From: Bacillus marasmi
Lineage (GTDB): Bacteria > Bacillota > Bacilli > Bacillales > Cytobacillaceae
Length of the DNA: 64,000 nucleotides
Direction: 5' to 3'
Assembly (NCBI RefSeq): GCF_902168435.1
Contig: NZ_LR656167.1
Location: forward strand, 248,001-312,000
Shown: positions 1 through 64,000 of the stretch, piece by piece
Layout of the letters: each line of letters starts with the position of its first letter
Numbering within the stretch: position 1 is the first letter of the stretch
Notes under the pieces: generated by a model
Seen by the model: only the letters and a program-made list of their open reading frames with translations
Databases searched by the model: none
Told to the model about the DNA's origin: nothing
Translations under genes and position numbers: made by a program

Positions 1-37
1 TGGAAAAACTGGGTTAGTATATTTATTTTTTCGTTTT

Positions 38-125
38 GTACAATATTCCAGAAACGGGCGCGTATCCAAAGCAAGGATAAGCGCTCATTTTACGTTTTGG
101 GGAATGGTTTTGTACAATATTTCAC
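38..125 (+). repeat. CGGGCGC element, copy 1
   Basis: Head AAACGGGCGC, inner stem GTATCC/GGATAA closed by GCGCTC, then TTTTACGTTTTGGGG. The 14-base sequence TTTTGTACAATATT occurs on both sides (35-48 and 109-122) as a direct repeat. Full-length subtype A of the family described in the findings. Confidence 0.85.
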
Positions 126-172
126 AATGCAAGAAAAGTAATAGGACTGAGGAAAATAAATTTTGATATGGT

Positions 173-391
173 TTAATTATTGGTTTTACTAGAGACTATA
201 TTACGAGAGGATAAACCTATGATTCCGCCAATAATAATAAATAAAATGTTTATAACGATTTCCACTCCTTGAAAAGCATCAAAATAATTAACTAAAAACC
301 AGCTTTTACTCCCATTTGTAAGATGGTTAATTAACCCTCCTACTCCTTGGATAAGGAACAATAAACTAAGACCACTGATTATTTCTTTCAT
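173..391 (-). CDS. small two-helix membrane protein, unknown function
   Basis: A 72-residue protein with two hydrophobic stretches (about residues 5-22 and 42-62) joined by a short polar loop, so probably a small integral membrane protein. The start is supported by GAGGTG eight bases upstream on the minus strand. It is divergent from the tetR-type gene at 507, and the shared gap holds the palindromic operator candidate, so the two may be co-regulated (inference). I do not recognise the family. Confidence 0.6.
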   Translation of the reverse strand: MKEIISGLSLLFLIQGVGGLINHLTNGSKSWFLVNYFDAFQGVEIVINILFIIIGGIIGLSSRNIVSSKTNN

Positions 392-434
392 AATAACACC
401 TCATTAACGATTTTTTCTCATTGTCGGAATGTGA

Positions 435-484
435 TATAATTATAATAATACACTGTATTAAAAAGAATAATAACACATTGTATT
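435..484 (+). promoter_or_regulatory. promoter and probable autoregulatory operator of the TetR gene
   Basis: TATAAT at 435-440 is followed by the perfect palindrome AATACACTGTATT (447-459) and by a second imperfect copy, AACACATTGTATT (472-484). Each is followed by AAAAAG, making a tandem pair of half-repeats just before the ribosome binding site. This position fits repression by the adjacent TetR-family protein; which protein binds is inference. Confidence 0.55.
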
Positions 485-506
485 AAAAAGGGGAAGTGGA
501 TTTAAT

Positions 507-1106
507 ATGCCAAAGATTGTGAATCATGAGGAAAAGAGAAAGTTAATAGCTGAGGCTGCTTGGAAAATTATTAGGAAAGAGGGATTCGAGAAAGCTTCTA
601 TACGAAGAGTTGCAGTTGAAGCAGGGATGTCCACAGGTGCCTTAAGACATTATTTTTCCACACAGGATGAAATGCTATTATTTATCATGAATTATTATTT
701 AGAAGAAGGAAAAAAACGTTCTCTAAATAAAGATTGGTCAGAAGACCCATTGCTGGCAGTAGAGGAAGTTTTATTAGAACTAGTACCTATTAACGAGGAA
801 AAGAAAATTGAAACGAGTGTTTGGTGGATCTTTGCACTACGTTCATTGACGAGTGAAACTTTAATTGAGAAAAAAGATGAAATGACGAACGGTACTTTTG
901 AATTAGCGAATTCAATGATTGAAATATTAATTTCACATGGGATTATTTCCAATTCTATAAATGTAAAATTAGAAAAATATAGGTTGTCGGCATTAATTGA
1001 AGGATTGTCCATTCAGGCTCTGTTAAGACCTGATGTATACTGTCCAGAAAAATTGACTGAAGTAATCCGTTATCATTTAGAAACACTATGCAACAAAAGC
1101 CAATAA
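507..1106 (+). CDS. TetR/AcrR-family transcriptional regulator
   Basis: A 199-residue regulator. The N-terminal 55 residues form the TetR helix-turn-helix (ASIRRVAVEAGMSTGALRHY, recognition helix around residue 45); the rest is the helical ligand-binding and dimerisation domain. The GGGGAAGTGG ribosome binding site precedes the ATG. Two palindromic boxes lie between its promoter and start, suggesting autorepression. The following gene on the same strand is a frameshifted membrane protein that is a plausible target. The ligand cannot be told from sequence. Confidence 0.9.
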   Translation: MPKIVNHEEKRKLIAEAAWKIIRKEGFEKASIRRVAVEAGMSTGALRHYFSTQDEMLLFIMNYYLEEGKKRSLNKDWSEDPLLAVEEVLLELVPINEEKKIETSVWWIFALRSLTSETLIEKKDEMTNGTFELANSMIEILISHGIISNSINVKLEKYRLSALIEGLSIQALLRPDVYCPEKLTEVIRYHLETLCNKSQ

Positions 1107-1176
1107 CTTAAAACGGGCTTTGAATCATCCTTATTCTATCCATTAACAAAGTATTGTGCTAGGAGGAGAAAATATT

Positions 1177-1906
1177 ATGTTCAATGAAAGAAGTATATCA
1201 CAAAGTAGTATAGAATCTTTCCTAGGAAGATGGTTAGGAGGCCTTTCTTTAATAATAGCTCCTGTCTTATTAGTTATTTCCGCACTGCTTAGAATACAAT
1301 TTAATTTCTTTTTCCCTGATCAGCTAGCAGCTTATGATACACATCCAACCTTAATGCTCACATCCTATAGTCTATTTTTAATTGGAATGATTTTATTATT
1401 TCCAGCTATTTTAATCCTTGTACAGTTAATTAGCAGAAAAATGCCACGTCTAGGTCTTTGGGGTGGCTTATTAGTAATCGTTGGTTTATTTGCAAGGGCG
1501 TTCCACTCGGGAGTAGATCACTTCGCTTTTCAAATTGTAGAGAGTGAAAAGGTTGAAGTCGCTGCAAATTTTGTTGGCGAGTTTTACGGTATGTTCATTA
1601 AATTTTTCTATCCTTTTTGGCTGGATTGTATTAGCTATAGGAGCATATCTGTCTAAGGTTTTTGGGTGGTTTCGGTCACTTGCTTTAGGAATGATGTTTG
1701 TCTTAGCATTAGGGGTACTAAAAGGAACAAATATGACAACGATAATTTCATTAACCGGGCTCTGCATAGCACTTCCTCCTTTGGGCGTTCAAGTTTTGAA
1801 AAGTGGGAGTAAACCGCAGTTGAAAACCGTACTATTTTACGTAATTATTATTGTATTGGTGCTTAGTTCGTGGTTGTTCATGAGTGAAATGGAAAGACCT
1901 AATTAA
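1177..1906 (+). pseudogene. multi-helix membrane protein gene with a frameshift
   Basis: The start at 1177 is set by AGGAGGAG at 1160-1167. The reading frame runs to about 1610, then continues in the +1 frame (…GWIVLAIGAYLSKVFGWFRS…) to 1906. The break falls in the T-rich tract around 1605-1620, so one indel there splits a membrane protein of roughly 240 residues with about six hydrophobic segments. It follows the TetR gene closely and could be its target. It may be a real pseudogene or a sequencing error in a homopolymer. Confidence 0.7.
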
Positions 1907-2015
1907 ATTCATATTGTGTTTATTACAATTAAGAGGGTATTCGTAAATGGTGCTTCCGTTGATGTAATAGGGTTTTCCAAATTAACAGGAGCTTTGCATC
2001 TATTTTACATTTCAA

Positions 2016-2060
2016 TCTTCCACAAACGGGCGCAAAAACTGTACAATTATGGGCTATTAA
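2016..2060 (+). repeat. CGGGCGC element, copy 2 (short)
   Basis: Head TTCCACAAACGGGCGC followed by AAAAACTGTACAATTATGGGCT. It resembles the start of subtype B, but the terminator-like second stem is incomplete. It occupies the gap between the membrane pseudogene and the Fic gene. Confidence 0.6.
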
Positions 2061-2177
2061 GTTAAAACTTTTTAGAAATGAAATAAAATAAGTAATAATC
2101 TGTTTGATTTTTCCACAATACGGTACAATGATATTAAGAATTTGACAGTTGATAAAAGTGAGGTGAAATGAACCATC

Positions 2178-2906
2178 GTGTTTGAAACTATTAATAAAAA
2201 GAAGGCAAAATTAGATGCTTTGCGTCCCTTACCGGCCTATACGTTAAAAAGCTTACGAGAGAAGTTATTTCTAGAATGGACCTACAATTCCAATGCAATA
2301 GAGGGAAATACATTAACAATAAACGAGACAAAAGTTGTATTGGAAGGAATAACAGTTGGAGGGAAAACGCTAAGAGAGCACTTAGAAGTCATTAACCATC
2401 GAGATGCCATTGGATATGTTGAGGAAATAGTTCAGAAGAAGGAGCCTTTTTCTGAATGGCAAATAAAAAACATTCATCGTTTAGTTTTAAAAGGAATAGA
2501 TGATGAAAATGCTGGAGTATATCGGAATCAACAAGTTTTTATTGCTGGTGCTAAGCACGTACCTCCGACATACTTCCTCATAAAAGAGAAAATGGAACAT
2601 CTTATGAATTGGTATCATCATGAAGGGATTCATCTTCACCCTGTTGAGCGAGGTGCAGTTCTACATGCAATTTTTGTTGGCATACACCCATTTATTGATG
2701 GAAATGGACGAACCTCAAGACTTCTACTTAATCTGGAACTAATGAAAGATGGTTTTCCGCCAGTGATTATTAAAGTAGAGAATCGTTTAGAATATTATGA
2801 AGCTCTCGATAAAGCACATATCACAGAGGATTATCATGACTTTATATCGCTAGTAAAACGAGAAGTTGAAGACTCTCTTGATCTATATCTCAGTGCAATC
2901 TGTTAG
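2178..2906 (+). CDS. Fic-domain protein (probable AMP-transferase)
   Basis: A 242-residue Fic protein. The catalytic loop HPFIDGNGRTSR begins at about His170, giving the complete HPFx(D/E)GNGRxxR signature, so AMP transfer from ATP to a protein hydroxyl is expected. An (S/T)xxxE(G/N) motif, SNAIEG, at residues 38-43 is the inhibitory helix of class II Fic proteins, so the protein should be self-restrained. That fits the absence of an adjacent antitoxin gene. The GTG start follows AGGTG. A strong hairpin terminator follows the stop. The target is unknown. Confidence 0.92.
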   Translation: MFETINKKKAKLDALRPLPAYTLKSLREKLFLEWTYNSNAIEGNTLTINETKVVLEGITVGGKTLREHLEVINHRDAIGYVEEIVQKKEPFSEWQIKNIHRLVLKGIDDENAGVYRNQQVFIAGAKHVPPTYFLIKEKMEHLMNWYHHEGIHLHPVERGAVLHAIFVGIHPFIDGNGRTSRLLLNLELMKDGFPPVIIKVENRLEYYEALDKAHITEDYHDFISLVKREVEDSLDLYLSAIC

Positions 2907-2909
2907 GTT

Positions 2910-2940
2910 AAGCACCTCTTAGTGAGGTGCTTATTATTTT
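2910..2940 (+). terminator. intrinsic terminator after the Fic gene
   Basis: AGCACCTC-TTAG-TGAGGTGCTT stem-loop followed by ATTATTTT, starting four bases after the Fic stop codon. Confidence 0.85.
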
Positions 2941-2951
2941 AACTGATATGT

Positions 2952-3003
2952 GGCTTATTCCACAACCGGGCGCGTTTCGCTAAGAAATGCGTCTTTTTCA
3001 TTT
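2952..3003 (+). repeat. CGGGCGC element, copy 3
   Basis: TTATTCCACAACCGGGCGC head, stem CGTTTC/GAAATG with the loop CTAA, then GTCTTTTT. Subtype with the ATTTC-like stem. Confidence 0.8.
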
Positions 3004-3078
3004 AATGCTCATTTCTGATGAAGTAGTGCTGCTCCTTTTGTTGGGGAATATTTACTTTTTAATACGGTTAACTTCTTT

Positions 3079-3275
3079 ACTTCCTTTCTGCCAATTTTCT
3101 GTACAAAGCCGATCTTGACACATTTATGATTTTTACAAATTTTTTTAACAGTCATCTCTCTATGTAAAGTTCCACTGCATAGTTAGTGCCTTCATGTTTT
3201 GAATGATATTTTTTACCCGCCCCTGATATTTCCCCTCTTTTTTGGCAAGTCCTATTCCTTCACGCTGACGCATTC
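3079..3275 (-). pseudogene. remnant of a serine recombinase (resolvase) C-terminus
   Basis: Reading the minus strand in shifting frames gives the resolvase C-terminal track: MRQREGIGLAKKEGKYQGR, then HSKHEGTNYAVELY, then MTVKKIC, then NVSRSALYRKLAERK, which is the Hin/TnpR-type helix-turn-helix. At least three frame changes are needed, so this is a dead fragment. The N-terminal catalytic domain is absent. It sits just left of the GC-rich Bce block and is probably a relic of the element that carried it (inference). Confidence 0.75.
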
Positions 3276-3424
3276 GAAGTGGCCCTTCAATCCTCGAATC
3301 GTTCCGCCTCCACCATAGGGGAATCATTAATCTGTTTGTGATATATTAATGTGTAGTAATTCTTTGTTATTTCAAATTATTTTATTTAGAACAGTCAAAT
3401 TTGCGACACTAGGAGGCTAGCTCG

Positions 3425-4108
3425 ATGGAGATAAACATATTTGTTGTTGAAGATGATGATGCTTTGTTTGCTGCTTTGAAGAAAGGTCTAGAGGCTTGGT
3501 CGTTCCGGGTAACGAGACCAGATGATTTTGAAGGTGTGATGCGTTCATTTCTTGAACAACAGCCTCAGCTCGTCATCATGGATGTCACACTCCCGAAATT
3601 TGACGGTTTTCATTGGTGTCGCGAGATTCGCGCAATATCCAAAGTACCCATTGTTTTCCTTTCCTCCCGCGATCACCCAATGGATATAGTCATGGCGCTT
3701 AATATGGGGGCGGATGACTTCATCCAGAAGCCGTTTCATACAGACGTGCTTTATGCCAAAATTCAAGCGGTACTCCGGAGGACATATGCCTATGGAGAAG
3801 AACAATCGAATATTCTTGAATGGAACGGCGCCTTGATTGATTTGAATCGGGGTGTAATTCGAAACGCTGGGAAAGAAGTGGATTTAACAAAAAATGAATT
3901 TTTTATACTGATCACGCTCGTGAGATCGAACAATGTCATTATCTCGCGCCATGACTTGATACGAAAGCTGTGGGAGGACGAGCAGTTCGTGAACGACAAT
4001 ACCCTCACGGCGAATATAACCCGTTTACGGCAGAAGCTGGAGTCAATTAATTTGGCAGACGCTATTGTGACAAAAAAGGGGCTGGGTTATATGGCCATCA
4101 CTTTATAG
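3425..4108 (+). CDS. bceR-like: OmpR/BceR-type response regulator
   Basis: A 227-residue two-domain regulator: receiver domain (acidic pocket EDDD at residues 9-12, phospho-acceptor Asp53 in IMDVTLP, Lys in QKPF near residue 102) and a C-terminal winged-helix DNA-binding domain ending KKGLGYMA. AGGAGG precedes the ATG. It is followed after about 36 bases by a short intramembrane-sensing histidine kinase and then by an ABC transporter of the BceAB type, so it is the regulator of a peptide-antibiotic detoxification module. Base composition is richer in G+C than neighbouring genes. Confidence 0.92.
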   Translation: MEINIFVVEDDDALFAALKKGLEAWSFRVTRPDDFEGVMRSFLEQQPQLVIMDVTLPKFDGFHWCREIRAISKVPIVFLSSRDHPMDIVMALNMGADDFIQKPFHTDVLYAKIQAVLRRTYAYGEEQSNILEWNGALIDLNRGVIRNAGKEVDLTKNEFFILITLVRSNNVIISRHDLIRKLWEDEQFVNDNTLTANITRLRQKLESINLADAIVTKKGLGYMAITL

Positions 4109-4144
4109 AAATTATGAACTTTTACTGAAAGAGGGAACCGTGCC

Positions 4145-5179
4145 ATGTTTATTCGTTACGTTGATGCAAGGAAAAGCTGGATTTTACTGTTTGCCGGCTT
4201 GCTCGGCTTAGCCAATGCTCTGATCCTGCTTGATCAAGGCATCCAGGTCACATCTAATTCTCTCCTTTATTTTAACGCCTCATTTATTCTGTCCTTTCTC
4301 CTGTTCTTTTTATGGCGCTTCAAAAGAGAGACAAGATATGCTGCCGCGTTGGCAGCTCTTCAGGAAGACATGGCATTTGACTGGGTCGAGACACTTCCTG
4401 AACCTGGGGACGGCCTAGATCAGATGACCAACGACATCTTACGGAAGTCCTCCCTTCAGTTCAAACGAAAGCTTTCTGACTATAAAGAAAATCAACTGAT
4501 TGAGAATGAATTTACGGCTTCATGGATCCATGAGGTGAAGACTCCTCTCACCGTCATGAAACTAATCCTGGAAGCCCTGCCAAGTGATCCCGAAATACGT
4601 AAAATTGCAGCGGAATGGTTACGGGTGTATTTGTTGGTCGATCGGCAACTGCATATGACACGTCTGCCCGCGCTCGAATCAGACTATGTTCTAGAAATGG
4701 CGTCCATCCAGCGACTTGCCGCAGAAGAAGTGCGGGAATTGGCACCATGGTGTATGGAAAAAAATCTGGCGGTAAGTATCGAAGGAACGGATGTAAAGGC
4801 CATTACAGACCAAAAATGGTGCCGCTTCATCCTTCGGCAACTGTTGACGAATGCCGTGAAATATAATCCAGCGAATACGGCACTTATGATCGTGACGGAT
4901 GTAACGGAGACAGGCCAAGTCTTTTTGGATGTCATCGATGAAGGACCGGGAATACAGCCGCACGAATTGCCGCGTATCTTTGACAAAGGTTTTACGGGCG
5001 AAAACGGTAGGATTCAAAACACAGCGACCGGACTGGGGCTCTATCTTGCGAAAACCGTTGCAGATAAATTAGGAATTACACTCAAAGTGCAACCCGGTCA
5101 AACGAAGGGTACGGTGATGCGAATGATTTTTGTCAATCCCAACGCATTCGAAGCTGTCCGAAGAGGGGCGGGCGAGTAA
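4145..5179 (+). CDS. bceS-like: intramembrane-sensing histidine kinase (BceS-like)
   Basis: A 344-residue kinase with only two N-terminal membrane helices (about residues 12-30 and 44-58) and almost no extracellular loop. That is the mark of kinases that sense through a partner BceAB transporter rather than binding ligand themselves. The H-box SWIHEVKTPLT has His129; the ATPase domain shows an N-box (LLTNAVKYN), DEGPGI and GLGLYL. It probably phosphorylates the regulator encoded just upstream and reads the flux of the transporter encoded downstream. Confidence 0.92.
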   Translation: MFIRYVDARKSWILLFAGLLGLANALILLDQGIQVTSNSLLYFNASFILSFLLFFLWRFKRETRYAAALAALQEDMAFDWVETLPEPGDGLDQMTNDILRKSSLQFKRKLSDYKENQLIENEFTASWIHEVKTPLTVMKLILEALPSDPEIRKIAAEWLRVYLLVDRQLHMTRLPALESDYVLEMASIQRLAAEEVRELAPWCMEKNLAVSIEGTDVKAITDQKWCRFILRQLLTNAVKYNPANTALMIVTDVTETGQVFLDVIDEGPGIQPHELPRIFDKGFTGENGRIQNTATGLGLYLAKTVADKLGITLKVQPGQTKGTVMRMIFVNPNAFEAVRRGAGE

Positions 5180-5239
5180 TATCAGCGATGAAGCAGTCAG
5201 GATTGCTCCCGGCTGTTTTTTGGTGTGAAATAATGAACC

Positions 5240-5253
5240 TGACAATATTGTCA
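5240..5253 (+). promoter_or_regulatory. candidate BceR-type operator of the transporter genes
   Basis: TGACAATATTGTCA is a perfect 14-base palindrome about 100 bases upstream of the transporter start. It fits the TNACA-N4-TGTNA pattern known for BceR-family binding sites upstream of bceAB-type genes. The pattern match is seen; binding is inferred. Confidence 0.6.
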
Positions 5254-5354
5254 CATTGTCTTGCCTGATTGTCATGTAAAACGTACGACAAGCGGAAAAT
5301 CCAACCGTAAAATAAAGCTATCATCGAGCAACAATTATGATTTGGAGGTACGTT

Positions 5355-6140
5355 ATGAATCAGTTGAATGTAGGAGAAACCGTTTTACAAGCACGAAATG
5401 TCCACAAAACATTTGGCACCAAAGGAAATACACAGCATGTATTAAAAGGAATAGATTTACGCGTCACCCGCAGTGAATTTGTCGGCATTATGGGCCCTTC
5501 CGGTTCAGGCAAGACGACATTGCTTAACATCTTAGCCACGATTGATCATGCTACGGACGGAACGGTTTTAATCGAAGACGCAGATATCTCCAAGCTGAGC
5601 AATGCCGAGCTTTCCGCCTTTCGGCGCAATAAGCTGGGATTCATCTTCCAGGATTACAATCTACTGGATACGTTGACAGTGAAGGAAAATATCCTGCTGC
5701 CCATCTCCCTTAGCAAAATAAGCAAGCGGAAGGCAGAAAGCGAGTTCACAGCCATCGCAGATATGCTGGACATTAAAGCACAGTCACACAAATATCCGCA
5801 TGAAATATCAGGAGGACAAAAACAACGGACAGCTGCTGGGCGCGCCTTGATACACCAGCCGTCGATCGTGTTTGCGGACGAACCAACCGGTGCACTGGAT
5901 TCAAAATCCGCTTCCTCGTTACTGGACGTGATGGAGAAGGTGAATCAGGAGCGAGGCGTCACCATTGTCATGGTGACCCATGATCCGGTAGCCTCAAGCT
6001 TCTGCAGCCGTGTTGTGTTTTTAAAAGACGGGAAGATTTATTCCGAGCTGTATCGCGGCGATAAATCAAGACATGCCTTCTTTAATGAGATTATGGACGT
6101 GCAATCTGTACTGGGGGGCGACCATGTTGACAGTTTTTGA
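5355..6140 (+). CDS. bceA-like: ABC transporter ATP-binding protein (BceA-like)
   Basis: An ATPase subunit of about 261 residues with Walker A GPSGSGKTT, signature SGGQKQR, Walker B VFADEPTGALDS and the H-loop VTHD. The ATG at 5355 is chosen because GGAGG lies eight bases upstream. The 3' end overlaps the permease gene by 17 bases, indicating translational coupling. It belongs to the MacB/LolD-like class used by bacitracin and lantibiotic resistance transporters. The substrate peptide cannot be predicted. Confidence 0.93.
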   Translation: MNQLNVGETVLQARNVHKTFGTKGNTQHVLKGIDLRVTRSEFVGIMGPSGSGKTTLLNILATIDHATDGTVLIEDADISKLSNAELSAFRRNKLGFIFQDYNLLDTLTVKENILLPISLSKISKRKAESEFTAIADMLDIKAQSHKYPHEISGGQKQRTAAGRALIHQPSIVFADEPTGALDSKSASSLLDVMEKVNQERGVTIVMVTHDPVASSFCSRVVFLKDGKIYSELYRGDKSRHAFFNEIMDVQSVLGGDHVDSF

Positions 6141-8046
6141 ATTAGTGCTTCGCAGCATGCGAAAAAATGTGAAGCATTATTATTTGTACTTCTTTGCACT
6201 GATCTTTAGTATGAGCCTGTATTTTGTCTTCACATCCCTACAGCACGATCAGGCTGTTCAGAATATGACAAATACGAGCGTTGTCTTCTTTCAAATTGCG
6301 GGAGTCATGCTGATTGTGATCGTTGGGATCTTTACCGTCTCGGCCAACGGCATTTTCCTGCGTCGGCGCAGTCGAGAAATCGGACTATATCAGCTGATTG
6401 GTCTTTCCAAAGGCTGGGTAGCCCGATATCTAATAATCGAGAATATACTGCTTGGCTTAGGTGCATTACTTGCTGCGATCATTTGCGGCGCGTTGGTTTC
6501 AAGGCTGTTCGTCCTGATTTTGCTGAATCTGCTCGGCTTAGAAGGGATTGTCGGCATCAGCTTTTCCGTAACAGCGGCTTTTAAAACAGCGATGGTCTAT
6601 CTTCTCATCATCGTCATCACTTCCATTCAGATGATGCTGACGGTTTATCGCAGCACCCTTCTGAATCTGTTTCAAGCTGACAAGCGGCATGACCTCACTA
6701 TGCCGCCCAAAGCGGTGGCATCTGCTATTTTCGCCTTGCTCGGTCTCGCGCTGATTGGATTTGGCTATGAATTATCGGGTCATGTCGATAAAGAGTTATT
6801 CCCCAACGCACTATTGATGCTCGGATCTATCGTTACAGGGACTTACTTATTGTTTCACGTTACGATCAGATGGTGCTTTTACTGGTTCCGCAAACGTAAA
6901 GATGGACACCTAGGCTTAACAAACAGTCTGTCGATAGCTCCGCTGTTGCACCATACGAAAGCAAATGCCAACTCACTTACTTTGATTACGTTGTTATCAG
7001 CGATGACGATCACGATGATTTCCATGGCTTACTCCTTCTATTACTCGGTAGAGCAAGAGACTCGCCGCGATCTCCCATATGATTTTATGTTTGAAAACGA
7101 GCAGCAGGAGGCGCTGTCGTTCCAGAGCGAGCTGGAGAATGAAGGCATCGATGTGAAACACCACGACGTTGAAGCGGTTCTGACGAAGGGCGTCATCCTT
7201 GATCCCAATGACGAATCCTATAAGTTTAAAGAAAGTTTGTTATGGCTTCCAGCCGAACAGCTTAAACGAACAGGCGCAGACCTCAACATGCCGCCAGATG
7301 GTGAAGCCATTTTGTACGATGCGGGGGCCTCACTTGCCGGGGACTTAGATGAGCAGTCGAAGCGATATCCAACCGAAATACAGTTGGAGCAGCATGGACA
7401 GATCGTTATGTATACATTGAGCACATTAATGGAAAGGAACATCATGAATTTAAATGCTCCCGGCAGTCAGCTGCTAGTGTCAGAAGCGACGATGGACAAA
7501 ATCGCAGAACAAATGGCCGGTAGACCTGATTATAAAAAAATTCGCTTTGATACGTATCAAGTTCCGGACAAGGAAGAGCTTGCGATAGCTTCATCTATAT
7601 ACACAAAATACGACAATGACGAACAATTAAAGTATGATTTCTATGCGCAGTACAAAAAAGTGCTGGAACTGACAGGCTTGCTCATTTTCATCGCAGCTTT
7701 CCTTGGACTTGTCTTTTTGATCTCAACCGGAAGCATCTTGTACTTCAAGCAAATGACTGAAGCCGAGCAGGAAAAGCAAAGCTTTAAGACGTTGCGACAG
7801 CTCGGATTTGACGTGAATATGATCATGAAAGGCATTATACGAAAGCAGGCAATCGTGTTCCTTCTCCCTCTATCGATCGGTATGCTTCATTCGATCTTTG
7901 CTATCAAAGCTGCTTCATTTATGATCCGGTCGGACCCCACGTTTCCAGCATCTATCGCCATGGCGATTTACACGGTTATCTATTTTGTATTCGCTCTGTT
8001 TACCATAGGTTACTACCGCAACATTGTAAAAAATGCTATGTCATAA
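6124..8046 (+). CDS. bceB-like: ABC transporter permease (BceB-like)
   Basis: About 640 residues. The ATG at 6124 (MLTVFELVLRSMRKN) follows GGGGGG and is preferred over the longer frame from 6073. It shows the BceB layout: FtsX-like groups of helices, ten predicted membrane segments, and one large extracellular domain of about 200 residues between helices 7 and 8 (roughly residues 310-510). That domain binds the peptide or its lipid complex in known members. It functions with the ATPase and signals to the kinase. Last gene of the GC-rich block. Confidence 0.92.
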   Translation: MLTVFELVLRSMRKNVKHYYLYFFALIFSMSLYFVFTSLQHDQAVQNMTNTSVVFFQIAGVMLIVIVGIFTVSANGIFLRRRSREIGLYQLIGLSKGWVARYLIIENILLGLGALLAAIICGALVSRLFVLILLNLLGLEGIVGISFSVTAAFKTAMVYLLIIVITSIQMMLTVYRSTLLNLFQADKRHDLTMPPKAVASAIFALLGLALIGFGYELSGHVDKELFPNALLMLGSIVTGTYLLFHVTIRWCFYWFRKRKDGHLGLTNSLSIAPLLHHTKANANSLTLITLLSAMTITMISMAYSFYYSVEQETRRDLPYDFMFENEQQEALSFQSELENEGIDVKHHDVEAVLTKGVILDPNDESYKFKESLLWLPAEQLKRTGADLNMPPDGEAILYDAGASLAGDLDEQSKRYPTEIQLEQHGQIVMYTLSTLMERNIMNLNAPGSQLLVSEATMDKIAEQMAGRPDYKKIRFDTYQVPDKEELAIASSIYTKYDNDEQLKYDFYAQYKKVLELTGLLIFIAAFLGLVFLISTGSILYFKQMTEAEQEKQSFKTLRQLGFDVNMIMKGIIRKQAIVFLLPLSIGMLHSIFAIKAASFMIRSDPTFPASIAMAIYTVIYFVFALFTIGYYRNIVKNAMS

Positions 8047-8072
8047 CCATCACTTAAAGGGAGATAAGCTAT

Positions 8073-8111
8073 ATGGGGTACCACCAACATTTCGGACATT
8101 TTGTACGCTAA
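8073..8111 (+). CDS. possible 12-residue open frame after the permease
   Basis: ATG GGG TAC … TAA encodes MGYHQHFGHFVR and is preceded by AAAGGGAG at good spacing. It lies between the permease stop and the terminator. It may be only the truncated start of a lost gene; there is no evidence of function. Confidence 0.2.
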   Translation: MGYHQHFGHFVR

Positions 8112-8127
8112 GCATATTTCCAACCTA

Positions 8128-8170
8128 AAAAAATCGATTCCTTATCGTACAGGGAATCGATTTTTTTTTA
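8128..8170 (+). terminator. terminator closing the Bce block
   Basis: AAATCGATTCC … GGGAATCGATTT with a run of eight or more T. It marks the right end of the GC-rich module. Confidence 0.9.
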
Positions 8171-8601
8171 CAATCGCACTCGTTGAATAGCGCTGTGTAC
8201 CAAATCCATTTGGTGGAGGCATTAGTTCCGATGGTGATATCTCCATTTGTTTGTACTAGTAGTACCTGTGTATCTAATGTATAGTTTTCTAATTATCTTA
8301 TTTTAAGATTCAATAACCTCTACAATAAGCAACTATATAGCCTGTTATAGAATGCTAATAAATAGCAGAAAGAGCTTATTCAATCATCGGGCGCTTATCT
8401 ATAGCAAGGATAAGCGTCCTTTTACGTTTTGGGTCAGATTCTTGAATAACACAAAAAAAGCGAACTGGATATTTTTGTTATAATATAGAGTATATTGTAA
8501 ATGTTTGCACCTAAACTGTCAGGTTTGTTAAAGAAAATATAATGAAAGAAAATGCTAGTTAATAAAGGGCAACAAAATACGATAAAGAGAGGAGGGGTAA
8601 G
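8171..8601. other. gene-free stretch
   Basis: Holds CGGGCGC element copy 4 (8374-8450) and a TATAATATA-like promoter stretch near 8480. I see no supported gene. Confidence 0.5.
8374..8450 (+). repeat. CGGGCGC element, copy 4
   Basis: TTATTCAATCATCGGGCGC head, stem TTATC/GATAA with GCGTCC, then TTTTACGTTTTGGG and the inverted end TTGAATAAC matching the head. A complete subtype A copy. Confidence 0.85.
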
Positions 8602-9255
8602 ATGATAAGAAATAAAGTGGCACTCATTAGTGCAGTTATAATTTTAGGGGTTTGTATGTATTTATATTTCCCCTTTCCTAACAATGTAATGTTAGATGCT
8701 CGTTCTACATTCATGTCGTTTCCAATCCATAATCAAGATGGATATATTTTGCTTGGACTAATAGGTTCTGTTATGTTTATCATCGCCATGATTTTACTTG
8801 GCATTGGCATGAAGAAATATCAAATTCGAACAATAGTAATAGCTGTAATAGTATATGCAATCTTACCCAATGTCTTAATTACGATGTATCAGGAAACGTT
8901 AGCAAATGGAATTAAAGCAATTTCATATGATGGAAATGGTAATTGCAATTTTGAGAATGTGAGCAAAAACCAATTGAATGGGGAATGCGATTTTATATTG
9001 CATAATCGTAGCAATAAAGCAGTGACCTTTGAATTAGAATTTTTAGATTCTATTTTCTTAGAAGATCAATTACGAATGGAATCTCTTATGAATACAGCAG
9101 GTCCTTATATTATTACAATAGGTGCCAATCAAAAAAAGTCAATTCATTTGAGGGAATTACTAAATTTATCAAATGTTCAAGATCATATAGAAAGTGGTGG
9201 GTCGTCTAATGTTCATTTTAAGTTAATTGATGGGGAGACCACACGGACTTTATAG
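8602..9255 (+). CDS. membrane protein with extracytoplasmic C-terminal domain, unknown function
   Basis: 217 residues: three membrane segments (about 6-24, 50-68, 76-96) followed by a soluble domain of about 120 residues that looks beta-rich, with an Ig-like feel (…CDFILHNRSNKAVTFELEF…). A very strong GAGAGGAGGGG ribosome binding site supports the start. It stands alone between two repeat copies. I do not recognise the family. Confidence 0.75.
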   Translation: MIRNKVALISAVIILGVCMYLYFPFPNNVMLDARSTFMSFPIHNQDGYILLGLIGSVMFIIAMILLGIGMKKYQIRTIVIAVIVYAILPNVLITMYQETLANGIKAISYDGNGNCNFENVSKNQLNGECDFILHNRSNKAVTFELEFLDSIFLEDQLRMESLMNTAGPYIITIGANQKKSIHLRELLNLSNVQDHIESGGSSNVHFKLIDGETTRTL

Positions 9256-9574
9256 TAGATATTATCCATTATTTTGAAAAAGGAGTTTCATTTAAATAGG
9301 AGATTAAATAATGTTCAATCTCCTAGATAGATTAAAAGGGATTTACTGAAAATATCTTTTTTAAAAAAGCAGCAATCGGGCGCATTTCTCAGGGAATGTG
9401 CTTATTTTTAATTAGCAAAATGTTATTGCTTATTAATAAATATGGAATATGAACACAAAAAACAATAAATTTGTGGTGGTAATGAGAAGGAAGTAAGTAT
9501 TGGAAGGAATTATTACAGTTGTATCTTGAATGTGTTAATGTAATTATAAGGAATGATACAAGGAGTGATAAACA
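9256..9574. other. gene-free stretch
   Basis: Contains CGGGCGC copy 5 and the upstream region of the first retropepsin cassette; AAGGAGTG is the ribosome binding site at its right end. Nothing else supported. Confidence 0.4.
9369..9410 (+). repeat. CGGGCGC element, copy 5
   Basis: CAGCAATCGGGCGC head, stem CATTTC/GAATG, then TGCTTATTTTTA. Short copy without a right inverted end. Confidence 0.7.
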
Positions 9575-9823
9575 ATGAAATGGGAAGAAGTTCGTGATCA
9601 ATACCCGAATCAATATGTAAAACTTGCTATCCTTGATTTTCACCTAGAAGGTGATAAAAAGATTGTGACGGACGTTGCATTAATTGATTTAATTGAAGAT
9701 TCTAAATTAGCTACAAAAGAATTACTAAAATCAAAAGGTAATACCATTGTTTATCATACAGGTTCAGAAAAGATTGTTATTGAAGTAAGAAATCCTACTG
9801 GATTAAGAGGTATACGATTATGA
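9575..9823 (+). CDS. MKWEEV-type small protein, first gene of retropepsin cassette 1
   Basis: 82 residues starting MKWEEVRDQYPNQYVKL, soluble, acidic, with no membrane segment. AAGGAGTGATAAAC precedes the ATG. Its stop overlaps the start of the aspartic protease gene in the four bases ATGA, so the two are translationally coupled. A paralogue with the same MKWEEV opening, the P-(N/D)-Q motif and a shared DVA lies at 14439, also coupled to a protease gene. The function is not known to me; partner, substrate or inhibitor of the protease are the options. Confidence 0.8.
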   Translation: MKWEEVRDQYPNQYVKLAILDFHLEGDKKIVTDVALIDLIEDSKLATKELLKSKGNTIVYHTGSEKIVIEVRNPTGLRGIRL

Positions 9824-10209
9824 AGTTAGAATTAGTGAATCGTTTACTCGAAGTTGAAATGACGATTTCATATAGAGGGAAAACAAAAGTAATAGATAAG
9901 CTTGTTATTGATACAGGTGCAGCACATACTTTAATCTCATCCGACATCGTAGAGGAATTGGGTATCTACTTTGAAAATGGAGACCCTCTAGTTAGTGCAT
10001 ACGGAATTGGCGGTGAAGAATATTCATTTCGAAAACTAGTTAATTTTATTAAGCTAGGTTCACACGAAATATCCGATATTAAGCTTGACTTTGGAAATTT
10101 AGATGATTGGGGTATTAACGGTCTCATAGGACTAGATATCTTAATGAATGGTAAATTTATTATTGATTTAGAGAAATTCGAATTAGTTAAAAATACAAAT
10201 TCTGTTTAA
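9820..10209 (+). CDS. retropepsin-like aspartic protease, cassette 1
   Basis: 129 residues with the features of a single-domain (clan AA) aspartic protease: catalytic DTGAAHTLIS at about residues 31-40, glycine-rich flap GIGGEEYSF around residue 63, and the closing hydrophobic-hydrophobic-Gly motif GLIGLDIL around residue 105. Like viral retropepsins it should act as a homodimer, since only one catalytic Asp is present per chain. There is no signal peptide or membrane segment, so it is cytoplasmic. It is coupled by a 4-base overlap to the small protein upstream. The substrate is unknown. Confidence 0.85.
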   Translation: MKLELVNRLLEVEMTISYRGKTKVIDKLVIDTGAAHTLISSDIVEELGIYFENGDPLVSAYGIGGEEYSFRKLVNFIKLGSHEISDIKLDFGNLDDWGINGLIGLDILMNGKFIIDLEKFELVKNTNSV

Positions 10210-10278
10210 AAAAAGAAATATCTATACTGCTTTGCATAAGCATATAAGCCACTTAAATTACCATTTTTAATAATCCTC

Positions 10279-10341
10279 AATCCTCCGCAATCGGGCGCGA
10301 AAATTGCGTAATATGAGTCTTTTAAAAGCAGCCCTTTTTTG
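10279..10341 (+). repeat. CGGGCGC element, copy 6 (subtype B)
   Basis: CCGCAATCGGGCGCGAAAA head, then GTCTTTTAAAAGCAGCCCTTTTTT, a degenerate version of the subtype B terminator-like stem. It lies about 70 bases after the protease stop. Confidence 0.75.
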
Positions 10342-10459
10342 TTCTCTAATAAGTTAAAGGAGAATGAACACCCTAGTACAAATTTAACTTCTATTGCTAG
10401 TACAATAAAAAATATCATTTAGGCAACCCTATTCATATTAAAATATGGGAGTGGTTGCG

Positions 10460-10924
10460 GTGAATAAAGTACTGCTAATGTTAGTCATGGTATTGTTCTT
10501 AACTGCTGGTAATACTTCGGCTGCTAAAGCTACAGCAGTGGGAGGAGAGAAATATGAAGTGAAGGACCAAGCTACAAAGATGTTTATATATGACACAATG
10601 CGGGTATGGATGCGTCATAGCTTAGACAGTTATTATCATAATAAATATCATGCAGACTCAATAAGTTGGGGAGAGCTAAAACCAGAAGGAATTCATGTTT
10701 GGATAAAGCAGTTTGAGCCTACTGAAAACGACGGCACGTATACCCATCTTATAAGAATCTCTTTGCAATATGATAAATTAATCATCAATGACAAGAAAGA
10801 GATAAAAACAAAGGATACATTTACTTATGCAGTTAACGCAAATTTACTTTCACTTTGTCCTGAATCAGGTAAATCTGAAAAGGAATTTAAATTAATCAAT
10901 TCTTATCATATAGAACGGCCATAG
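10460..10924 (+). CDS. secreted protein of unknown function
   Basis: About 154 residues with a clear cleavable signal peptide: basic start, hydrophobic core LLMLVMVLFLTAG, cleavage around NTSAA-KA. The GTG at 10460 follows GGGAGTGG; an in-frame ATG at 10445 would add five residues. The mature part is charged and rich in Tyr and His with no recognised domain. It is a single gene between CGGGCGC copy 6 and the MntA/HepT locus. Confidence 0.7.
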   Translation: MNKVLLMLVMVLFLTAGNTSAAKATAVGGEKYEVKDQATKMFIYDTMRVWMRHSLDSYYHNKYHADSISWGELKPEGIHVWIKQFEPTENDGTYTHLIRISLQYDKLIINDKKEIKTKDTFTYAVNANLLSLCPESGKSEKEFKLINSYHIERP

Positions 10925-11071
10925 CGGGTTGTGCTTTTTTTGTTAATGTAATAGAAGAATAAATCAATCAATTACAGTAATCGTAAAGGAGAATCTGATT
11001 AAACGGCGAATAAAGTAATTCATAAATGCTATAATGAGAATAACTAATATTTAGGTATGGCGGTGATTCAA

Positions 11072-11377
11072 ATGTTATCGCAAACAGAAATTCTTGAGGT
11101 ATTATCAAATAACTTAAAAACATGGAAAGAAAAATACGGTGTTAAGCGTATTGCTCTCTTCGGATCTTACTCTCGGGGAGAACAAAAGGATACTAGTGAC
11201 ATTGACTTGTTAGTAGAGTTTGTAGAAAACTCAATGACATTTGATAATTATATGGAACTAAAGTTCGATCTAGAAGATCTTTTTCAAACGCCTGTAGATT
11301 TAGTTATAATCGAAGATATTAAGCCTGCCTTAAAGCAAAGTATCCTAAGGAGTGCCAAGTATGCTGAGGGAGCCTAG
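11072..11377 (+). CDS. mntA-like: MntA-type nucleotidyltransferase antitoxin
   Basis: 101 residues from the ATG at 11072 (GGCGGTGA at 11059-11066 favours it over 11057). Minimal nucleotidyltransferase fold with the motif GSYSRGEQKDTSDIDLLV, i.e. GSxxRG…DxD, and a later Asp in PVDLVII. In MntA/HepT pairs this enzyme adds AMP residues to the Tyr of the HEPN toxin motif and silences it. Its stop lies inside the start of the HEPN gene, but that gene is frameshifted here, so this antitoxin appears to be left without a working partner. Confidence 0.9.
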   Translation: MLSQTEILEVLSNNLKTWKEKYGVKRIALFGSYSRGEQKDTSDIDLLVEFVENSMTFDNYMELKFDLEDLFQTPVDLVIIEDIKPALKQSILRSAKYAEGA

Positions 11378-11713
11378 AGTCTTTTTAGAAGATATTTTTG
11401 AAGCAGCTGTAAAAATCGAAAAATTTACGAAAAATATTCATTTGAAGATTTTGTTGACAATGACTTAGTTTCAGACGCTGTAATAAAAAAAATTTTAGTT
11501 ATAGGTGAAGCAACAAAAAACATTTCTGCTGAAATTAGAGAAAAAAAGCCCCATGTTGAATGGAGAAAGATGGCCGGCATGAGAGATATGATGATTCATG
11601 GTTATTTTTCCATTAATTATCGAATTGTTTGGGATGTAGTGCAAAATAAGATTCCTACACTAAAGCAACAAGTCCAAGAGCTAATAACAGAAATCCACAA
11701 AGAGATGTCATAA
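11361..11713 (+). pseudogene. hepT-like: HepT-type HEPN toxin gene, frameshifted
   Basis: ATG at 11361, inside the end of the antitoxin gene, with GGAG upstream. The frame MLREPRVFLEDIFEAAVKIEKFTKN breaks near 11435, where one base seems missing before TATTCATTTG. The next frame continues YSFEDFVDNDLVSDAVIKK… to the stop at 11711-11713. The HEPN active motif RDMMIHGY (Rx4HxY) is intact in the second part. Length about 117 residues, normal for the family. A near-identical 3' fragment lies at 45579. Confidence 0.85.
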
Positions 11714-11737
11714 GATACGTCTTTGTGGATTTTTTAT
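11691..11737 (+). terminator. terminator overlapping the 3' end of the HepT pseudogene
   Basis: AATCCACAAAGA … TCTTTGTGGATT followed by TTTTAT. The left arm is inside the coding region. Confidence 0.8.
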
Positions 11738-12156
11738 TTGGCGATTTGGGAGCAAATTGGGAAAGTAATGTTGAAGTTTGTTATTTTTTAAAGGGCACTG
11801 TATTGTAAAAATCTCCTCACCGTTGTTTGAATTTTATTCAATGTGGCTTATTCCGCAAACGGGCGCATTCCTAGAAAAGAATAGCGCTCATTTTTCATTT
11901 TAGGGAGTAATTCTGCAATATGAATTGCCCCTTTTTCTTTTGTAGGGGGGGCAGGTAATCGAGTATGGATTTGTTCAAAAATTTTAGTTTTTCACTCAAA
12001 TTTCAAATTAGTCTATAAACTATTAACGGTATTAGCTATCATCTTTTAGTAGTAATGCTGATACTAGTCGAATATATTGCCCATTTTTTACAAAAAAATC
12101 GAACGAAATTTAGATTTCTTACCAATATGAAGTATAAAACAAAAGGGGGAATGATT
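11738..12156. other. gene-free stretch before the first sigma factor gene
   Basis: Holds CGGGCGC copy 7. The open frame from 12055 into the sigma gene lacks a ribosome binding site and is not taken as coding. The promoter of the sigma operon should lie between 11950 and 12140; I cannot assign it confidently. Confidence 0.4.
11843..11928 (+). repeat. CGGGCGC element, copy 7
   Basis: GGCTTATTCCGCAAACGGGCGC head, stem ATTC/GAAT closed by GCGCTC, TTTTTCATTTTAGGG tail and partial right inverted end (AATTCTGCAATA). Full-length subtype A. Confidence 0.85.
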
Positions 12157-12735
12157 TTGGGGGAGCCTAACGATATTAATCAACTTATTGAACATATTTT
12201 ATCTAGGAATAAGCAAGCCTTTGGTGATCTGTATGAAAAAACAATACATGACGTGTATACCACTATTCATTTTTTACTTGATGATAAAACTGATGTAGAT
12301 GATATCGTTCAAGAAACCTATTTTCAAGTTTATAAAAATCTTAACAAGTTTGATAAAAGGAGAGATTTTAAGCCTTGGATTACAGGAATTGCCATAAAAC
12401 AAATCCACAACTATCGTAGAAAAAGGTGGATGAGATTTAGAGTTTTAAAAAAAGTAGAAAGCTCAAGCCAATTGACTGTTATTGATCAAACTAATGAACT
12501 AAATGATAAAGTATCAAATCTACAATTATCAGAGCTTGTGAATGGTTTACCATACAAGCTTAGACAAGTGATAATACTCCGTTATTTAAATGAATATTCA
12601 CAAGAGGATATTGCTGGAATTTTAAACATACCAATCGGAACAGTAAAATCGAGAATTAATGCAGCATTAAAAAAGTTACGCCAAAAAGGTCACAATGGGA
12701 ATTATTTTATTGAGGAAGTGAGGAATCTGCAATGA
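12157..12735 (+). CDS. ECF-type RNA polymerase sigma factor (pair 1)
   Basis: About 192 residues. The TTG at 12157 is chosen because GGGGGA ends six bases before it; the ATG at 12151 would leave no spacing. Sigma2 region (DDIVQETYFQVYKNLNKFD) and sigma4 region (YSQEDIAGILNIPIGTVKSR) are clear. It overlaps the next gene by ATGA. ECF sigma factors are held by a membrane anti-sigma partner until a stress signal releases them; the downstream gene encodes such a protein. The signal is unknown. Confidence 0.92.
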   Translation: MGEPNDINQLIEHILSRNKQAFGDLYEKTIHDVYTTIHFLLDDKTDVDDIVQETYFQVYKNLNKFDKRRDFKPWITGIAIKQIHNYRRKRWMRFRVLKKVESSSQLTVIDQTNELNDKVSNLQLSELVNGLPYKLRQVIILRYLNEYSQEDIAGILNIPIGTVKSRINAALKKLRQKGHNGNYFIEEVRNLQ

Positions 12736-13787
12736 ATATTGAAAATCGGTTGAGAGACTCATTACGGGAGAAAAGTAAAGAATTCGCTCCTCCTCATGAA
12801 TTGAAACAACGAGTATTAAATAGAATTGCTTTAGCTGAAGGCAAGAGCAAATTTAAAAGACATTTAGCAGCTGGGATCATTGCGGTAGGCATATTAATTC
12901 CTACTAGCGGCTTTACATACCAAGCATATTTAGCCGATGAGTTATATGGATCATTAGAAAATATAATAGAACATTTTGAGACAGCGAAAACGGATAGTTA
13001 TATGTTATTAAATGCAAAACTTTTACAAGCCAAGGGAGAACTTAGTCAATCTGAATATGAAAAATTTAAACAAAATTTAAAAGTGATAACCATTTCTAAA
13101 ATAGAGTTTGGAAATCAATATGGCAATATTAATTATGATCAAATCCCACAAGAAAAAGTTTCAGAAATAAAAAAAGCATCTATGCTGTTACAACCGTACT
13201 TCGATAAATTAAACGGTCACGAATCTAGCAAAACAGTTTTATCGGCTGAAGAATATGAAAGATATATTGAAGCTTTAATGACAAATGAGAAAATCCTTGT
13301 AAAAAGTGAGATAAATCCAAGCAAAAGTTTCAGTAATGAGGATATTAAGCCTGAGTTGCTAGATGAATACCTAATTTCTAAAAGTATAATAGAGGATGTT
13401 GACAAAAAGGTGATGGAAGCAGGAAATGAGCATCTTGCCTATATGCCAAATTTTTCAATAAATAACAAAAAGGCGTTTATAGAATACGGCATGCCTACCT
13501 ACGATAACGAAAATGTTGATATAAAAGATGTTAATTTGATTAAGGCATACGCAGATGGATTAAAAGCAATTGAAGTCCAATCAAATACAAACTTGAAGGT
13601 TACTTTTGCTAAACAACCAGATTCAATAAAGATCCAACAATTAACCAAAGAAGGTAAAATTATTAGCACGAATTCTTTAGGAGAAATTACATTTCCAAAA
13701 GAAAGTGGACAGTATACAATTGTTGTTACAGGACAATGGGGTAAGCTTGAAAAGCCTTATATCATTGTTGCAAAGGTTTTAGAATGA
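12732..13787 (+). CDS. membrane-anchored anti-sigma factor (pair 1)
   Basis: 351 residues: an N-terminal cytoplasmic part of about 45 residues, a single membrane helix (about 46-66, LAAGIIAVGILIPTSGFTY) and a large extracytoplasmic domain of about 280 residues. From memory it resembles the DUF3600 class of Bacillus anti-sigma proteins; a profile search would settle that. Its start overlaps the sigma stop in ATGA, the usual coupling of a sigma/anti-sigma pair. It lacks the zinc HxxxCxxC motif. Confidence 0.85.
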   Translation: MNIENRLRDSLREKSKEFAPPHELKQRVLNRIALAEGKSKFKRHLAAGIIAVGILIPTSGFTYQAYLADELYGSLENIIEHFETAKTDSYMLLNAKLLQAKGELSQSEYEKFKQNLKVITISKIEFGNQYGNINYDQIPQEKVSEIKKASMLLQPYFDKLNGHESSKTVLSAEEYERYIEALMTNEKILVKSEINPSKSFSNEDIKPELLDEYLISKSIIEDVDKKVMEAGNEHLAYMPNFSINNKKAFIEYGMPTYDNENVDIKDVNLIKAYADGLKAIEVQSNTNLKVTFAKQPDSIKIQQLTKEGKIISTNSLGEITFPKESGQYTIVVTGQWGKLEKPYIIVAKVLE

Positions 13788-13856
13788 AGATATGTATCTA
13801 AACAAAATAGTATCGACAGTCAAAAGGTTTACATTAACTATAATTTTAATAATACT

Positions 13857-13910
13857 TCTTCAGCAATCGGGCGCTTATCTCTAAGTAAAGAGAAGTGTCC
13901 TTTTCTTGTT
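13857..13910 (+). repeat. CGGGCGC element, copy 8
   Basis: CAGCAATCGGGCGC, stem TTATCTCT/AGAGAAG, then TGTCCTTTTCTTG. Located about 70 bases after the anti-sigma stop. Confidence 0.75.
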
Positions 13911-14044
13911 TTTTCTATGTTTCTTGAAATTTAAAATGTTTTATATTTTCTGCGATTATTGATTATCCTACGTATGAAACAAACTCTCCTTGAACATAAT
14001 AGAATCTAGATTAATGGATTAATACAGTAGGAGAGTGATAGAAA

Positions 14045-14404
14045 ATGTTATTATCCGGTGTTTGGAAAAAATATCAACAAGATAAAAGTATAGAAGGCTA
14101 TTCACCACTAACATTAAAAACATATTGTTTTCAATATAATCTTCTTTTACGTTATTTCGGTGATATGGACATCAGCGAATTGACTACTGAGAAATTAAAA
14201 GAATATCTAGTACAGGAAGGCACTCACTTGAAGAGATCTAGTCTGGGTCATAGGGTTCGCTGCATTAAGTCAATTTTCAAATGGACACATGAGGAAGGAT
14301 ATATTCCAAGAAATCCAGCTGCCAAATTAAAAGAACCGAAATTGGGTAAAAGAATTCCAAAATTTCTATCAGAAATGGAGATAGAACATCTTAGGGAAGC
14401 ATGA
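14045..14404 (+). pseudogene. tyrosine recombinase, N-terminal fragment only
   Basis: 119 residues matching the SAM-like core-binding domain of Xer/phage-type integrases (SPLTLKTYCFQYNLLLRYF … RCIKSIFKWTHEEGYIPRNPA … KLGKRIPKFLSEMEIEHL). The frame ends exactly where the catalytic domain (R…HxxR…Y) should begin, so the enzyme cannot cut DNA. GAGAGTG precedes the ATG. It lies 35 bases before retropepsin cassette 2 and may mark how that cassette arrived (inference). Confidence 0.85.
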
Positions 14405-14438
14405 TAATATAAACATAAAGTAAGTTGGAGGTGATTGA

Positions 14439-14696
14439 ATGAAATGGGAGGAAGTATGCCAAGCGTTTCCTGACCAATGGGTGTTGATTGAGGCTCTCCA
14501 AGCTTATACGAATGATGAAAGTGAGCGTATACTGGAAGACGTTGCTCCTTTGAAAAAATTTTCTAATTCTCCAGAAGCAATGCGAGCTTATCAAGAACTT
14601 CATCGTGAAAATCCTTCCCGAGAGCTATATGTACTTCACACCAGCCGAACAAAGCCTAATATCTTTGAGAAAAAGTGGGTAGGTGTGAGAAGGTGA
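14439..14696 (+). CDS. MKWEEV-type small protein, first gene of retropepsin cassette 2
   Basis: 85 residues opening MKWEEVCQAFPDQWVLIEAL, preceded by GGAGGTGATTGA. It is a paralogue of the protein at 9575 in its first 20 residues, in the LEDVA/VTDVA segment and in its length, but otherwise quite diverged, so the two cassettes are old relatives rather than a fresh duplication. The stop TGA overlaps the GTG start of the protease gene in GTGA, the same 4-base coupling as in cassette 1. Function unknown. Confidence 0.82.
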   Translation: MKWEEVCQAFPDQWVLIEALQAYTNDESERILEDVAPLKKFSNSPEAMRAYQELHRENPSRELYVLHTSRTKPNIFEKKWVGVRR

Positions 14697-15079
14697 AGAA
14701 GTTATTTATAGATGAGGGATTATTATTAACAGAAATGGAAGTAACTTATAAACGGAAAACATTATTATTAAAGCGGGTTCTAGTAGACACTGGATCCGGC
14801 AGCACGATAATAAAAACTGATTTAGCTGAAATAATTGGTATTGTTGCTGAAGAAAACGATATGATTTATCGTATCAGCGGTGTTGGGGGATCAGAGTTTG
14901 TGTTCTCTAAGACGATTAATTCTATAAAAATCGGTGAGCAAAAATCAGATAACTTTACAGTCGAAATTGGTGCAATGGACTATGGGTTTGATTTAGACGG
15001 CATTATCGGATTGGATTTACTACAGCAAATGAAAGCAATTATTAACTTAGAAAAGCTTATATTAGAGTGTAATAGTTAG
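14693..15079 (+). CDS. retropepsin-like aspartic protease, cassette 2
   Basis: About 128 residues from the GTG at 14693 (an in-frame ATG at 14675 lies inside the upstream gene and is less likely). Catalytic VDTGSGSTII around residue 30, flap ISGVGGSEFVF around residue 63, and GIIGLDLL near residue 108 give the complete single-domain aspartic protease pattern. No signal peptide or membrane helix. Same architecture and length as the protease at 9820. It ends at a terminator whose T tract carries a MITE insertion. Confidence 0.85.
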   Translation: MKKLFIDEGLLLTEMEVTYKRKTLLLKRVLVDTGSGSTIIKTDLAEIIGIVAEENDMIYRISGVGGSEFVFSKTINSIKIGEQKSDNFTVEIGAMDYGFDLDGIIGLDLLQQMKAIINLEKLILECNS

Positions 15080-15080
15080 A

Positions 15081-15120
15081 AGCAATTATGGCAAATTACC
15101 ATAGTTGCTTTTTATTTTTT
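15081..15120 (+). terminator. terminator of retropepsin cassette 2
   Basis: AGCAATTATGG … CCATAGTTGCT stem (one G-U pair) followed by a T-rich tract. The MITE at 15121 is inserted at the end of this tract. Confidence 0.8.
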
Positions 15121-15484
15121 GGCTGTGTTAAACTTGGATGTTGATTTTCGCTCCAGGCACATAGGCTGTTTACGGACTCCGAGCGGACACAGAATACCTT
15201 ATTTCGTAGAAATAGGTTAGATTCAGGGTCAAAGCGGACACACAGACCCTTATTTCGGCAAAAATCATATGAAATCGCGGTTTCGTAGCCAGATAAGGTA
15301 CTCTGTGTCCGCTAAAAAACAAAGTTTGTTGTTTTTAGTGAAAATAAGCTCTCTGGTGTCCTTAACATAACGAAGGGTTGGCACAATTTAAGGATTAGCT
15401 GTTCGCAAAGTATCTCAACACGCTACGATATTGATTGCCGCTCCAATCACCGTGGTAAAAATCAACATTGTGCTTTAACACAGC
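15121..15484. mobile_element. MITE with terminal inverted repeats and 9-base target duplication
   Basis: Left end GGCTGTGTTAAA…TGTTGATTTT and right end AAAATCAACA…TTTAACACAGC are imperfect inverted repeats of about 27 bases. The 364-base element is flanked on both sides by the 9-base direct repeat TTATTTTTT (15112-15120 and 15485-15493). The interior has no coding frame but carries its own inverted pairs (GCGGACACAGAATACCTTAT / ATAAGGTACTCTGTGTCCGC). A 9-base duplication fits mobilisation by an 8-9-base-duplicating IS family; no such transposase is in the window. Confidence 0.82.
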
Positions 15485-15500
15485 TTATTTTTTAATGATG

Positions 15501-15578
15501 CATACTCAGCAAACGGGTGCGTATCCATAGCAAGGATAAGCGCCCATTTTACGTTTTGGGGCCAGATTGTGGAACAAC
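15501..15578 (+). repeat. CGGGCGC element, copy 9 (full subtype A)
   Basis: CTCAGCAAACGGGTGC head, GTATCC/GGATAAGCGCCC stem, TTTTACGTTTTGGGG, then GCCAGATTGTGGAACAA as right end. Head shows GGGTGC instead of GGGCGC. Confidence 0.85.
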
Positions 15579-15657
15579 GCTTTTAAAGAAGGTTGGTGAG
15601 GGTGAATAGATTGTGTATATTTCCACTTAATCTCCCTCAGTTGTGTGTAGAAAGACA

Positions 15658-15700
15658 AAAAAATAAAGCTTAGGACATACGATGATGTCCTAAGCTCTTA
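15658..15700 (-). terminator. terminator of the DinB-type gene
   Basis: AGCTTAGGACATCA … TATGTCCTAAGCT on the minus strand followed by TTTATTTTTTTTG. Confidence 0.85.
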
Positions 15701-15707
15701 CATAAAG

Positions 15708-16193
15708 TTATAATGTTTTAACTTGCTCAATTTTTAATCCGAAAATTTGAGGTGGTTCAATTTTGTTCAACTGTAAATATGTAGAGATTTGCCCGCGATG
15801 ATGGATTTCATGTTCTGGGATTGCCATAAGTATTCTCCACGCACTAACTTCATGACCATGAAGTGTTAAAACCTTTTTTGTCAACACATTGTTTCCAACT
15901 ATTAATAGACCCTCTGTTAGTTTAATCTGGCATTCCTCTAAATAATTTGAAATATCCTCAAGTGAATGCCCCTTACCAGTATCATGTCCTGTGTATGACC
16001 ACGAACCTTGTTCAAACAGGCCAAGAAACATCAATCGAGATGATGCGATATGTCGTAATAAATCACCTGTAGAAAATTTATCTTCAGAAGGCTTCCAATC
16101 TAAGAGTTCATTAGGTATTAATTTTACATATTGCATCGTTCGTTTATGAATGCCATCTAAATATTTTACATATTCCTTTATATCATGAATCAT
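15708..16193 (-). CDS. DinB/YfiT-family four-helix metalloprotein
   Basis: About 161 residues from the ATG at 16193 (GGAGAG upstream favours it over 16208). DinB-superfamily fold: His in LLRHIAS (about residue 46) and the pair in EHEIHHRGQI (about residues 127-131) supply the metal-binding triad. Members include thiol-transferases such as those using bacillithiol, but many have no known substrate. It is one of few minus-strand genes here and has its own terminator. Substrate not predictable. Confidence 0.88.
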   Translation of the reverse strand: MIHDIKEYVKYLDGIHKRTMQYVKLIPNELLDWKPSEDKFSTGDLLRHIASSRLMFLGLFEQGSWSYTGHDTGKGHSLEDISNYLEECQIKLTEGLLIVGNNVLTKKVLTLHGHEVSAWRILMAIPEHEIHHRGQISTYLQLNKIEPPQIFGLKIEQVKTL

Positions 16194-16350
16194 GTTACCA
16201 CTCTCCAACTTTTCTGACTTTTATTATTTACATTCTTGATTCTTTGTTAATAAACCTTTAAATTGTAGAACTAAATATACAAAAAAGGTTGATGATTAAG
16301 CTATAGGTACGATTACTTGAACAGCAGGGCTACCAAAGCCAGCTGGTTGT

Positions 16351-16380
16351 TTATTCCACAATCGGGCGATTGTAGAATAA
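16351..16380 (+). repeat. CGGGCGC element, copy 10, collapsed to its two ends
   Basis: TTATTCCACAATCG directly joined through GG to CGATTGTAGAATAA: a 30-base near-perfect palindrome (one mismatch) that equals the two ends of a full element with the centre deleted. It defines the terminal inverted repeat as TTATTCCACAAT. Confidence 0.75.
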
Positions 16381-16395
16381 TCTTAAGTAGCTTTC

Positions 16396-16440
16396 TTCTT
16401 AAACTAACGGGTGCGATTCCAAAGAGATTTGAAGCTGTAA
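16396..16440 (+). repeat. degenerate CGGGCGC head next to copy 10
   Basis: CTTAAACTAACGGGTGCGATTCC resembles a decayed element head. No matching stem or right end is evident. Confidence 0.4.
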
Positions 16441-16536
16441 TGGTGGAAGCTATTTTTGAGGAGACTAATATTTCAATTGATTTAGATGGTATAATTTGGA
16501 TAGTGTGGAGTTCTAAACTAACAAGGAGTTAATTTA

Positions 16537-16947
16537 ATGAAAAAAATTTTAGCTGTAATGGTGGTTATCGTAGTAGGAATTGTAGGATTTTCGGGTTATA
16601 TTCTAGCAAAAGAAGGATTGGAAATTGAGGTAAAAAATCAAACAAACAAAGAGATATCAGGATTATATTTTACCTATGATAAAATTAAATCGAATATCAA
16701 GATACCTTCCATTGCATCGGGTAAAAAATATACACTCAATATTAATCCGAATGAGAATTCCAATGATGACTTTAATGAAGCTGCATTAAAACTAGAGTAT
16801 AGAGATAACAAAGGGCAATTACATACTGAGCATGTTATTGGATATTTTGAAAAAGGTTATACAGGGGAAGCAGTAATTACAATAAAATCGGAAGACAAAA
16901 ATGGGAAACTATACATAGACGTAACCGATCAAACATCATTGTATTAA
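16537..16947 (+). CDS. membrane-anchored or exported protein, unknown function
   Basis: 136 residues with an N-terminal hydrophobic segment (MKKILAVMVVIVVGIVGFSG) that acts as a signal anchor or uncleaved signal. The rest is a soluble domain of about 110 residues of alternating beta character (EVKNQTNKEISGLYFTYDK…) outside the membrane. AAGGAG precedes the ATG. No family recognised. It stands alone between repeat copies. Confidence 0.7.
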   Translation: MKKILAVMVVIVVGIVGFSGYILAKEGLEIEVKNQTNKEISGLYFTYDKIKSNIKIPSIASGKKYTLNINPNENSNDDFNEAALKLEYRDNKGQLHTEHVIGYFEKGYTGEAVITIKSEDKNGKLYIDVTDQTSLY

Positions 16948-16966
16948 TAGTTCACTTTAAAATATC

Positions 16967-17030
16967 AATATTCATCAATCGGGCGCGAAAATTAAAAAAG
17001 GGGCTGTTTAAAAACAGTCCTTTTTTTGCT
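16967..17030 (+). repeat. CGGGCGC element, copy 11 (subtype B)
   Basis: ATCAATCGGGCGCGAAAATT head, then GGGGCTGTTTAAAAACAGTCCTTTTTTT: the head is followed by an independent terminator-like stem GGGCTGTTT/AAACAGTCC. Confidence 0.85.
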
Positions 17031-17186
17031 ATTAATGAATATAGGCAAGATAGTTGAACATGAGCTTTAACAAATCGTCCATAACGTGGGCGATTATTTT
17101 ATTTTAAAAAATTTATAGAATTTAAGCCAAATTAGAATTTGGTTTGTCTAATAATTGTAAGGCAAAAAAAGAAAGGGTGAATTCCA

Positions 17187-17708
17187 ATCATTAGATTAGT
17201 AAAGAAAGCTCAAAGGGGAAATGATAAAGCCTTTTTAAAGCTTTTTCAGCAATATGAAGCGGATATTTATCGTATGGCTTATGTTTATGTAAAAAATAAA
17301 GGTGATGCTTTAGATGTTGTTCAAGAGGTAGCTTACCTATCATTTAAAAATATTGATACCCTAAAAAAACCAGAATATTTCAAAACATGGTTAATGAAAA
17401 TAACGATGAATTGTGCAACGAATGTAATAAGGAAAAACAAAAAAATTGTTCATCTAAAACCGGAATATGAGAAATTTATCGGAATAGAGAATGAAGATAT
17501 TCCTCTTTCTGTATCATTACAAGACTTAATAGAAACATTGGAAGAGGATGAAAAAAGTGTTGTTTTACTAAAGTATTATTATAATCATACATTTAAAGAA
17601 ATATCAGAGGTATTGGAAATACCACTTGGGACGGCTAAATCAATCCTTTATCGTGCCTTAGATAAGCTACGCAAACAATTTAAGGAGGGTGATTATTGTG
17701 GACAATAA
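17187..17708 (+). CDS. ECF sigma factor (pair 2), apparent ATC start
   Basis: About 173 residues. The coding pattern reaches upstream of the first ATG (17274): the frame reads IRLVKKAQRGNDKAFLKLFQQYEADIYRMAYVYV, the normal start of sigma region 2, with an in-frame stop at 17178-17180. GAAAGGGTG at 17171-17179 points to ATC at 17187 (or ATT at 17190) as the start. Sigma2 (DALDVVQEVAYLSF) and sigma4 (TFKEISEVLEIPLGTAKSIL) are intact. Translation may be weak. The anti-sigma gene overlaps its 3' end by 11 bases. Confidence 0.8.
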   Translation: MIRLVKKAQRGNDKAFLKLFQQYEADIYRMAYVYVKNKGDALDVVQEVAYLSFKNIDTLKKPEYFKTWLMKITMNCATNVIRKNKKIVHLKPEYEKFIGIENEDIPLSVSLQDLIETLEEDEKSVVLLKYYYNHTFKEISEVLEIPLGTAKSILYRALDKLRKQFKEGDYCGQ

Positions 17709-18711
17709 AATAGATCAAGAGATACATAAAATTGAAATACCAAAAGAATTACACGAAAGGTCAAAATTAGGTGTAAAAAAGGCAAAAGAAGAGCAACAGA
17801 AAAAGAAGTTCATCAATCCATTCGTAGCAGCCATCATTTTAGGGTTCACTGCAATTACGGTTACTTTTGCCTTTCCAACTATTGCATCACAAATTCCATT
17901 TATGGATCATGTCGTTCGATACTTTATTGATGAAGAGAAGGACCTCGAAAACTTTGAAACTTTTTCGACTGATGTTAGTCTTGCACAGACAAGTAATGGT
18001 ACGACGGTTATGATAGACAAAGCGGTTTATGACGGGACAAATATTACGATTTCATACGCACTCGAAACAGAACAAGAAATAAAAAGTGAAATGGAAATTC
18101 GTGCAAGGAATTGGTTTGATGTTGTTGGTGCAAGTGGTATGGGGGGGACTGAAAAAATCACAAAGATTAGTAACAATCGTTATGTAGGTTTGGCATCCTT
18201 CACTCCACATTTCAGTGAATATCCTGACACTGTTGAAATTACTTGGACCCCTGAAGCCTTTAGTAGTTTATCAAATGATTTTGAAATAGAAGGTGATTGG
18301 TCATTTGGTTTTTCGCTAAAACGCTTAGAAGGTGACATAGAACTATTAAATAAAACTGTACAAAATAAGGATATTACTTTCATGCTTCAAACAATTGAGT
18401 TCACTGATGTTTCCACTGTTATTAGCTATGAACAAGAGGTTACTGAAGAATTGTTTAAAATGTGGGAAAGTGTCACACCTGTTTTCCATATAAAAGATGA
18501 CTTAGGTAATGTGTATATGGATGGTACGGGTGGAGGTGGCATGTCACCTGATAATGGAAGAACATTTAAAGGAACAAGCGATTTCGGTAAAATTCAAGAT
18601 GGGGCTAGTAAACTTATCATTCTACCTATACAAATCGCAAGTCTAAATAATGGAAAAGGTCATACAAAAATTGAACTAGAGCCTATTATCATCGAATTAA
18701 AAAAAAAATAA
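17698..18711 (+). CDS. membrane anti-sigma factor, DUF4179 type (pair 2)
   Basis: About 337 residues from the GTG at 17698, which has AAGGAGGGTG upstream. Cytoplasmic N-terminus of about 42 residues, one membrane helix (FVAAIILGFTAITVTFAF), and a long extracytoplasmic domain of about 270 residues rich in beta strands. It fits the DUF4179-containing anti-sigma proteins of Bacillus ECF pairs. The overlap with the sigma gene supports functional pairing. Confidence 0.85.
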   Translation: MDNKIDQEIHKIEIPKELHERSKLGVKKAKEEQQKKKFINPFVAAIILGFTAITVTFAFPTIASQIPFMDHVVRYFIDEEKDLENFETFSTDVSLAQTSNGTTVMIDKAVYDGTNITISYALETEQEIKSEMEIRARNWFDVVGASGMGGTEKITKISNNRYVGLASFTPHFSEYPDTVEITWTPEAFSSLSNDFEIEGDWSFGFSLKRLEGDIELLNKTVQNKDITFMLQTIEFTDVSTVISYEQEVTEELFKMWESVTPVFHIKDDLGNVYMDGTGGGGMSPDNGRTFKGTSDFGKIQDGASKLIILPIQIASLNNGKGHTKIELEPIIIELKKK

Positions 18712-18767
18712 TGGATTAGTTTAAAAATTGCGGGTTAATGCACTTAAAGTAAATGGTATAAATAACG

Positions 18768-18842
18768 ATATTTCAGAATCGGGCGCGTATTCATAGCAAG
18801 ATAAGCGCCCCTTTTACGTTTTGGGGCCATATTGTGGAGCAC
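18768..18842 (+). repeat. CGGGCGC element, copy 12 (full subtype A)
   Basis: TTCAGAATCGGGCGC, stem GTATTC-ATAGCAA-GATAAGCGCCC, CTTTTACGTTTTGGGG, then GCCATATTGTGGAGCA. Confidence 0.85.
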
Positions 18843-18976
18843 AGCCTTTAAAATTTTAACATATAAATTATCAATAATTTTGCTGTCATGTTGGCAGCAA
18901 TTTTTTTGGTCAATAGCACAACTTTTATTTAACTTAAACGTCTAAGTTTTGAACAATGAGAAAAGGAGGGGCGAAA

Positions 18977-19504
18977 TTGACGAAACGCAGAAAAGAAGAA
19001 ATTGCAGATTGGTACGACAAACATAGTAAGTCCGTTTTAAGCTTTATATTATTGATAGTTAAGGACTATCAACAAGCAGAAGATTTAACTCACGATACTT
19101 TTGTAAAAGCGTACTTATATTTTGATTCTTTTAAACATTTTTCTAGTGAAAAAACATGGCTATTTAGTATCGCTCATAATGTAACAGTTGATTTTTTGCG
19201 GAAACGTAAACCTAGCTTGTTCTTTAAAGAAATATTTCTTATGAAAAAGGATGATAATCCATTTCCAGAAGAGGTTATTCGTATAAAAGAAGATTCATAT
19301 GAACTTTATAAAGCGTTAGGGGAGCTCAAAGATACATATCGAAAGGTAATTATATTAAGAAAAATTAAGGACTTTTCTATTGAGGACACGGCTCAGATAT
19401 TAAATTGGTCTGAAAGCAAAGTTAAATCAACACTGTTTAGAGCAATTCCAGCATTGAAAAGACAATTAATAAAGGAGGGATATTTAGATGAGAAAACAAT
19501 ATGA
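18977..19504 (+). CDS. ECF sigma factor (pair 3)
   Basis: About 175 residues. TTG at 18977 is preferred because AAAGGAGGGG sits just upstream; the ATG at 18956 would place that site inside the gene. Sigma2 (QQAEDLTHDTFVKAYLYFDSF, then EKTWLFSIAHNVTVDFLRKRK) and sigma4 (FSIEDTAQILNWSESKVKSTLFRA) are clear, with the SigM/YlaC-like style of wording. Its last 17 bases overlap the anti-sigma gene. Confidence 0.92.
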   Translation: MTKRRKEEIADWYDKHSKSVLSFILLIVKDYQQAEDLTHDTFVKAYLYFDSFKHFSSEKTWLFSIAHNVTVDFLRKRKPSLFFKEIFLMKKDDNPFPEEVIRIKEDSYELYKALGELKDTYRKVIILRKIKDFSIEDTAQILNWSESKVKSTLFRAIPALKRQLIKEGYLDEKTI

Positions 19505-20582
19505 AGATACTGACTTAGATGCTTCCTTAAAAAAGGCAAATTCCGATTTACTGTGGAAAAATAAACAACAGCAAAATTTGAAAAAAAATATCTTATCTGA
19601 TATTGAAAAATTGGATCTCCAAGAGGATATTAAGAACCCTGTTTTATCCCCCTACATTAAAAGTGGAAGGGTGATACCAAAGTTAACATACACGGGTATC
19701 GCATTGGTCATATTATTAAGTTTATTGATTGGCTCAGCTTATTTCTCTCCTACTATGGCAGAGGTTATAGCAAAGATACCTTATTTAAATCAAGTCTTTC
19801 ATACAGAGCCAGTTCAACAAACGATTGCGGAAAAACTTCAAAGTGAAGGCTTTAAAATTGATGGAATTAGTACTAGAGGGAAAAAAATAGAGATTCAAGT
19901 AAAAGGTTCAGAACTGTATTTTCATGGTGTACGTAAAGATATTGAAGAAATCGCTATAGAGACATTAAAAGCGAGAGACTATGATGCCTATACAGTTAAG
20001 GTAATAAGGAACAAAATGATTCAAGAGAAAATACCTAGTCCAGAAACACTAAAGCAAGTTGAAGAAGCGACAAAAGTTGATGAAGCTTTACAGCAGGAAT
20101 TTAAAAAACATAAATATCTTAATGTTGTTACTCAAGTAGGAACACTCAATAATGCAGGTGATTTGTTTATTCTAATTGGAATTCCTAATACTGAAAAAAA
20201 GACTGAAGAAATAAAGGAATTGGCTCGGAATGTTATCACAGAGCAAACCAAACAGAAGTATACATTAGAGTTTAAAAAAATCAATTTAGAGATTAGGGAA
20301 CAGGAGAGTAGATGGGGGAGAGTAATAAGTACAATTATCGATGGATTATATAGTAAAAAGGAATTCCAGGTAAACGGTTTTTCATTTTCAGCACACCCTC
20401 AGCCAATGACCTTATATATTAAAACTACTATATCGTCCTCTAATCCGGATAGTAAACAACTTGGAATTAAAATAGAAAATACAGTTAAGGATTTTTTGGA
20501 ATCGAAAGAAGCTAGAGAAATCATAAAAGATGATGAATACCAGATCATTGTTTACAGTAAAGATAAACAGAAGTTAAATTAA
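19488..20582 (+). CDS. membrane anti-sigma factor (pair 3)
   Basis: 364 residues: a cytoplasmic N-terminal region of about 70 residues, one membrane helix (TYTGIALVILLSLLIGSAYF, about 72-91), and an extracytoplasmic domain of about 270 residues. From memory it matches the DUF4030 anti-sigma group seen next to Bacillus ECF factors. AAAGGAGGG precedes the ATG within the end of the sigma gene. It should hold the sigma factor at the membrane. Confidence 0.85.
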   Translation: MRKQYEDTDLDASLKKANSDLLWKNKQQQNLKKNILSDIEKLDLQEDIKNPVLSPYIKSGRVIPKLTYTGIALVILLSLLIGSAYFSPTMAEVIAKIPYLNQVFHTEPVQQTIAEKLQSEGFKIDGISTRGKKIEIQVKGSELYFHGVRKDIEEIAIETLKARDYDAYTVKVIRNKMIQEKIPSPETLKQVEEATKVDEALQQEFKKHKYLNVVTQVGTLNNAGDLFILIGIPNTEKKTEEIKELARNVITEQTKQKYTLEFKKINLEIREQESRWGRVISTIIDGLYSKKEFQVNGFSFSAHPQPMTLYIKTTISSSNPDSKQLGIKIENTVKDFLESKEAREIIKDDEYQIIVYSKDKQKLN

Positions 20583-20927
20583 ATAGTTTTTGCAGATTGT
20601 TTAGCCTTATTTTCTTTTAATTTTATAGGAAATTAATGCTATAAAAATCACCCGTGAAAGACTAAAAATAGTAAAAATTGTGTTGAGAACGTAAAAATAA
20701 TTTTTCTATCCGTTATTTTTCTATTCTATTATAGGGCGCATTTCCGTAGCATGAATCTGCGTTTTTTGTCGATTATGTAGAAATAATTGCGCCCGTTTAT
20801 ATTGTGGCAAGATTATTTAGATGCGAGCTTTATTCAGGTTTGTAGCAGTAATCATTTAAGGTATAGTAAGATAGTTCTTATAGCGTATTAAATAGTTTAC
20901 CGATTACTCTAAAAGGGGTTAATTTAT
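20583..20927. other. gene-free stretch
   Basis: Contains CGGGCGC copy 13 only; no supported frame. Confidence 0.4.
20722..20815 (+). repeat. CGGGCGC element, copy 13 (extended)
   Basis: TATAGGGCGC, stem ATTTCCGTAGCATGAATCTGCG, then an extra AATAATTGCGCCCGTTTATATTGTGGC. The last part looks like the right half of a second element, so this may be a composite. Confidence 0.7.
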
Positions 20928-21116
20928 ATGTTGAAGTTCTTGGTTTTTGTTGGAATCATAACAATACCTATTTGGGGAGTACTTTTTTGTTTAAACTTAA
21001 TCTCTATAATTGAAAAGATTAAATACGAAGAAAGTTACGGAAAAAATAAATTTTGGTTAACACTATCATTTGTTATAATCATATCAATTCTAGCTATTAC
21101 TAATACGCAACCATAA
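20928..21116 (+). CDS. small membrane protein
   Basis: 62 residues with two hydrophobic helices (about 3-25 and 43-58) around a charged loop (EKIKYEESYGKNK). AAAAGGGG precedes the ATG. No recognised family. Confidence 0.55.
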   Translation: MLKFLVFVGIITIPIWGVLFCLNLISIIEKIKYEESYGKNKFWLTLSFVIIISILAITNTQP

Positions 21117-21490
21117 GAATAGAGCATCAATACCAAGATAAGAAACGGTAATTATATTGAGGTGCAAGAATAATAAAAATCTTCTTAACCAAAACACTGA
21201 AGAATTTCCACCTTGGAAATATGATTGCATTTTCCATTAAAGGGCGCTTTTCGATAAGAAATGCGTCTGTTTTCATTATTGGGGAGATTAGCAGTTTAAT
21301 TATATGTATAAGAATTTAATTTGGTTTCGTTCAAAAATAATTAACGGAAAATTCAGTCATATAATCAACTTAAAAGGGCAGAGAATATTTTAAGAATATA
21401 ATCTTACTCAAGAATGATTACTAGATTACTAGGATATTCAACTATAGGCATTAAAAAATAATTATTGTTTAATAAACGACACAAAACAGG
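21117..21490. other. gene-free stretch
   Basis: Contains CGGGCGC copy 14. The homology with the intact MocR gene begins only at its right edge (about 21478). Confidence 0.4.
21230..21294 (+). repeat. CGGGCGC element, copy 14
   Basis: TTCCATTAAAGGGCGC, stem TTTTCGATAAGAAATGCGTC, then TGTTTTCATTATTGGGG. Confidence 0.75.
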
Positions 21491-21639
21491 GAGTACAAGT
21501 GTATGCGCCGAACGGCTTTGTAGTTGGAAATAGTTGTCCAGAAAGGGCTGTAAGGGTTTCTGTATGTGCACCAAAAACGATAGAAGAGCTTGAGCAAGGA
21601 TTGATTATCCTTAAACATTTGCTAAACAATCTTAGCTAA
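21491..21639 (+). pseudogene. 3' remnant of a MocR-type regulator gene
   Basis: An open stretch reading GVQVYAPNGFVVGNSCPERAV… to LLNNLS-stop that closely matches the last 49 codons of the intact regulator at 30453. The rest of the gene is missing. As at 31.8 kb it is followed by the same terminator and the MFS gene, so the whole regulator-transporter unit was duplicated and this copy has lost its regulator. Confidence 0.88.
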
Positions 21640-21649
21640 TATTGTTCGT

Positions 21650-21678
21650 CATACAATTATAATATTGTATGGTTTTTT
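21650..21678 (+). terminator. terminator after the MocR remnant
   Basis: CATACAATTATAATATTGTATGG followed by TTTTTTT; its homologue is at 31852. Confidence 0.8.
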
Positions 21679-21758
21679 TGCGCGTGTTAAGATGATTCAA
21701 ATCTAGATCGAAGGTTTATAAGAAATACAATTAGGATTTTAGAAAGGTAGGTTAGAGA

Positions 21759-23058
21759 ATGTTACACAAGGAAAATGTAAAATCGTCAGACGTTCAAACT
21801 GCTTCGTTTCAAAGCTACATACGTTCCTCTGAAAAACAAAAAACGTTATACAAGCGTACTTTGTTCATTGTAAGTATTTCACAAATTTTTGGTGGTGCAG
21901 GGTTAGCGGCAGGAGTTACTGTGGGAGCACTAATTGCACAGCAAATGCTAGGTACTGATGCGTTTGCGGGCCTTCCTTCGGCTTTGCTTACTTTAGGATC
22001 AGCAGGAGCAGCTTTATTTGTTGGGAGACTTTCGCAAGCGTATGGACGACGTACAGGTCTGACAGCGGGTTTTATACTCGGTGGGCTTGGAGCAATAGGA
22101 GTCATTATGGCAGCAATCATAAATAGTGTTTACCTGTTTTTTACTTCCTTACTTACTTGTTTATGGTGCAGGGTCAGAAACAAATTTACAAGCTCGTTAT
22201 GCAGGTACGGACTTAGCGAATAGTAAGCAGAGAGCGACTGCTATTAGTATTACGATGGTTTTTACAACATTTGGTGCGGTTGCAGGTCCAAATTTAGTAA
22301 ATGTTATGGGGAATTTCGCTCTTTCAATCGGTGTTCCATCTCTTGCTGGTCCTTTCATTTTAGCAGCAGCAGCATATATATTAGCAGGTGTTGTCCTTTT
22401 CATCATGCTTCGTCCAGATCCATTAGTTATAGCAAGAACCATAGAAGTAACCAACCTTGAACCAAGTGATAAAGGACCTTTGGCAACAACTGAACATACA
22501 GAAAACAAAAGAGGTATTATCGTTGGTGCAACGATTATGGTTCTTACTCAAATTGTAATGGTAGCTATTATGACTATGACACCAGTTCATATGATGCATC
22601 ATGGACATAGTTTGGGTGCAGTAGGACTTGTTATTGGTTTTCATATAGGTGCCATGTATCTCCCATCACTGGTTACAGGTGTCCTAGTTGATAAGTTGGG
22701 GCGTACAGCGATGGCAATTGCATCTGGAGCTACGTTGCTTCTGGCAAGTTTAATAGCAGCATTTGCACCAGGAGATTCTATGGTTCTTCTAGTAATTGCT
22801 CTTTCTTTACTTGGATTAGGATGGAATTTTGGTTTGATAAGTGGGACTGCACTAATTGTAGATTCAGCTAAAACTTCTACTAGAGCTAAAACCCAAGGTA
22901 CAGTGGATGTTTTAATCGCGTTGTCAGGAGCTGCTGGCGGAGCATTGTCTGGAATGATTGTGGCAGGTTCAAGTTTTCTAACATTATCATTTTCTGGAGG
23001 GATTCTATCCTTATTACTAATACCAGTGGTGATATGGTCTCGTGGAAGTAAAAAATAA
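21759..23058 (+). pseudogene. MFS transporter gene with a 4-base frameshift
   Basis: Homologue of the intact MFS gene at 31962, easily alignable over the full length (GGAGLAAGVTVGALIAQQML, then RYAGTDLANSKQRATAIS, WNFGLISGTALIVDSAKTSTRAKTQG). Compared with the intact copy there is a 4-base gain near 22145-22158, where CTTA is present twice (CTTACTTACTTG); removing one CTTA restores TSLLVYGAG. The rest of the frame is open to 23058, so the break is recent or switchable. Expected product: a 12-helix exporter of about 430 residues. Confidence 0.88.
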
Positions 23059-23128
23059 GCATGGTTGTTTTTACATACAATGAATTGATGAGGAGTTTAG
23101 TATTGTTTGTTGTTGTAAAAATTTTAAT

Positions 23129-23200
23129 CTCTGCAGTCGGGCGCATATCCATAGCGAGGATATGCGCCCCTTTTACATTTTGGGGCAATATAGTTGAGGA
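23129..23200 (+). repeat. CGGGCGC element, copy 15 (full subtype A)
   Basis: CTGCAGTCGGGCGC, stem ATATCC-ATAGCGA-GGATATGCGCCC, TTTTACATTTTGGGG. Note ATATCC/GGATAT: both arms differ from copies 9 and 12 in a base-pair-preserving way. Confidence 0.88.
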
Positions 23201-23512
23201 AAGTAACCACGTATTTTTTAATACAACCAAGATTTTTTTAGGTATACACATAAACCAACGAGCAGGTTTATGATACACCCAATGCATCTTTGTCTATTTT
23301 TCTTTTTGTCATAAAAACGGAGTCAATAAGTATATGATAATCAATTGTTTCGAAAATAAAATTAATTTATTATAAAAATATCCTTAGGGAAGGTGGCTTG
23401 GAATGATGGGGGTAATTATTACTTTGGCATAGCATAGGCTATTGTCTAATATATAAATCAATTTTCAATAGCTTGTGCTAATCCTAAATATTTCTTTTTT
23501 AGGAGGAGCCAA
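23201..23512. other. gene-free stretch
   Basis: Apart from the tail of copy 15 nothing is supported here. Confidence 0.35.
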
Positions 23513-23725
23513 ATGGGCTATCAATATCAAAAAGCAACTGAAATCCTGCCATTTGAAATAATTGAAGAAATCCAAAAATATATTGATGGTGGAATTATAT
23601 ATATTCCAAAGAAATCCACAAATAAAGTAGCTTGGGGAACAAGAACGAATACAAAACAACTGTTGTTTTCCCGCAATTTGGCTATTTATCAGGATTTTAC
23701 TGACGGTATGACTTGTGACAAGTGA
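23513..23725 (+). CDS. CD3324-type small protein, C-terminally short
   Basis: 70 residues preceded by TAGGAGGAGCCAA. MGYQYQKATEILPFEIIEEIQKYIDGGIIYIPKK…WGTRTNTKQLL matches the start of the CD3324 (Mor-like) family, normally about 85-90 residues with a C-terminal helix-turn-helix. Here the chain stops at DGMTCDK, just where the DNA-binding helices should follow. It may be a truncated, non-functional regulator. A terminator follows. Confidence 0.65.
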   Translation: MGYQYQKATEILPFEIIEEIQKYIDGGIIYIPKKSTNKVAWGTRTNTKQLLFSRNLAIYQDFTDGMTCDK

Positions 23726-23743
23726 AAAAACAAAATAAATATT

Positions 23744-23784
23744 AGATGCGATGCGCTGAGTATATCTTGGCGCATCTTTTTTTT
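23744..23784 (+). terminator. terminator after the CD3324-type gene
   Basis: AGATGCG … CGCATCT stem followed by eight T. Confidence 0.8.
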
Positions 23785-23864
23785 ATAATTATGTGTGTAC
23801 CAAAATCCCTAATTTTTTATGATATCTTTTTATTAACTTAGTCGCTAGAAAGGGAGGCGATTGT

Positions 23865-25486
23865 ATGGAATTGATAAAAATGACAGGAATTGAAAAGTAT
23901 TTTGGGGGTAAGCTTCTTTTTGCTTTTGATAAATTTACTGTATATAAGAACGATATCATTGGTGTGGTCGGGTTAAACGGAAGTGGGAAAACGACGTTGT
24001 TGGAGATCATTAACGGTAATATAGCTCCTGACAAGGGGATGGTTGAGGTTAAGGGAGATATCTCTTATTATAAACAATTTGGTCAATACCAGGAGTCAGC
24101 AGGATCTTGGCAATTGAGAGAATTCCACTCCAACTCATCAATATCAAAAGGTTGGTTCAGTGGTGGGGAAAAAACTCGTTTACGTCTGGCGGAGGCTTTT
24201 TCTATGAATGGTTCAATACTTTTTCTAGATGAACCAACAGCGAATTTAGATACTAATGGGATTCAATTGCTAAAGCGAAATTTGGAAAAATATAATACGA
24301 TGATGATTATTAGCCACGATACAACTTTATTAGATGAATTGTGTAATCGAATTATTGAGATTGACAACAAAACCATACACTGTTTTGACGGGAATTATAC
24401 AGCGTACAAACAACAGAAAGAACTTCAAATTCTCACAGAGAAAAGAGAATACGAAAATTATCAAGCAAAGAAAAAGCATTTAGAGGAAGCCTATTTGCAG
24501 AAAAAAAAAGCAAGCTGAAGCGATAACAGATAAGCCAAAGAATATGAGTAGTTCTGAAATTCGAGCTAGAAGCTTCTTATCTACTTACAAGTCTTTTGGA
24601 GGGCGACAAAAAGCAAGCAAAAGCTGTCCAATCAAGAATTGAGCAGTTAGATGTAAAAGAAAAAGTCGAAGGACAGGCAAAAATTCAAATTAATTTTGAG
24701 CTAACAAATCCTCCGAAAAATAAAATATTAATTCGCGGTGAAGAAATAACTTTTGGATATGATCATCATTTGATTTTTTATAATGCCACTTTTGAAATCC
24801 GAAACAAGCAAAAAGTTGCTGTATTGGGGGATAATGGCAGTGGTAAATCAACTCTTTTTTCTTTAATAAGAAATATGTATAAGGGGATCTATACTGTACC
24901 AAAATTAAAAATTGGTTATCTGTACCAAGAGTTTGAAAATTTGCAGCAGGATAAAACTTTACTGGAGTCTGTTCTAGCTGACAGTGTACAAGAAAATGAT
25001 TCTGTTTATACAGTGTTAATGAATTTACTGTTTACGATTGAGGATTTTGATAAAAAGGTTACAGTACTAAGCGGTGGAGAAAAAATTAGGTTATCTTTTG
25101 CAAAGTTAATTGTATCAGATTATAATTTGCTTATTTTAGATGAACCTACAAACTATTTGGATTTACCGTCAATTGAGGTCGTAAAAAGTGTATTAAAAGA
25201 ATATGAAGGAACGATAATATTTGCCAGTCATGATGAAGCGTTTATTAATGAGCTGAGTACGGAACTTTTAATTATTGATAATAAAAAGCTACAAGGTTAT
25301 CAGGGAACTCTAGAGGAATTCAAGAATAGTAAAACGGAAGCAAATATTGAACAGCTACAACAGGAAATAGAACAATTCCAGTTAAGTCAAGCAAAATCCC
25401 TTTTGGAAAATGAAACAAGTCCTAGAAAAATAGAGAAGATAAAGAAGAAATATGAAGAGATGACTAGGGGAAATAAAGGAGAATAA
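23865..25486 (+). pseudogene. ABC-F (Vga/Lsa-like) ribosome-protection gene, two frameshifts
   Basis: The first part (218 codons) has Walker A GLNGSGKTT, the signature FSGGEKTR and Walker B FLDEPTANLD. The frame breaks at a run of nine A near 24499-24508; dropping one A gives QAEAITDKPKNMSSSEIRA, the expected linker. A second shift near 24600 leads into the second ATPase domain (GDNGSGKST, LSGGEKIR, LDEPTNYLDL) ending at 25486. An intact protein of about 540 residues would protect ribosomes from lincosamide, streptogramin A or pleuromutilin drugs. Intact vmlR-like gene lies at 50199. Confidence 0.85.
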
Positions 25487-25962
25487 TTATTCTTTGATAT
25501 AATTTAAAATGATAAAAGTAACAAAGAGCCCATTTGGATGAAGCTTTTTTTCACTACTAGAATTGTACGGTACGAGAACATTGTAAAGAAATGTACTTAA
25601 CCTAACGGAGGCCGATAGTGAAAGAGGAACTAAGTGATTTTAGGATAGAGATATATTTTAGTTATTCAATTATCGGGCGCAATTATCGAGAGATGGTTGC
25701 GCATATTTTATGTTTGGCCAGGTAGTGGAATAACAATTTTTAGTAGTAACTTTCCTAGTTCAAGAAAAATTTATCTATAAAATAACCAAGATGATGGCGG
25801 GATGAAGACAGAAATCTCGTTGAATCTATTGGTTTGAGAACCAAATAATAAAGAAATAGTCATACGTCAAATCTCCACAAAATCTAAAATACCATTTAAG
25901 GCGTGTTTGCTTTTTTATGTTACGATTAAATTGGAAAAATTTATAAAGGTGGTTTATTTAGC
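25487..25962. other. gene-free stretch
   Basis: Holds CGGGCGC copy 16. The frame starting GTGAAAGAGGAAC near 25618 runs into the repeat and is not accepted. Nothing else supported. Confidence 0.4.
25661..25734 (+). repeat. CGGGCGC element, copy 16 (complete, with both ends)
   Basis: GTTATTCAATTATCGGGCGC, stem GCGCAATTATCGAGAGATGGTTGCGC, ATTTTATGTTTGGCCAGG, right end TAGTGGAATAAC. Both ends show GTTATTC/GAATAAC. Confidence 0.88.
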
Positions 25963-26616
25963 ATGAAAAAAATACTTTTCATAATCGCCATAATTGTCAT
26001 TTTTGGAGGATTTGCAACAGGATGCAATTTACTTAAAGAAGATGATGGACAAGAGAAAACATTAACGCCAAGTAATAAAACATCTAATAATGAAAAGGTT
26101 GTGGATGAAAAAGCGTGGAAGGACATTACTACACTAAAAATTCCTGAAGGTGAAAAATCAGATTATCCTACTAATGCAAAAGATTGGATTGCTACGGAAT
26201 ATAGTGTATTTAATGAAATATCTGTTCAGGATTCAAAATTACAGCAAACAGGTCATGATGAATACTATAAATATTACCTTGAAGCAATGGGAATTCCAAC
26301 TGCTCTAAGTATTATTGAAGTTAAAGGGATCTCTATTGAAAAGGATTTTAATAATATTCAACAACTAGCAGCTATTATTGTAGAAGAGCATAATATTAGG
26401 ACAGAAAATGTCGATCCGGATCGGCCAGAAACCTTTTCTTCATGGGAAGAACCTAGCGAGCGGCTCATCCTAGCTAGTAATTATCTCAAGCAATTATTTA
26501 ATGATTTAAATGTTGCGATTAATAAAGAGGGGAAAGGGAATTTGTTCGGAGTTGCTTACCAAATTGACGGAAACAAGACAAAAGAATTGGAAGACTTTAT
26601 ACAAGGAAATTATTAA
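25963..26616 (+). CDS. lipoprotein of unknown function
   Basis: 217 residues. Signal peptide with lipobox ATGC (Cys21), then a flexible acidic stretch rich in Lys, Asn and Ser up to about residue 45, then a mostly helical domain. AAAGGTGG precedes the ATG. Attached to the outer face of the membrane. It is the first of several small exported proteins between 26 and 30 kb. I recognise no domain. Confidence 0.75.
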   Translation: MKKILFIIAIIVIFGGFATGCNLLKEDDGQEKTLTPSNKTSNNEKVVDEKAWKDITTLKIPEGEKSDYPTNAKDWIATEYSVFNEISVQDSKLQQTGHDEYYKYYLEAMGIPTALSIIEVKGISIEKDFNNIQQLAAIIVEEHNIRTENVDPDRPETFSSWEEPSERLILASNYLKQLFNDLNVAINKEGKGNLFGVAYQIDGNKTKELEDFIQGNY

Positions 26617-26730
26617 TTTATAAACACCATACACAAAAAATGTTTGGTGTTTAATTTCTACTTAGACATAAAAGTAAGAAGAGTTCGTGCACACAATCTA
26701 CTGATCTTATATAGGCTTTAAGAAATTTAG

Positions 26731-26817
26731 GATTAGGAGTAGAGTTCTCGGTATTATATGATGATGAAGAAGGTGAATGGAGACGGTTAGAAGATCTTTT
26801 CACCCAGGATAATTAAT
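26731..26817 (+). pseudogene. short gene remnant
   Basis: A reading stretch ALRNLGLGVEFSVLYDDEEG then EWRRLEDLFTQDN-stop is coding-like but opens after an in-frame stop with no start codon or ribosome binding site. Parent family not recognised. Confidence 0.3.
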
Positions 26818-26854
26818 AATCCTTATTAAACTAAGGGGCTTTATTTCAATAACG

Positions 26855-26922
26855 ATATTCAGCAATCGGGCGCGAAAACGCAGCAACATGGACTGTTAAT
26901 TTTAGAGCATTCCATTTTTCTG
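26855..26922 (+). repeat. CGGGCGC element, copy 17 (subtype B)
   Basis: TTCAGCAATCGGGCGCGAAAACGCAGCAACAT then GGACTGTTAATTTTAGAGCATTCC, TTTTTCTG tail. The second stem is GGACTG…CATTCC, slightly decayed. Confidence 0.8.
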
Positions 26923-27015
26923 TATTTACTTCGTTAGAGGTCTTTTTAGTTGAAGAACAATACCCATAATACTGTTAAAATTATTTTATAAACAGGACCT
27001 TAGAGGTGAATATCG

Positions 27016-27489
27016 ATGACTGATGATAAAATCATATTTGAAGCTAAATGTCTAGTGAATAGAATCAAGTTAAAATATCCAAACTTTGTTGGTAAAATTG
27101 TAAGCGACACTGAAATTGAAAAGATAGAAAAAGACTTAAACATAAAATTACCAGAATGGTATATTGCGCTTTATAAAACTGTCCCATTAATAAATTCTGA
27201 GTTTGGAATTCCCGAATTTGAGCCGGATGAGGATTTTGATGGCATTTCTTATATTATATGGGATGGTGTAGATGACATAATTGACGAATGCACTAAATAT
27301 GAACCTGGAATATCGGCATTAAAGGATGGTTTCATTTTTGTTGCGAGTTGTTCCCACGGTAGCGGTGACCCTATATTTATTAAACTTAACTCAAACCAGC
27401 CAAGCGTATTTCGAATTTATCACGATGATCTGACTAAAGTTCAATTAGTGGACAATCTAGCTTATTTGTTTAAGAATGCAATAATTTGA
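27016..27489 (+). CDS. SMI1/KNR4 (SUKH) family protein
   Basis: 157 residues with the SUKH pattern: SDTEIEKIEKDLNIKLPEWYIALYKT near residues 32-57, a middle aromatic-acidic region, and SGDPIFIKLN near residue 117. Many family members are immunity proteins that neutralise a toxin in contact-dependent or polymorphic toxin systems; others have housekeeping roles. No toxin gene is nearby. AGAGGTG precedes the ATG. Function as an orphan immunity protein is inference. Confidence 0.85.
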   Translation: MTDDKIIFEAKCLVNRIKLKYPNFVGKIVSDTEIEKIEKDLNIKLPEWYIALYKTVPLINSEFGIPEFEPDEDFDGISYIIWDGVDDIIDECTKYEPGISALKDGFIFVASCSHGSGDPIFIKLNSNQPSVFRIYHDDLTKVQLVDNLAYLFKNAII

Positions 27490-27549
27490 TATTCAACGGG
27501 AGCATTTGCTAAGAAATGCGCTCTTTGTTTGGGTAGAATTGTTTAATAT
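27487..27549 (+). repeat. CGGGCGC element, copy 18 (diverged head)
   Basis: TATTCAACGGGAGC, stem ATTTGCTAAGAAATGCGCTC, then TTTGTTTGGG. It starts inside the end of the SUKH gene, whose stop lies at 27487-27489. Confidence 0.75.
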
Positions 27550-27638
27550 CATTAGTTAGGAATATTTATATTTCTGTTAAACGATAAATTAGATTTAAAA
27601 ATGCACTAAACTAGCGGTGATGTTCAAGGAGGGTATTC

Positions 27639-27971
27639 GTGGATAGCTTTACAGAATTGAAAAATATTTTAATTAATGCTAAAGAATTGCCTTGGAACGA
27701 ATATCTATTTTTGCCAATAGATAAAAATTGGTCCTTAGATTCAGTTTGTTCTGTAATTAATTGGGATCAACTAGATGAGAATGAACTTGAAGATGATGGG
27801 GATACTCCGAAAATTGCAAAAGAAAACAAATTAATTTATGCCCTTGATATAGCAACTATCCAGGAGATTGTTGACAATGCACAGCAACAACGTCCGCAAT
27901 GCTGGGAATCAGATTTGTTTGAAGCATTTTTGTATTATTATTATAATGATGCATTTATTACGTTTAAATAA
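27639..27971 (+). CDS. small acidic protein, possibly DUF7716/immunity-like
   Basis: 110 residues from a GTG with AAGGAGGG upstream. LKNILINAKELPWNEYLFLPIDKNW and later LYALDIATIQEIVDNA suggest the small family I recall as DUF7716; not certain. Soluble, acidic (ELEDDGDTPK), no signal. Lies next to a SUKH protein, so it could be another orphan immunity protein (inference). Confidence 0.65.
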   Translation: MDSFTELKNILINAKELPWNEYLFLPIDKNWSLDSVCSVINWDQLDENELEDDGDTPKIAKENKLIYALDIATIQEIVDNAQQQRPQCWESDLFEAFLYYYYNDAFITFK

Positions 27972-28051
27972 GAATAAGAACATTCTTTAACTAAGCAATC
28001 GGAGGTTTCATTTTAATATCAAACTGTTTTACAACTTTAAAAAATGGCTAT

Positions 28052-28126
28052 TTGGTCTTCAATTAACGGGCGCAAATCTCAAACACGAGATGCGTCTATT
28101 TTTTTAAGGACCATTTGGTCGAAAAC
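28052..28126 (+). repeat. CGGGCGC element, copy 19
   Basis: TTCAATTAACGGGCGC, stem AAATCTCAAACACGAGATGCGTC, T-rich tail. ATTTGGTC occurs on both sides (about 28050 and 28113) as a direct repeat. Confidence 0.8.
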
Positions 28127-28190
28127 AATAAGTGTATATTTATGGTAATATGTATTTGTGGATGGCGAAAAAGGATGGGAGGAATTCGTT

Positions 28191-28490
28191 GTGCCGATCT
28201 GTCAAAACTGTGGTACAAAATGGTCTTGGTTTAGTTCTATAAAAAAGTTATTGAGGTTTCGTAAAAGTTTGAAATGTAGTCACTGTGGGACAATTCAATA
28301 TCAAAGTAAATCTTCGAGAAATACTACATCTTTAGTAATTTTATTTCCCCTTATCACTATACCAATTACAGTATTATTTGATTTAACCCTTATTTCTATA
28401 TTGCTCTTGGATATTCCCTTATTTTTTTTAACTCTATTAATTATTCCATTATTTCTGAAATTAACCGATAAAGATGAGCCTTTATGGTAA
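28191..28490 (+). CDS. TIGR04104-type zinc-ribbon membrane protein
   Basis: 99 residues from the GTG at 28191, supported by GGGAGGA; the earlier ATG at 28158 is less likely. Two CxxC pairs (CQNCGTKWSW at the start and CSHCGT about 22 residues later) form a zinc ribbon. Two membrane helices follow (about 50-66 and 70-88). This is the Cxxc_20_cxxc arrangement found in Bacillus small proteins of unknown role. Confidence 0.8.
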   Translation: MPICQNCGTKWSWFSSIKKLLRFRKSLKCSHCGTIQYQSKSSRNTTSLVILFPLITIPITVLFDLTLISILLLDIPLFFLTLLIIPLFLKLTDKDEPLW

Positions 28491-28599
28491 ATAAGAGGCT
28501 TGCACCAGTCAGTTTCCTTTCAAAACCTCATATCAACACGAACGAGTGCGTTTGTGAAAGAAGGACTAATATACTGTAGATCACAATCTTCTAGTTTTT

Positions 28600-28672
28600 A
28601 TCTTCAGCAATCGGGCGCATTTCACTAAGAAATGCGTCTCTTTTATGATAGGGAACAGACTACTTGGAATGC
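28600..28672 (+). repeat. CGGGCGC element, copy 20
   Basis: TTCAGCAATCGGGCGC, stem ATTTC-ACTAAG-AAATGCGTC, TTTTATGATAGGG, partial right end. Lies in the 303-base gap 28491-28793, which otherwise holds nothing supported. Confidence 0.82.
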
Positions 28673-28793
28673 TGGGTTAACAATTTTTATTTTCTAGTTC
28701 TCACATAATGTTACAATTAAAATAAGGACGCTATTTCTGCAAGTTAAAAGATTGTTTATGAGACTGTTTTAAACATGATTTGGATGGTGATTT

Positions 28794-29348
28794 ATGGTGT
28801 TTAAAAGGTTGAACATGAAAATTTTATATGAAATAAAATCAATTTTATATCTTTTATCAGTAACACTATTTGTTATATTATCAGCTTGTTCCCAAAACCC
28901 AAACGAACTGTATGAAGGAAAGGCTTTAAGAATAGCAGTGGTTGGAGAACCACCAGTAATTATAGAAGAACAAGTGAGATTTAGTAAAATTACCTTCGAT
29001 GAATTGGCAAATAAAGAATTAAATTCTTTTGATGCAGTCTTTGTAATGGGAGAGAATCTTCGCCAAGCTTCTGAAAGACAGTACGCAGATGTTTACTTAA
29101 ATTCTAAAATCCCATTCTTTTTTGTATCAGCTAAAAGCCATATTCCTTTTACTGTGAAGGAAACGGAATTTGATGATTCTTGGATGTGGACTCCTGGTGA
29201 AAACTATGCTGCTGGTGTTCTTAAGTCTCAAGAAGGGGACTCATTACAAGATTGGGGATTTGGTTTGTACAATGATGAAAAGACAGAAGAACACATAAAA
29301 GAAATGTATTCAAGAATCTTCAAGAAGATAGAAGAACTTAATCTATAA
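28794..29348 (+). CDS. lipoprotein of unknown function
   Basis: 184 residues with a signal peptide and lipobox LSAC (Cys32), then a soluble domain starting ALRIAVVGEPP and containing a Rossmann-like alternation. Similar small lipoproteins occur in Bacillus without known role. GGATGGTG precedes the ATG. CGGGCGC copy 21 starts ten bases after the stop. Confidence 0.75.
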   Translation: MVFKRLNMKILYEIKSILYLLSVTLFVILSACSQNPNELYEGKALRIAVVGEPPVIIEEQVRFSKITFDELANKELNSFDAVFVMGENLRQASERQYADVYLNSKIPFFFVSAKSHIPFTVKETEFDDSWMWTPGENYAAGVLKSQEGDSLQDWGFGLYNDEKTEEHIKEMYSRIFKKIEELNL

Positions 29349-29357
29349 AAAGGTGCT

Positions 29358-29424
29358 TTCCTCCACAATAGGGCGCGAAAATGCAACAACTAGGACTGTT
29401 AATTTTAGCAGTCCATTTTTCTTG
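29358..29424 (+). repeat. CGGGCGC element, copy 21 (best subtype B)
   Basis: CTCCACAATAGGGCGCGAAAATGCAACAACTA then GGACTGTTAA-TTTTAGCAGTCC followed by ATTTTTCTTG. The second stem with T tract looks like a working terminator for the lipoprotein gene. Confidence 0.88.
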
Positions 29425-29505
29425 TCCCTTATTCAAATAGAAGGCAGGATATTTCAATATAGATAGGAACTATATGGTAAATTATTAGGTGAGGGGGGAG
29501 ATGTT

Positions 29506-30141
29506 TTGAATAAATATCTAAAGATTGGACTTGGAGTTTTGGGTGTCATTGTACTAGGAATAGGATTATTAGTGTTTGATTTTTTATCTGATATGAAACC
29601 TGATAAAGATAAAGAAGAGGAAGTAAAAGTTCAAGCAGAACAATATTTAAAAGATAATTTCGAAGGTGGGCGTTTTGAAATTTATGATGTTTGGTACGAT
29701 AATATGGATGTTAACTCCTTATTTGAATACGCTGCTAAGGTACGAAGTGAGGACAATATTGAGTTTTTAGTTTATTTTAATAATGAAAAAAACAAAATGG
29801 AAGATTCATATATAGCTGAAAAGTGGGCGAAAAACTTATATGATATTTTAAATCCATATTTGGAAAAAAACATCAGTGACCTTGAAGAGGTATTTGTGTT
29901 ATTTGATGATGATGTAGGGAGTATTTACAATCTTGATTATAAAAATTCAGGGGAATATAAGGATTATGATGCTTCTGTAACTATTCATATAACGCTAAGT
30001 CGAAACTTAAATGATAGCGATCAGAATCTTTTAGAAGGTGTAACAGACTATTTACAAAGTGAATTAAAAGTTAGACATGCTACTATTCAACTTAATTCTT
30101 CTAAAAATCATAAATTAGATCCGTTAATTAGTCAGTATTAA
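29506..30141 (+). CDS. single-helix membrane protein, unknown function
   Basis: 211 residues from a TTG start with GAGGGGGGAGATG upstream. One N-terminal membrane helix (YLKIGLGVLGVIVLGIGLLV), then a soluble extracytoplasmic domain of about 180 residues, strongly acidic. It resembles in layout the YfjL-type proteins of Bacillus, but I am not sure. Confidence 0.7.
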   Translation: MNKYLKIGLGVLGVIVLGIGLLVFDFLSDMKPDKDKEEEVKVQAEQYLKDNFEGGRFEIYDVWYDNMDVNSLFEYAAKVRSEDNIEFLVYFNNEKNKMEDSYIAEKWAKNLYDILNPYLEKNISDLEEVFVLFDDDVGSIYNLDYKNSGEYKDYDASVTIHITLSRNLNDSDQNLLEGVTDYLQSELKVRHATIQLNSSKNHKLDPLISQY

Positions 30142-30223
30142 ATAAAGAATAATGCTTTCGTTGCCTCTTTCACTAACAGGTGCCAGACTTCAATAAGTGC
30201 GAGCCATCTTTAGACAGTTAATG

Positions 30224-30272
30224 ATCCTCCTTTATCGGGCGCATTTCCATGGTATGGATCTGCGCTTTTTTA
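30224..30272 (+). repeat. CGGGCGC element, copy 22
   Basis: TCCTTTATCGGGCGC, stem ATTTCC-ATGGTAT-GGATCTGCGC, TTTTTTAC. Confidence 0.8.
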
Positions 30273-30277
30273 CATAA

Positions 30278-30403
30278 AGCTGAATTCAATGAAATTATTG
30301 ATAATGTTATAGAGATTGGAATTCCCTACTATGCCAAGATTAGCGACTGGAATTATATTTCACTTAAACAGAAGGTTAGTACAATAAAGGGTCCAAGGTT
30401 ATA
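30278..30403 (+). pseudogene. gene remnant cut at a repeat
   Basis: AEFNEIIDNVIEIGIPYYAK, ISDWNYISLKQKVSTIKGP and a stop form a coding-like stretch that begins directly at the right edge of CGGGCGC copy 22, with no start codon. It is probably the 3' end of a lost gene. Family not recognised. Confidence 0.35.
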
Positions 30404-30452
30404 ATTGAGGATGCAGCTATATTAAGAAATTGTATGAAAAAGGATGCGTGTC

Positions 30453-31841
30453 ATGCCGATTAATTCTTTTGAAAACTATCCGATGAGCTGGAAGCCATCG
30501 ATCGATAAAACTGAAAAGCCTATTTATAAAACACTCGCATGGCAATTGGAACATGATATATTAAACGAAGTTTTATTACCTGGAACAAAACTTCCTCCGC
30601 AGCGAGAACTGGCTGATTATTTGGATTTAAATTTAAGTACCATTTCAAAAGCTTTTAAAGTTTGTGAGTTAAAGGGCTTACTAAGTGCATCTGTTGGAAG
30701 TGGTACATTTGTATCGTATGATGCGTTATCGAATTCATATTTACTGGAAGATACAAAGCCGAAGCATTTAATTGAAATGGGAGCAACACTACCTGATAAT
30801 GCTTCTTACGAGCCACTGCTACTCCAACTAAAAAGTATGCTGCAAGAGACAGATTATGAAAAATGGTTTGGTTATGGTCGGGCAGGAGAAAGCCTTTGGC
30901 AAAAGGATGCAGCTATAAGGCTAATTCGAAGAGGTGGGTTTGAAACAACCGTTGATCACATATTATTTGCAAATGGGGGTCAAAATGCGATTGCTGCTAC
31001 ACTAGCAAGTCTTTGTAAGTCTGGAGAACGAATTGGTGTTGACCAGCATACGTACCCTGGTTTAAAAACTGTTGCAGCGATGCTTAATGTGCAAATAGTA
31101 CCAATAAAGTCAGAGAACTATGAAATGAGTCCAACGTCCTTTGAATATGCGTGTAAAAATGAAAATATTAAAGGCATTTACTTAATTCCAGATTATCACA
31201 ATCCGACTGCTTCCTTTATGTCGGTCGAGAATCGAAAAATGATTGCTGCAATTGCCAAAAAGTATAATCAGTTCATTATTGAAGATGGATCTTACCATCT
31301 TCTCAACAAAAAACCACTGCCAGCAGTCGCTTCATTTGCACCGGAACAGGTTATCTATATAGCAAGCTTATCTAAATCATTAGCACCAGGCTTACGACTA
31401 GCTTATGTAGCAGTACCGAGTCAATTCAAAGAGCCAATTTCAAAGGCACTTTATAACTTAAATATAACAGTACCCCCGTTATTAGCAGAACTGACAGCAC
31501 GTACGATAGTATCGAATCAATTTGAAGGCCTAATTGAGAGTCATCGGGAACAAACCATTCGCAGAAACCAAGTCGTAAATCGATATTTGGGTGACTATAT
31601 GTGTCTAGGTGTTGAAACAGGCATCTTTCGTTGGTTGCTATTACCAGGCAAGATTTCAGGTGCTGAATTTGAAACGATAGCTGCACAAGAGGGCGTACAA
31701 GTCTATGCGGCTGAACGTTTTGTAGTTGGAAATAGTTGTCCAGAAAGGGCTGTAAGGGTTGCTGTCTGTGCACCAGAAACGCTCGAAGAACTTGAGCAAG
31801 GATTGAGCATCCTTAAACGTTTACTAAATGATCTTACCTAA
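30453..31841 (+). CDS. MocR-type regulator (GntR domain plus aminotransferase domain)
   Basis: About 462 residues. Winged helix at residues 20-85 (LPPQRELADYLDLNLSTISKAF); then a type I aminotransferase-like domain with the PLP lysine in SLSKSLAPG near residue 310. AAAAAGGATG supports the ATG at 30453 (or 30444). MocR regulators usually respond to PLP or amino-compound ligands. The MFS gene starts about 120 bases downstream, after a hairpin, so it may be the target or partner; this pair also exists in broken form at 21.5-23.1 kb. Confidence 0.92.
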   Translation: MPINSFENYPMSWKPSIDKTEKPIYKTLAWQLEHDILNEVLLPGTKLPPQRELADYLDLNLSTISKAFKVCELKGLLSASVGSGTFVSYDALSNSYLLEDTKPKHLIEMGATLPDNASYEPLLLQLKSMLQETDYEKWFGYGRAGESLWQKDAAIRLIRRGGFETTVDHILFANGGQNAIAATLASLCKSGERIGVDQHTYPGLKTVAAMLNVQIVPIKSENYEMSPTSFEYACKNENIKGIYLIPDYHNPTASFMSVENRKMIAAIAKKYNQFIIEDGSYHLLNKKPLPAVASFAPEQVIYIASLSKSLAPGLRLAYVAVPSQFKEPISKALYNLNITVPPLLAELTARTIVSNQFEGLIESHREQTIRRNQVVNRYLGDYMCLGVETGIFRWLLLPGKISGAEFETIAAQEGVQVYAAERFVVGNSCPERAVRVAVCAPETLEELEQGLSILKRLLNDLT

Positions 31842-31851
31842 TATTGTTCGC

Positions 31852-31880
31852 CATACAATTATAATATTGTATGGCTCTTT
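31852..31880 (+). terminator. hairpin between MocR gene and MFS gene
   Basis: CATACAATTATAATATTGTATGG, CTCTTTTG: same stem as at 21650 but a poorer T tract, so it may only partly terminate. Confidence 0.6.
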
Positions 31881-31961
31881 TGTGCGTGTTATGATGATTC
31901 AAATCTAGTTGAAGGTTTATAAGAAATAGGATTAGGTTTCTAGAAAGGTAGGTGTTAGGTA

Positions 31962-33281
31962 ATGTTACAAAAAGATAGTGGAGAAGCATTGACCGTTCAA
32001 TCAGCTTGGTTACAAAGCTACATTAATTCTTCAGAAAAACAACAGCAATTATATAAAAGAACATTAATTGTTGTTGTCATATCCCAAATTTTTGGAGGAG
32101 CAGGACTGGCAGCCGGAATAACAGTGGGGGCACTTCTAGCCCAAGACATGTTAGGCACAGATAGTGTAACAGGAATTCCGACGGCGTTATTTACTTTAGG
32201 TTCAGCAGGGGCTGCACTATTTGTGGGACGGCTTTCACAGCGTTTTGGACGTCGTTCTGGACTTGCGGCTGGATTTTTGGCCGGAGGTATCGGTGCTATT
32301 GGAGTAGTCACTTCAGCATTAACAAATAGCATTTTATTTTTATGTGTTTCACTGCTTATCTATGGGGCTGGATCAGCTACAAATTTACAAGCACGTTATG
32401 CAGGAACTGACTTGGCAAACCGGGCACAAAGAGCAAAGGCTATTAGTATCGCCATGGTATCCACCACATTCGGTGCTGTTGCAGGGCCAAACCTGGTTGA
32501 TGTTATGGGGGAGTTTGCGGTATTAGTAGGAATTCCTACTTTAGCTGGTCCATTTATATTAGCTGCTGCAGCTTATATACTTGCTGGTTTGGTTCTCTTA
32601 ATTTTCCTTCGTCCCGATCCCTTTATTGTTGCAAAAGCAATATCAGATGCTGGAAGAACAACCAGTAATTCACTTTTAGAGGAAAATTCTAATTTATTAT
32701 CGATAAACAGGAGAGGTATTTTTGCAGGAGCTACAGTAATGGTTCTAACTCAATTTGTGATGACGGCAATTATGACTATGACACCCATACATATGGGACA
32801 TCATGGGCATGGTTTGAAAGAAGTAGGTCTAGTAATTGGATTTCACATAGGTGCTATGTTCTTGCCTTCTTTAGTAACTGGTTACCTTGTTGATAAAATT
32901 GGCCGTGCTGTTATGGCTACAGCTTCTGCTATTACGTTACTGGTTTCTGGTATTCTAGCTGCAATGGGACCTGCTGATTCGATCGTAGTACTCATTACAG
33001 CACTTGCGTTACTTGGACTTGGATGGAATTTTGGTTTAATTAGTGGCACAGCAATTCTAATAGATGCAACTCCATCATCTATAAGGGCTAAGACGCAGGG
33101 TTCTGTAGATGTTTTGATTGCTTTGTCAGGAGCATTAGGAGGAGTTTTATCTGGAATGATTGTGTCCGGATCAAGTTATTCAACATTGTCACTTCTTGGA
33201 GGAGTTTTATCCTTATTATTGATTCCGGTAATCATCTGGTCTCGTGGAAGAAAAAATAAAACATATCGGAGACGGTGGTGA
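31962..33281 (+). CDS. MFS transporter (probable exporter)
   Basis: 439 residues, 12 predicted helices, with the MFS loop 2-3 motif (VGRLSQRFGRRSGL) and the loop 8-9 echo (GYLVDKIGRAVMA). AAAGGTAGG precedes the ATG. A long hydrophilic N-terminus of about 35 residues precedes helix 1. Sister of the frameshifted gene at 21759. Regulated perhaps by the MocR protein just upstream. Substrate unknown; drug or metabolite efflux is the usual role for this subgroup. Confidence 0.9.
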   Translation: MLQKDSGEALTVQSAWLQSYINSSEKQQQLYKRTLIVVVISQIFGGAGLAAGITVGALLAQDMLGTDSVTGIPTALFTLGSAGAALFVGRLSQRFGRRSGLAAGFLAGGIGAIGVVTSALTNSILFLCVSLLIYGAGSATNLQARYAGTDLANRAQRAKAISIAMVSTTFGAVAGPNLVDVMGEFAVLVGIPTLAGPFILAAAAYILAGLVLLIFLRPDPFIVAKAISDAGRTTSNSLLEENSNLLSINRRGIFAGATVMVLTQFVMTAIMTMTPIHMGHHGHGLKEVGLVIGFHIGAMFLPSLVTGYLVDKIGRAVMATASAITLLVSGILAAMGPADSIVVLITALALLGLGWNFGLISGTAILIDATPSSIRAKTQGSVDVLIALSGALGGVLSGMIVSGSSYSTLSLLGGVLSLLLIPVIIWSRGRKNKTYRRRW

Positions 33282-33287
33282 TTTTAC

Positions 33288-33428
33288 TTGAGCAAAGTTC
33301 AATTTTCTGAAGAACTAATGAAATATATTCTTAGTATGGACCTGGAGAATTCTGTTGTTCAATTAGCTATTCCTGGAATGGGGCGATTTACTCTTGTCCT
33401 CCCAGATGAAGATTCTTTACTGTGGTAA
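33288..33428 (+). CDS. 46-residue protein downstream of the MFS gene
   Basis: TTG at 33288, preceded by GGTGGTGA at the MFS stop, opens a 46-codon frame SKVQFSEELMKYILSMDLEN … GMGRFTLVLPDEDSLLW. The frame follows the MFS stop by six bases, so it would be co-translated. Composition is protein-like (amphipathic helix, then a strand). Family and role unknown. Confidence 0.5.
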   Translation: MSKVQFSEELMKYILSMDLENSVVQLAIPGMGRFTLVLPDEDSLLW

Positions 33429-33467
33429 ATATACCGAAGTAATTTTTTATCACTTTCACATTTTTTA

Positions 33468-33520
33468 TATTCCATATGCGGGCGCAATCCTCAAGGATTA
33501 GCGCTATTTTTATTTTTTCA
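33468..33520 (+). repeat. CGGGCGC element, copy 23
   Basis: TTCCATATGCGGGCGC, stem AATCC-TCA-AGGATTAGCGC, T-rich tail. Confidence 0.8.
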
Positions 33521-33691
33521 TTTGATGTAGTAATTATTATTTTTGGGATGATTCAAAGCAGCACGTGAGCATAAGATTCGAAAGTTTGTAAATATATCAA
33601 ATGTTTCAGTTAAAAAAGAAAGTTAAGATAAATTTAAATAGTTGGAGAAGAAAAAAGACCCTATTTGGAATGAAGGAGTGAGAAACGAGTG

Positions 33692-34483
33692 ATGATTAGA
33701 AGACTTAATGAAAGTGACCATGATAATTGTTTTAAATTGATTAAAACTATGCCTGCTGAAAATTTATTTATTATTGGTGATATTGAAGCATATGGATATA
33801 AACAAGAATTCCAAAAGGTTTGGGGAGAATTTAATGAAATTGGTGAGATTGTTGCTATCTTGTTAAAATTTGAGGAGAACTATATTCCTTTTGCAGCTGG
33901 ATCATTTAATGCGAATGGGTTTGCTGAAATTATGTCTAATGATCCCAATTTTAAAATGATGTCCGGCTTAAAGGAATTTACAGAACAAATTGAACCCTTC
34001 CTGAAGCAACAACTTAAGAAGAAGAGGAAATCCTACTATGCTAAATGCACAAAATTAAATGATAACTTAAAAATCATTGACGTTAACATTGTACAACAAG
34101 CACTTCCTAAAGATGCTGATAAGCTAGTTGATTTGATTAATTCAATTCCGGAATTTGATTCTACCCTAACAGTAGAAAGAAAATTTCGTGAGTTAAAGGA
34201 TGGAACTTCGCGTTCATACTTTATTGAAGAAGATGGAAAAATTGTATCTACAGCATCAACGGCAGCAGAAAATTCTATGTCTGCAATGGTTATAGCGGTT
34301 GCCACTCTAGAAAACTATAAGAAAAAGGGCTATGCAACAAAATGTATGCTAAAGCTTTGTAATGATCTGTTACTCGAAGGGAAAGATCTCTGTTTGTTCT
34401 ATGATAATCCTGAAGCTGGAGCAATATATAAACGAGTGGGATTTGAAGATATAGGATTTTGGATGATGTATACATATAAATAG
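33692..34483 (+). CDS. GNAT-family N-acetyltransferase
   Basis: About 263 residues (GTG at 33689 or ATG at 33692; AAGGAGTGAG upstream). The N-terminal half is a degenerate GNAT-like fold (MIRRLNESDHDNCFKLI); the C-terminal half carries the acetyl-CoA-binding region (SAMVIAVATLENYKKKGYATKCM) and the NPEAGAIYKRVGFEDIG strand-helix typical of GNAT. Substrate unknown. A terminator follows. Confidence 0.88.
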   Translation: MIRRLNESDHDNCFKLIKTMPAENLFIIGDIEAYGYKQEFQKVWGEFNEIGEIVAILLKFEENYIPFAAGSFNANGFAEIMSNDPNFKMMSGLKEFTEQIEPFLKQQLKKKRKSYYAKCTKLNDNLKIIDVNIVQQALPKDADKLVDLINSIPEFDSTLTVERKFRELKDGTSRSYFIEEDGKIVSTASTAAENSMSAMVIAVATLENYKKKGYATKCMLKLCNDLLLEGKDLCLFYDNPEAGAIYKRVGFEDIGFWMMYTYK

Positions 34484-34520
34484 AGATAAGATAAGTATAA
34501 TATATTTACATTTTTTATTA

Positions 34521-34547
34521 AAAGCTGTCATTTGGCGGCTTTTTTTA
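34521..34547 (+). terminator. terminator after the acetyltransferase
   Basis: AAAGCTG … CGGCTTTTTTT, about 40 bases after the stop. Confidence 0.7.
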
Positions 34548-34619
34548 TTAGGCAACTTAATTGTGTTAAATTGATCAATTTTACCAAAACATAGAATGAA
34601 AACAAATATTTCCCTATGG

Positions 34620-34644
34620 TATAATTAGTGTAAATTTACACTAA
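34620..34644 (+). promoter_or_regulatory. promoter with a 20-base perfect palindromic operator
   Basis: TATAAT at 34620-34625 runs into TTAGTGTAAATTTACACTAA (34625-34644), a perfect 20-base palindrome directly downstream of the -10 box and ahead of the ribosome binding site. It is an obvious repressor site; the cognate repressor is not identifiable here. Confidence 0.7.
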
Positions 34645-34656
34645 GGGTGATGTGGT

Positions 34657-34935
34657 ATTACGAGGTATATCTTAAGAAAATTATTATCCTTTCTTTTTAG
34701 TTTTAAGTTTCTGTGTTCATTTTTATCCATTTTGATTGTCATAAATAATATTAGGGGGAATGATGATAAAAACTTAATATTATTTTTTACGAGCCCACCA
34801 TTTTGGATAATTGAAAACCACACTAATAATTTATCGATATTTTATGTTTATTTATTTACTATCTCATTTTGGCTGGTTTTTGGCTTCATTGTTGACTTTA
34901 TTGTTTTTAAATTTCGGGATAAATATATTAAATAA
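34657..34935 (+). CDS. small two-helix membrane protein, apparent ATT start
   Basis: 92 codons from ATT at 34657: TRYILRKLLSFLFSFKFLCS … two long hydrophobic segments. The first ATG of the frame is at 34732, which would remove the first helix and has no ribosome binding site, whereas AAGGGTGATG lies just before 34657 and an in-frame stop precedes it. A near-palindromic operator controls it. Family not recognised. Confidence 0.6.
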   Translation: MTRYILRKLLSFLFSFKFLCSFLSILIVINNIRGNDDKNLILFFTSPPFWIIENHTNNLSIFYVYLFTISFWLVFGFIVDFIVFKFRDKYIK

Positions 34936-34994
34936 TAGTGGCTTTTATATTATTAAGCTACCTGTTGCTTATCTCCAATAGAGAAGAATAAATA

Positions 34995-35057
34995 ATCATC
35001 TGCAATCGGGCGCAATTATCGAGAGATGGTTGCGCCCATTTCATGTTTGATCAATAA
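34995..35057 (+). repeat. CGGGCGC element, copy 24
   Basis: TCTGCAATCGGGCGC, stem GGGCGCAATTATC/GATGGTTGCGCCC, ATTTCATGTTTGATCAATAA. Very close to copies 16 and 25. Confidence 0.88.
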
Positions 35058-35180
35058 AATTGATGAAAGAATTTATGTAATAATTTCCAATTAAATAACC
35101 ATTATATGGTAAAATAATATAAGCACGAATTTTGAAATAACCATATATAGAGCCGAGAGGCTTTGAATGGGGGAAATAAT

Positions 35181-35451
35181 TTGAAAAGATTACTTATATT
35201 TATTCTTCTATTACCTGTATTTGCATATAGTTTTTTTGCAACTTCCTGGACAGGTTCATACATTATGCTTGAGGAAAATTGGAAAAATCACATTGTATTT
35301 ACTCCAGAGAAAGCTACGGAACCTAAGCAAATTTATGATTTGATAAATTCATATATGCTTTTAAATACGATCCAATGATGAGTATAGTGTGTGTTTTTTC
35401 ATTTTTAGCGTTAATTGGAAGCTGTTGTTTAACTAGTGGGGGTATAAGTTA
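35181..35451 (+). pseudogene. small membrane protein gene with frameshift
   Basis: TTG at 35181 after GGGGGAAATAAT starts a signal-like helix (RLLIFILLLPVFAYSFF). The frame stops at 35378, but the next frame continues FKYDPMMSIVCVFSFLALIG to 35451, giving a second helix. One T missing in CTTTTAAA near 35360 explains the break. Function unknown. Confidence 0.55.
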
Positions 35452-35494
35452 AATTTGGATAGTTATTGAAATCTAATTAAGGTCGTGAAAAGAT

Positions 35495-35740
35495 GTGGAG
35501 AAGCAGTTTGAAACGGCCCACCGTTTTAGTAGTCATCATCGAAAGGTATTAGTAAAGGACAAAATATGTGGTTGCTTTTACTGTTTGAAAATCTTTAATC
35601 CCTCAGAAATTACCGATTGGTGTGATAATGAAAATACAGCATTATGTCCTTATTGTGGAATCGACTCTGTCATTGGTGAGAGTTCGGGATTCACCATCAC
35701 TGAACAATTTCTAAAAGGAATGCATAAGGAATGGTTTTAG
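35495..35740 (+). CDS. small cysteine-rich (zinc-ribbon-like) cytoplasmic protein
   Basis: 81 residues from a GTG. CGCFYC … CPYCGIDSVIG forms a likely zinc site (CxxC pairs about 24 residues apart), ending in TEQFLKGMHKEWF. I recall this as a small conserved bacterial protein without known role. The sequence looks intact. Confidence 0.8.
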   Translation: MEKQFETAHRFSSHHRKVLVKDKICGCFYCLKIFNPSEITDWCDNENTALCPYCGIDSVIGESSGFTITEQFLKGMHKEWF

Positions 35741-35760
35741 TATGTTGATTCTAGTATGTA

Positions 35761-35840
35761 GCTTATTCAGCAATCGGGCGCAATTATCGAGAGAGATGAT
35801 TGCGCCCTTTTCACGTTTGGGCCATTTAACGAAGCAATAC
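35761..35840 (+). repeat. CGGGCGC element, copy 25
   Basis: GCTTATTCAGCAATCGGGCGC, stem AATTATC/GATGATT with GCGCCC, TTTTCACGTTTGG, GCCATTTAACGAAGCAATA. Compared with copy 24 one arm base changed. Confidence 0.88.
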
Positions 35841-35967
35841 CTTTAATGCAAACTAGATCTCTATGTTAAGTTTAGTAGAGATTGTGAGAAATAAATTTGG
35901 GGATTGACCTGGAACGCGTTTCATAATTTATATTCAAAACAAATATTAGAAAGCGAGGAGAAAATTT

Positions 35968-36120
35968 ATGTTGGCAATCATTTCACTTTGCTTGTTTATC
36001 TATATCCCAGCATATTTTTGTTTAAAGACTTCTGGGCAATCGATGGATGTTAGACCAATTCAATTCATTGAAGATTATTTCATCGTTTCTAATGGAAAAG
36101 TAATTAAGAAACTACTTTAG
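35968..36120 (+). CDS. 50-residue protein with one hydrophobic helix
   Basis: ATG at 35968 after GCGAGGAG. MLAIISLCLFIYIPAYFCL is hydrophobic; the tail (MDVRPIQFIEDYFIVSNGKV) is soluble. Too short to assign; the ribosome binding site and spacing are good. Confidence 0.5.
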   Translation: MLAIISLCLFIYIPAYFCLKTSGQSMDVRPIQFIEDYFIVSNGKVIKKLL

Positions 36121-36163
36121 TTCACAGGACAAAATTTGAAAATAGATTTAAAAAGGTGAGAGC

Positions 36164-36862
36164 ATGACCAATATCAAAGATCTTGCAAAAATGGCCGGTG
36201 TTTCTGTTGCGACGGTATCTCGTGTATTAAATAATCATCCATATGTAAGTGAAGAAAAGAAAAATTCAGTTTTAGAAGCAATAAGAGTTAGTAATTATCA
36301 TCAAAATATAAATGCAGTACATTTAAGTAAGGGAAAAACACAGTTGATTGGGGTTGTTCTCCCTTACTCGGATCATCCCTATTTTTCTTTGTTATTAAAA
36401 GGAATTGCACAGCAAGCGTTGGAGCATAACTATAAGTTGGTTTTATTTCAGACCGATAAGTATTCCAGTGCGTTATAGAAGATTTGATATTGATTAACAA
36501 AAGTGGATGATACTTGGTCATATCAACCTGACTATATAATCGATAAATGCATTTATTTTGAGGATGGCGAAAAAGCTATAAAACAACTAAAAAAAATGGA
36601 GATACCGCCAACGGCGTTGTTAGTTACAAGTGATCAAGTTGCAGCAGGAATCGTGGTCAGTTGCCAAAAGCATGGAATATCTATACCCAATCAACTGTCC
36701 ATTATTGGATTTGATAATGAACCTATTGCAAAAATGATGAACATTACAACGATTGAAATTCCTCTATTGGAAATGGGAAGAAACCTTTTCCTTCAGGCAG
36801 TACAAGATGACTTATCTAACAAGGAATTATCTTCTCGATTAATTGAAAGAGAAACGGTTTGA
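36164..36862 (+). pseudogene. LacI-family regulator gene with internal deletion
   Basis: The N-terminal part has the LacI helix-turn-helix (IKDLAKMAGVSVATVSRVLN) and hinge, running to KYSSAL-stop at 36478. The second part from about 36503 has the C-terminal core (IPPTALLVTSDQVAAGIV, then LSIIGFDNEPIAKMM). About 100 residues of the sugar-binding core are missing between them and the frames do not join. Decayed gene. Confidence 0.88.
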
Positions 36863-37010
36863 TCTGAGAACATCCATCTCAAAATAATTCCTGAAAAGGA
36901 CATTGACGGACGGTTCAGTATATTGCTATATCGGCGAGCATTACCGAAAGTCACGAAACTTGAGCAAAAAAGAGTTCGAGGAGGCTCTTTAAGTAAGCCC
37001 ACTCTAATAA

Positions 37011-37073
37011 AATTGAAGAAGTACAAACGAAAATTAGAGATTTAAAAAGGATTGACAAAATTCTTTTAAATCT
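37011..37073 (+). pseudogene. C-terminal remnant of a MerR-family regulator
   Basis: KIEEVQTKIRDLKRIDKILL is the coiled-coil tail typical of MerR regulators. No DNA-binding part is left, and the coding match ends exactly at the left end of the MITE at 37075. Confidence 0.5.
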
Positions 37074-37074
37074 T

Positions 37075-37306
37075 GGCTGTGTTAAACCTGGCTGTTGATT
37101 TTCGGTTTATGGAATTCGAGGCGGACATAGAATACCTTATTTCGTTAAAATAGGTTAGATTCTGGGTCAAAGAGGACACATATGCTCTTATTCGGGCTAA
37201 AATCAAGTGAAACCACGGTTAAATAGGCAAATAGGGTACTCTGTGTCCGCTAAAAAATCAAAATTTGTTATTTTATTGAAAATAAGGTCTCTGGTGTCCT
37301 TAATAC
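37075..37306. mobile_element. MITE remnant, relative of the element at 15121
   Basis: Left end GGCTGTGTTAAACCTGGCTG…TTGATTTT matches the 15121 element, and the interior (GCGGACATAGAATACCTTAT … ACTCTGTGTCCGCTAAAAAA) is homologous throughout. The right inverted end seen at 15484 is absent here, so this copy is truncated. Confidence 0.78.
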
Positions 37307-37347
37307 AACATGCATGCACAAATATAGGCTTTGATAATCAATGAGTA

Positions 37348-37386
37348 AATGAAGCTATTTGTTAAAGAGAAACAAATAGCTTCATT
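37348..37386. terminator. long hairpin between MITE remnant and MATE gene
   Basis: AATGAAGCTATTTGTT … AACAAATAGCTTCATT, a 16-base perfect stem just after the MATE stop on the minus strand. T tract is weak, but the position fits a terminator. Confidence 0.6.
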
Positions 37387-37396
37387 AATTGTAAGT

Positions 37397-38767
37397 TTAG
37401 TTTAATAGTATTTTTAGGGCTTTCCTTTTCCAGAAAAATTGATGATAAGTAGATTGAGACAAGAAATTGACTATGAATGCAATTGGATATGCGAGCCATA
37501 TTCCATTTATCCCAAGTGTTGTAAAATGTGACAAGGAGTATGCTGCTGGAACTTCAATCAGTAAGATACTTGTGATTGTAAAAATTGTTGGCCATAATAC
37601 AGTACCTGTTGCTCTCATTGTTGCTGAAATTGCCTGAGTGTGACCCAAAATAACATAACTCCAAAATGAGAACATCATAAGGCTTTTGGCGATATGAATT
37701 GTTTCAGTGTTGTCTAAAAAGATACTTAAAATAGGGGTTGGGATTAGGTAAAGAATGAGAATGAGAATACCGCCAAGTAGATAATTTAATGTAATAGCTA
37801 TTTTCGTTATATGTTTAATGTTCGAAATGTTCCCCGACCCCACGGCTTGTGCAACAAATACTGAAATGGCAATTGAAATGCTCATTGCTGGTATTTGAAC
37901 GTAACTTGCAATTTGATTCACGATTCCATATGCAGCCGTTGCGTCGGAGCCATAATCATTTACAAGGGTTATAACTACGATTTCTGACAACGCTATTGAG
38001 ACCATACTTATGCTAGTAGGAATGGTTAATTTCAGTAAGGTTTTCAATACAGAGCTTTTCAAGTGAAGATGTTTCAAAATAATAGAGTCTAGTTTGAGCA
38101 CATGATTTCTTCTGTGTAAGTACCCTAATAGAATTACAAATGTAATGAAATTGGATAATACAGCTGCATATGCAGCACCATTTAATCCGAATTCCGGTAA
38201 ACCCAACCAACCGAAAATAAGAGTTGGCAACATGGGAATATTTATAATAATACTAATCAGTAAAAAATAAAAAGGTGTTTTTGAATCGCCAACACCTCTC
38301 ATAAAGGTTGTATAGCACATATATAAGAAGGTAATGGGTAATGTAACAAATAAAATACGTGCATACTCTGCACTTTCAATTAGAATATTCTCTGGTGTCC
38401 CCATCCAATTTAGAATATCTTCTGTAAAGAGTCCTCCGATTAGGGAGACAGCAATGGAAATAATCATCGTAAATGCTAAAGTAACACCTACTACTTCCTT
38501 CATTTTATTGATATTTCCACTACCGTATGTTTGCCCGACTAGAATAGAGCTTCCAGAACCAATACCGATGACAAAGGATAATAAGAAAAAGAATAGGGGG
38601 AAGAAAGCAGAAATAGCTGCTAAAGAATCTACTCCAAGTGTTTGCCCCACGATGATAATTCCAAATACTTGACCTAATGATTGCAATACACTTGCAAAAA
38701 TGACAGGTATGAGGAAGGCAATCATAGGTTTTGCTAAGACAATCGTTTCATTTAAAGATTTATTCAT
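37397..38767 (-). CDS. MATE-family multidrug efflux protein
   Basis: 456 residues with 12 predicted helices in two homologous bundles and MATE hallmarks (GQVFGIIIVGQTLGVDSLAAIS; the second-half counterpart AYGIVNQIASYVQIPAM). Exports cationic or drug-like compounds against Na+ or H+. The start follows AGGAGCTTTATAAA. It is downstream of an XRE regulator gene (17-base gap) in one operon, which probably controls it. Confidence 0.93.
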   Translation of the reverse strand: MNKSLNETIVLAKPMIAFLIPVIFASVLQSLGQVFGIIIVGQTLGVDSLAAISAFFPLFFFLLSFVIGIGSGSSILVGQTYGSGNINKMKEVVGVTLAFTMIISIAVSLIGGLFTEDILNWMGTPENILIESAEYARILFVTLPITFLYMCYTTFMRGVGDSKTPFYFLLISIIINIPMLPTLIFGWLGLPEFGLNGAAYAAVLSNFITFVILLGYLHRRNHVLKLDSIILKHLHLKSSVLKTLLKLTIPTSISMVSIALSEIVVITLVNDYGSDATAAYGIVNQIASYVQIPAMSISIAISVFVAQAVGSGNISNIKHITKIAITLNYLLGGILILILYLIPTPILSIFLDNTETIHIAKSLMMFSFWSYVILGHTQAISATMRATGTVLWPTIFTITSILLIEVPAAYSLSHFTTLGINGIWLAYPIAFIVNFLSQSTYHQFFWKRKALKILLN

Positions 38768-38783
38768 TTTATAAAGCTCCTAA

Positions 38784-39374
38784 TTATTTCAAATGCTGAT
38801 AATATAAACCAAATTGAGTATCATACCATAACAGTTTGCTATGTTTACGTTTCGGGATACGTGTTTGTAAACCCCATTCAGGGTACTGTTTAATAATCTG
38901 AATTTGATCACCAGTAGCAACAGCAATAAATGATATATAATGATCTTTTGTCATTGGATGATCGCTTGAAATAAACCATTCATTATCAATTTCTGTAATT
39001 GATAGCTTTTCTTCGTCTGTTACTTTCCTTGCTGCTAATTGTTCCAATTTTCTCCCACAGCAAGATATGGTTATATTTCCAGTTGCTAATACAATATTAT
39101 TACATGACGGACAGACAAAATAATTTGAATTTTTCATATTCCCTCCTACAAATTCATTCGATGGTAATTCACCATCTAAAATATTTTCTATATTTACTCC
39201 CAATAGGGTAGATAAACTTGGTAATAGAGTGACATCTGGACAGCCATATCCACGCTCCCATTTTGAAATTGTTCGATCAGAAATGTTCATTTGATCTGCT
39301 AATTGTTTCTGTGTCAGCCCTTTTTCTTTCCGCAAATTATAAATTAACTCTCCAACTTTACGATTATCCATCAT
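38784..39374 (-). CDS. XRE-family regulator with a cysteine-rich C-terminal domain
   Basis: About 196 residues; AGGAGGAG just upstream supports the ATG pair at 39374/39371 rather than 39398. Helix-turn-helix in residues 1-60 (LTQKQLADQMNISDRTISKWERG). After a linker comes CPSCNNIV … SCCGRKLEQL, a probable metal or redox site, and a C-terminal domain of about 90 residues. First gene of the operon with the MATE pump. Confidence 0.88.
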   Translation of the reverse strand: MMDNRKVGELIYNLRKEKGLTQKQLADQMNISDRTISKWERGYGCPDVTLLPSLSTLLGVNIENILDGELPSNEFVGGNMKNSNYFVCPSCNNIVLATGNITISCCGRKLEQLAARKVTDEEKLSITEIDNEWFISSDHPMTKDHYISFIAVATGDQIQIIKQYPEWGLQTRIPKRKHSKLLWYDTQFGLYYQHLK

Positions 39375-39571
39375 TTTCTCCTCCTGAACTATTTCCATCT
39401 TAGGGGTTTATATGGTTAGCAGCAACAAACGTTCCGTAGAGTGTAACTATTTCTCCTTTTGATCATGTTTTTATGACTGTAAACATTGGACTGTTTACAG
39501 CTGCTCTTGGTTTCTGAATTCTTGCTTATATAGTTAACTATATGGAAAATAAAAATGAAGATTTTTCAAAA

Positions 39572-39644
39572 GTTTAGGAAATAGAGCGCATTTCAGTAAG
39601 AAATGTGCTCTTTTTAATGTATTGGACCATTTATCAGAGCAATC
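39572..39644 (+). repeat. CGGGCGC element, copy 26 (diverged)
   Basis: AATAGAGCGC, stem ATTTC-AGTAAG-AAATGTGCTC, TTTTTAATGTATTGGACCATTTATCAG. Head altered to GAGCGC with matching GCTC on the other arm. Confidence 0.7.
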
Positions 39645-39677
39645 TACCAATCACATTTGCTAACAATGTATTAATCA

Positions 39678-39697
39678 GTTCATTTCCTGTTCATTTT
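39678..39697 (+). promoter_or_regulatory. HssR-type direct-repeat box upstream of hrtB
   Basis: GTTCATTTC-CT-GTTCATTTT: two 9-base direct repeats separated by two bases, matching the layout and most bases of the HssR site known from Staphylococcus aureus hrtAB (GTTCATATT-N2-GTTCATATT). It lies 42 bases before the hrtB start. Confidence 0.75.
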
Positions 39698-39738
39698 TGA
39701 GATGTATTCTAAGGATGTCAAAAAAAGTGGAGGAATGT

Positions 39739-40776
39739 ATGATGAATCTTGCAATTAAAGAAATCAAGAAAAATAAAGTTAGATTTTTAATATTAGGTTC
39801 AATTGTTTTTCTCGTTAGTTTACTAACTTTTATTATTTCAGGATTAGCAAACGGATTATCACAGGACAATGCTTCGTTAATTAAAGATTTACCAGAAGGA
39901 CAATTTTACATGAATCCTGAGGCAGAAGAAATTTATAATCTGTCTCGAATTAATAGCAGTTTGCAGGAAGAGTTAGTTAACGACTATAAAGACGCTACCG
40001 CATTATCCATTCAAATGGGCTTTTTGAATGATCGGAACGGCAAGCAACAAAGTGTTGTGTTTGTTACTTCAACCGAATCAAATCACTTTAATGATGTCAA
40101 AGACGGTGAAATCCTATTAGATCGTTCAATGGAGGATAAAGGGATCAAAGTTGGAGATATTTTAACGAATCCTCAATTTAGGGGTGAGTTTATTGTAAAA
40201 GGTTTTGTTGACCAAACGAAATTCAGCCATGCAGCTGTTGCATTTATTAATATTGAGAACTACAAAGAAATTTATAAAGTTAGTGAGATGCAGTTAGTAT
40301 TTATACCAAAAGAAGATTCTCCCGAGGAGATTACGGGTTTACAATCATTTTCAAAGCAAGAATTTCTCAAAACAATACCAAGCTATAATGCAGAACAGAT
40401 GACGTTAAATATGATTGTTTGGTTTTTAGTCGTCATTAGTGGAATGTTGTTTGCTATCTTTTTCTATATGATGAATGTTCAAAAGATTGGTTTGTACGGT
40501 ATTTTAAAAGCAATCGGTTTAAAAACAAGGAGATTATTTACAATGATGTGGACACAATTTATCTTTATTACTATTACTTCACTTGCACTGTCTATTGCAT
40601 TTAGTCAAGGTTTTAACACGATTGCACCTGAAGGAATGCCTTTTAGTTTAACCATTGAAACAACATTGATACTATCTGGGGTATTCCTCGTAATTGGATT
40701 TATTGGCACTTCTATTGCAAGCTTACAAATTAAAAAAATTGAACCATTACAAGCGATTCAACAAGGAGAGATGTAG
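39739..40776 (+). CDS. hrtB: heme exporter permease HrtB
   Basis: About 345 residues; GGAGG at 39729-39733 supports the ATG pair at 39739/39742. FtsX/MacB-like permease: N-terminal helix, extracytoplasmic domain of about 190 residues, then three C-terminal helices. Segments such as NAEQMTLNMIVWFL and GLYGILKAIGLKTRRL match S. aureus HrtB. With HrtA it removes excess heme from the membrane. Identity is strengthened by the hssRS pair downstream and the upstream box. Confidence 0.88.
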   Translation: MMNLAIKEIKKNKVRFLILGSIVFLVSLLTFIISGLANGLSQDNASLIKDLPEGQFYMNPEAEEIYNLSRINSSLQEELVNDYKDATALSIQMGFLNDRNGKQQSVVFVTSTESNHFNDVKDGEILLDRSMEDKGIKVGDILTNPQFRGEFIVKGFVDQTKFSHAAVAFINIENYKEIYKVSEMQLVFIPKEDSPEEITGLQSFSKQEFLKTIPSYNAEQMTLNMIVWFLVVISGMLFAIFFYMMNVQKIGLYGILKAIGLKTRRLFTMMWTQFIFITITSLALSIAFSQGFNTIAPEGMPFSLTIETTLILSGVFLVIGFIGTSIASLQIKKIEPLQAIQQGEM

Positions 40777-40777
40777 T

Positions 40778-41473
40778 ATGTCATTATTCACCATTAATAG
40801 AGTGAGAAAAACGTTTAACAATGGGGATATTAAGGAGGAAATATTAAAAGGAGTGAATCTTTCTCTTAGAGAAGGTGAAATTACAGCATTAGTGGGTGCA
40901 TCAGGTTCAGGTAAAAGTACACTGCTTACAATAGCTGCAGGACTTCAATCAGCATCAGATGGTCAAGTACTATTCGAAGAGAAAAATATAAGTGCTATGA
41001 ATCAGGAGCAAATTCGAGAAATAAGATCGAAAAAATTTGGTTTTATCTTTCAATTTGCATACCTTGTTCCATTTCTCTCAGTACAAGAACAATTAATGTT
41101 AATGCTAGATGTTTCTGAAACGGAACTAAAGAAGAGTGAACAGAAAAGAGAAGTTGGTAAAATTCTCCAATTAATTGGAATGGAACATCGAAAACATGCC
41201 TATCCATCCTCATTGTCAGGTGGGGAGAAACAAAGAGTTGCCATTGCTCGGGCGATTATTCATAAACCTAAAGTTCTTTTTGCTGATGAACCGACTGCAA
41301 GTCTAGATTCCAAAAGGTCAAAAGAGGTAATGGCATTAATACGAAATATAACGCAAACCTTGAACATTACTACCCTAATCGTAACTCATGATGAAGAGAT
41401 ACTTTCATATACCGATCACATCATTAAAATGAGCGATGGTTTAATTTTACAAAATAAAGAGTTAATCTATTAA
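40778..41473 (+). CDS. hrtA: heme exporter ATPase HrtA
   Basis: 231 residues; AAGGAGAG before the ATG, one base after the hrtB stop. Walker A GASGSGKST, signature LSGGEKQRVAIARA, Walker B VLFADEPTASLDS, H-loop VTHDE. Powers HrtB. Order hrtB-hrtA-hssR-hssS on one strand differs from S. aureus, where hrtAB and hssRS are divergent. Confidence 0.9.
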   Translation: MSLFTINRVRKTFNNGDIKEEILKGVNLSLREGEITALVGASGSGKSTLLTIAAGLQSASDGQVLFEEKNISAMNQEQIREIRSKKFGFIFQFAYLVPFLSVQEQLMLMLDVSETELKKSEQKREVGKILQLIGMEHRKHAYPSSLSGGEKQRVAIARAIIHKPKVLFADEPTASLDSKRSKEVMALIRNITQTLNITTLIVTHDEEILSYTDHIIKMSDGLILQNKELIY

Positions 41474-41584
41474 TATTAAGATACAATTTACCACTTCGTT
41501 TAAAATTTTTAAATTAAAGCCCGGTAATTCTTCCCTGGGGAATTTTTGATATTCAGTTCGATTGGATAGTAAGGAGGTACCGTA

Positions 41585-42265
41585 ATGACAAATATTCTAG
41601 TTGCAGATGACGATAGCAATATTTTAAACCTTGTATCCATTCACTTGTCTGAACTAGGTTATATAGTATTTAAAGCAAAAGATGGATTTGAGGCTCTAGA
41701 AATCCTTAATAGAGAAAACTGCCACTTAGCGGTTGTTGATGTAATGATGCCGTTTATGGACGGTTACAAATTAACAAGGGAGATTCGACAGCAGTATAAT
41801 ATCCCGGTCATCCTTTTAACAGCAAAAAACCAAATTGAGGATAAAGAGCAGGGATTTCAGGCGGGTACAGATGATTATTTAGTTAAACCATTTGAACCAA
41901 AGGAATTAAGCTTTCGTATAAAAGCATTATTGCGTCGGTATGACAATCAATCAGATGAGACTACGATTCGCATAGGAAGTACAACGATAAATAAAATGAG
42001 CTATGAGGTTCAGATTGGGGATAAAACGTTCCTTTTACCTTTGAAAGAATTTGAACTTTTGTATTTTTTAATGGCAAATTCTATGCAAGTTTTCTCTAGA
42101 TATCACCTAATTGAACAAATTTGGGGGATAGATTATGAAGGGGATGAACGAACTGTAGATGTTCATATAAAAAGGTTAAGAGAACGTTTTACAAAATTAA
42201 CAGATGACTTTCAAATTAAAACAGTACGAGGAGTTGGATATTTGCTCGAGGCCAAGCGAACATGA
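41585..42265 (+). CDS. hssR: heme-responsive response regulator HssR
   Basis: 226 residues: receiver domain with Asp52 (VVDVMMP) and Lys in VKPFEPKE; winged-helix effector ending RTVDVHIKRLRERF … GVGYLLEA. AAGGAGG precedes the ATG. Overlaps hssS by ATGA. Expected to bind direct-repeat boxes, of which one lies upstream of hrtB and another upstream of the gene at 43793. Confidence 0.9.
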   Translation: MTNILVADDDSNILNLVSIHLSELGYIVFKAKDGFEALEILNRENCHLAVVDVMMPFMDGYKLTREIRQQYNIPVILLTAKNQIEDKEQGFQAGTDDYLVKPFEPKELSFRIKALLRRYDNQSDETTIRIGSTTINKMSYEVQIGDKTFLLPLKEFELLYFLMANSMQVFSRYHLIEQIWGIDYEGDERTVDVHIKRLRERFTKLTDDFQIKTVRGVGYLLEAKRT

Positions 42266-43644
42266 AAACACTCTACGTAAAATTCGTTGTCGTTTTCATT
42301 GGAATCTTGATTTTGAGCAGCATTCTCGCATTTTTAATATCCAATGCCTACTATCAGCAAGTATTGAAACCGGATAATGATGAAAAAATTACAAAAATTG
42401 CGCAATCGGTCTCAACATATATTGACGAGCATCCAAATATCAACTTGGAAGAGTACTTAAATCATATTTCTTCTATTGGATATCAAATGTACTTAATTGA
42501 TGATTTAGGTGAAGAAGGTTTTTGGGGTGCAGCGTATAGAGATAAAAGGCTGCCTAATTCAACGATTGAGCTTGTGTTAAACGGTAATACTTATCACGGT
42601 ATTCTAAACTTTCCACGAGAAACGTTTGTAACAGGATTTTTTGCAAACGAGTTGAAGAATACAATAGGTGTTCCATTTACACATAACGAAAAAAACTATG
42701 CCCTTTTCATGAGACCAGATATTAAACTTCTTTTTAATGAAATGCATTATTTGTTTGGCTGGTTGCTTGTATTCACCATACTATTGAGCAGCACTATGGT
42801 CCTTTTTAGTACGAAATATTTAGTAAAGCCCATTTCAAAATTAACAACAGCCACAAAATCCCTTTCCAATGGTGATTTTAGTGTTGAACTTGATATCACT
42901 CGACACGATGAGTTAGGGGAGCTTTCCAATAGCTTTTTACGCATGGCAAGAAAATTAGAGCAAATGGATGATGTGAGGAAGGAGTTCATCTCGAATATCT
43001 CTCATGATATTCAGTCACCATTATCGAATATTAAAGGGTATACAAAGCTATTAGAAAATGAATCAATCACTATGGAAGAAAGAGGGCAGTACGTTTCAAT
43101 TATTCATGATGAAATTAGAAGATTATCTAATTTAACAAAACAATTGTTACTACTTGCATCGTTAGATCGTATCGATAATTTTGTGAAAAAAAAATCATTC
43201 AATGTTAGCGAGCAGATAAAAGAATTGGTACGAAATTCTCAGTGGCTAGTTAGTGAAAAAGGAATTATGCTTAGTTACTCTTTACCTGATGCCAATATAA
43301 TCGGTGACCCATCTTTACTCAACACCGTTTGGGATAACTTGCTAACAAATGCCATTAAATATAATAAGCCTGATGGAAGTATTGAGATATCATTGGAAGA
43401 AAAAGAAGAATCGATCATCGTTCGTTTTAAAGATACAGGAATAGGATTAAATCATGCAGAAATTGACCGAGTTTTTGACCGCTTTTATCGTGCAGATACT
43501 TCACGTGCACGTACAATTGAGGGAACAGGACTGGGGTTATCAATTGTTTGGACGATAATCAAATTGCATGGAGGGCATATACAGGTGGAAAGTATAGAAA
43601 ATGTAGGGTCAACCTTTGTTGTAGAGCTGCCAATTAATTTATAA
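42262..43644 (+). CDS. hssS: heme-sensing histidine kinase HssS
   Basis: 460 residues: helix 1 (about 7-28), extracytoplasmic sensor of about 130 residues, helix 2 (about 163-184), HAMP, then His248 in NISHDIQSPLS and an ATPase domain with N-box, DTGIGL and GTGLGLSI. The sensor region FVTGFF…NTIGVPF…FMRPDI is very like S. aureus HssS. It detects heme stress and phosphorylates HssR. Confidence 0.9.
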   Translation: MKTLYVKFVVVFIGILILSSILAFLISNAYYQQVLKPDNDEKITKIAQSVSTYIDEHPNINLEEYLNHISSIGYQMYLIDDLGEEGFWGAAYRDKRLPNSTIELVLNGNTYHGILNFPRETFVTGFFANELKNTIGVPFTHNEKNYALFMRPDIKLLFNEMHYLFGWLLVFTILLSSTMVLFSTKYLVKPISKLTTATKSLSNGDFSVELDITRHDELGELSNSFLRMARKLEQMDDVRKEFISNISHDIQSPLSNIKGYTKLLENESITMEERGQYVSIIHDEIRRLSNLTKQLLLLASLDRIDNFVKKKSFNVSEQIKELVRNSQWLVSEKGIMLSYSLPDANIIGDPSLLNTVWDNLLTNAIKYNKPDGSIEISLEEKEESIIVRFKDTGIGLNHAEIDRVFDRFYRADTSRARTIEGTGLGLSIVWTIIKLHGGHIQVESIENVGSTFVVELPINL

Positions 43645-43652
43645 ACAATATT

Positions 43653-43703
43653 AAGTCATACATTGATGATTGAATGACCAATCTTCACTGTATGGCTTTT
43701 TTT
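43653..43703 (+). terminator. terminator after hssS
   Basis: AAGTCATACA … TGTATGGCTT followed by TTTTTTG. Confidence 0.75.
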
Positions 43704-43713
43704 GTAAACGATT

Positions 43714-43733
43714 ATTCATTCTCTGTTCATATT
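43714..43733 (+). promoter_or_regulatory. second HssR-type box, upstream of the 43793 gene
   Basis: ATTCATTCT-CT-GTTCATATT: the second half-site is identical to the S. aureus consensus half GTTCATATT and the spacer is again two bases. It lies between the hssS terminator and the 43793 gene, 60 bases before its start. Confidence 0.7.
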
Positions 43734-43792
43734 GATGGAGTAAGTTATAGACATAGATTAGAAATGTATTTATAAAAAAGGGTGATTTTATT

Positions 43793-44182
43793 TTGAGTAG
43801 TTATAGTCTGACACTATTACGATTTGCTAGTATTTTTGGGCTGATAGGAGCTTTATTGGGCGCACATATGGCTGGTGCAGGTTCGTATGCATTTCGCCCA
43901 ATTCATGCACATATTCTAGTGGTTGGCTGGTTAAGTCTATTTGCATGGGCAGTATACTATAAGGTTTTTCAGACATCACAGACTGTTTTGGCAAAAGTAC
44001 AGGTTTGGAGTGCCATTATAGGTACGGTAGGTCTAACATTCGGTATGTGGTTAAACATCGTTAAGCCATTTAATCTTCCAGAAGCTTTTACACTGATCAT
44101 TTATATTGGTGGAGGGGTGACATTACTTCTAAGCTATATTAGCTTTTGCTTCATTACATTGTTTTACAGAGAACAAAGATAG
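43793..44182 (+). CDS. four-helix membrane protein with conserved histidines, probable heme-regulon member
   Basis: 129 residues from a TTG start with AAAAGGGTGATTTTA upstream. Four helices; His25, His38 and His40 lie in the first two (GAHMAGAGSYAFRPIHAHILVVGW), and the HxHxxxxGW pattern recalls membrane heme-binding helices of oxidase subunit I-like proteins. It directly follows hssS but has its own promoter with an HssR-type box. A role in heme handling or heme-dependent respiration is inferred. Confidence 0.75.
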   Translation: MSSYSLTLLRFASIFGLIGALLGAHMAGAGSYAFRPIHAHILVVGWLSLFAWAVYYKVFQTSQTVLAKVQVWSAIIGTVGLTFGMWLNIVKPFNLPEAFTLIIYIGGGVTLLLSYISFCFITLFYREQR

Positions 44183-44314
44183 ATTTATCAATTCGCATTA
44201 TATAGAATTGGTTAGAACGTATATATGTAGTGGCTAATTCAATAAAAAGAATCTCAAGATGATTATTAATCAAGTAAATAGAAATTAAGATGTCTCTGAA
44301 AAGGGAAGCCTTTT

Positions 44315-44382
44315 TATGAAACAAACGGGCGCTTAACGGCAGCAGTTAAGCGCTTATTTTCATTTTTGGCCATATAATGGAG
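44315..44382 (+). repeat. CGGGCGC element, copy 27
   Basis: GAAACAAACGGGCGC, stem TTAA-CGGCAGCAG-TTAAGCGC, TTATTTTCATTTTTGG, CCATATAATGGAG. The 300-base gap 44183-44481 otherwise holds nothing supported. Confidence 0.85.
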
Positions 44383-44451
44383 GGAGAAGGAAAAACCACA
44401 TTAATTATAGAAATAACATAATAACGACGTAATTAAGAGGAGAGGACCGTC

Positions 44452-44844
44452 CTGTTATTTGCAAAAACGATAGAACTATTTGTGAATCTTTGCCAGTATG
44501 AATTTGACAACGTCTATTACGACTTGCACAACGATTATGACTGTCAAAGTATATCATTAAAAGAAACTGTATTAATGATAAACTTTAAACAAGAAATAAA
44601 TGGGGAAATTATCAACTTAGCATTTACTGATGTTAAAGTAATACAATTTGATTTTTTTAATGTATCAGATTCAAAAAACATAACAATTGATAATGTGTAT
44701 CGAGGAAAAACTATAATTAATGGTGAGTTAAAAGAATTTTTAGGAGAGAAAGGATACTTCTATTTAGAGTTTTACGAGGGACAAAGGTTAGAATTTTGGG
44801 CAAAAAGTGTGAGAATTGAATCAGCTGGTACTGATGAAACGTGA
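44452..44844 (+). CDS. soluble protein of unknown function, possible CTG start
   Basis: The frame reads LLFAKTIELFVNLCQYEFDN and is open from a CTG at 44452, five bases after AAGAGGAGAGG; the next candidate is GTG at 44482, which lacks a ribosome binding site. About 121-131 residues, beta-rich, acidic. No family recognised. It ends just before the gene at 44870. Confidence 0.6.
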   Translation: MLFAKTIELFVNLCQYEFDNVYYDLHNDYDCQSISLKETVLMINFKQEINGEIINLAFTDVKVIQFDFFNVSDSKNITIDNVYRGKTIINGELKEFLGEKGYFYLEFYEGQRLEFWAKSVRIESAGTDET

Positions 44845-44869
44845 AGACTCTTCAAAATCGGAGGCAATA

Positions 44870-45565
44870 ATGGATAAGAATAACATCATTCATTTCAGTA
44901 ATAGTAAAAATATGAAAGAAAATAAGAATGAATTATTCAAAAGCATTGTAGATACCAAGGTACATGTAGGTTCAATTGTGACCGATAATGATTTTAAGAT
45001 TTATAAAAATAATTATTTTGGGTTTGAAATGAAAGTACCTAACAATTGGATCACATTAGAACATGAAGATCTGGTTAGATTTGCTCTCGAGAACTTTAAT
45101 AGACTAAATATTTCTGATACTGAAAAAAAACAAATGATTGAGGCTATGACTACAGATAGTATTAGTTTATTCAGTGCAACACCATTTCCGAGAGGAAGCA
45201 AACAACCATACGGTAGCAATCAAAAGCTTGATAATCCTTCCTTAAATTGTACGGCACAAAAAGTAATTATGCATCCTAATAAAACATCTTTGGATTTTAT
45301 GGAAGGTATAGTTGAGAATTTAAAAAGTGGTAACATGGGTTTTAAGTATGATGAAGTAAGTGATGTTCATTCTGTAATTATTAGTGGTAAAAGATTTGAT
45401 TCAATCGAAGGAAAAGCATTTATCAATGCTGGAAGGGATACTGTTCATACCAAATGCTATTCGACTTTAAAGAAAGGATACCAACTTTTAATTATTACAT
45501 CTTCCATTACCGAGGAGGGTTCTAAGGACCTCGATAAACTGGTTATTAATCTGGTATTATCCTGA
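44870..45565 (+). CDS. soluble protein, unknown function
   Basis: About 231 residues; ATG at 44870 is chosen because CGGAGG lies seven bases upstream. No signal peptide, although the central part (YFGFEMKVPNNWITLEHEDL) is the PsbP/MOG1-like pattern often found in lipoproteins. Cytoplasmic role unknown. In tandem with the gene at 44452. Confidence 0.7.
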   Translation: MDKNNIIHFSNSKNMKENKNELFKSIVDTKVHVGSIVTDNDFKIYKNNYFGFEMKVPNNWITLEHEDLVRFALENFNRLNISDTEKKQMIEAMTTDSISLFSATPFPRGSKQPYGSNQKLDNPSLNCTAQKVIMHPNKTSLDFMEGIVENLKSGNMGFKYDEVSDVHSVIISGKRFDSIEGKAFINAGRDTVHTKCYSTLKKGYQLLIITSSITEEGSKDLDKLVINLVLS

Positions 45566-45578
45566 TATAAGAAAATGA

Positions 45579-45725
45579 AATTAGAGAAAAAATCCCCATA
45601 TTGAATGGAGAAAGATGGCCGGCATGAGAGATATGATGATTCATGGTTATTTTTCCATTAATTATCGAATTGTATGGGATGTAGTGCAAAATAAGGTTCC
45701 TACACTAAAGCAATGGGTGGTATAA
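45579..45725 (+). pseudogene. second 3' fragment of the HepT toxin gene
   Basis: Almost identical at DNA level to 11533-11672 of the HepT pseudogene (HVEWRKMAGMRDMMIHGYFS region, including the Rx4HxY motif) with only a few substitutions and a 1-2-base indel near the start. The 5' part of the gene and its antitoxin are absent. It abuts the acetyltransferase gene at 45729. Confidence 0.88.
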
Positions 45726-45728
45726 AGC

Positions 45729-46160
45729 ATGCGGAATTTAATGATCGATACAGAATGGAATATAGATGATTCCCCGTACATTCGGCAAAGATTAAGGGAA
45801 TATAATATAAAGCATCTGTCAGAAAAAGATGTGGACTTTGTTGACGAGGATTTTTGTTTTAAAGTAAAGGATGAAGTAGGTAATATCCTTGGTGGTGTTT
45901 CGGGAAATACTAAAATGCAAAGTCTATTTATCCAATTTCTTTGGATTGATGAAAGCATTAGAGGGAAAGGTTTTGGCAAGAAACTAATCAGAAGGGTTGA
46001 AAATTTCGCAGTGGAGAAAAAATGCCGATTTATCAAGGTAGATACGTTTAGTTTTCAAGCCCCTGACTTTTATCAAAGCTTAGGTTTTGAGATATATGGC
46101 AAAGTAGAAGATTTCCCCGAAGGACACAATCATTATTTTTTAATTAAAAAATTATCATAG
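45729..46160 (+). CDS. GNAT-family N-acetyltransferase
   Basis: 143 residues with the GNAT core: ILGGVSGNTKMQSLFIQFLW, acetyl-CoA loop RGKGFGKKL, and the C-terminal APDFYQSLGFEIYGKVEDF. Substrate not predictable. Its ribosome binding site (GGGTGG) lies inside the end of the HepT fragment, so the fragment may have brought or replaced its upstream region. Confidence 0.9.
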   Translation: MRNLMIDTEWNIDDSPYIRQRLREYNIKHLSEKDVDFVDEDFCFKVKDEVGNILGGVSGNTKMQSLFIQFLWIDESIRGKGFGKKLIRRVENFAVEKKCRFIKVDTFSFQAPDFYQSLGFEIYGKVEDFPEGHNHYFLIKKLS

Positions 46161-46208
46161 TTTTGTTTGATTGTTCAATAAAGATAAATAGTATTTTCTT
46201 CAGGTTTC

Positions 46209-46280
46209 GTTCTACCACAAAACGGGCGCGAAAATAAAGCAAAAATGGATTGTAAATTACATAGCAGTCCATTTTTTTAT
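46209..46280 (+). repeat. CGGGCGC element, copy 28 (subtype B)
   Basis: CTACCACAAAACGGGCGCGAAAATAAAGCAAAA then TGGATTGTAAATTACATAGCAGTCC and ATTTTTTTAT. Second stem GGATTG/AGCAGTCC is imperfect. Confidence 0.8.
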
Positions 46281-46303
46281 TAGTAAAAACGATAAAAAAG
46301 AAC

Positions 46304-46345
46304 AAACGCCAAACTCATGATAGATAAGGGATTGGCGTTTTTGCT
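46304..46345. terminator. bidirectional terminator
   Basis: AAACGCCAA … TTGGCGTTTTTG; on the minus strand the same stem ends in TTTGTTCTTTTTT. It lies between converging genes. Confidence 0.75.
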
Positions 46346-46429
46346 AACCCTTATACATTAAAACCCCTATAAAGAAGAGTTTACAGTGAATAGAGTATGA
46401 CTATTATTGAAAAGTGAAACAGGTGTGTG

Positions 46430-47497
46430 TTACTCAATTTTAACTTTTATACTATCAGTGGCGTTATAACCATAACCTTTTTTGTTCCACATCGGCTCTA
46501 ATGGTTGGACATTGCCTATAGAATCAGTCGCTTTGGAAAGTATGGTATATTCGCCTTTTTGTAGTGCCTCCCATTTATAAATCCAACATACCCAAGCATA
46601 TTTTTCGGAAGATGAAGTTAATTGACATGTATCCCAAGATTGGCCTCCATCAAAACTAATTTCCACTTCTGCTATATGACCTTTACCTGTCCAAGCAATT
46701 CCATTAATATCATACACCCCTGAAGGCAATAATTGCCTATCTAAAGGATATTTTATAGTTGAGTTAACATTGATAGTCGTAACTGGGAATTTTTCACTAT
46801 CGTTCACTTTGTTCGGATAGTAAACGTAATCAACAGCTTGAAATGGTCCTTTAAATTCCTTATCAATCACAATAATTTTTTTAACCCATTTTACAGATGC
46901 CATTGCATACCATCCAGGAACAATTAATCTAAGCGGAAAACCATGCTTGAAGGGGATGGGTTGATTATTATATTCATAAGCAATAATGGTATCTGGATCA
47001 AGGGCTTTTTCTATGGGTAAGCTCCTTGAAAAACTAAATAGTTGGTTAGAATCAGGTCTTTCTCCATAATCATGCCCCTCAAAAACAATTTCTTTGGCCG
47101 TATCAAGTAATCCTGTGTTCTCCAATAAGGATCTTAAAGGTACACCTTTCCAAATCCCTTGGCTTATAGCACCTTTTCCCCATTGCTCTCCATAGACTTT
47201 TGGTTTAAATAACTCACGCTTATCACCAGAACATTCTAAAACCACTTTTATCGTTTTAGATGGAAATGAGTAAATTTCCTGCAAGGAAAAGGCTTTTGGA
47301 TTATGCACGAGCCCCTCAATTGGAAGAAAATAAAAGGAAGACGCAAAGCTGGGATAAGGAAAATGATTTCTTCGATAAAACAGTCCTTTACTAACAATAT
47401 CGCCATAAATAAAATGTATAGGTGTTTCCTGATTTTCAGGAATTAAATTCTTTGTAATCAGATAGGGTCTTACTTTAGGTTGTTGAGAATTACTCAT
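46430..47497 (-). CDS. sulfite oxidase-family molybdopterin oxidoreductase
   Basis: About 355 residues; GAGGTGG upstream supports the ATG at 47497. Oxidoreductase domain with the molybdenum-ligating Cys in VVLECSGDKRELF (about residue 90) and FKHGFPLRLIVPGWYAMASVKW, then the Mo-co dimerisation domain (VEISFDGGQSWDTCQL). No twin-arginine signal, so cytoplasmic. Substrate may be sulfite or another oxo-transfer compound. Confidence 0.88.
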   Translation of the reverse strand: MSNSQQPKVRPYLITKNLIPENQETPIHFIYGDIVSKGLFYRRNHFPYPSFASSFYFLPIEGLVHNPKAFSLQEIYSFPSKTIKVVLECSGDKRELFKPKVYGEQWGKGAISQGIWKGVPLRSLLENTGLLDTAKEIVFEGHDYGERPDSNQLFSFSRSLPIEKALDPDTIIAYEYNNQPIPFKHGFPLRLIVPGWYAMASVKWVKKIIVIDKEFKGPFQAVDYVYYPNKVNDSEKFPVTTINVNSTIKYPLDRQLLPSGVYDINGIAWTGKGHIAEVEISFDGGQSWDTCQLTSSSEKYAWVCWIYKWEALQKGEYTILSKATDSIGNVQPLEPMWNKKGYGYNATDSIKVKIE

Positions 47498-47707
47498 ATA
47501 TACCACCTCGTTTACTTTTAGTTGCTAATTAATGCATATGTAGTTTATGAGTAATCATTCAAGGATTATTTCATTTTACTGTTTGTATCCTGATTGTTGA
47601 GGGTTTTACTTAATAGAGCTTAAGCATTATCGTTTTAGGATTGTGTGTAGTTATGCTTTAAAACAAAAAGAAAATATCATTATTTAATAATATGTAATTA
47701 TATCGTT

Positions 47708-48121
47708 ATGCCTTTTCATTCTGTTAAATTTTCTCATTTTTTTCTAATTGGTCTTATTATCTTAACAATATCTTTCGTTCCAATTATTGTGCAACAAGAA
47801 CTTAGTTATATTGAATCAATCTTACTATTTAATTTATTATTTTCTATTATCAATGCCACTCTTGAAGAACTGATATGGAGAGGTCTTATGTTATCAAGTT
47901 TGAAAGAGTTCGTTTCCAATAGAAGTGCCGTTATCATTACAAGTATCGGTTTTGGTTTACTTCATCTTACTGTAGGAATACCATTCATTTTTAGTTTACT
48001 GTTTTCTATTGGCGGATTGTTTTATGCTTTTGTTGTAATGAAAACCAATAGTATATACCCTGCGATAATCTTTCATTTTGTTATAAATGTTGGGATGGTT
48101 TTAAGTGGATTGATACTATGA
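47708..48121 (+). CDS. CPBP-family intramembrane protease, N-terminally short
   Basis: 137 residues containing the CPBP/Abi motifs LEELIWRGLM (EExxxR), GLLHL and a later HFVIN, all in membrane helices. The family is normally over 200 residues; the first helices are missing and the ATG has no ribosome binding site, so the gene is probably truncated at its 5' end. Confidence 0.7.
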   Translation: MPFHSVKFSHFFLIGLIILTISFVPIIVQQELSYIESILLFNLLFSIINATLEELIWRGLMLSSLKEFVSNRSAVIITSIGFGLLHLTVGIPFIFSLLFSIGGLFYAFVVMKTNSIYPAIIFHFVINVGMVLSGLIL

Positions 48122-48126
48122 TTTTA

Positions 48127-48183
48127 TTTAAACACTCGGGCGCAAAAGTTTAACAAAAAGGACTGTTTTCGCAGTCCTTTATT
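48127..48183 (+). repeat. CGGGCGC element, copy 29 (subtype B), last copy in the window
   Basis: AACACTCGGGCGCAAAAGTTTAACAAAAAGGACTGTTTTCGCAGTCCTTTATTC. GGACTG-TTTTCG-CAGTCC with T-rich tail, seven bases after the CPBP stop. Confidence 0.85.
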
Positions 48184-48256
48184 CTTTGCTTATAATTATT
48201 AAAAGTAAGCTTGCTTTTTAGTTATTCTAAAGGGTTAATGTGAATCTCCAGCCATT

Positions 48257-48538
48257 TTATTCTTTATTTCGATTGGTAGTTTTGTGTTTTATACCTTTAC
48301 TATCATATGTGACCCATTCATCAACAGGTTCTCCCATATCAAAATATCCTGAACGCTTGATTGTTCCATCGGGACGATACCATTCCCAATAGCCGTCTGG
48401 CTGATCTTCAATCATTTTTCCCTTGGACCATATTGTTTTTCCGTTTGCGTGATACTTAATCGTGTATCCATCAATCACATTTAGTTTTTTTTCCTTTACA
48501 CCATTTGGGTGTATCAAATCACATTTTTCTTTTTCCAC
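48257..48538 (-). CDS. YwqK/MORN-repeat type protein
   Basis: 93 residues from a GTG after GGAGG. Repeated motif YxxNGKxxxxxGKxxxxxxDGxWxWYxxDG (YHANGKTIWSKGKMIEDQPD, GYWEWYRPDGTIKRSGYF) is the MORN-like repeat annotated in YwqK-family antitoxins. It may be an immunity or antitoxin protein; no toxin lies next to it. Confidence 0.8.
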   Translation of the reverse strand: MEKEKCDLIHPNGVKEKKLNVIDGYTIKYHANGKTIWSKGKMIEDQPDGYWEWYRPDGTIKRSGYFDMGEPVDEWVTYDSKGIKHKTTNRNKE

Positions 48539-48598
48539 GACTTACCTCCAATGTTCAGTTTTTTTTATTTTATCCTACTTCTATATTAAAACTGAATG

Positions 48599-48866
48599 AT
48601 TAAAGTTCAGTGTTGATTTTCATGTAGGTATGAGTATCTAAATAGGCGGAGAATTTCCCGTTATTGTATGTAAGGGTGGCAAATTGAGCTGAAATAAGGG
48701 GAGAATTTCCACTTAATGACTCCCAAAAACACAAAATCCAGAGATTTTTATGAAATAAGCGGAAAAACTCCTGTTATTTTTATAGAAATATAGGTATTTC
48801 TCAAAATAAGCGGAATTCTTACGCTTATTTTCAAACACAAGGAAATCAACATTCTGGTTAACAGAC
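48599..48866. mobile_element. MITE-like element with the TGTTGATTTT end and a different interior
   Basis: Left end TTAAAGTTCAGTGTTGATTTTC and right end GGAAATCAACATTCTGGTTAA match the inner ends of the element at 15121. The interior instead consists of four tandem-like units of AATAAGCGGAGAATTTCC type (near 48645, 48692, 48751, 48803), each partly palindromic. Confidence 0.6.
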
Positions 48867-49106
48867 CCACATGCGAAAAATTAGCGCAAGTTAGAATTTC
48901 GCACGCAAATATATATTTACGAACATTCATAAACCCCCCTTCAAATAGCTCTAAATATTCCTGGTACCCTAAAAAGATACCTACAATAATCTATATCTCA
49001 AAAACATATTTTTAAGAAGATGCCATTCCTATCAAGGATTGCATACTCATCTATATCTAGCTAGTTGAATATCTTATTGATAAATCCACTTTAGGGGGAA
49101 TCGGGT

Positions 49107-49889
49107 GTGGGATACTATGTTTCTGTAGAATCTGGCATAAAATTATTTGTAGAAGATATAAATCCCAAGGCTAGGAAGACAATCGTATTTTTACATGGTT
49201 GGCCGTTAAGCCATAAACAGTTTGAGTATCAATTTAATGTTCTTCCGGCAATGGGATATCGCTGTATCGGAATTGACTGGAGAGGATTCGGAAAATCCGA
49301 TAAGCCAGTGAGTGGTTACGATTATAATCGACTGGCAGATGATATCCGTACAGTAGTTGGAGTACTTCAATTGGACAATTTCACGCTTATTGGTCATTCT
49401 ACAGGTGGAGCAATTGCAATACGGTACATGTCCCGATATAAAGGTGGCGGAGTATCCAACCTTGTCCTCCTAGACGCCGCAGCTCCTATAGGTTTCACTT
49501 CAGAAACTGCGAATAGACTTCTTACTCTATCATTAAATGACCGACCTAAAATGATGCAAGAAGTATCAGACACCTTTTTCTTTCAATATATAACTCCCTC
49601 ATTCTCTGAATGGTTTAATCAATTAGGGTTTCAAGCAGCAGGTTGGTCAACAGCGGCCATCATCATGACGCTAAGAGATGAGAAGCTTTATTCCGATTTG
49701 CCAAAAATTGCTGTCCCTACACTAATCGTTCACGGCGTCCACGACAAAGTGATTCCATTTCAACAGGCACAGGAACTAAATCAAAAAATAAGCAATTCAC
49801 AGCTTGTTCCGTTTCAATACAGCGGTCATGGTGCTTTCTGGGAAGAACGTGATAAGTTTAACCAGCTATTAAAGCAATTCATTGGGTAG
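49107..49889 (+). CDS. alpha/beta hydrolase (haloperoxidase/esterase-like)
   Basis: 260 residues; GTG after AGGGGGAATCGG. HGWPLSHKQFEYQ oxyanion region, nucleophile GHSTGG (Ser about 98), Asp in VHGVHDKVIP (about 212) and His in SGHGAFWEE (about 240) form the catalytic triad. Typical of cofactor-free haloperoxidase or aryl-esterase group; the physiological ester is unknown. Confidence 0.92.
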   Translation: MGYYVSVESGIKLFVEDINPKARKTIVFLHGWPLSHKQFEYQFNVLPAMGYRCIGIDWRGFGKSDKPVSGYDYNRLADDIRTVVGVLQLDNFTLIGHSTGGAIAIRYMSRYKGGGVSNLVLLDAAAPIGFTSETANRLLTLSLNDRPKMMQEVSDTFFFQYITPSFSEWFNQLGFQAAGWSTAAIIMTLRDEKLYSDLPKIAVPTLIVHGVHDKVIPFQQAQELNQKISNSQLVPFQYSGHGAFWEERDKFNQLLKQFIG

Positions 49890-49961
49890 GGCGTGCGTTC
49901 CCATGATGATTGAATCATACACGGTAGCATGTTAGAATTAATCTAATACAAATCGAAAGGA

Positions 49962-50027
49962 ATGATGGGTGGACAATGGATAACTAACCTAACTTTTTTA
50001 CAATTTGAAATAAAAAATTTCAGATAA
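49962..50027 (+). CDS. leader peptide upstream of vmlR
   Basis: ATGATGGGTGGACAATGG opens a 21-residue frame (MMGGQWITNLTFLQFEIKNF…) after AAAGGA. It lies at the head of the attenuator region. Ribosome stalling on such a peptide by an antibiotic would change folding of the RNA behind it. A shorter frame, ATG GAT AAC TAA, also starts within it at about 49975. Confidence 0.5.
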   Translation: MMGGQWITNLTFLQFEIKNFR

Positions 50028-50035
50028 AAAAACTT

Positions 50036-50167
50036 AGGATTAGTCTGCCCATTTTTCTATATACGACATAAGTATGCTAACGAGCCGAAAGGCGAAAATA
50101 GCTTATTTAAGTATGAAAAAATGCAAAAAAACTAATCCTTCCAAAAATAATTTGGGGGATTTTTATT
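50036..50167 (+). promoter_or_regulatory. transcription attenuator of vmlR
   Basis: Terminator: AATCCTTCC (50134-50142) pairs with GGGGGATT (50154-50161), followed by TTTATTTT. Its 5' arm, ACTAATCCT (50131-50139), is also complementary to AGGATTAGT (50036-50044), so the two pairings exclude each other. This is the terminator/antiterminator logic used by vmlR-type resistance genes. Confidence 0.72.
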
Positions 50168-50198
50168 TTCCCCTGAAACAGAAGGGTTGATTTTTATG

Positions 50199-51836
50199 AT
50201 GGAAATATTGCAGTTACAAAATATAAAAGTTGAAATTCAAGATATTACTATTTTTAAAAAAATAAACACGAATGTGCAAAAAGGGGATATTATCGGAATC
50301 ATAGGTAAAAATGGCGCTGGTAAATCAACGTTGTTGCAATTACTGAATGGTGACCGCTTGCCAACAGAGGGACAAATTAAGTATGTGGAGAATGATCTTG
50401 GCACGACAATGGTTGAACAAGAAGCAGAATCCTATTCTTTTAATGAAGTTACACCAGAAGAAGAAGCGTTATTAAGGAAGTGGAAGGTTCCATCCCGTAA
50501 CTTTGCGAAGTTAAGTGGTGGAGAAAAGGTCAAGGCCCGTCTTGCAAAAGGTTTGGCCAAAGACGTAGACATTTTATTGTTGGATGAACCAACGAATCAT
50601 TTGGATGAACAAAGTTCAGATTTTCTGATACAGCAGCTTAAAAGTTATCAAGGTACGATTATTCTTGTATCACATGATCGATATTTCCTTGATAAAGTGG
50701 TCACGAAAATATGGTCGATTGAGGATCAAACGCTTATTAGTCATAGTGGCAATTACACCAGCTATATGGAATTTCGCGAACGAATAAGACTGACACAAAA
50801 GCGTGAATTTGAGAAACAACAAAAGATGATTGAACGTATTGAAGGTCAAATGAACCAGCTAACATCATGGTCAAAGTCAGCACACGCGCAATCAACAAAA
50901 AAGGAAGGCTTTAAGGAATATTATCGAGTTAAAGCTAAACGGATGGATTCACAGGTTAAATCAAAACAAAAACGTCTCGAAAAGGAACTTGAGAAAATGA
51001 AGGTTGAGGCGCTTAAGGCTGAGGACGTGGTGAATTTCACCATAAAATCAAATCACAAAGTAGGGAAGCGATTCTTAGAAGTTAAAAATCTAGAAAAGTC
51101 CTTTGAAGAGCAAATCCTTCTTAAAGGTGCTAATTTTACGATTCAGCATGGGGAAAAGATTGCTGTGACAGGGCCAAATGGATGTGGGAAAACGACATTT
51201 TTTAATATTATTACTGGGAAAGAAACAGCAACGAAAGGTGATATCTGGATTTCACCATCAGCAAATATTGGCTACTTGACTCAAGAAGTATTTGATTTGC
51301 CTCTTCATCAAACTCCTGAAAAGATATTTGATAAAGAGTCATTTAAAGAGCGTGGGCACGTACGAAATTTGATGAAACATTTAGGATTCCAAGATTTTCA
51401 GTGGACGGAACCAATTGGGAATATGAGTATGGGTGAGCGTGTGAAGTGTAAGTTAATGAAATATATATTGGAAGAAAGAGATGTACTCATTCTCGACGAA
51501 CCAACAAACCATCTAGACTTACCCTCAAGAGAGCAACTTGAAGAAACATTGGCACAATATAATGGCACCCTACTGGTTGTGTCACACGATCGTTATTTTC
51601 TAGAAAAAACAACAAAGGCTAAACTTGTTTTTTTAGATCAAACGATTTATAAGAGATTAGAGGTAATGGAAACAACATTGAAACAGGATGATATAGAGGC
51701 GCTGCGCTTAACCCTTGAAACAGAACGACAAGAAGTTTTAGGAAAGCTTAGCTTTATGACTCCAAATCATAAAGAATATGAGGCGCTTGATATAAGGTTT
51801 AAGGAACTTACAAAATTAATAATGGAGCTTCAATGA
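50199..51836 (+). CDS. vmlR: ABC-F ribosome protection protein VmlR
   Basis: About 545 residues; AAGGG before ATG ATG (50196/50199). Two ATPase domains: GKNGAGKST, LSGGEKVKARLAKG, LLLDEPTNHLDE; then GPNGCGKTT, MSMGERVKCKLM, LILDEPTNHLDL. The linker (ASWSKSAHAQSTKKEGFKEY-like, QSTKKEGFKEYYRVKAKR) is nearly that of B. subtilis VmlR. It ejects virginiamycin M, lincomycin and pleuromutilins from the ribosome. Controlled by the leader attenuator. Confidence 0.92.
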   Translation: MEILQLQNIKVEIQDITIFKKINTNVQKGDIIGIIGKNGAGKSTLLQLLNGDRLPTEGQIKYVENDLGTTMVEQEAESYSFNEVTPEEEALLRKWKVPSRNFAKLSGGEKVKARLAKGLAKDVDILLLDEPTNHLDEQSSDFLIQQLKSYQGTIILVSHDRYFLDKVVTKIWSIEDQTLISHSGNYTSYMEFRERIRLTQKREFEKQQKMIERIEGQMNQLTSWSKSAHAQSTKKEGFKEYYRVKAKRMDSQVKSKQKRLEKELEKMKVEALKAEDVVNFTIKSNHKVGKRFLEVKNLEKSFEEQILLKGANFTIQHGEKIAVTGPNGCGKTTFFNIITGKETATKGDIWISPSANIGYLTQEVFDLPLHQTPEKIFDKESFKERGHVRNLMKHLGFQDFQWTEPIGNMSMGERVKCKLMKYILEERDVLILDEPTNHLDLPSREQLEETLAQYNGTLLVVSHDRYFLEKTTKAKLVFLDQTIYKRLEVMETTLKQDDIEALRLTLETERQEVLGKLSFMTPNHKEYEALDIRFKELTKLIMELQ

Positions 51837-51979
51837 GTGGCTGTAAAATCTTGAGCTTCACAAGGTTTTACTTATGAAAGTTAATTGAATTAATTTGCCG
51901 ATGTATCATTTATTATTCAATGAATTAATAGAATTTGCTAGTGTATTTGCTTAAGTATTAACTACTTTATTTGTAGAGG

Positions 51980-52005
51980 AAGCTGTCATTGTCGGCAGCT
52001 TTTTC
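51980..52005 (+). terminator. terminator downstream of vmlR
   Basis: AAGCTG … CAGCTTTTTC stem-loop with T tract. Confidence 0.7.
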
Positions 52006-52111
52006 TTGTTGAAAAAATGGATAGTTTAGTGGTTAAAATAAAATCCAACTTTATCAACTATATATTATAAAAATCTATATAAATATACATACTGGTATTG
52101 GAGGTGATATA

Positions 52112-52585
52112 TTGAAAAACTCAAAATCATTTTACCTAGCAATACTATTTCTTCCATGGTTAACCTTACCTTTTCTTGGAAGGAATGCATTTAAAAAATT
52201 TCTTCCGGCAGCGATATTTATTAGTATATTCACAAAAGCGATAGATATATTTGGAGAAAAGAAAAGATGGTGGCGATTTTATAAAGGGATACCACCTTTT
52301 GATAGTATGAATTTTTTTAATCTTGGTCCATACTTTGTCACTAGTCTTTGGATTTTAAAGATGACTTATGGCAAATTTCCAGTATATCTAATTTCTAATA
52401 TAGTTCTTCACATTTGTTTTATTTACCTAGGAGGTCTAAATTTCGTAAAACGTTTTAAAATATTTACCTTGGTAAAATTAACGAAATTTAAATATTTACT
52501 AATAGACTTTTTTAGAGCTTTACTCTTATATAATTTTCAATACATTAACGAGTTAAGAAAAAAACGCTTCTTAATCGAAAAATAA
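52112..52585 (+). CDS. membrane protein, unknown function
   Basis: 157 residues from TTG after GGAGGTGATA. Four hydrophobic segments (about 8-24, 32-45, 72-85, 91-108) and a basic C-terminal tail. Similar uncharacterised membrane proteins occur across Bacillus. Strong terminator follows. Confidence 0.72.
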   Translation: MKNSKSFYLAILFLPWLTLPFLGRNAFKKFLPAAIFISIFTKAIDIFGEKKRWWRFYKGIPPFDSMNFFNLGPYFVTSLWILKMTYGKFPVYLISNIVLHICFIYLGGLNFVKRFKIFTLVKLTKFKYLLIDFFRALLLYNFQYINELRKKRFLIEK

Positions 52586-52604
52586 TGCAGGCAAGAAAAA
52601 TAGA

Positions 52605-52645
52605 AGAGCGTCAAGCCTTTTGGAAAAAAGGTTTGGCGTTTTTCT
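52605..52645 (+). terminator. terminator after the 52112 gene
   Basis: GCGTCAAGCCTTTT … AAAAGGTTTGGCGTTTTTCTT. Confidence 0.85.
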
Positions 52646-52812
52646 TAAGTTATAGATCCCAACGACATGAATAGATGAAAATGAACAATAATAGCACATT
52701 TATGTATTACCTCTGTAGGTTTTAGTAGTTTTTTGTAGTTCTCATATTAATCTAAAAATAATCAAAATTTTATTGGAATCCGAAGGGCTATTAAACATAA
52801 GGAGGATATTGA

Positions 52813-54084
52813 ATGAAGAAGTTTGGTCTAGCTACGCAGATTTTTGTTGCACTTGTATTAGGTATTGTTATTGGTGCAATATTCCATGGTAATGAAACAG
52901 TCATGTCCATTATTTCCCCAATCGGAGATATTTTTATTCGATTAATAAAAATGATTGTTGTCCCAATTGTTATTGCTGCATTAGTAGTCTCAATAGCGGG
53001 AGTTGGGGATATAAAAAAGCTAGGAAAATTAGGTGGGAAGACCCTTCTTTATTTTGAGATTGTTACCACAATTGCTATTGCGATTGGGTTGCTTTCGGCA
53101 AACATATTCCACCCTGGCTCGGGATTAGACACTAGCAGTCTAGAAAAAAGTGATATTTCAAAATATGAAGCAACGACTAAAACAGCTGAAAGTCAAGGCT
53201 TCGCTGACATGATTATTCATATTGTTCCTAAAAATATATTTGAATCAATGTCTCAAGGGGATTTGTTGCCGATTATTTTCTTCTCTGTGTTCTTTGGTTT
53301 AGGAATTGCAGCAATTGGTGAAAAAGGGAAACCAGTTCTTAGCTTTTTTGAGGGCGTTTTGGATGCGATGTTTTGGGTGACAAATCAAGTGATGAAGTTT
53401 GCGCCATTTGGTGTATTTGCGCTAATTGGGGTAACCGTGGCTAAATTTGGAGTCTCATCATTAATCCCATTAGGTAAATTAGTGGTGGTTGTTTATGTAA
53501 CAATGGTAGTATTTGTATTCTTCGTTCTTGGGATTATCGCGAAAATGTCTGGGACAAGCATATTTGTATTAATAAAATTATTAAAAGACGAACTGATTTT
53601 GGCTTTTACAACTGCAAGTTCAGAAGCTGTATTGCCTAGGCTTATGGAAAAAATGGAGAAGTTTGGTTGTCCGAAGTCCGTTACATCTTTTGTTATCCCT
53701 ACAGGCTATACATTTAACCTAGATGGTTCATCTATTTATCAAGCACTAGCATCGCTTTTTGTTGCCCAAATGTATGGGATTAATCTATCATTCACACAAC
53801 AAATTACTTTATTATTGGTGCTCATGCTGACTTCAAAAGGAATGGCTGGTGTACCAGGTGCATCATTTGTTGTCGTGTTAACAACACTTGGCTCTGTTGG
53901 ATTGCCAATAGAAGGTGTAGCGTTTATCGCCGGTATTGATCGAATCTTGGATATGGCACGAACATCGGTTAATGTTTTGGGAAATTCATTAGCGACGATT
54001 GTCATGTCAAAGTGGGAAGGTGTATTTGATGAAGAAAAGGCAAATGAGTACTTTAATCCAACTAAGCAGGAAGAAGTTGCCTAA
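52813..54084 (+). CDS. dicarboxylate/amino acid:cation symporter (GltP/DctA family)
   Basis: 423 residues; AAGGAGGA before ATG. Family motifs: serine-rich hairpin region (TASSEAVLPRLMEKM), GYTFNLDGSSIYQ, the second hairpin (TSKGMAGVPGASFVVV) and GIDRILDMARTSVNVLGNS for substrate and cation binding. Imports glutamate/aspartate or C4-dicarboxylates with Na+ or H+. Monocistronic with a strong terminator. Confidence 0.94.
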   Translation: MKKFGLATQIFVALVLGIVIGAIFHGNETVMSIISPIGDIFIRLIKMIVVPIVIAALVVSIAGVGDIKKLGKLGGKTLLYFEIVTTIAIAIGLLSANIFHPGSGLDTSSLEKSDISKYEATTKTAESQGFADMIIHIVPKNIFESMSQGDLLPIIFFSVFFGLGIAAIGEKGKPVLSFFEGVLDAMFWVTNQVMKFAPFGVFALIGVTVAKFGVSSLIPLGKLVVVVYVTMVVFVFFVLGIIAKMSGTSIFVLIKLLKDELILAFTTASSEAVLPRLMEKMEKFGCPKSVTSFVIPTGYTFNLDGSSIYQALASLFVAQMYGINLSFTQQITLLLVLMLTSKGMAGVPGASFVVVLTTLGSVGLPIEGVAFIAGIDRILDMARTSVNVLGNSLATIVMSKWEGVFDEEKANEYFNPTKQEEVA

Positions 54085-54128
54085 AACTAATGTGAATAAG
54101 TAGTATGCTGAATCATGTTAATGAAAAT

Positions 54129-54165
54129 CTGCTCCCTAAATTTTGGGAGCAGTTTTTATTTTTTC
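54129..54165 (+). terminator. terminator of the symporter gene
   Basis: CTGCTCCC-TAAATTTT-GGGAGCAG followed by TTTTTATTTTTT. The remaining gap up to 54438 shows nothing else. Confidence 0.9.
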
Positions 54166-54438
54166 GATATTTATTTTTTATAGAATTTCAATAATAGCTA
54201 CTTTTATGCTTCTCTAGCAACTACATGAATTAAATTTAGTAGAATGTTGAAATAGTTGTATAATGGAATTAAATGTTCTTTACTTATTCAGAAAACAAAC
54301 AATTATGACGGTATTCAACTATTAGTCAATCAAGCATTCTTTTTCTGTTTAAAGGATCCAAAATTCTGCTGGCTACTGTCAAAATTCTCCATAAGTCTTA
54401 AGACAATTACAATTTATTTTAATAAGGAGATTTGACAA

Positions 54439-55437
54439 ATGGATAGTGTGTTTATATTAACAATTATTGTTATTGTTTTTGCGCTGCTTTTTGATGTGAT
54501 TAACGGTTTTCATGATACTGCAAATGCCATAGCAACGGCGATCTCTACAAAAGCGATAAATATGCGTTATGCAATTCCAATGGCAGCAATGATGAACTTT
54601 CTCGGGGCATTAACTTTTACCGGTGTTGCAAAAACGATAACTCAAGACATCGTAGATCCGTTTGCATTACCTAATGGTTCAGTTGTCATATTAGCGGCGC
54701 TTTTAGCTGCTATTGCCTGGAACTTAATAACTTGGTATTTTGGAATACCGAGCAGTTCTTCCCATGCAATTATTGGTGCTATAGCGGGAGCAGCTATAAT
54801 GGCAGCTGGTGTTAATTCAATAAATTATTCTGGATTTATTAATATTATCGAAGGCCTTCTTCTCTCGCCTGTTATTGCCTTTGTATTCGGATATTTCATT
54901 TATACTATTTTTAAAGTCATCTTCAGAAACAATAATTTAGCTAAAACGAATAAGAGGTTTCGAATCTATCAAATTTTCACTGCAGCAATACAATCATATT
55001 CACACGGGACAAATGATGCACAGAAAACAATGGGAATAATAACTATGGCTTTGATATCCAGCGGTCAATTAACATCAAATGATATTCCCTTTTGGGTACA
55101 ATTTGCCTGTGCGGCTGCTATGGGAATTGGTACTGCAATCGGTGGCTGGAGAATTATTAAAACCGTTGGTGGAAAAATCATGAAAATCCGTCCAGATAAT
55201 GGTGTAGCAGCTGATTTAACTAGCGGGTTGATTATTTTGGGAGCAACCTATATGCATCTTCCGGTGAGTACTACCCATGTTATATCTTCTTCAATTATGG
55301 GGGTTGGTACTTCTCATCGATTAAAAGGAGTTAAATGGAAAACTGCTCAACAAATCATTTTAACATGGGTTATTACACTTCCAATTTCTGCAGCATTATC
55401 AGGAATTATATATTTGTTTTTAGATCTCATATTTTAA
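54439..55437 (+). CDS. pit: inorganic phosphate transporter, PiT family
   Basis: 332 residues; AAGGAG before ATG. Two PiT signature repeats: GFHDTANAIATAISTKA near residue 23 and SHGTNDAQKTMG near residue 190, with ten or so helices. Low-affinity symport of metal-phosphate with H+. There is no PhoU-like regulator before it; the following gene encodes a penicillin-binding protein after 29 bases. Confidence 0.93.
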   Translation: MDSVFILTIIVIVFALLFDVINGFHDTANAIATAISTKAINMRYAIPMAAMMNFLGALTFTGVAKTITQDIVDPFALPNGSVVILAALLAAIAWNLITWYFGIPSSSSHAIIGAIAGAAIMAAGVNSINYSGFINIIEGLLLSPVIAFVFGYFIYTIFKVIFRNNNLAKTNKRFRIYQIFTAAIQSYSHGTNDAQKTMGIITMALISSGQLTSNDIPFWVQFACAAAMGIGTAIGGWRIIKTVGGKIMKIRPDNGVAADLTSGLIILGATYMHLPVSTTHVISSSIMGVGTSHRLKGVKWKTAQQIILTWVITLPISAALSGIIYLFLDLIF

Positions 55438-55466
55438 TCTTATAGCTGTGGAAAGGGGATGCTATT

Positions 55467-57497
55467 GTGAAAAAAGTATTTATTGGCTTAATTAGCCTCA
55501 TTATTCTTGTTTTACTTACAAGCTGCAACAAAGAACCAAGCCCGGAAAATCAATTTTCAAAATACATAAAGTTATGGAATGAACAAAAATTTTCTGAGAT
55601 GTATGGATATTTATCTTCTGACGCAAAAAAGGCAATTACGAAAGAGGAATTTGTAAATCGCTATAAAAAAATATACAGTGATTTGGAAATCACGAAAATA
55701 GATGTCCAGTTCGTCAAATCAGACAAAGAAACAAAAACTAAAGAAGACACCATTAAACTGCCTTTCTCTGTAAAAATGGAGACGGTTGCAGGTCCAATTG
55801 ATTTTGATCAGAACGCTAAACTAATAAAGGAGAAGCGAAAAGATAAAGAAAATTGGTACATCGAGTGGAATACTGGTTTCATATTTCCTAAATTAAAAAC
55901 GGACGATAAAATCGGCCTTACATCAACGCCAGCTATACGCGGGGAAATCCTTGATCGGAATGGCGACCCTATGGCAATAAACGGCACAGCATTCCAAATT
56001 GGGATTATTCCAGAAAAGATGGGACTGCAACCGGAAATGGTCATCAGCCAGCTGGCTGAACTACTTCAGATTAGTCCCGAGCGCATCCAAAATGCACTTA
56101 ATGCCAAGTGGGTAAAACCGAACTTCTTTGTCCCGGTTGCAACAATTTCCAACGAGGATACGGCATTGCTGGACAAGCTGTATCAAATACCTGGTGTGGA
56201 TAAACAGAACACGGATGCCAGAATCTATCCTTTTAAAGAATCTGCAGCACACCTAATCGGCTATACCGGTCCAATTACAGCAGATGAACTTGAAAAACTA
56301 GCGTCAGAAGGCTACAACGCTACTGATGTGATTGGAAAAAGAGGTCTTGAGCAGGTTCTCGACAAAAAATTAAAGGGCGAAAATGGAGTTAAGATTTTTA
56401 TCAAAAAAGCAGATGGCAAGGAAGTATTTCTCGCAGAGAAACCTGTTAAAAATGGAGAAAATATAACATTGACGATAGATGCAACCTTGCAACAACAAAT
56501 TTTCATGCAGTTTGCTGGTGAAGCAGGTACATCAGCTGCGATAGACCCTACAACCGGTGAAACATTAGCATTAGTAAGCAGCCCGAGTTTTAATCCGAAT
56601 AAAATGGCAATTGGCATGTCTCAAGCGGAACTAGATGCGCTTCAGAATAATCCGCAAAAACCGCTGCTTAATCGATTTAAAAGCACATATGCACCGGGTT
56701 CAGTGCTCAAACCGATAACAGCCGCGATTGGCCTTACGGCGGGAACACTTACTCCCGATACGTCAATCACTGTAAATGGGCTAACTTGGAAAAAAGACCA
56801 ATCTTGGGGCAAATATGCTGTCACGAGGGTAAAGGACCCGAATACTCCCGTTAATTTGGAGAAAGCTCTTTTATACTCTGACAATATTTACTTCGCCCAA
56901 GCTGCGCTCGCACTAGGCAAAAATAAATTTTCAGAAGGACTAAAGCAATTCGGTTTTGATGAGGAGATCCCTTATTTATATCCGATGGAAATTTCCAAAT
57001 TTGGTAAGATGGATAGTGAAATTGAACTAGCTGATTCTGGCTATGGGCAAGGCAAGATTGAAGTCAATGTTCTTCAGCTTGCCACTAGTTATACACCGTT
57101 TCTCAATAACGGAAATATGATGTTGCCAATCCTGACCTCCAAGGATAAATTAAGCCAGGTTTGGAAAAAAGAAGTCGTAAGTGAAGCGAACGCAAATATC
57201 ATTTCAGCCGATCTTTTGAATGTGGTTGAAAATCCTCAAGGTACAGCCCATTCCGGAAAAATAGCCGGAATGTCAATTGCCGGAAAGACGGGGACAGCTG
57301 AATTGAAATTAAAACAGGATGAAAAAGGTGCAGAACTCGGCTGGTTCGTAGCTTATAAAACCGACGAACCGCATATACTGATTGCAATGATGGTTGAAAA
57401 CGTACAAGAACGGGGCGGTTCGAGAATCCCTGTTGAAAAAGTAAAAAATGTATTAAGTCAATTTGGGCAAGCAGGTTCGGTGAATGCAGACCAATAA
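55467..57497 (+). CDS. pbpC: class B penicillin-binding protein (PbpC/MecA-like)
   Basis: 676 residues from GTG after GAAAGGGG. Lipobox LTSC (Cys20), MecA-type NTF2-like N-terminal domain (to about 145), dimerisation/linker domain, then the transpeptidase domain: SxxK in APGSVLKP, SxN in YSDN, KTGTAE. It cross-links peptidoglycan on the outer membrane face. This is the layout of B. subtilis PBP3, a beta-lactam-tolerant low-affinity class. Confidence 0.93.
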   Translation: MKKVFIGLISLIILVLLTSCNKEPSPENQFSKYIKLWNEQKFSEMYGYLSSDAKKAITKEEFVNRYKKIYSDLEITKIDVQFVKSDKETKTKEDTIKLPFSVKMETVAGPIDFDQNAKLIKEKRKDKENWYIEWNTGFIFPKLKTDDKIGLTSTPAIRGEILDRNGDPMAINGTAFQIGIIPEKMGLQPEMVISQLAELLQISPERIQNALNAKWVKPNFFVPVATISNEDTALLDKLYQIPGVDKQNTDARIYPFKESAAHLIGYTGPITADELEKLASEGYNATDVIGKRGLEQVLDKKLKGENGVKIFIKKADGKEVFLAEKPVKNGENITLTIDATLQQQIFMQFAGEAGTSAAIDPTTGETLALVSSPSFNPNKMAIGMSQAELDALQNNPQKPLLNRFKSTYAPGSVLKPITAAIGLTAGTLTPDTSITVNGLTWKKDQSWGKYAVTRVKDPNTPVNLEKALLYSDNIYFAQAALALGKNKFSEGLKQFGFDEEIPYLYPMEISKFGKMDSEIELADSGYGQGKIEVNVLQLATSYTPFLNNGNMMLPILTSKDKLSQVWKKEVVSEANANIISADLLNVVENPQGTAHSGKIAGMSIAGKTGTAELKLKQDEKGAELGWFVAYKTDEPHILIAMMVENVQERGGSRIPVEKVKNVLSQFGQAGSVNADQ

Positions 57498-57514
57498 GAG
57501 TTGGCTTCAAAAAA

Positions 57515-57549
57515 AATCAGGAAATCATTAATGATTTCCTGATTTTTTT
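57515..57549 (+). terminator. terminator of the PBP gene
   Basis: AATCAGGAAATCATT-AATGATTTCCTGATT followed by TTTTT. Confidence 0.92.
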
Positions 57550-57605
57550 ATTGCTTATGAAATTATAAATGGTAATGCTGTGGATAAGTTTCACAACGGT
57601 TTACA

Positions 57606-57843
57606 CGTCCAGCGCAAGCGCCTAGGGGCTCGGGGTCACAAGCTTGTCTAGTGAAAGTGGCTAGGAGCTGAGTACATAAGCCAAATCCCTCCAGAGATTA
57701 TCATCTCTTGCGTGATTCGTCTTATGTCCATCGCTCCTGAACGAGCCACTTTCACTTTTCCTACAATCCCTTCCGGAAATCAGGATTTCCTGCAGGGCGG
57801 ACCTTGCCTGTCGCCCCTGATCAAGGCGTTTGCGCTTTTGTTC
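57606..57843. repeat. GC-rich dispersed repeat with long palindrome
   Basis: From GTCCAGCGCAAGCGCCTAGG to GGCGTTTGCGCTTTTGTTC. Inner inverted pair GTGAAAGTGGCT (57652) / AGCCACTTTCAC (57740), and the ends pair GCGCAAGCGCC/GGCGTTTGCGC. I recall similar roughly 200-250-base palindromic repeats in Bacillus genomes. It lies exactly between the converging PBP and L,D-transpeptidase genes. Confidence 0.7.
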
Positions 57844-57845
57844 TT

Positions 57846-59288
57846 TTAATAGATAACAACTGGGTCATGGGTATTGAGGTTTGCATATACAGTCTGCATC
57901 ACATTAGGTGGAACATTGACACAACCAGCCGACCCCTCTGTAAGATAGGCGTTGCTCGCCCAGTTTTTCCGCCAACTGGCATCATGGAAGCCTTGGCCGC
58001 TGTTTGTAAATGGAGCCCAATAACTGACATCTGCTGTATAGCTTCCTTTACCAACCGCAGTACCTTTCAAGGTGTAAGGTGTCTTTTTATAGAGGATATA
58101 CCATACTCCACGAGATGTATCCTCTCCTGTACTATGTTTACCAGTAACGACATTGGTTGTGAACACTAATTGTCCAGCTTTGAATATCCACATCCGCTGT
58201 TCGGAGATTGACACTTCAGCGTACGTATCACCAATTCCATTGTTTGTAGTTGTTTCATAGCCAAATGCTTGATTGTCCCAGCCGTTTCCATAAATATTGG
58301 AAGCGGAGACCGAGGTTTCTCCTTTTTCAAATGCTGCCTTAACTAATGATGTTTCTTTTTCAACATTAAGTGCCCAGCCATATGTTTGGCCATTAACAGA
58401 AATAACGGACCCTGAATGGGTTTTAAAGTTGAAACTTTTTCCTAAAGTGGACTGGGCATTATTAATTTCTGTGATTTTACCATTAAGATTGGTTGGGTCG
58501 ATTTCAATAATCAAATCTTTTGTCACTGTAGCGTTTTGGATTAATTCATTCGCCTTTAAGGAATAAACTTGATCTTGGACTTTATAGTCAACACTTTGTT
58601 GTAAAAGTTCTTCAAGCTTTTTCTTTTCATTTTTTACAACATCACTATCTTCTTTTATCGGTTCGATATAGACAGGCTTTAAACGAATATCACTCGAGTC
58701 CAGTGCGCTATCGTAGTTCTTTAACAGGTTTACAACATCGTATTGCTTCCCATCAACACTTTCAGTGATTACAATTTTACCCTGTTCCAACACAGCCTGT
58801 GCATCCTTTGGAGCCTGTAAATCTTGATTCATTGTGGTGAGTTTTTGTTCTAGCTCTTTTTTTAGCTCTACGCTACGATACTCGTCTTGTACGCTTGGCA
58901 TTAATGAATAATTCTTTTTCTTTGATGACGGGAAAAATGACCATTGTTTTTTTTGCAGTTTCTTAATTTTTGATAAATCCTTATCGGTAAATCCAAACTT
59001 GGTATCTTTTCCATCCAAAACCTGTTGTTGACCAATAAAAACTTGATTCAATAATTTTGAGTTTTTTAACTTTTTCAATGCCTCATCTACTGTCAATCCA
59101 CCGACATTTGTGCCATTAATACTAACTTTAGCATTAAAATGGTTTGCCTGATAATAACTAAGTCCTGCAATGAGTGCAGAAATCAAGATGAGAATGGCTA
59201 TTAAAATTTTCCAGTATGTTGATCGTTTTGATGTTCCTCTCTGTCTTCCATCAGTTACGTCATTTGTATTTCTTAACGCATTTCCCAA
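57846..59288 (-). CDS. L,D-transpeptidase with peptidoglycan-binding domains
   Basis: 480 residues. A basic, Ser/Thr-rich N-terminus, one membrane helix (ILIAILILISALIAGLSYYQ), two repeated binding/VanW-like domains (about 60-330), then a YkuD domain with His in GFHDASWR and Cys456 in GSAGCVNVPP. Expected to make 3-3 cross-links or attach the wall; anchored in the membrane. Divergent from brnQ. Confidence 0.92.
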   Translation of the reverse strand: MGNALRNTNDVTDGRQRGTSKRSTYWKILIAILILISALIAGLSYYQANHFNAKVSINGTNVGGLTVDEALKKLKNSKLLNQVFIGQQQVLDGKDTKFGFTDKDLSKIKKLQKKQWSFFPSSKKKNYSLMPSVQDEYRSVELKKELEQKLTTMNQDLQAPKDAQAVLEQGKIVITESVDGKQYDVVNLLKNYDSALDSSDIRLKPVYIEPIKEDSDVVKNEKKKLEELLQQSVDYKVQDQVYSLKANELIQNATVTKDLIIEIDPTNLNGKITEINNAQSTLGKSFNFKTHSGSVISVNGQTYGWALNVEKETSLVKAAFEKGETSVSASNIYGNGWDNQAFGYETTTNNGIGDTYAEVSISEQRMWIFKAGQLVFTTNVVTGKHSTGEDTSRGVWYILYKKTPYTLKGTAVGKGSYTADVSYWAPFTNSGQGFHDASWRKNWASNAYLTEGSAGCVNVPPNVMQTVYANLNTHDPVVIY

Positions 59289-59625
59289 ATAAATCCCCCC
59301 GCATACCTACCATCCAGCTATCGATCTTCTATAGATCGAGCTCGAACTTTTTTCAAAATATTCTATTATTCCTTCTATTCAAAATAATACTACTTTTCTA
59401 ACGAAAATGGTTCATAAATTTGCAAGTATTTGTCATCGGGGAAATGTTCTCGTTTCAAAAAGGTATGTGATTTATTTTTTTAAATAGTAATTTATCCGTT
59501 TTTTAAAGAGACTTATTTCTGGGTAAGTGAAATATTTGTGAATTTCATTATTCTAGTGAAAATAAGCTAAATATCTGATAAAATAAGAAAATTATTTTTA
59601 TATAATTTTCTTCGAGGTGGATTCA
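59289..59625. other. divergent gap, no gene
   Basis: Contains promoters for two divergent genes. An inverted ATCGATCTTCTATAGATCGA sits at 59320-59339 near the start of the L,D-transpeptidase gene and could be a regulator site or hairpin. Nothing else supported. Confidence 0.4.
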
Positions 59626-60966
59626 TTGCATAAATTATCTTATTACGACATTACTTTTATGAGCTTTATGTTATTTTCGATGTTATTCGGTGCAGGGAAT
59701 TTAATATTTCCAGCCTATTTGGGTCAGGCAGCTGGTGAAAATGTTTGGCAAGCGGTAATTGGGTTTATCATTTCCGATGCTGGACTGTCCGTATTAGCGT
59801 TTATTGCAGTTGCTAAATCAGGAACATTGGACGCTTTAATCAACCGTGTCCACCCTATTTTTGCTTTGCTTTTTCCGATGGCTATTTATTTATCAATCGG
59901 ACCAGGTCTTGCGATTCCGCGAGCAGGTAGTCTAGCCTATGAAATGGGTGTTAAGCCGTTTTTGCCAACTCCAATCGAGTCTTCATCACTAGGGCTTTTA
60001 CTCTATACAGTCGTCTTTTTTAGTATCGTCTTTTGGTTCGCAAAATCGCCTAGCAAATTAGTCGATAGATTTGGGAAAATATTAACCCCTTCACTATTAA
60101 TCTTAATTTTTATTGTCTTTATTAAAGCATTATTTACTGATTTACCTAGTTTTAATGAAGCTTCATCTGCTTATCGAGATAATCCAATTGCAAAAGGTTT
60201 TTTAGATGGTTATCAAACGATGGATGCGATTTGTGCATTAATTTACGGAATTGTTTTTATTAATATTTTTAAAAGTAAAAAGGTAGAGAAGCCATCATTA
60301 CAAGTGAAATATTTAATAGTATGTGGTTCAATTTGCGGTCTTCTTTTAGCTGTTTGTTATTTAATTATTGCGTACTTAGGAGCATCTGCTGCAGTTCCAA
60401 TTACTGTAGATAATGGCGCTGTTGTACTGAGTACTGTACTGAATCAATTATTTGGAACAGGTGGAACAATTGTATTAGGTTTAATTTTTACATTAGCCTG
60501 TTTAAGTGTTTGTATCGGCCTCATTACATCTTGTGCACAATATTTTTCTAGCGTATTTCCGAGATTATCCTATATTAAATGGGCCATTCTTCTATGTTTA
60601 GTTAGTGGACTTGTCGCAAATCTAGGATTATCGCAAATATTAAAAGTGTCTGTTCCAGTGCTTGGCTTATTATATCCGATGGCAATCGCCTTAATCTTTC
60701 TAGGCCTTGCTCACGATAAATTACCGTTTAAAAAACGTTGTGTTTACGTGATGACGATTACCTTAGTGGGATTATTTAGTTTGATTGAGATTATCAATTC
60801 GGCGATATTATCTGGTTCACTTTCGGAATTTTTATCGAATGTGCCATTGCAGTCAGAGGGCTTTGGCTGGGTGATTCCTGGAGTGCTCGGGTTAATAATT
60901 GGAAGCATCTTCGAAAAATTAACCTCCAACAAGGATAAGGAAATATTTGTTAAGAAAGCAGCATAA
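59626..60966 (+). CDS. brnQ: branched-chain amino acid:cation symporter BrnQ
   Basis: About 446 residues from TTG at 59626 (GAGGTGG immediately upstream; GTG at 59617 lies inside it). 12 helices, with FGAGNLIFPAYLGQAAGENVW and GFLDGYQTMDAICALIYGIV typical of BrnQ. Imports Leu, Ile and Val with Na+ or H+. No CodY or T-box element was identified upstream. Followed after 77 bases by ylqG-like. Confidence 0.93.
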   Translation: MHKLSYYDITFMSFMLFSMLFGAGNLIFPAYLGQAAGENVWQAVIGFIISDAGLSVLAFIAVAKSGTLDALINRVHPIFALLFPMAIYLSIGPGLAIPRAGSLAYEMGVKPFLPTPIESSSLGLLLYTVVFFSIVFWFAKSPSKLVDRFGKILTPSLLILIFIVFIKALFTDLPSFNEASSAYRDNPIAKGFLDGYQTMDAICALIYGIVFINIFKSKKVEKPSLQVKYLIVCGSICGLLLAVCYLIIAYLGASAAVPITVDNGAVVLSTVLNQLFGTGGTIVLGLIFTLACLSVCIGLITSCAQYFSSVFPRLSYIKWAILLCLVSGLVANLGLSQILKVSVPVLGLLYPMAIALIFLGLAHDKLPFKKRCVYVMTITLVGLFSLIEIINSAILSGSLSEFLSNVPLQSEGFGWVIPGVLGLIIGSIFEKLTSNKDKEIFVKKAA

Positions 60967-61043
60967 TTTAAATCCGAAATAGATGCTGATATAATAAAAT
61001 TCGTAAAAATAGAGTAAGAGAAATGGATGTTAGGAGCTTTCAA

Positions 61044-62261
61044 ATGAATCCAGTACAAATGATCCAATCTCTTTTTCAAAATGTAAATTCACAAAAGGCC
61101 TCAGTGGTGTCTTTAAAGTCAGGGCAATTGCTTTATGGCAAAGTTGAAAAGTTTTTGCCAAATGATTCAGCGATTATCCGTATGGGAGACATGCGTTTTT
61201 TAGCGACTCTAAAGGCAGAATTGTCAGCGGAAAATAGCTATTTGTTTGAAGTTCGTTCGAGCGGCAAGGATGGACTGGAGCTAAAGGTTGTAGAGGGAAT
61301 GCGACAAGAGGCGGTTCTGCTATCGAAAAATCTACCGATAACAAAAGAACAGCTTCAAAAAGCATCAACATGGATGAACATTCAAGGTGATTCTACGAAA
61401 GAGCATAGGGCGCTGGAATGGATGATAAACAGGGGTTTACCCTTCACAAAGTCAACGTTTCAATCGTTAGTAGCTGTTCAAGATTCGCAATCTTTCTATC
61501 GTCAATTAGAGGAATTTAGAAGTCAGTTAGACAGTCCATCAATAGCCACGTTAAAAACAGTGCAGCAGTTAAAAGAACTGACTAGTTCGATTTTAACAAA
61601 CCATTCACTCGGCGACATCGATTCAGCAGATGAAGTAAAGCAATTGCTAAAACAGCTAGTTCAGGCATTAGGGCTAAATTATGAAAATGAAGTCGTGTCA
61701 CAGCCTAACGACAAGAAGGCTTCTGGTGTAGATCAGCTACAATCCTTAAAGCAATTACTATTGACAGCAATGACAGAGCTTGGTAGTAAAGGGAAGAGCT
61801 TTGAACATTTGTTAAATCGATTAACGGGAATGCAACTCATTTCCCAGGATTTAAGTGGGCCGATGCAACAGATTGTTATGCAGCTACCTTTGGCATTCGG
61901 AGAAATGAAATCAGATATCACGCTTCAATGGAGCGGTCGAAAAACTAGTAACGGTCAAATTGACCCAGATTATTGCCGCATCTTATTTTATTTGGATTTA
62001 CGGAGTTTGAATCAGACTGTTGTTGATATGCAGGTCCAAAATAGGGTGATTCACCTATCAGTCATGAATGATTCTAAGGAATTTGAATCGATTATTAAGT
62101 TCCATACACCAACTTTAAAAGAGAATCTGGAGAGTATTGGTTACACGCTTTCGTTTATTAATGTTAACCCTTCCATTGTAATAAGAAATCAGGAACAACA
62201 ACAAATAAATCCAGTCAATGTTTTTATGGAGTCAAACCAAAGGGTGGATAAGCGGATATGA
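61044..62261 (+). CDS. ylqG: YlqG-like protein, FliK-related
   Basis: About 405 residues; TTAGGAG precedes the ATG at 61044. Domain of about 100 residues starting QMIQSLFQNV, a Gln/Ser-rich middle, then a C-terminal domain (about 280-400; DYCRILFYLDLRSLNQTVVD) of hook-length-control type. It overlaps ylqH by ATGA, as in B. subtilis. Role unknown; possibly export-gate switching outside the flagellar operon. Confidence 0.8.
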   Translation: MNPVQMIQSLFQNVNSQKASVVSLKSGQLLYGKVEKFLPNDSAIIRMGDMRFLATLKAELSAENSYLFEVRSSGKDGLELKVVEGMRQEAVLLSKNLPITKEQLQKASTWMNIQGDSTKEHRALEWMINRGLPFTKSTFQSLVAVQDSQSFYRQLEEFRSQLDSPSIATLKTVQQLKELTSSILTNHSLGDIDSADEVKQLLKQLVQALGLNYENEVVSQPNDKKASGVDQLQSLKQLLLTAMTELGSKGKSFEHLLNRLTGMQLISQDLSGPMQQIVMQLPLAFGEMKSDITLQWSGRKTSNGQIDPDYCRILFYLDLRSLNQTVVDMQVQNRVIHLSVMNDSKEFESIIKFHTPTLKENLESIGYTLSFINVNPSIVIRNQEQQQINPVNVFMESNQRVDKRI

Positions 62262-62551
62262 GTGTGGAAAAACAAAATAAAAGGCAAAAAGCTGTTGCCC
62301 TTTCCTACGAATCCAGTAAAAATATCGCACCAAAGGTTGTGGCGACAGGAACGGGAACAGTTGCAGCTAGAATTATCGAAAAGGCGAAAGAACATCATGT
62401 TCCAATCCAAGAGGACCCATCCCTGGTAGAGCTTTTAAGTCAGTTGGAAATGAACGAGGTCATTCCTGAAGGGTTATATAGTGCGGTTGCAGAGGTTCTA
62501 GCATTTATATATAGAGTGGAACACGAGCATTTTAAGCTTCGGGAAAAATGA
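62258..62551 (+). CDS. ylqH: YlqH-like FlhB C-terminal-domain protein
   Basis: 97 residues matching only the cytoplasmic autocleavage domain of FlhB/YscU (APKVVATGTGTVAARIIEKA … VPIQEDPSLVELLSQLE … EVIPEGLYSAVAEVLAFIYR). The NPTH cleavage tetrapeptide is absent: the equivalent stretch reads KRQKAVALSY. Stand-alone paralogue of the flagellar specificity switch, coupled to ylqG. Confidence 0.85.
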   Translation: MSVEKQNKRQKAVALSYESSKNIAPKVVATGTGTVAARIIEKAKEHHVPIQEDPSLVELLSQLEMNEVIPEGLYSAVAEVLAFIYRVEHEHFKLREK

Positions 62552-62719
62552 GGAAGCACTTCCAGAATATCTCATTTTTGTGTTGTTTCCACAAAAAAAT
62601 ACTAAAAATATTATATATTTGACTAATGCATTATTTGCAAGACCAATATACAATAGAATGTATGCGATTACTAAACAAAAAATTTTGTAATTTTAATAGA
62701 TTACTTTTTCGAGGTGAAG

Positions 62720-63889
62720 ATGATGCAACAAACTATGACAAATGAAAAAACGACTTCAGCACCATATTCAAGAACAAACCCATTTCATGCAAAAGTACTA
62801 AAAAACGTTAACTTAAACAAAGAGGGCTCTAGTAAAGAAACAAGACACATTGAGTTTTCATTAGAAGGTTCAGGACTTTCCTATGTCGCAGGTGATGCTC
62901 TTGGCATTTTACCTTCAAATGACCCAGAGCTAGTTGCTTCATTGCTTGAGGAAATGAAATGGAACCCTGAAGAAGAAGTGATCATTAATAAGCAAGGTGA
63001 GACACTTCCGTTACAAGAAGCGTTAACAAGTTATTTTGAAATTACACTGCTTTCTAAAAAGGTATTACAACAGGCTTCAGAATTAACTGATAACGAAGAG
63101 CTGCAAAAGCTATTATTAGTTGAAAACGCAAACCTATTAAAAGAATACTGCAACGGTCGAGATTTACTTGATATGTTACAAGATTTCGGTCCTTGGAAGG
63201 GTACAGCCCAAGAGTTTGTATCGATTTTAAGAAAAATGACAGCTCGTCTTTATTCCATTGCAAGCAGTATCAATGCTCACCCTGGTGAAGTGCATTTAAC
63301 TATTGGTGCAGTAAGATACAATGCACACGGTCGAGTTCGTAAAGGGGTTTGTTCTGTTTTAGTAGCGGAACGTACTCAAGAAGGAGATACTTTACCAGTA
63401 TTTATTCAGCCAAATAAGCACTTCCACCTACCTGAATCTGTTGATAAAGATATTATTATGGTTGGCCCAGGAACTGGGATTGCACCATTCCGTTCATTTA
63501 TTGAAGAGCGCGCAGTTACAAAAGCAACAGGAAGAACATGGTTATTTTTCGGAGACCAGCACGCTGCATCTGATTTCCTATATGAAGAAGAAATCGAACA
63601 ATATCTACAAGATGGAGTTATAACAAAACTTGATTTAGCGTGGTCTCGCGACACAGACAAAAAAGTCTATGTTCAGAACAAAATTCTTGAAAACAGCAAA
63701 GAAGTATTTGAATGGCTAGACAATGGCGGTTACTTCTATATTTGTGGAGATAAAGACCGTATGGCAAAAGATGTTCACAATACACTAATCGAGGTTATTG
63801 CTAAAGAAGGTTCAATGTCACAGGAAGACGCTGATGCTTACTTAAATGATTTGAAAAAGCAAGGCCGTTACCTTCGCGACGTATATTAA
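62720..63889 (+). CDS. sulfite reductase-type flavoprotein lacking the flavodoxin domain
   Basis: About 389 residues; GAGGTG before ATG ATG (62720/62723). FAD domain with ARLYSIASS (RxYS motif) and GVCSVLVAE, then the NAD(P)H domain with GPGTGIAPFRSFIEER, FFGDQHAASDFLYEEE and C-terminal YLRDVY. Classical CysJ has about 600 residues with an N-terminal flavodoxin domain, which is missing here. It may transfer electrons from NADPH to a separate flavodoxin or ferredoxin. Confidence 0.9.
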   Translation: MMQQTMTNEKTTSAPYSRTNPFHAKVLKNVNLNKEGSSKETRHIEFSLEGSGLSYVAGDALGILPSNDPELVASLLEEMKWNPEEEVIINKQGETLPLQEALTSYFEITLLSKKVLQQASELTDNEELQKLLLVENANLLKEYCNGRDLLDMLQDFGPWKGTAQEFVSILRKMTARLYSIASSINAHPGEVHLTIGAVRYNAHGRVRKGVCSVLVAERTQEGDTLPVFIQPNKHFHLPESVDKDIIMVGPGTGIAPFRSFIEERAVTKATGRTWLFFGDQHAASDFLYEEEIEQYLQDGVITKLDLAWSRDTDKKVYVQNKILENSKEVFEWLDNGGYFYICGDKDRMAKDVHNTLIEVIAKEGSMSQEDADAYLNDLKKQGRYLRDVY

Positions 63890-63909
63890 GATTAACTAGT
63901 AAAATAAAG

Positions 63910-63952
63910 GAGTGCCTTTTTCTAAAATCACGAAGAAGGCACTTTTCTTTTT
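63910..63952 (+). terminator. terminator of the flavoprotein gene
   Basis: AGTGCCTTTTTC … GAAGAAGGCACTTTTCTTTTT. Confidence 0.88.
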
Positions 63953-64000
63953 AATGGCATTTTCCCACACATCCTCAATTAAGAAACCTCCTCCAATTCC

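Follow-up and report, generated by a model that had tools for sequence, protein, structure and literature searches.

Twice-occurring pairs of a small gene and a retropepsin-like protease gene as probable cassettes of an integron-like array in Bacillus marasmi

Introduction

Why would a small gene and a retropepsin-like protease gene stay together, and why would the pair stand twice in one stretch of a Bacillus marasmi genome? The stretch analysed here, 64,000 nucleotides long and called the window, holds both pairs (Table 1). The answer developed below, which taken as a whole we hold to be very probable, is that the two pairs are cassettes of a chromosomal integron-like array and that each pair is one unit. 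What the pair does is a separate matter, for which only a tentative proposal is offered.

Results and Discussion

The two pairs and their proteins

All four open reading frames of the two pairs are intact. The two proteases are 37% identical (E 2e-26) and the two small proteins 30% identical (E 5e-8), identities that mark pairs 1 and 2 as homologous two-gene units, and the twice-occurring pair of one design in the original prediction is thereby borne out. Elsewhere in this genome, at C19:285808-286421, stands a third copy whose protease is broken by stops. The genes of each window pair overlap by 4 nt (ATGA at 9820-9823, GTGA at 14693-14696); protease 2 starts at a conserved GTG, and the mechanical list of reading frames begins it six codons earlier, at 14675. 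The exact four-base overlap that had been claimed holds for both window pairs but varies among relatives: across 36 distinct small proteins the overlap is 4 nt in 16, 1 nt in 9 and 22 or 25 nt in 9, with a gap in 2, and the 22/25-nt and gap classes hinge on the start chosen by the script, which counted the window's own pair 2 as 22.

Table 1. Coordinates of the genes, sites and cassettes in the window
Feature	Position	Strand	Details
Array part in window	56..48138	+	25 same-strand sites; array start ~8.8 kb before window
Site opening cassette 1	9364..9396	+	spacer 9378-9383; 19.1 bits; GGGCGC also opens terminator-like hairpin 9378-9403
Cassette 1	9378..10292	+	915 bp spacer-to-spacer; pair 1 alone; flanking sites 19.1 and 30.8 bits
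Small protein 1, PDC-M08A	9575..9823	+	82 aa, MKWEEV...; PADLOC PDLC04400 E 6.8e-27
Retropepsin-like protease 1, PDC-M08B	9820..10209	+	129 aa; DTGAA, GIGGE, LIGLDIL; PF13650 41.1 bits; PADLOC best E 8.8e-55
Site closing cassette 1	10279..10311	+	spacer 10293-10298; 30.8 bits
ECF-sigma cassette	11861..13868	+	genes 12055-12735, 12732-13787; 94% identical block L034 3022-5071
Site opening cassette 2	13855..13887	+	spacer 13869-13874; 33.4 bits
Cassette 2	13869..15514	+	broken recombinase, pair 2 and ~374-bp repeat insert 15120-15493
Truncated XerA-like tyrosine recombinase	14045..14404	+	119 aa; 87% identity to residues 1-120 of P0005
Small protein 2, PDC-M08A	14439..14696	+	85 aa; PADLOC E 1.9e-36
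Retropepsin-like protease 2, PDC-M08B	14693..15079	+	128 aa; DTGSG, GVGGS, IIGLDLL; PF13650 41.5 bits; PADLOC best E 1.8e-47
Site closing cassette 2	15501..15533	+	spacer GGGTGC 15515-15520; 21.8 bits

By family score and fold, both proteases are retropepsin-like aspartic proteases with predicted activity: both lie above the gathering score of Pfam Asp_protease_2 (PF13650; cut-off 24.3 bits), and protease 2 is modelled with a retropepsin fold (pLDDT 93.5). A script found the catalytic D-T/S-G in 30 of 31 distinct proteases of at least 110 aa (29 DTG, 1 DSG), shorter proteases being left out of the motif and overlap analyses; the 31st (L007) has its DTG ahead of the stretch that the script read, and one truncated copy (L053) has DNG in this place. 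The proteases score below the cut-offs of both clan AA models TIGR02281 and TIGR03698, and they differ from retropepsin-like clan AA proteases such as Rickettsia retropepsin, Ddi1 and RimB in usually being paired with a small protein. In the structure model of the small protein, residues 1-70 are confident and the tail is predicted to be disordered. Comparison of structure models found no relatives of it, and the best Pfam family match among 18 small proteins was no better than E 0.015. The idea of the small protein as a DUF5678 partner gained nothing from a search with PF18929, which occurred in 0 of 101 genomes but gave no signal in the controls either.

Inheritance of the pair as one unit

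A survey of 398 Bacilli genomes scored at most 10 to 14 candidates in each. Among the matches listed, 129 were to the small protein, 103 of them followed closely downstream by a protease match, and 123 were to the protease, 110 of them preceded by a small-protein match. The trees of the two proteins mirror each other (r 0.97; permutation maximum 0.41), and dN/dS is 0.04-0.17 for the pair and 0.09-0.17 for the small protein (14 comparisons, one without usable dS and two with dS above 2). These comparisons show that small gene and protease are inherited as one unit. They agree with the original prediction that selection has kept the pair in constant order and that it should recur in many genomes; homologues of the two proteins are mostly found together, and the catalytic aspartate is conserved. 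The short overlap with the protease start would also suit a small gene that serves only as a leader for translational coupling and does nothing itself, a reading that we consider extremely improbable given the constraint on the small protein, the confident model of its first 70 residues and the 26 small genes (of 129) that have no protease among the matches listed, 19 of them near full length.

The pair is already catalogued. Both small proteins match the PADLOC model PDC-M08A and both proteases PDC-M08B, in adjacent, overlapping genes; with the same two proteins in the same order, the pair is the PADLOC candidate phage-defence system PDC-M08, whose defence role is putative. The statement that no function had been described for the pair thus stands for its mechanism but not for its place in a catalogue. 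PDC-M08 is a catalogue entry only, and carriage on site-bounded cassettes is the addition made here. Neither the name PDC-M08 nor a description of the arrays or their repeat was found in the open-access literature (subscription papers and most preprints were outside the scope). Matches to defence models are few among 88 cassette proteins.

An array of sites and cassettes

The window spans most of a stretch of about 57 kb made up of cassettes, mostly of 0.5-2 kb, and acetyltransferases are among their cargo. Between the cassettes lie sites on the same strand, with inverted arms around GGGCGC and the form TTCAaCAATC-GGGCGC-(right arm). The original prediction does not mention this array. With a site model built from 173 sites of three other genomes only, 26 sites were located in the window, of which 25 are on one strand, and the reversed window yielded none of at least 8 bits; on 136 kb of contig C21 of the same genome, 31 of 34 loose matches fall within 239,230-296,133, and 30 of these are on one strand. 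The consensus of 204 sites has a 6-bp spacer between inverted arms, and the arms beyond the 11-mer core were not part of the search key. The inverted second half of the site that closes cassette 2 lies at 15564, as an 11.1-bit match on the other strand. The single Rfam match in the window is to an unrelated sRNA.

The site is widespread in the family. Across 151 family genomes there are 599 occurrences of the 11-mer CAATCGGGCGC and 39 of the reversed pattern; at least one exact site is present in 115 of the 151 sampled Bacillaceae (33 for the reversed control), six or more are present in 24, and one genome holds up to 122. Of 57 places with a pair, only 14 are within 2.5 kb of a site on the same strand, a count in which many loci are short and farther sites would be missed.

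Do the blocks between sites move as units? Homologous blocks were compared between arrays after removal of HSPs shorter than 250 bp, and in 46 of 158 at least one end coincides with a site in both copies, compared with a mean of 0.09 and a maximum of 2 in 300 random shifts; both ends lie at sites in 4. When only blocks of at least 95% identity between different arrays within a single genome are taken, the same holds for 16 of 27 (null maximum 1). In three of the four junctions displayed the flank changes exactly at ...CAATCGGGCGC, and the flanks are unrelated. The block of pair 2, whose start at 13859 is found in three distinct genomes, and the ECF-sigma block stand in swapped order in L034, which comes from a congeneric genome. 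The alignments show blocks bounded by sites, many of those shared between arrays ending exactly there and two of them reordered. One might instead take the repeats for ordinary terminators or dispersed repeats and the blocks for products of homologous recombination, since many sites open a terminator-like hairpin downstream of genes and most common blocks (112 of 158, which are not independent) lack a site end in one or both copies. This is very improbable, as the repeated stretch is short, the junctions at the spacer are clean, the copies are clustered in one-strand arrays and the block-end statistics are far from the null.

The XerA-like recombinase

The truncated recombinase gene in cassette 2 has intact XerA-like relatives of 280 aa, whose genes are co-directional with the sites. 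A site lies 170-176 nt upstream of each of the 13 distinct recombinase loci of at least 80% identity, which come from 11 genomes (11 of the sites score at least 25 bits and 2 are degenerate; matches shorter than 100 aa or with a start beyond query residue 30 were left out). The median number of sites is 7 in the 19 clade-bearing genomes among the matches listed (fragments of at least 79% identity included) and 2 in genomes without the clade (p 2e-8; genomes are not independent). The XerA-like recombinase probably cuts and joins the cassettes at the GGGCGC spacer. The host enzymes XerC and XerD might do so in its place, as in dif modules, the XerA-like gene being a passenger; the 6-bp spacer and inverted arms resemble Xer core sites, and four genomes hold at least 10 sites but no clade member among the matches listed. 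This seems unlikely to us, because the fixed site upstream of the clade, which was absent upstream of the sister recombinase clade of 62-71% identity (0/12), and the greater number of sites in clade-bearing genomes both point to a dedicated enzyme, and the sites within a cluster run nearly all in one direction. The array in the window may itself be frozen, because its genome has only the truncated recombinase copy among the matches listed.

The resemblance to integrons (IntI, attC) lies in one-strand arrays of small cassettes with sites between them, in blocks common between sites, in acetyltransferase cargo and in two inverted outer arms, which 44 of 284 sites have here, mostly about 60 nt apart; block ends and junctions bound the cassettes as units, and their recombination would follow the same plan. 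Unlike in integrons, the spacer is GGGCGC, the recombinase gene points the same way as the sites, and the enzyme falls far below the IntI cut-off: the 280-aa P0005 scores 99.1 bits on the integron-integrase model TIGR02249 (cut-off 265; best stretch 204-267) and 224 bits on the XerA-type model NF040815 (cut-off 220), which is titled 'site-specific tyrosine recombinase/integron integrase'. Integrons are described as very rare in Firmicutes, where IntegronFinder 2.0 lists a single complete one and a few clusters of attC sites (PMC9024848). The core site shares its layout, a 6-bp spacer between inverted arms, with dif modules, and mobile modules between Xer-type sites, commonly toxin-antitoxin modules, are described for the pdif modules of Acinetobacter plasmids (PMC9455709); unlike these, the arrays here are chromosomal, their sites face in the same direction, and one clade of recombinases is tied to the site.

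We consider it probable that Bacillaceae have a distinct integron-like system, with an XerA-type recombinase and GGGCGC sites, in which PDC-M08 is a recurrent passenger and may help to keep the array. The sister recombinase clade has its own, different candidate core site, which suggests a family of such systems. If so, a separate platform for cassette shuffling would account for the turnover of genes in these bacteria, would mean that the integron plan has arisen with another recombinase, and would be a source of cloning tools. In addition, a catalogued protease defence candidate now sits on a unit with defined borders, so that both are open to bench testing.

What might the pair do?

One possibility is that the two genes form a small conditional effector system, with the small protein holding the protease, for defence or cassette maintenance; this proposal is offered tentatively, with the odds somewhat against it. 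The folded small protein would bind a homodimeric retropepsin and restrain or direct it, perhaps through its predicted disordered tail, and phage infection or loss of the cassette would lead to release, after which the protease would act. The pair would then serve defence or maintenance of the array, as toxin-antitoxin cassettes do in integrons.

An alternative, which we judge rather unlikely, is that the pair acts in regulation or signal processing in the manner of SpoIIGA or RimB, with the small protein as substrate or adaptor, perhaps tied to ECF-sigma factors and with no part in defence or addiction. Bacterial retropepsins with a defined partner do exist, such as RimB with RimK (PMC11957791). 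Moreover, some pairs share a common context among close relatives, and three Lysinibacillus loci have a protease without a detectable small gene. ECF-sigma relatives also lie more densely around pairs: with the window left out, 8 were counted in the 452 kb that lie no more than 6 kb from a pair, and 4 in 906 kb of control stretches that were not genome-matched (binomial about 0.02). A housekeeping regulator would not be expected to show so patchy a distribution (37 of 151 family genomes), several broken copies and up to seven small-protein matches per genome, and no single neighbour is retained around the pairs. The arrangement lends no support to a functional tie of the pairs to the ECF-sigma and MntA neighbours pointed out in the original prediction: sites part these genes from both pairs, and the block order is swapped in L034. 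Given the ECF-sigma density near pairs, such a tie may nevertheless exist. In the MntA/HepT locus named there, the hepT partner of MntA is split between frames.

Among 60 loci examined across the class, only one genome has a recombinase close to the pair; a pair stands behind an XerA-like recombinase in six distinct loci. The counts of neighbours, of recombinase sites and of ECF-sigma density leave out second loci of the same place. The notion that the pair is a plasmid or phage gene was rejected, with 0 plasmid matches for protease 2 and, for small protein 2, 2 plasmid and 0 phage records. The 16-mer of the site has 13 single matches in viral contigs. An Alicyclobacillus plasmid record holds a recombinase, a small gene and a protease in a row; it was on account of this row that the recombinase idea was taken up, and the recombinase in it is a different one.

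Recurrence and neighborhood of the gene pairs

Both gene pairs lie where the original prediction placed them, with unbroken reading frames and the claimed four-nucleotide overlaps, ATGA in pair 1 and GTGA in pair 2. The two proteases share 37% identity and both pass the Pfam Asp_protease_2 model. The small proteins share 30% identity, and no above-cut-off family was found for either in Pfam or NCBIfam. Contig C19 of this genome carries a third copy of the pair, whose protease is broken. The pair is a new member of an already catalogued candidate, PDC-M08, as the PADLOC model PDC-M08A hits both small proteins (E 7e-27 and 2e-36), and PDC-M08B hits both proteases (E 9e-55 and 2e-47). An excerpt of PMC11811056 describes PDC names as unpublished candidates of the PADLOC authors, and no paper with the term PDC-M08 was found in the open-access literature searched.

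The pair was expected to recur in the same order with its homologues mostly together, and this is what the gene neighborhoods revealed. In class-wide match lists with at most 10 to 14 candidates scored per genome, a same-strand protease match lies no more than 450 nt 3' of 103 of 129 small-protein matches (no more than 40 nt for 97), and a small-protein match lies 5' of 110 of 123 protease matches. The small-protein matches come from 74 and the protease matches from 71 of 398 class genomes, with both present in 63. Among the 26 small-protein matches without a paired protease, 19 are near full length, and 9 of the 13 protease matches without a paired small gene are partial. Relatives of protease 1 occur in 37 of 151 genomes of the family, and a search of named records with protease 2 returned 23 loci, from Bacillus to Oceanobacillus and Lysinibacillus. 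The small gene is directly 5' of the protease in most of these loci, and was undetectable beside it in three Lysinibacillus loci. Distances among the small proteins track those among the proteases (r 0.97 for 24 pairs; permutation maximum 0.41), and dN/dS was 0.04-0.17 in the 13 comparisons, out of 14, that yielded a value, with dS saturated in two.

The cassettes were also said to lie around a MntA/HepT locus and next to ECF sigma genes. The MntA gene is present, but hepT is divided between two frames and the locus is thus broken; one copy of a 139-bp repeat (96% identity) falls in the broken hepT region. ECF-sigma relatives at most 6 kb from pairs number 8 in 452 kb (window excluded) versus 4 in 906 kb of control, a weak sign for the proposed link with ECF sigma genes; the control stretches were unmatched, being other regions and genomes. 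The loci are L029, L034, L046, L060, L070 and L072, plus the window. This higher density slightly favors an alternative that we consider rather unlikely, in which the pair is a regulator or signal processor, perhaps tied to ECF-sigma genes.

Coordinates of features in the window
Feature	Position	Remark
Fic-domain gene	2178-2906
Cassette 1	9378-10292	915 bp
Pair 1, small protein P0001	9575-9823
Pair 1, protease P0002	9820-10209
MntA gene	11057-11377
hepT	11377-11770	two reading frames
139-bp repeat	11530-11668; 45576-45713
ECF-sigma cassette	11861-13868
Start of pair-2 block homology	13859
Cassette 2	13869-15514
Pair 2, small protein P0003	14439-14696
Pair 2, protease P0004	14693-15079
Repeat insert	15120-15493	~374 bp
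Diverged copy of insert	37064-37309
Transporter region	21482-23058; 31684-33281	MFS-like at 22126
Rfam ncr1575	49944-50166

A one-strand array of sites

Three genomes align with the pair-2 block from a single shared base onward, next to CAATCGGGCGC, a sequence present in 8 copies on a single strand of the window, where none was expected. Genome-wide there are 17 copies, 11 of them on a single strand within one 44-kb stretch. In 136 kb of the contig, 31 of 34 loose hits to the site (a repeat with a GGGCGC spacer between cassettes) lie between 239,230 and 296,133, 30 on the + strand; the other three are isolated and loose. Across the 151 family genomes, an 11-mer of the site has 599 exact copies in 115 genomes, versus 39 copies of the reversed pattern in 33; six or more copies occur in 24 genomes, and the top genome has 122, grouped in one-strand clusters.

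A consensus built from 204 copies reads tTCaaCAATC-GGGCGC-wTTCTtgAaCAA. The 11-mer served as the search key, so its conservation partly reflects how the copies were chosen; outside the key, the arms are conserved in TTC (89-94%) and two right-arm A residues (90-92%). A weight matrix built from genomes G101, G031 and G039 alone found 26 window sites of at least 11 bits, of which 25 are on the + strand. On reversed sequence it found nothing reaching 8 bits in the window and nothing reaching 10 bits in 15 control stretches. Many sites form the start of a terminator-like hairpin. Downstream of 44 of 284 sites, the left half recurs in inverted form (38 at 60-64 nt); the same holds for 2 of 284 control windows placed 500 nt off and for 0 of 284 upstream positions. 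This layout, present in a minority of sites, resembles that of integron attC. Two sites flank a Fic-domain gene that matches the SoFic and PDC-S04 defence models, and Rfam ncr1575, a Bacillus small RNA, lies directly past the array's last site.

The pair extends beyond the arrays: a same-strand site lies within 2.5 kb at only 14 of 57 pair places (many loci are short) and, among 60 class loci fetched around the pair, a tyrosine recombinase was found at only one place (two loci), an Alicyclobacillus plasmid on which it is immediately 5' of the pair.

A putative cognate recombinase

A truncated recombinase of a different kind from that of Alicyclobacillus stops 34 bp 5' of pair 2. Relatives of it lie 5' of the pair at five more distinct loci, intact in L036 (the 280-aa P0005) and interrupted or shortened in L034, L037, L058 and L059. 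All 13 distinct loci (11 genomes) that encode a P0005 relative of at least 80% identity (the clade) have a site 170-176 nt upstream of the gene; 11 of these sites reach at least 25 bits and two are degenerate yet in register. Relatives at 62-71% identity have such a site in 0 of 12. In a sister clade (62-67%; L099-L106, L117, L134), 10 of 12 loci carry a candidate core site, with a CCTGCC-like spacer, 93-101 nt 5' of the gene; this is a lead, as the motif was derived from these same loci. The median number of sites is 7 in 19 clade genomes (fragments counted, among the matches listed) versus 2 in the 132 remaining genomes (p 2e-8). Among the matches listed, four genomes with at least 10 sites have no clade member, and the window's own genome has no intact cognate recombinase. 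In G101, an intact recombinase lies 3' of the final exact site in a ~110-kb cluster, with looser sites further on; an acetyltransferase or unrelated genes lie 3' of other copies.

P0005 passes NF040815 (XerA type; 224 bits, cut-off 220), a model whose title mentions integron integrase as well as site-specific recombinase. On the integron-integrase model TIGR02249 it scores 99 bits, well short of the cut-off of 265. Judged from sequence, the array appears to work like an integron, yet the integrase test does not class it as one. No description of such arrays was found in the open-access literature searched.

Cassette movement and contents

Comparisons between and within arrays indicate that the cassettes move. 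Among 158 homologous blocks of at least 250 bp, which are not independent, there are 46 for which both copies have an end at a site (300 random site shifts: mean 0.09, maximum 2); the remainder have no such end. For blocks of at least 95% identity in different arrays of one genome, 16 of 27 end at sites (null maximum 1). Four blocks have both ends at sites. Clean junctions occur in three of the four cases inspected, with blocks of 3114, 703 and 653 bp (100, 99.6 and 98.6% identical) that end in CAATCGGGCGC and start just after it, in unrelated flanks; the fourth block (4875 bp) shows a difference immediately inside its left end. In Bacillus sp. DNRA2, of the same genus (G019; contig L034), the pair-2 block comes ahead of the ECF-sigma block, the opposite of the window's order.

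Pair 1 alone occupies cassette 1. Cassette 2 holds the broken recombinase, pair 2 and a repeat insert bordered by the same short T-rich stretch on either side, as for a small transposable element; a diverged copy of this roughly 260-370 bp repeat lies elsewhere in the window. The 88 cassette proteins of G101 include GNAT PF00583 in 10 and glyoxalase in 4, with few defence-model matches; an integron review, in an excerpt, names acetyltransferases among cargo (PMC8618304). A transporter region of the window is duplicated 10.2 kb apart, in pieces 69-88% identical.
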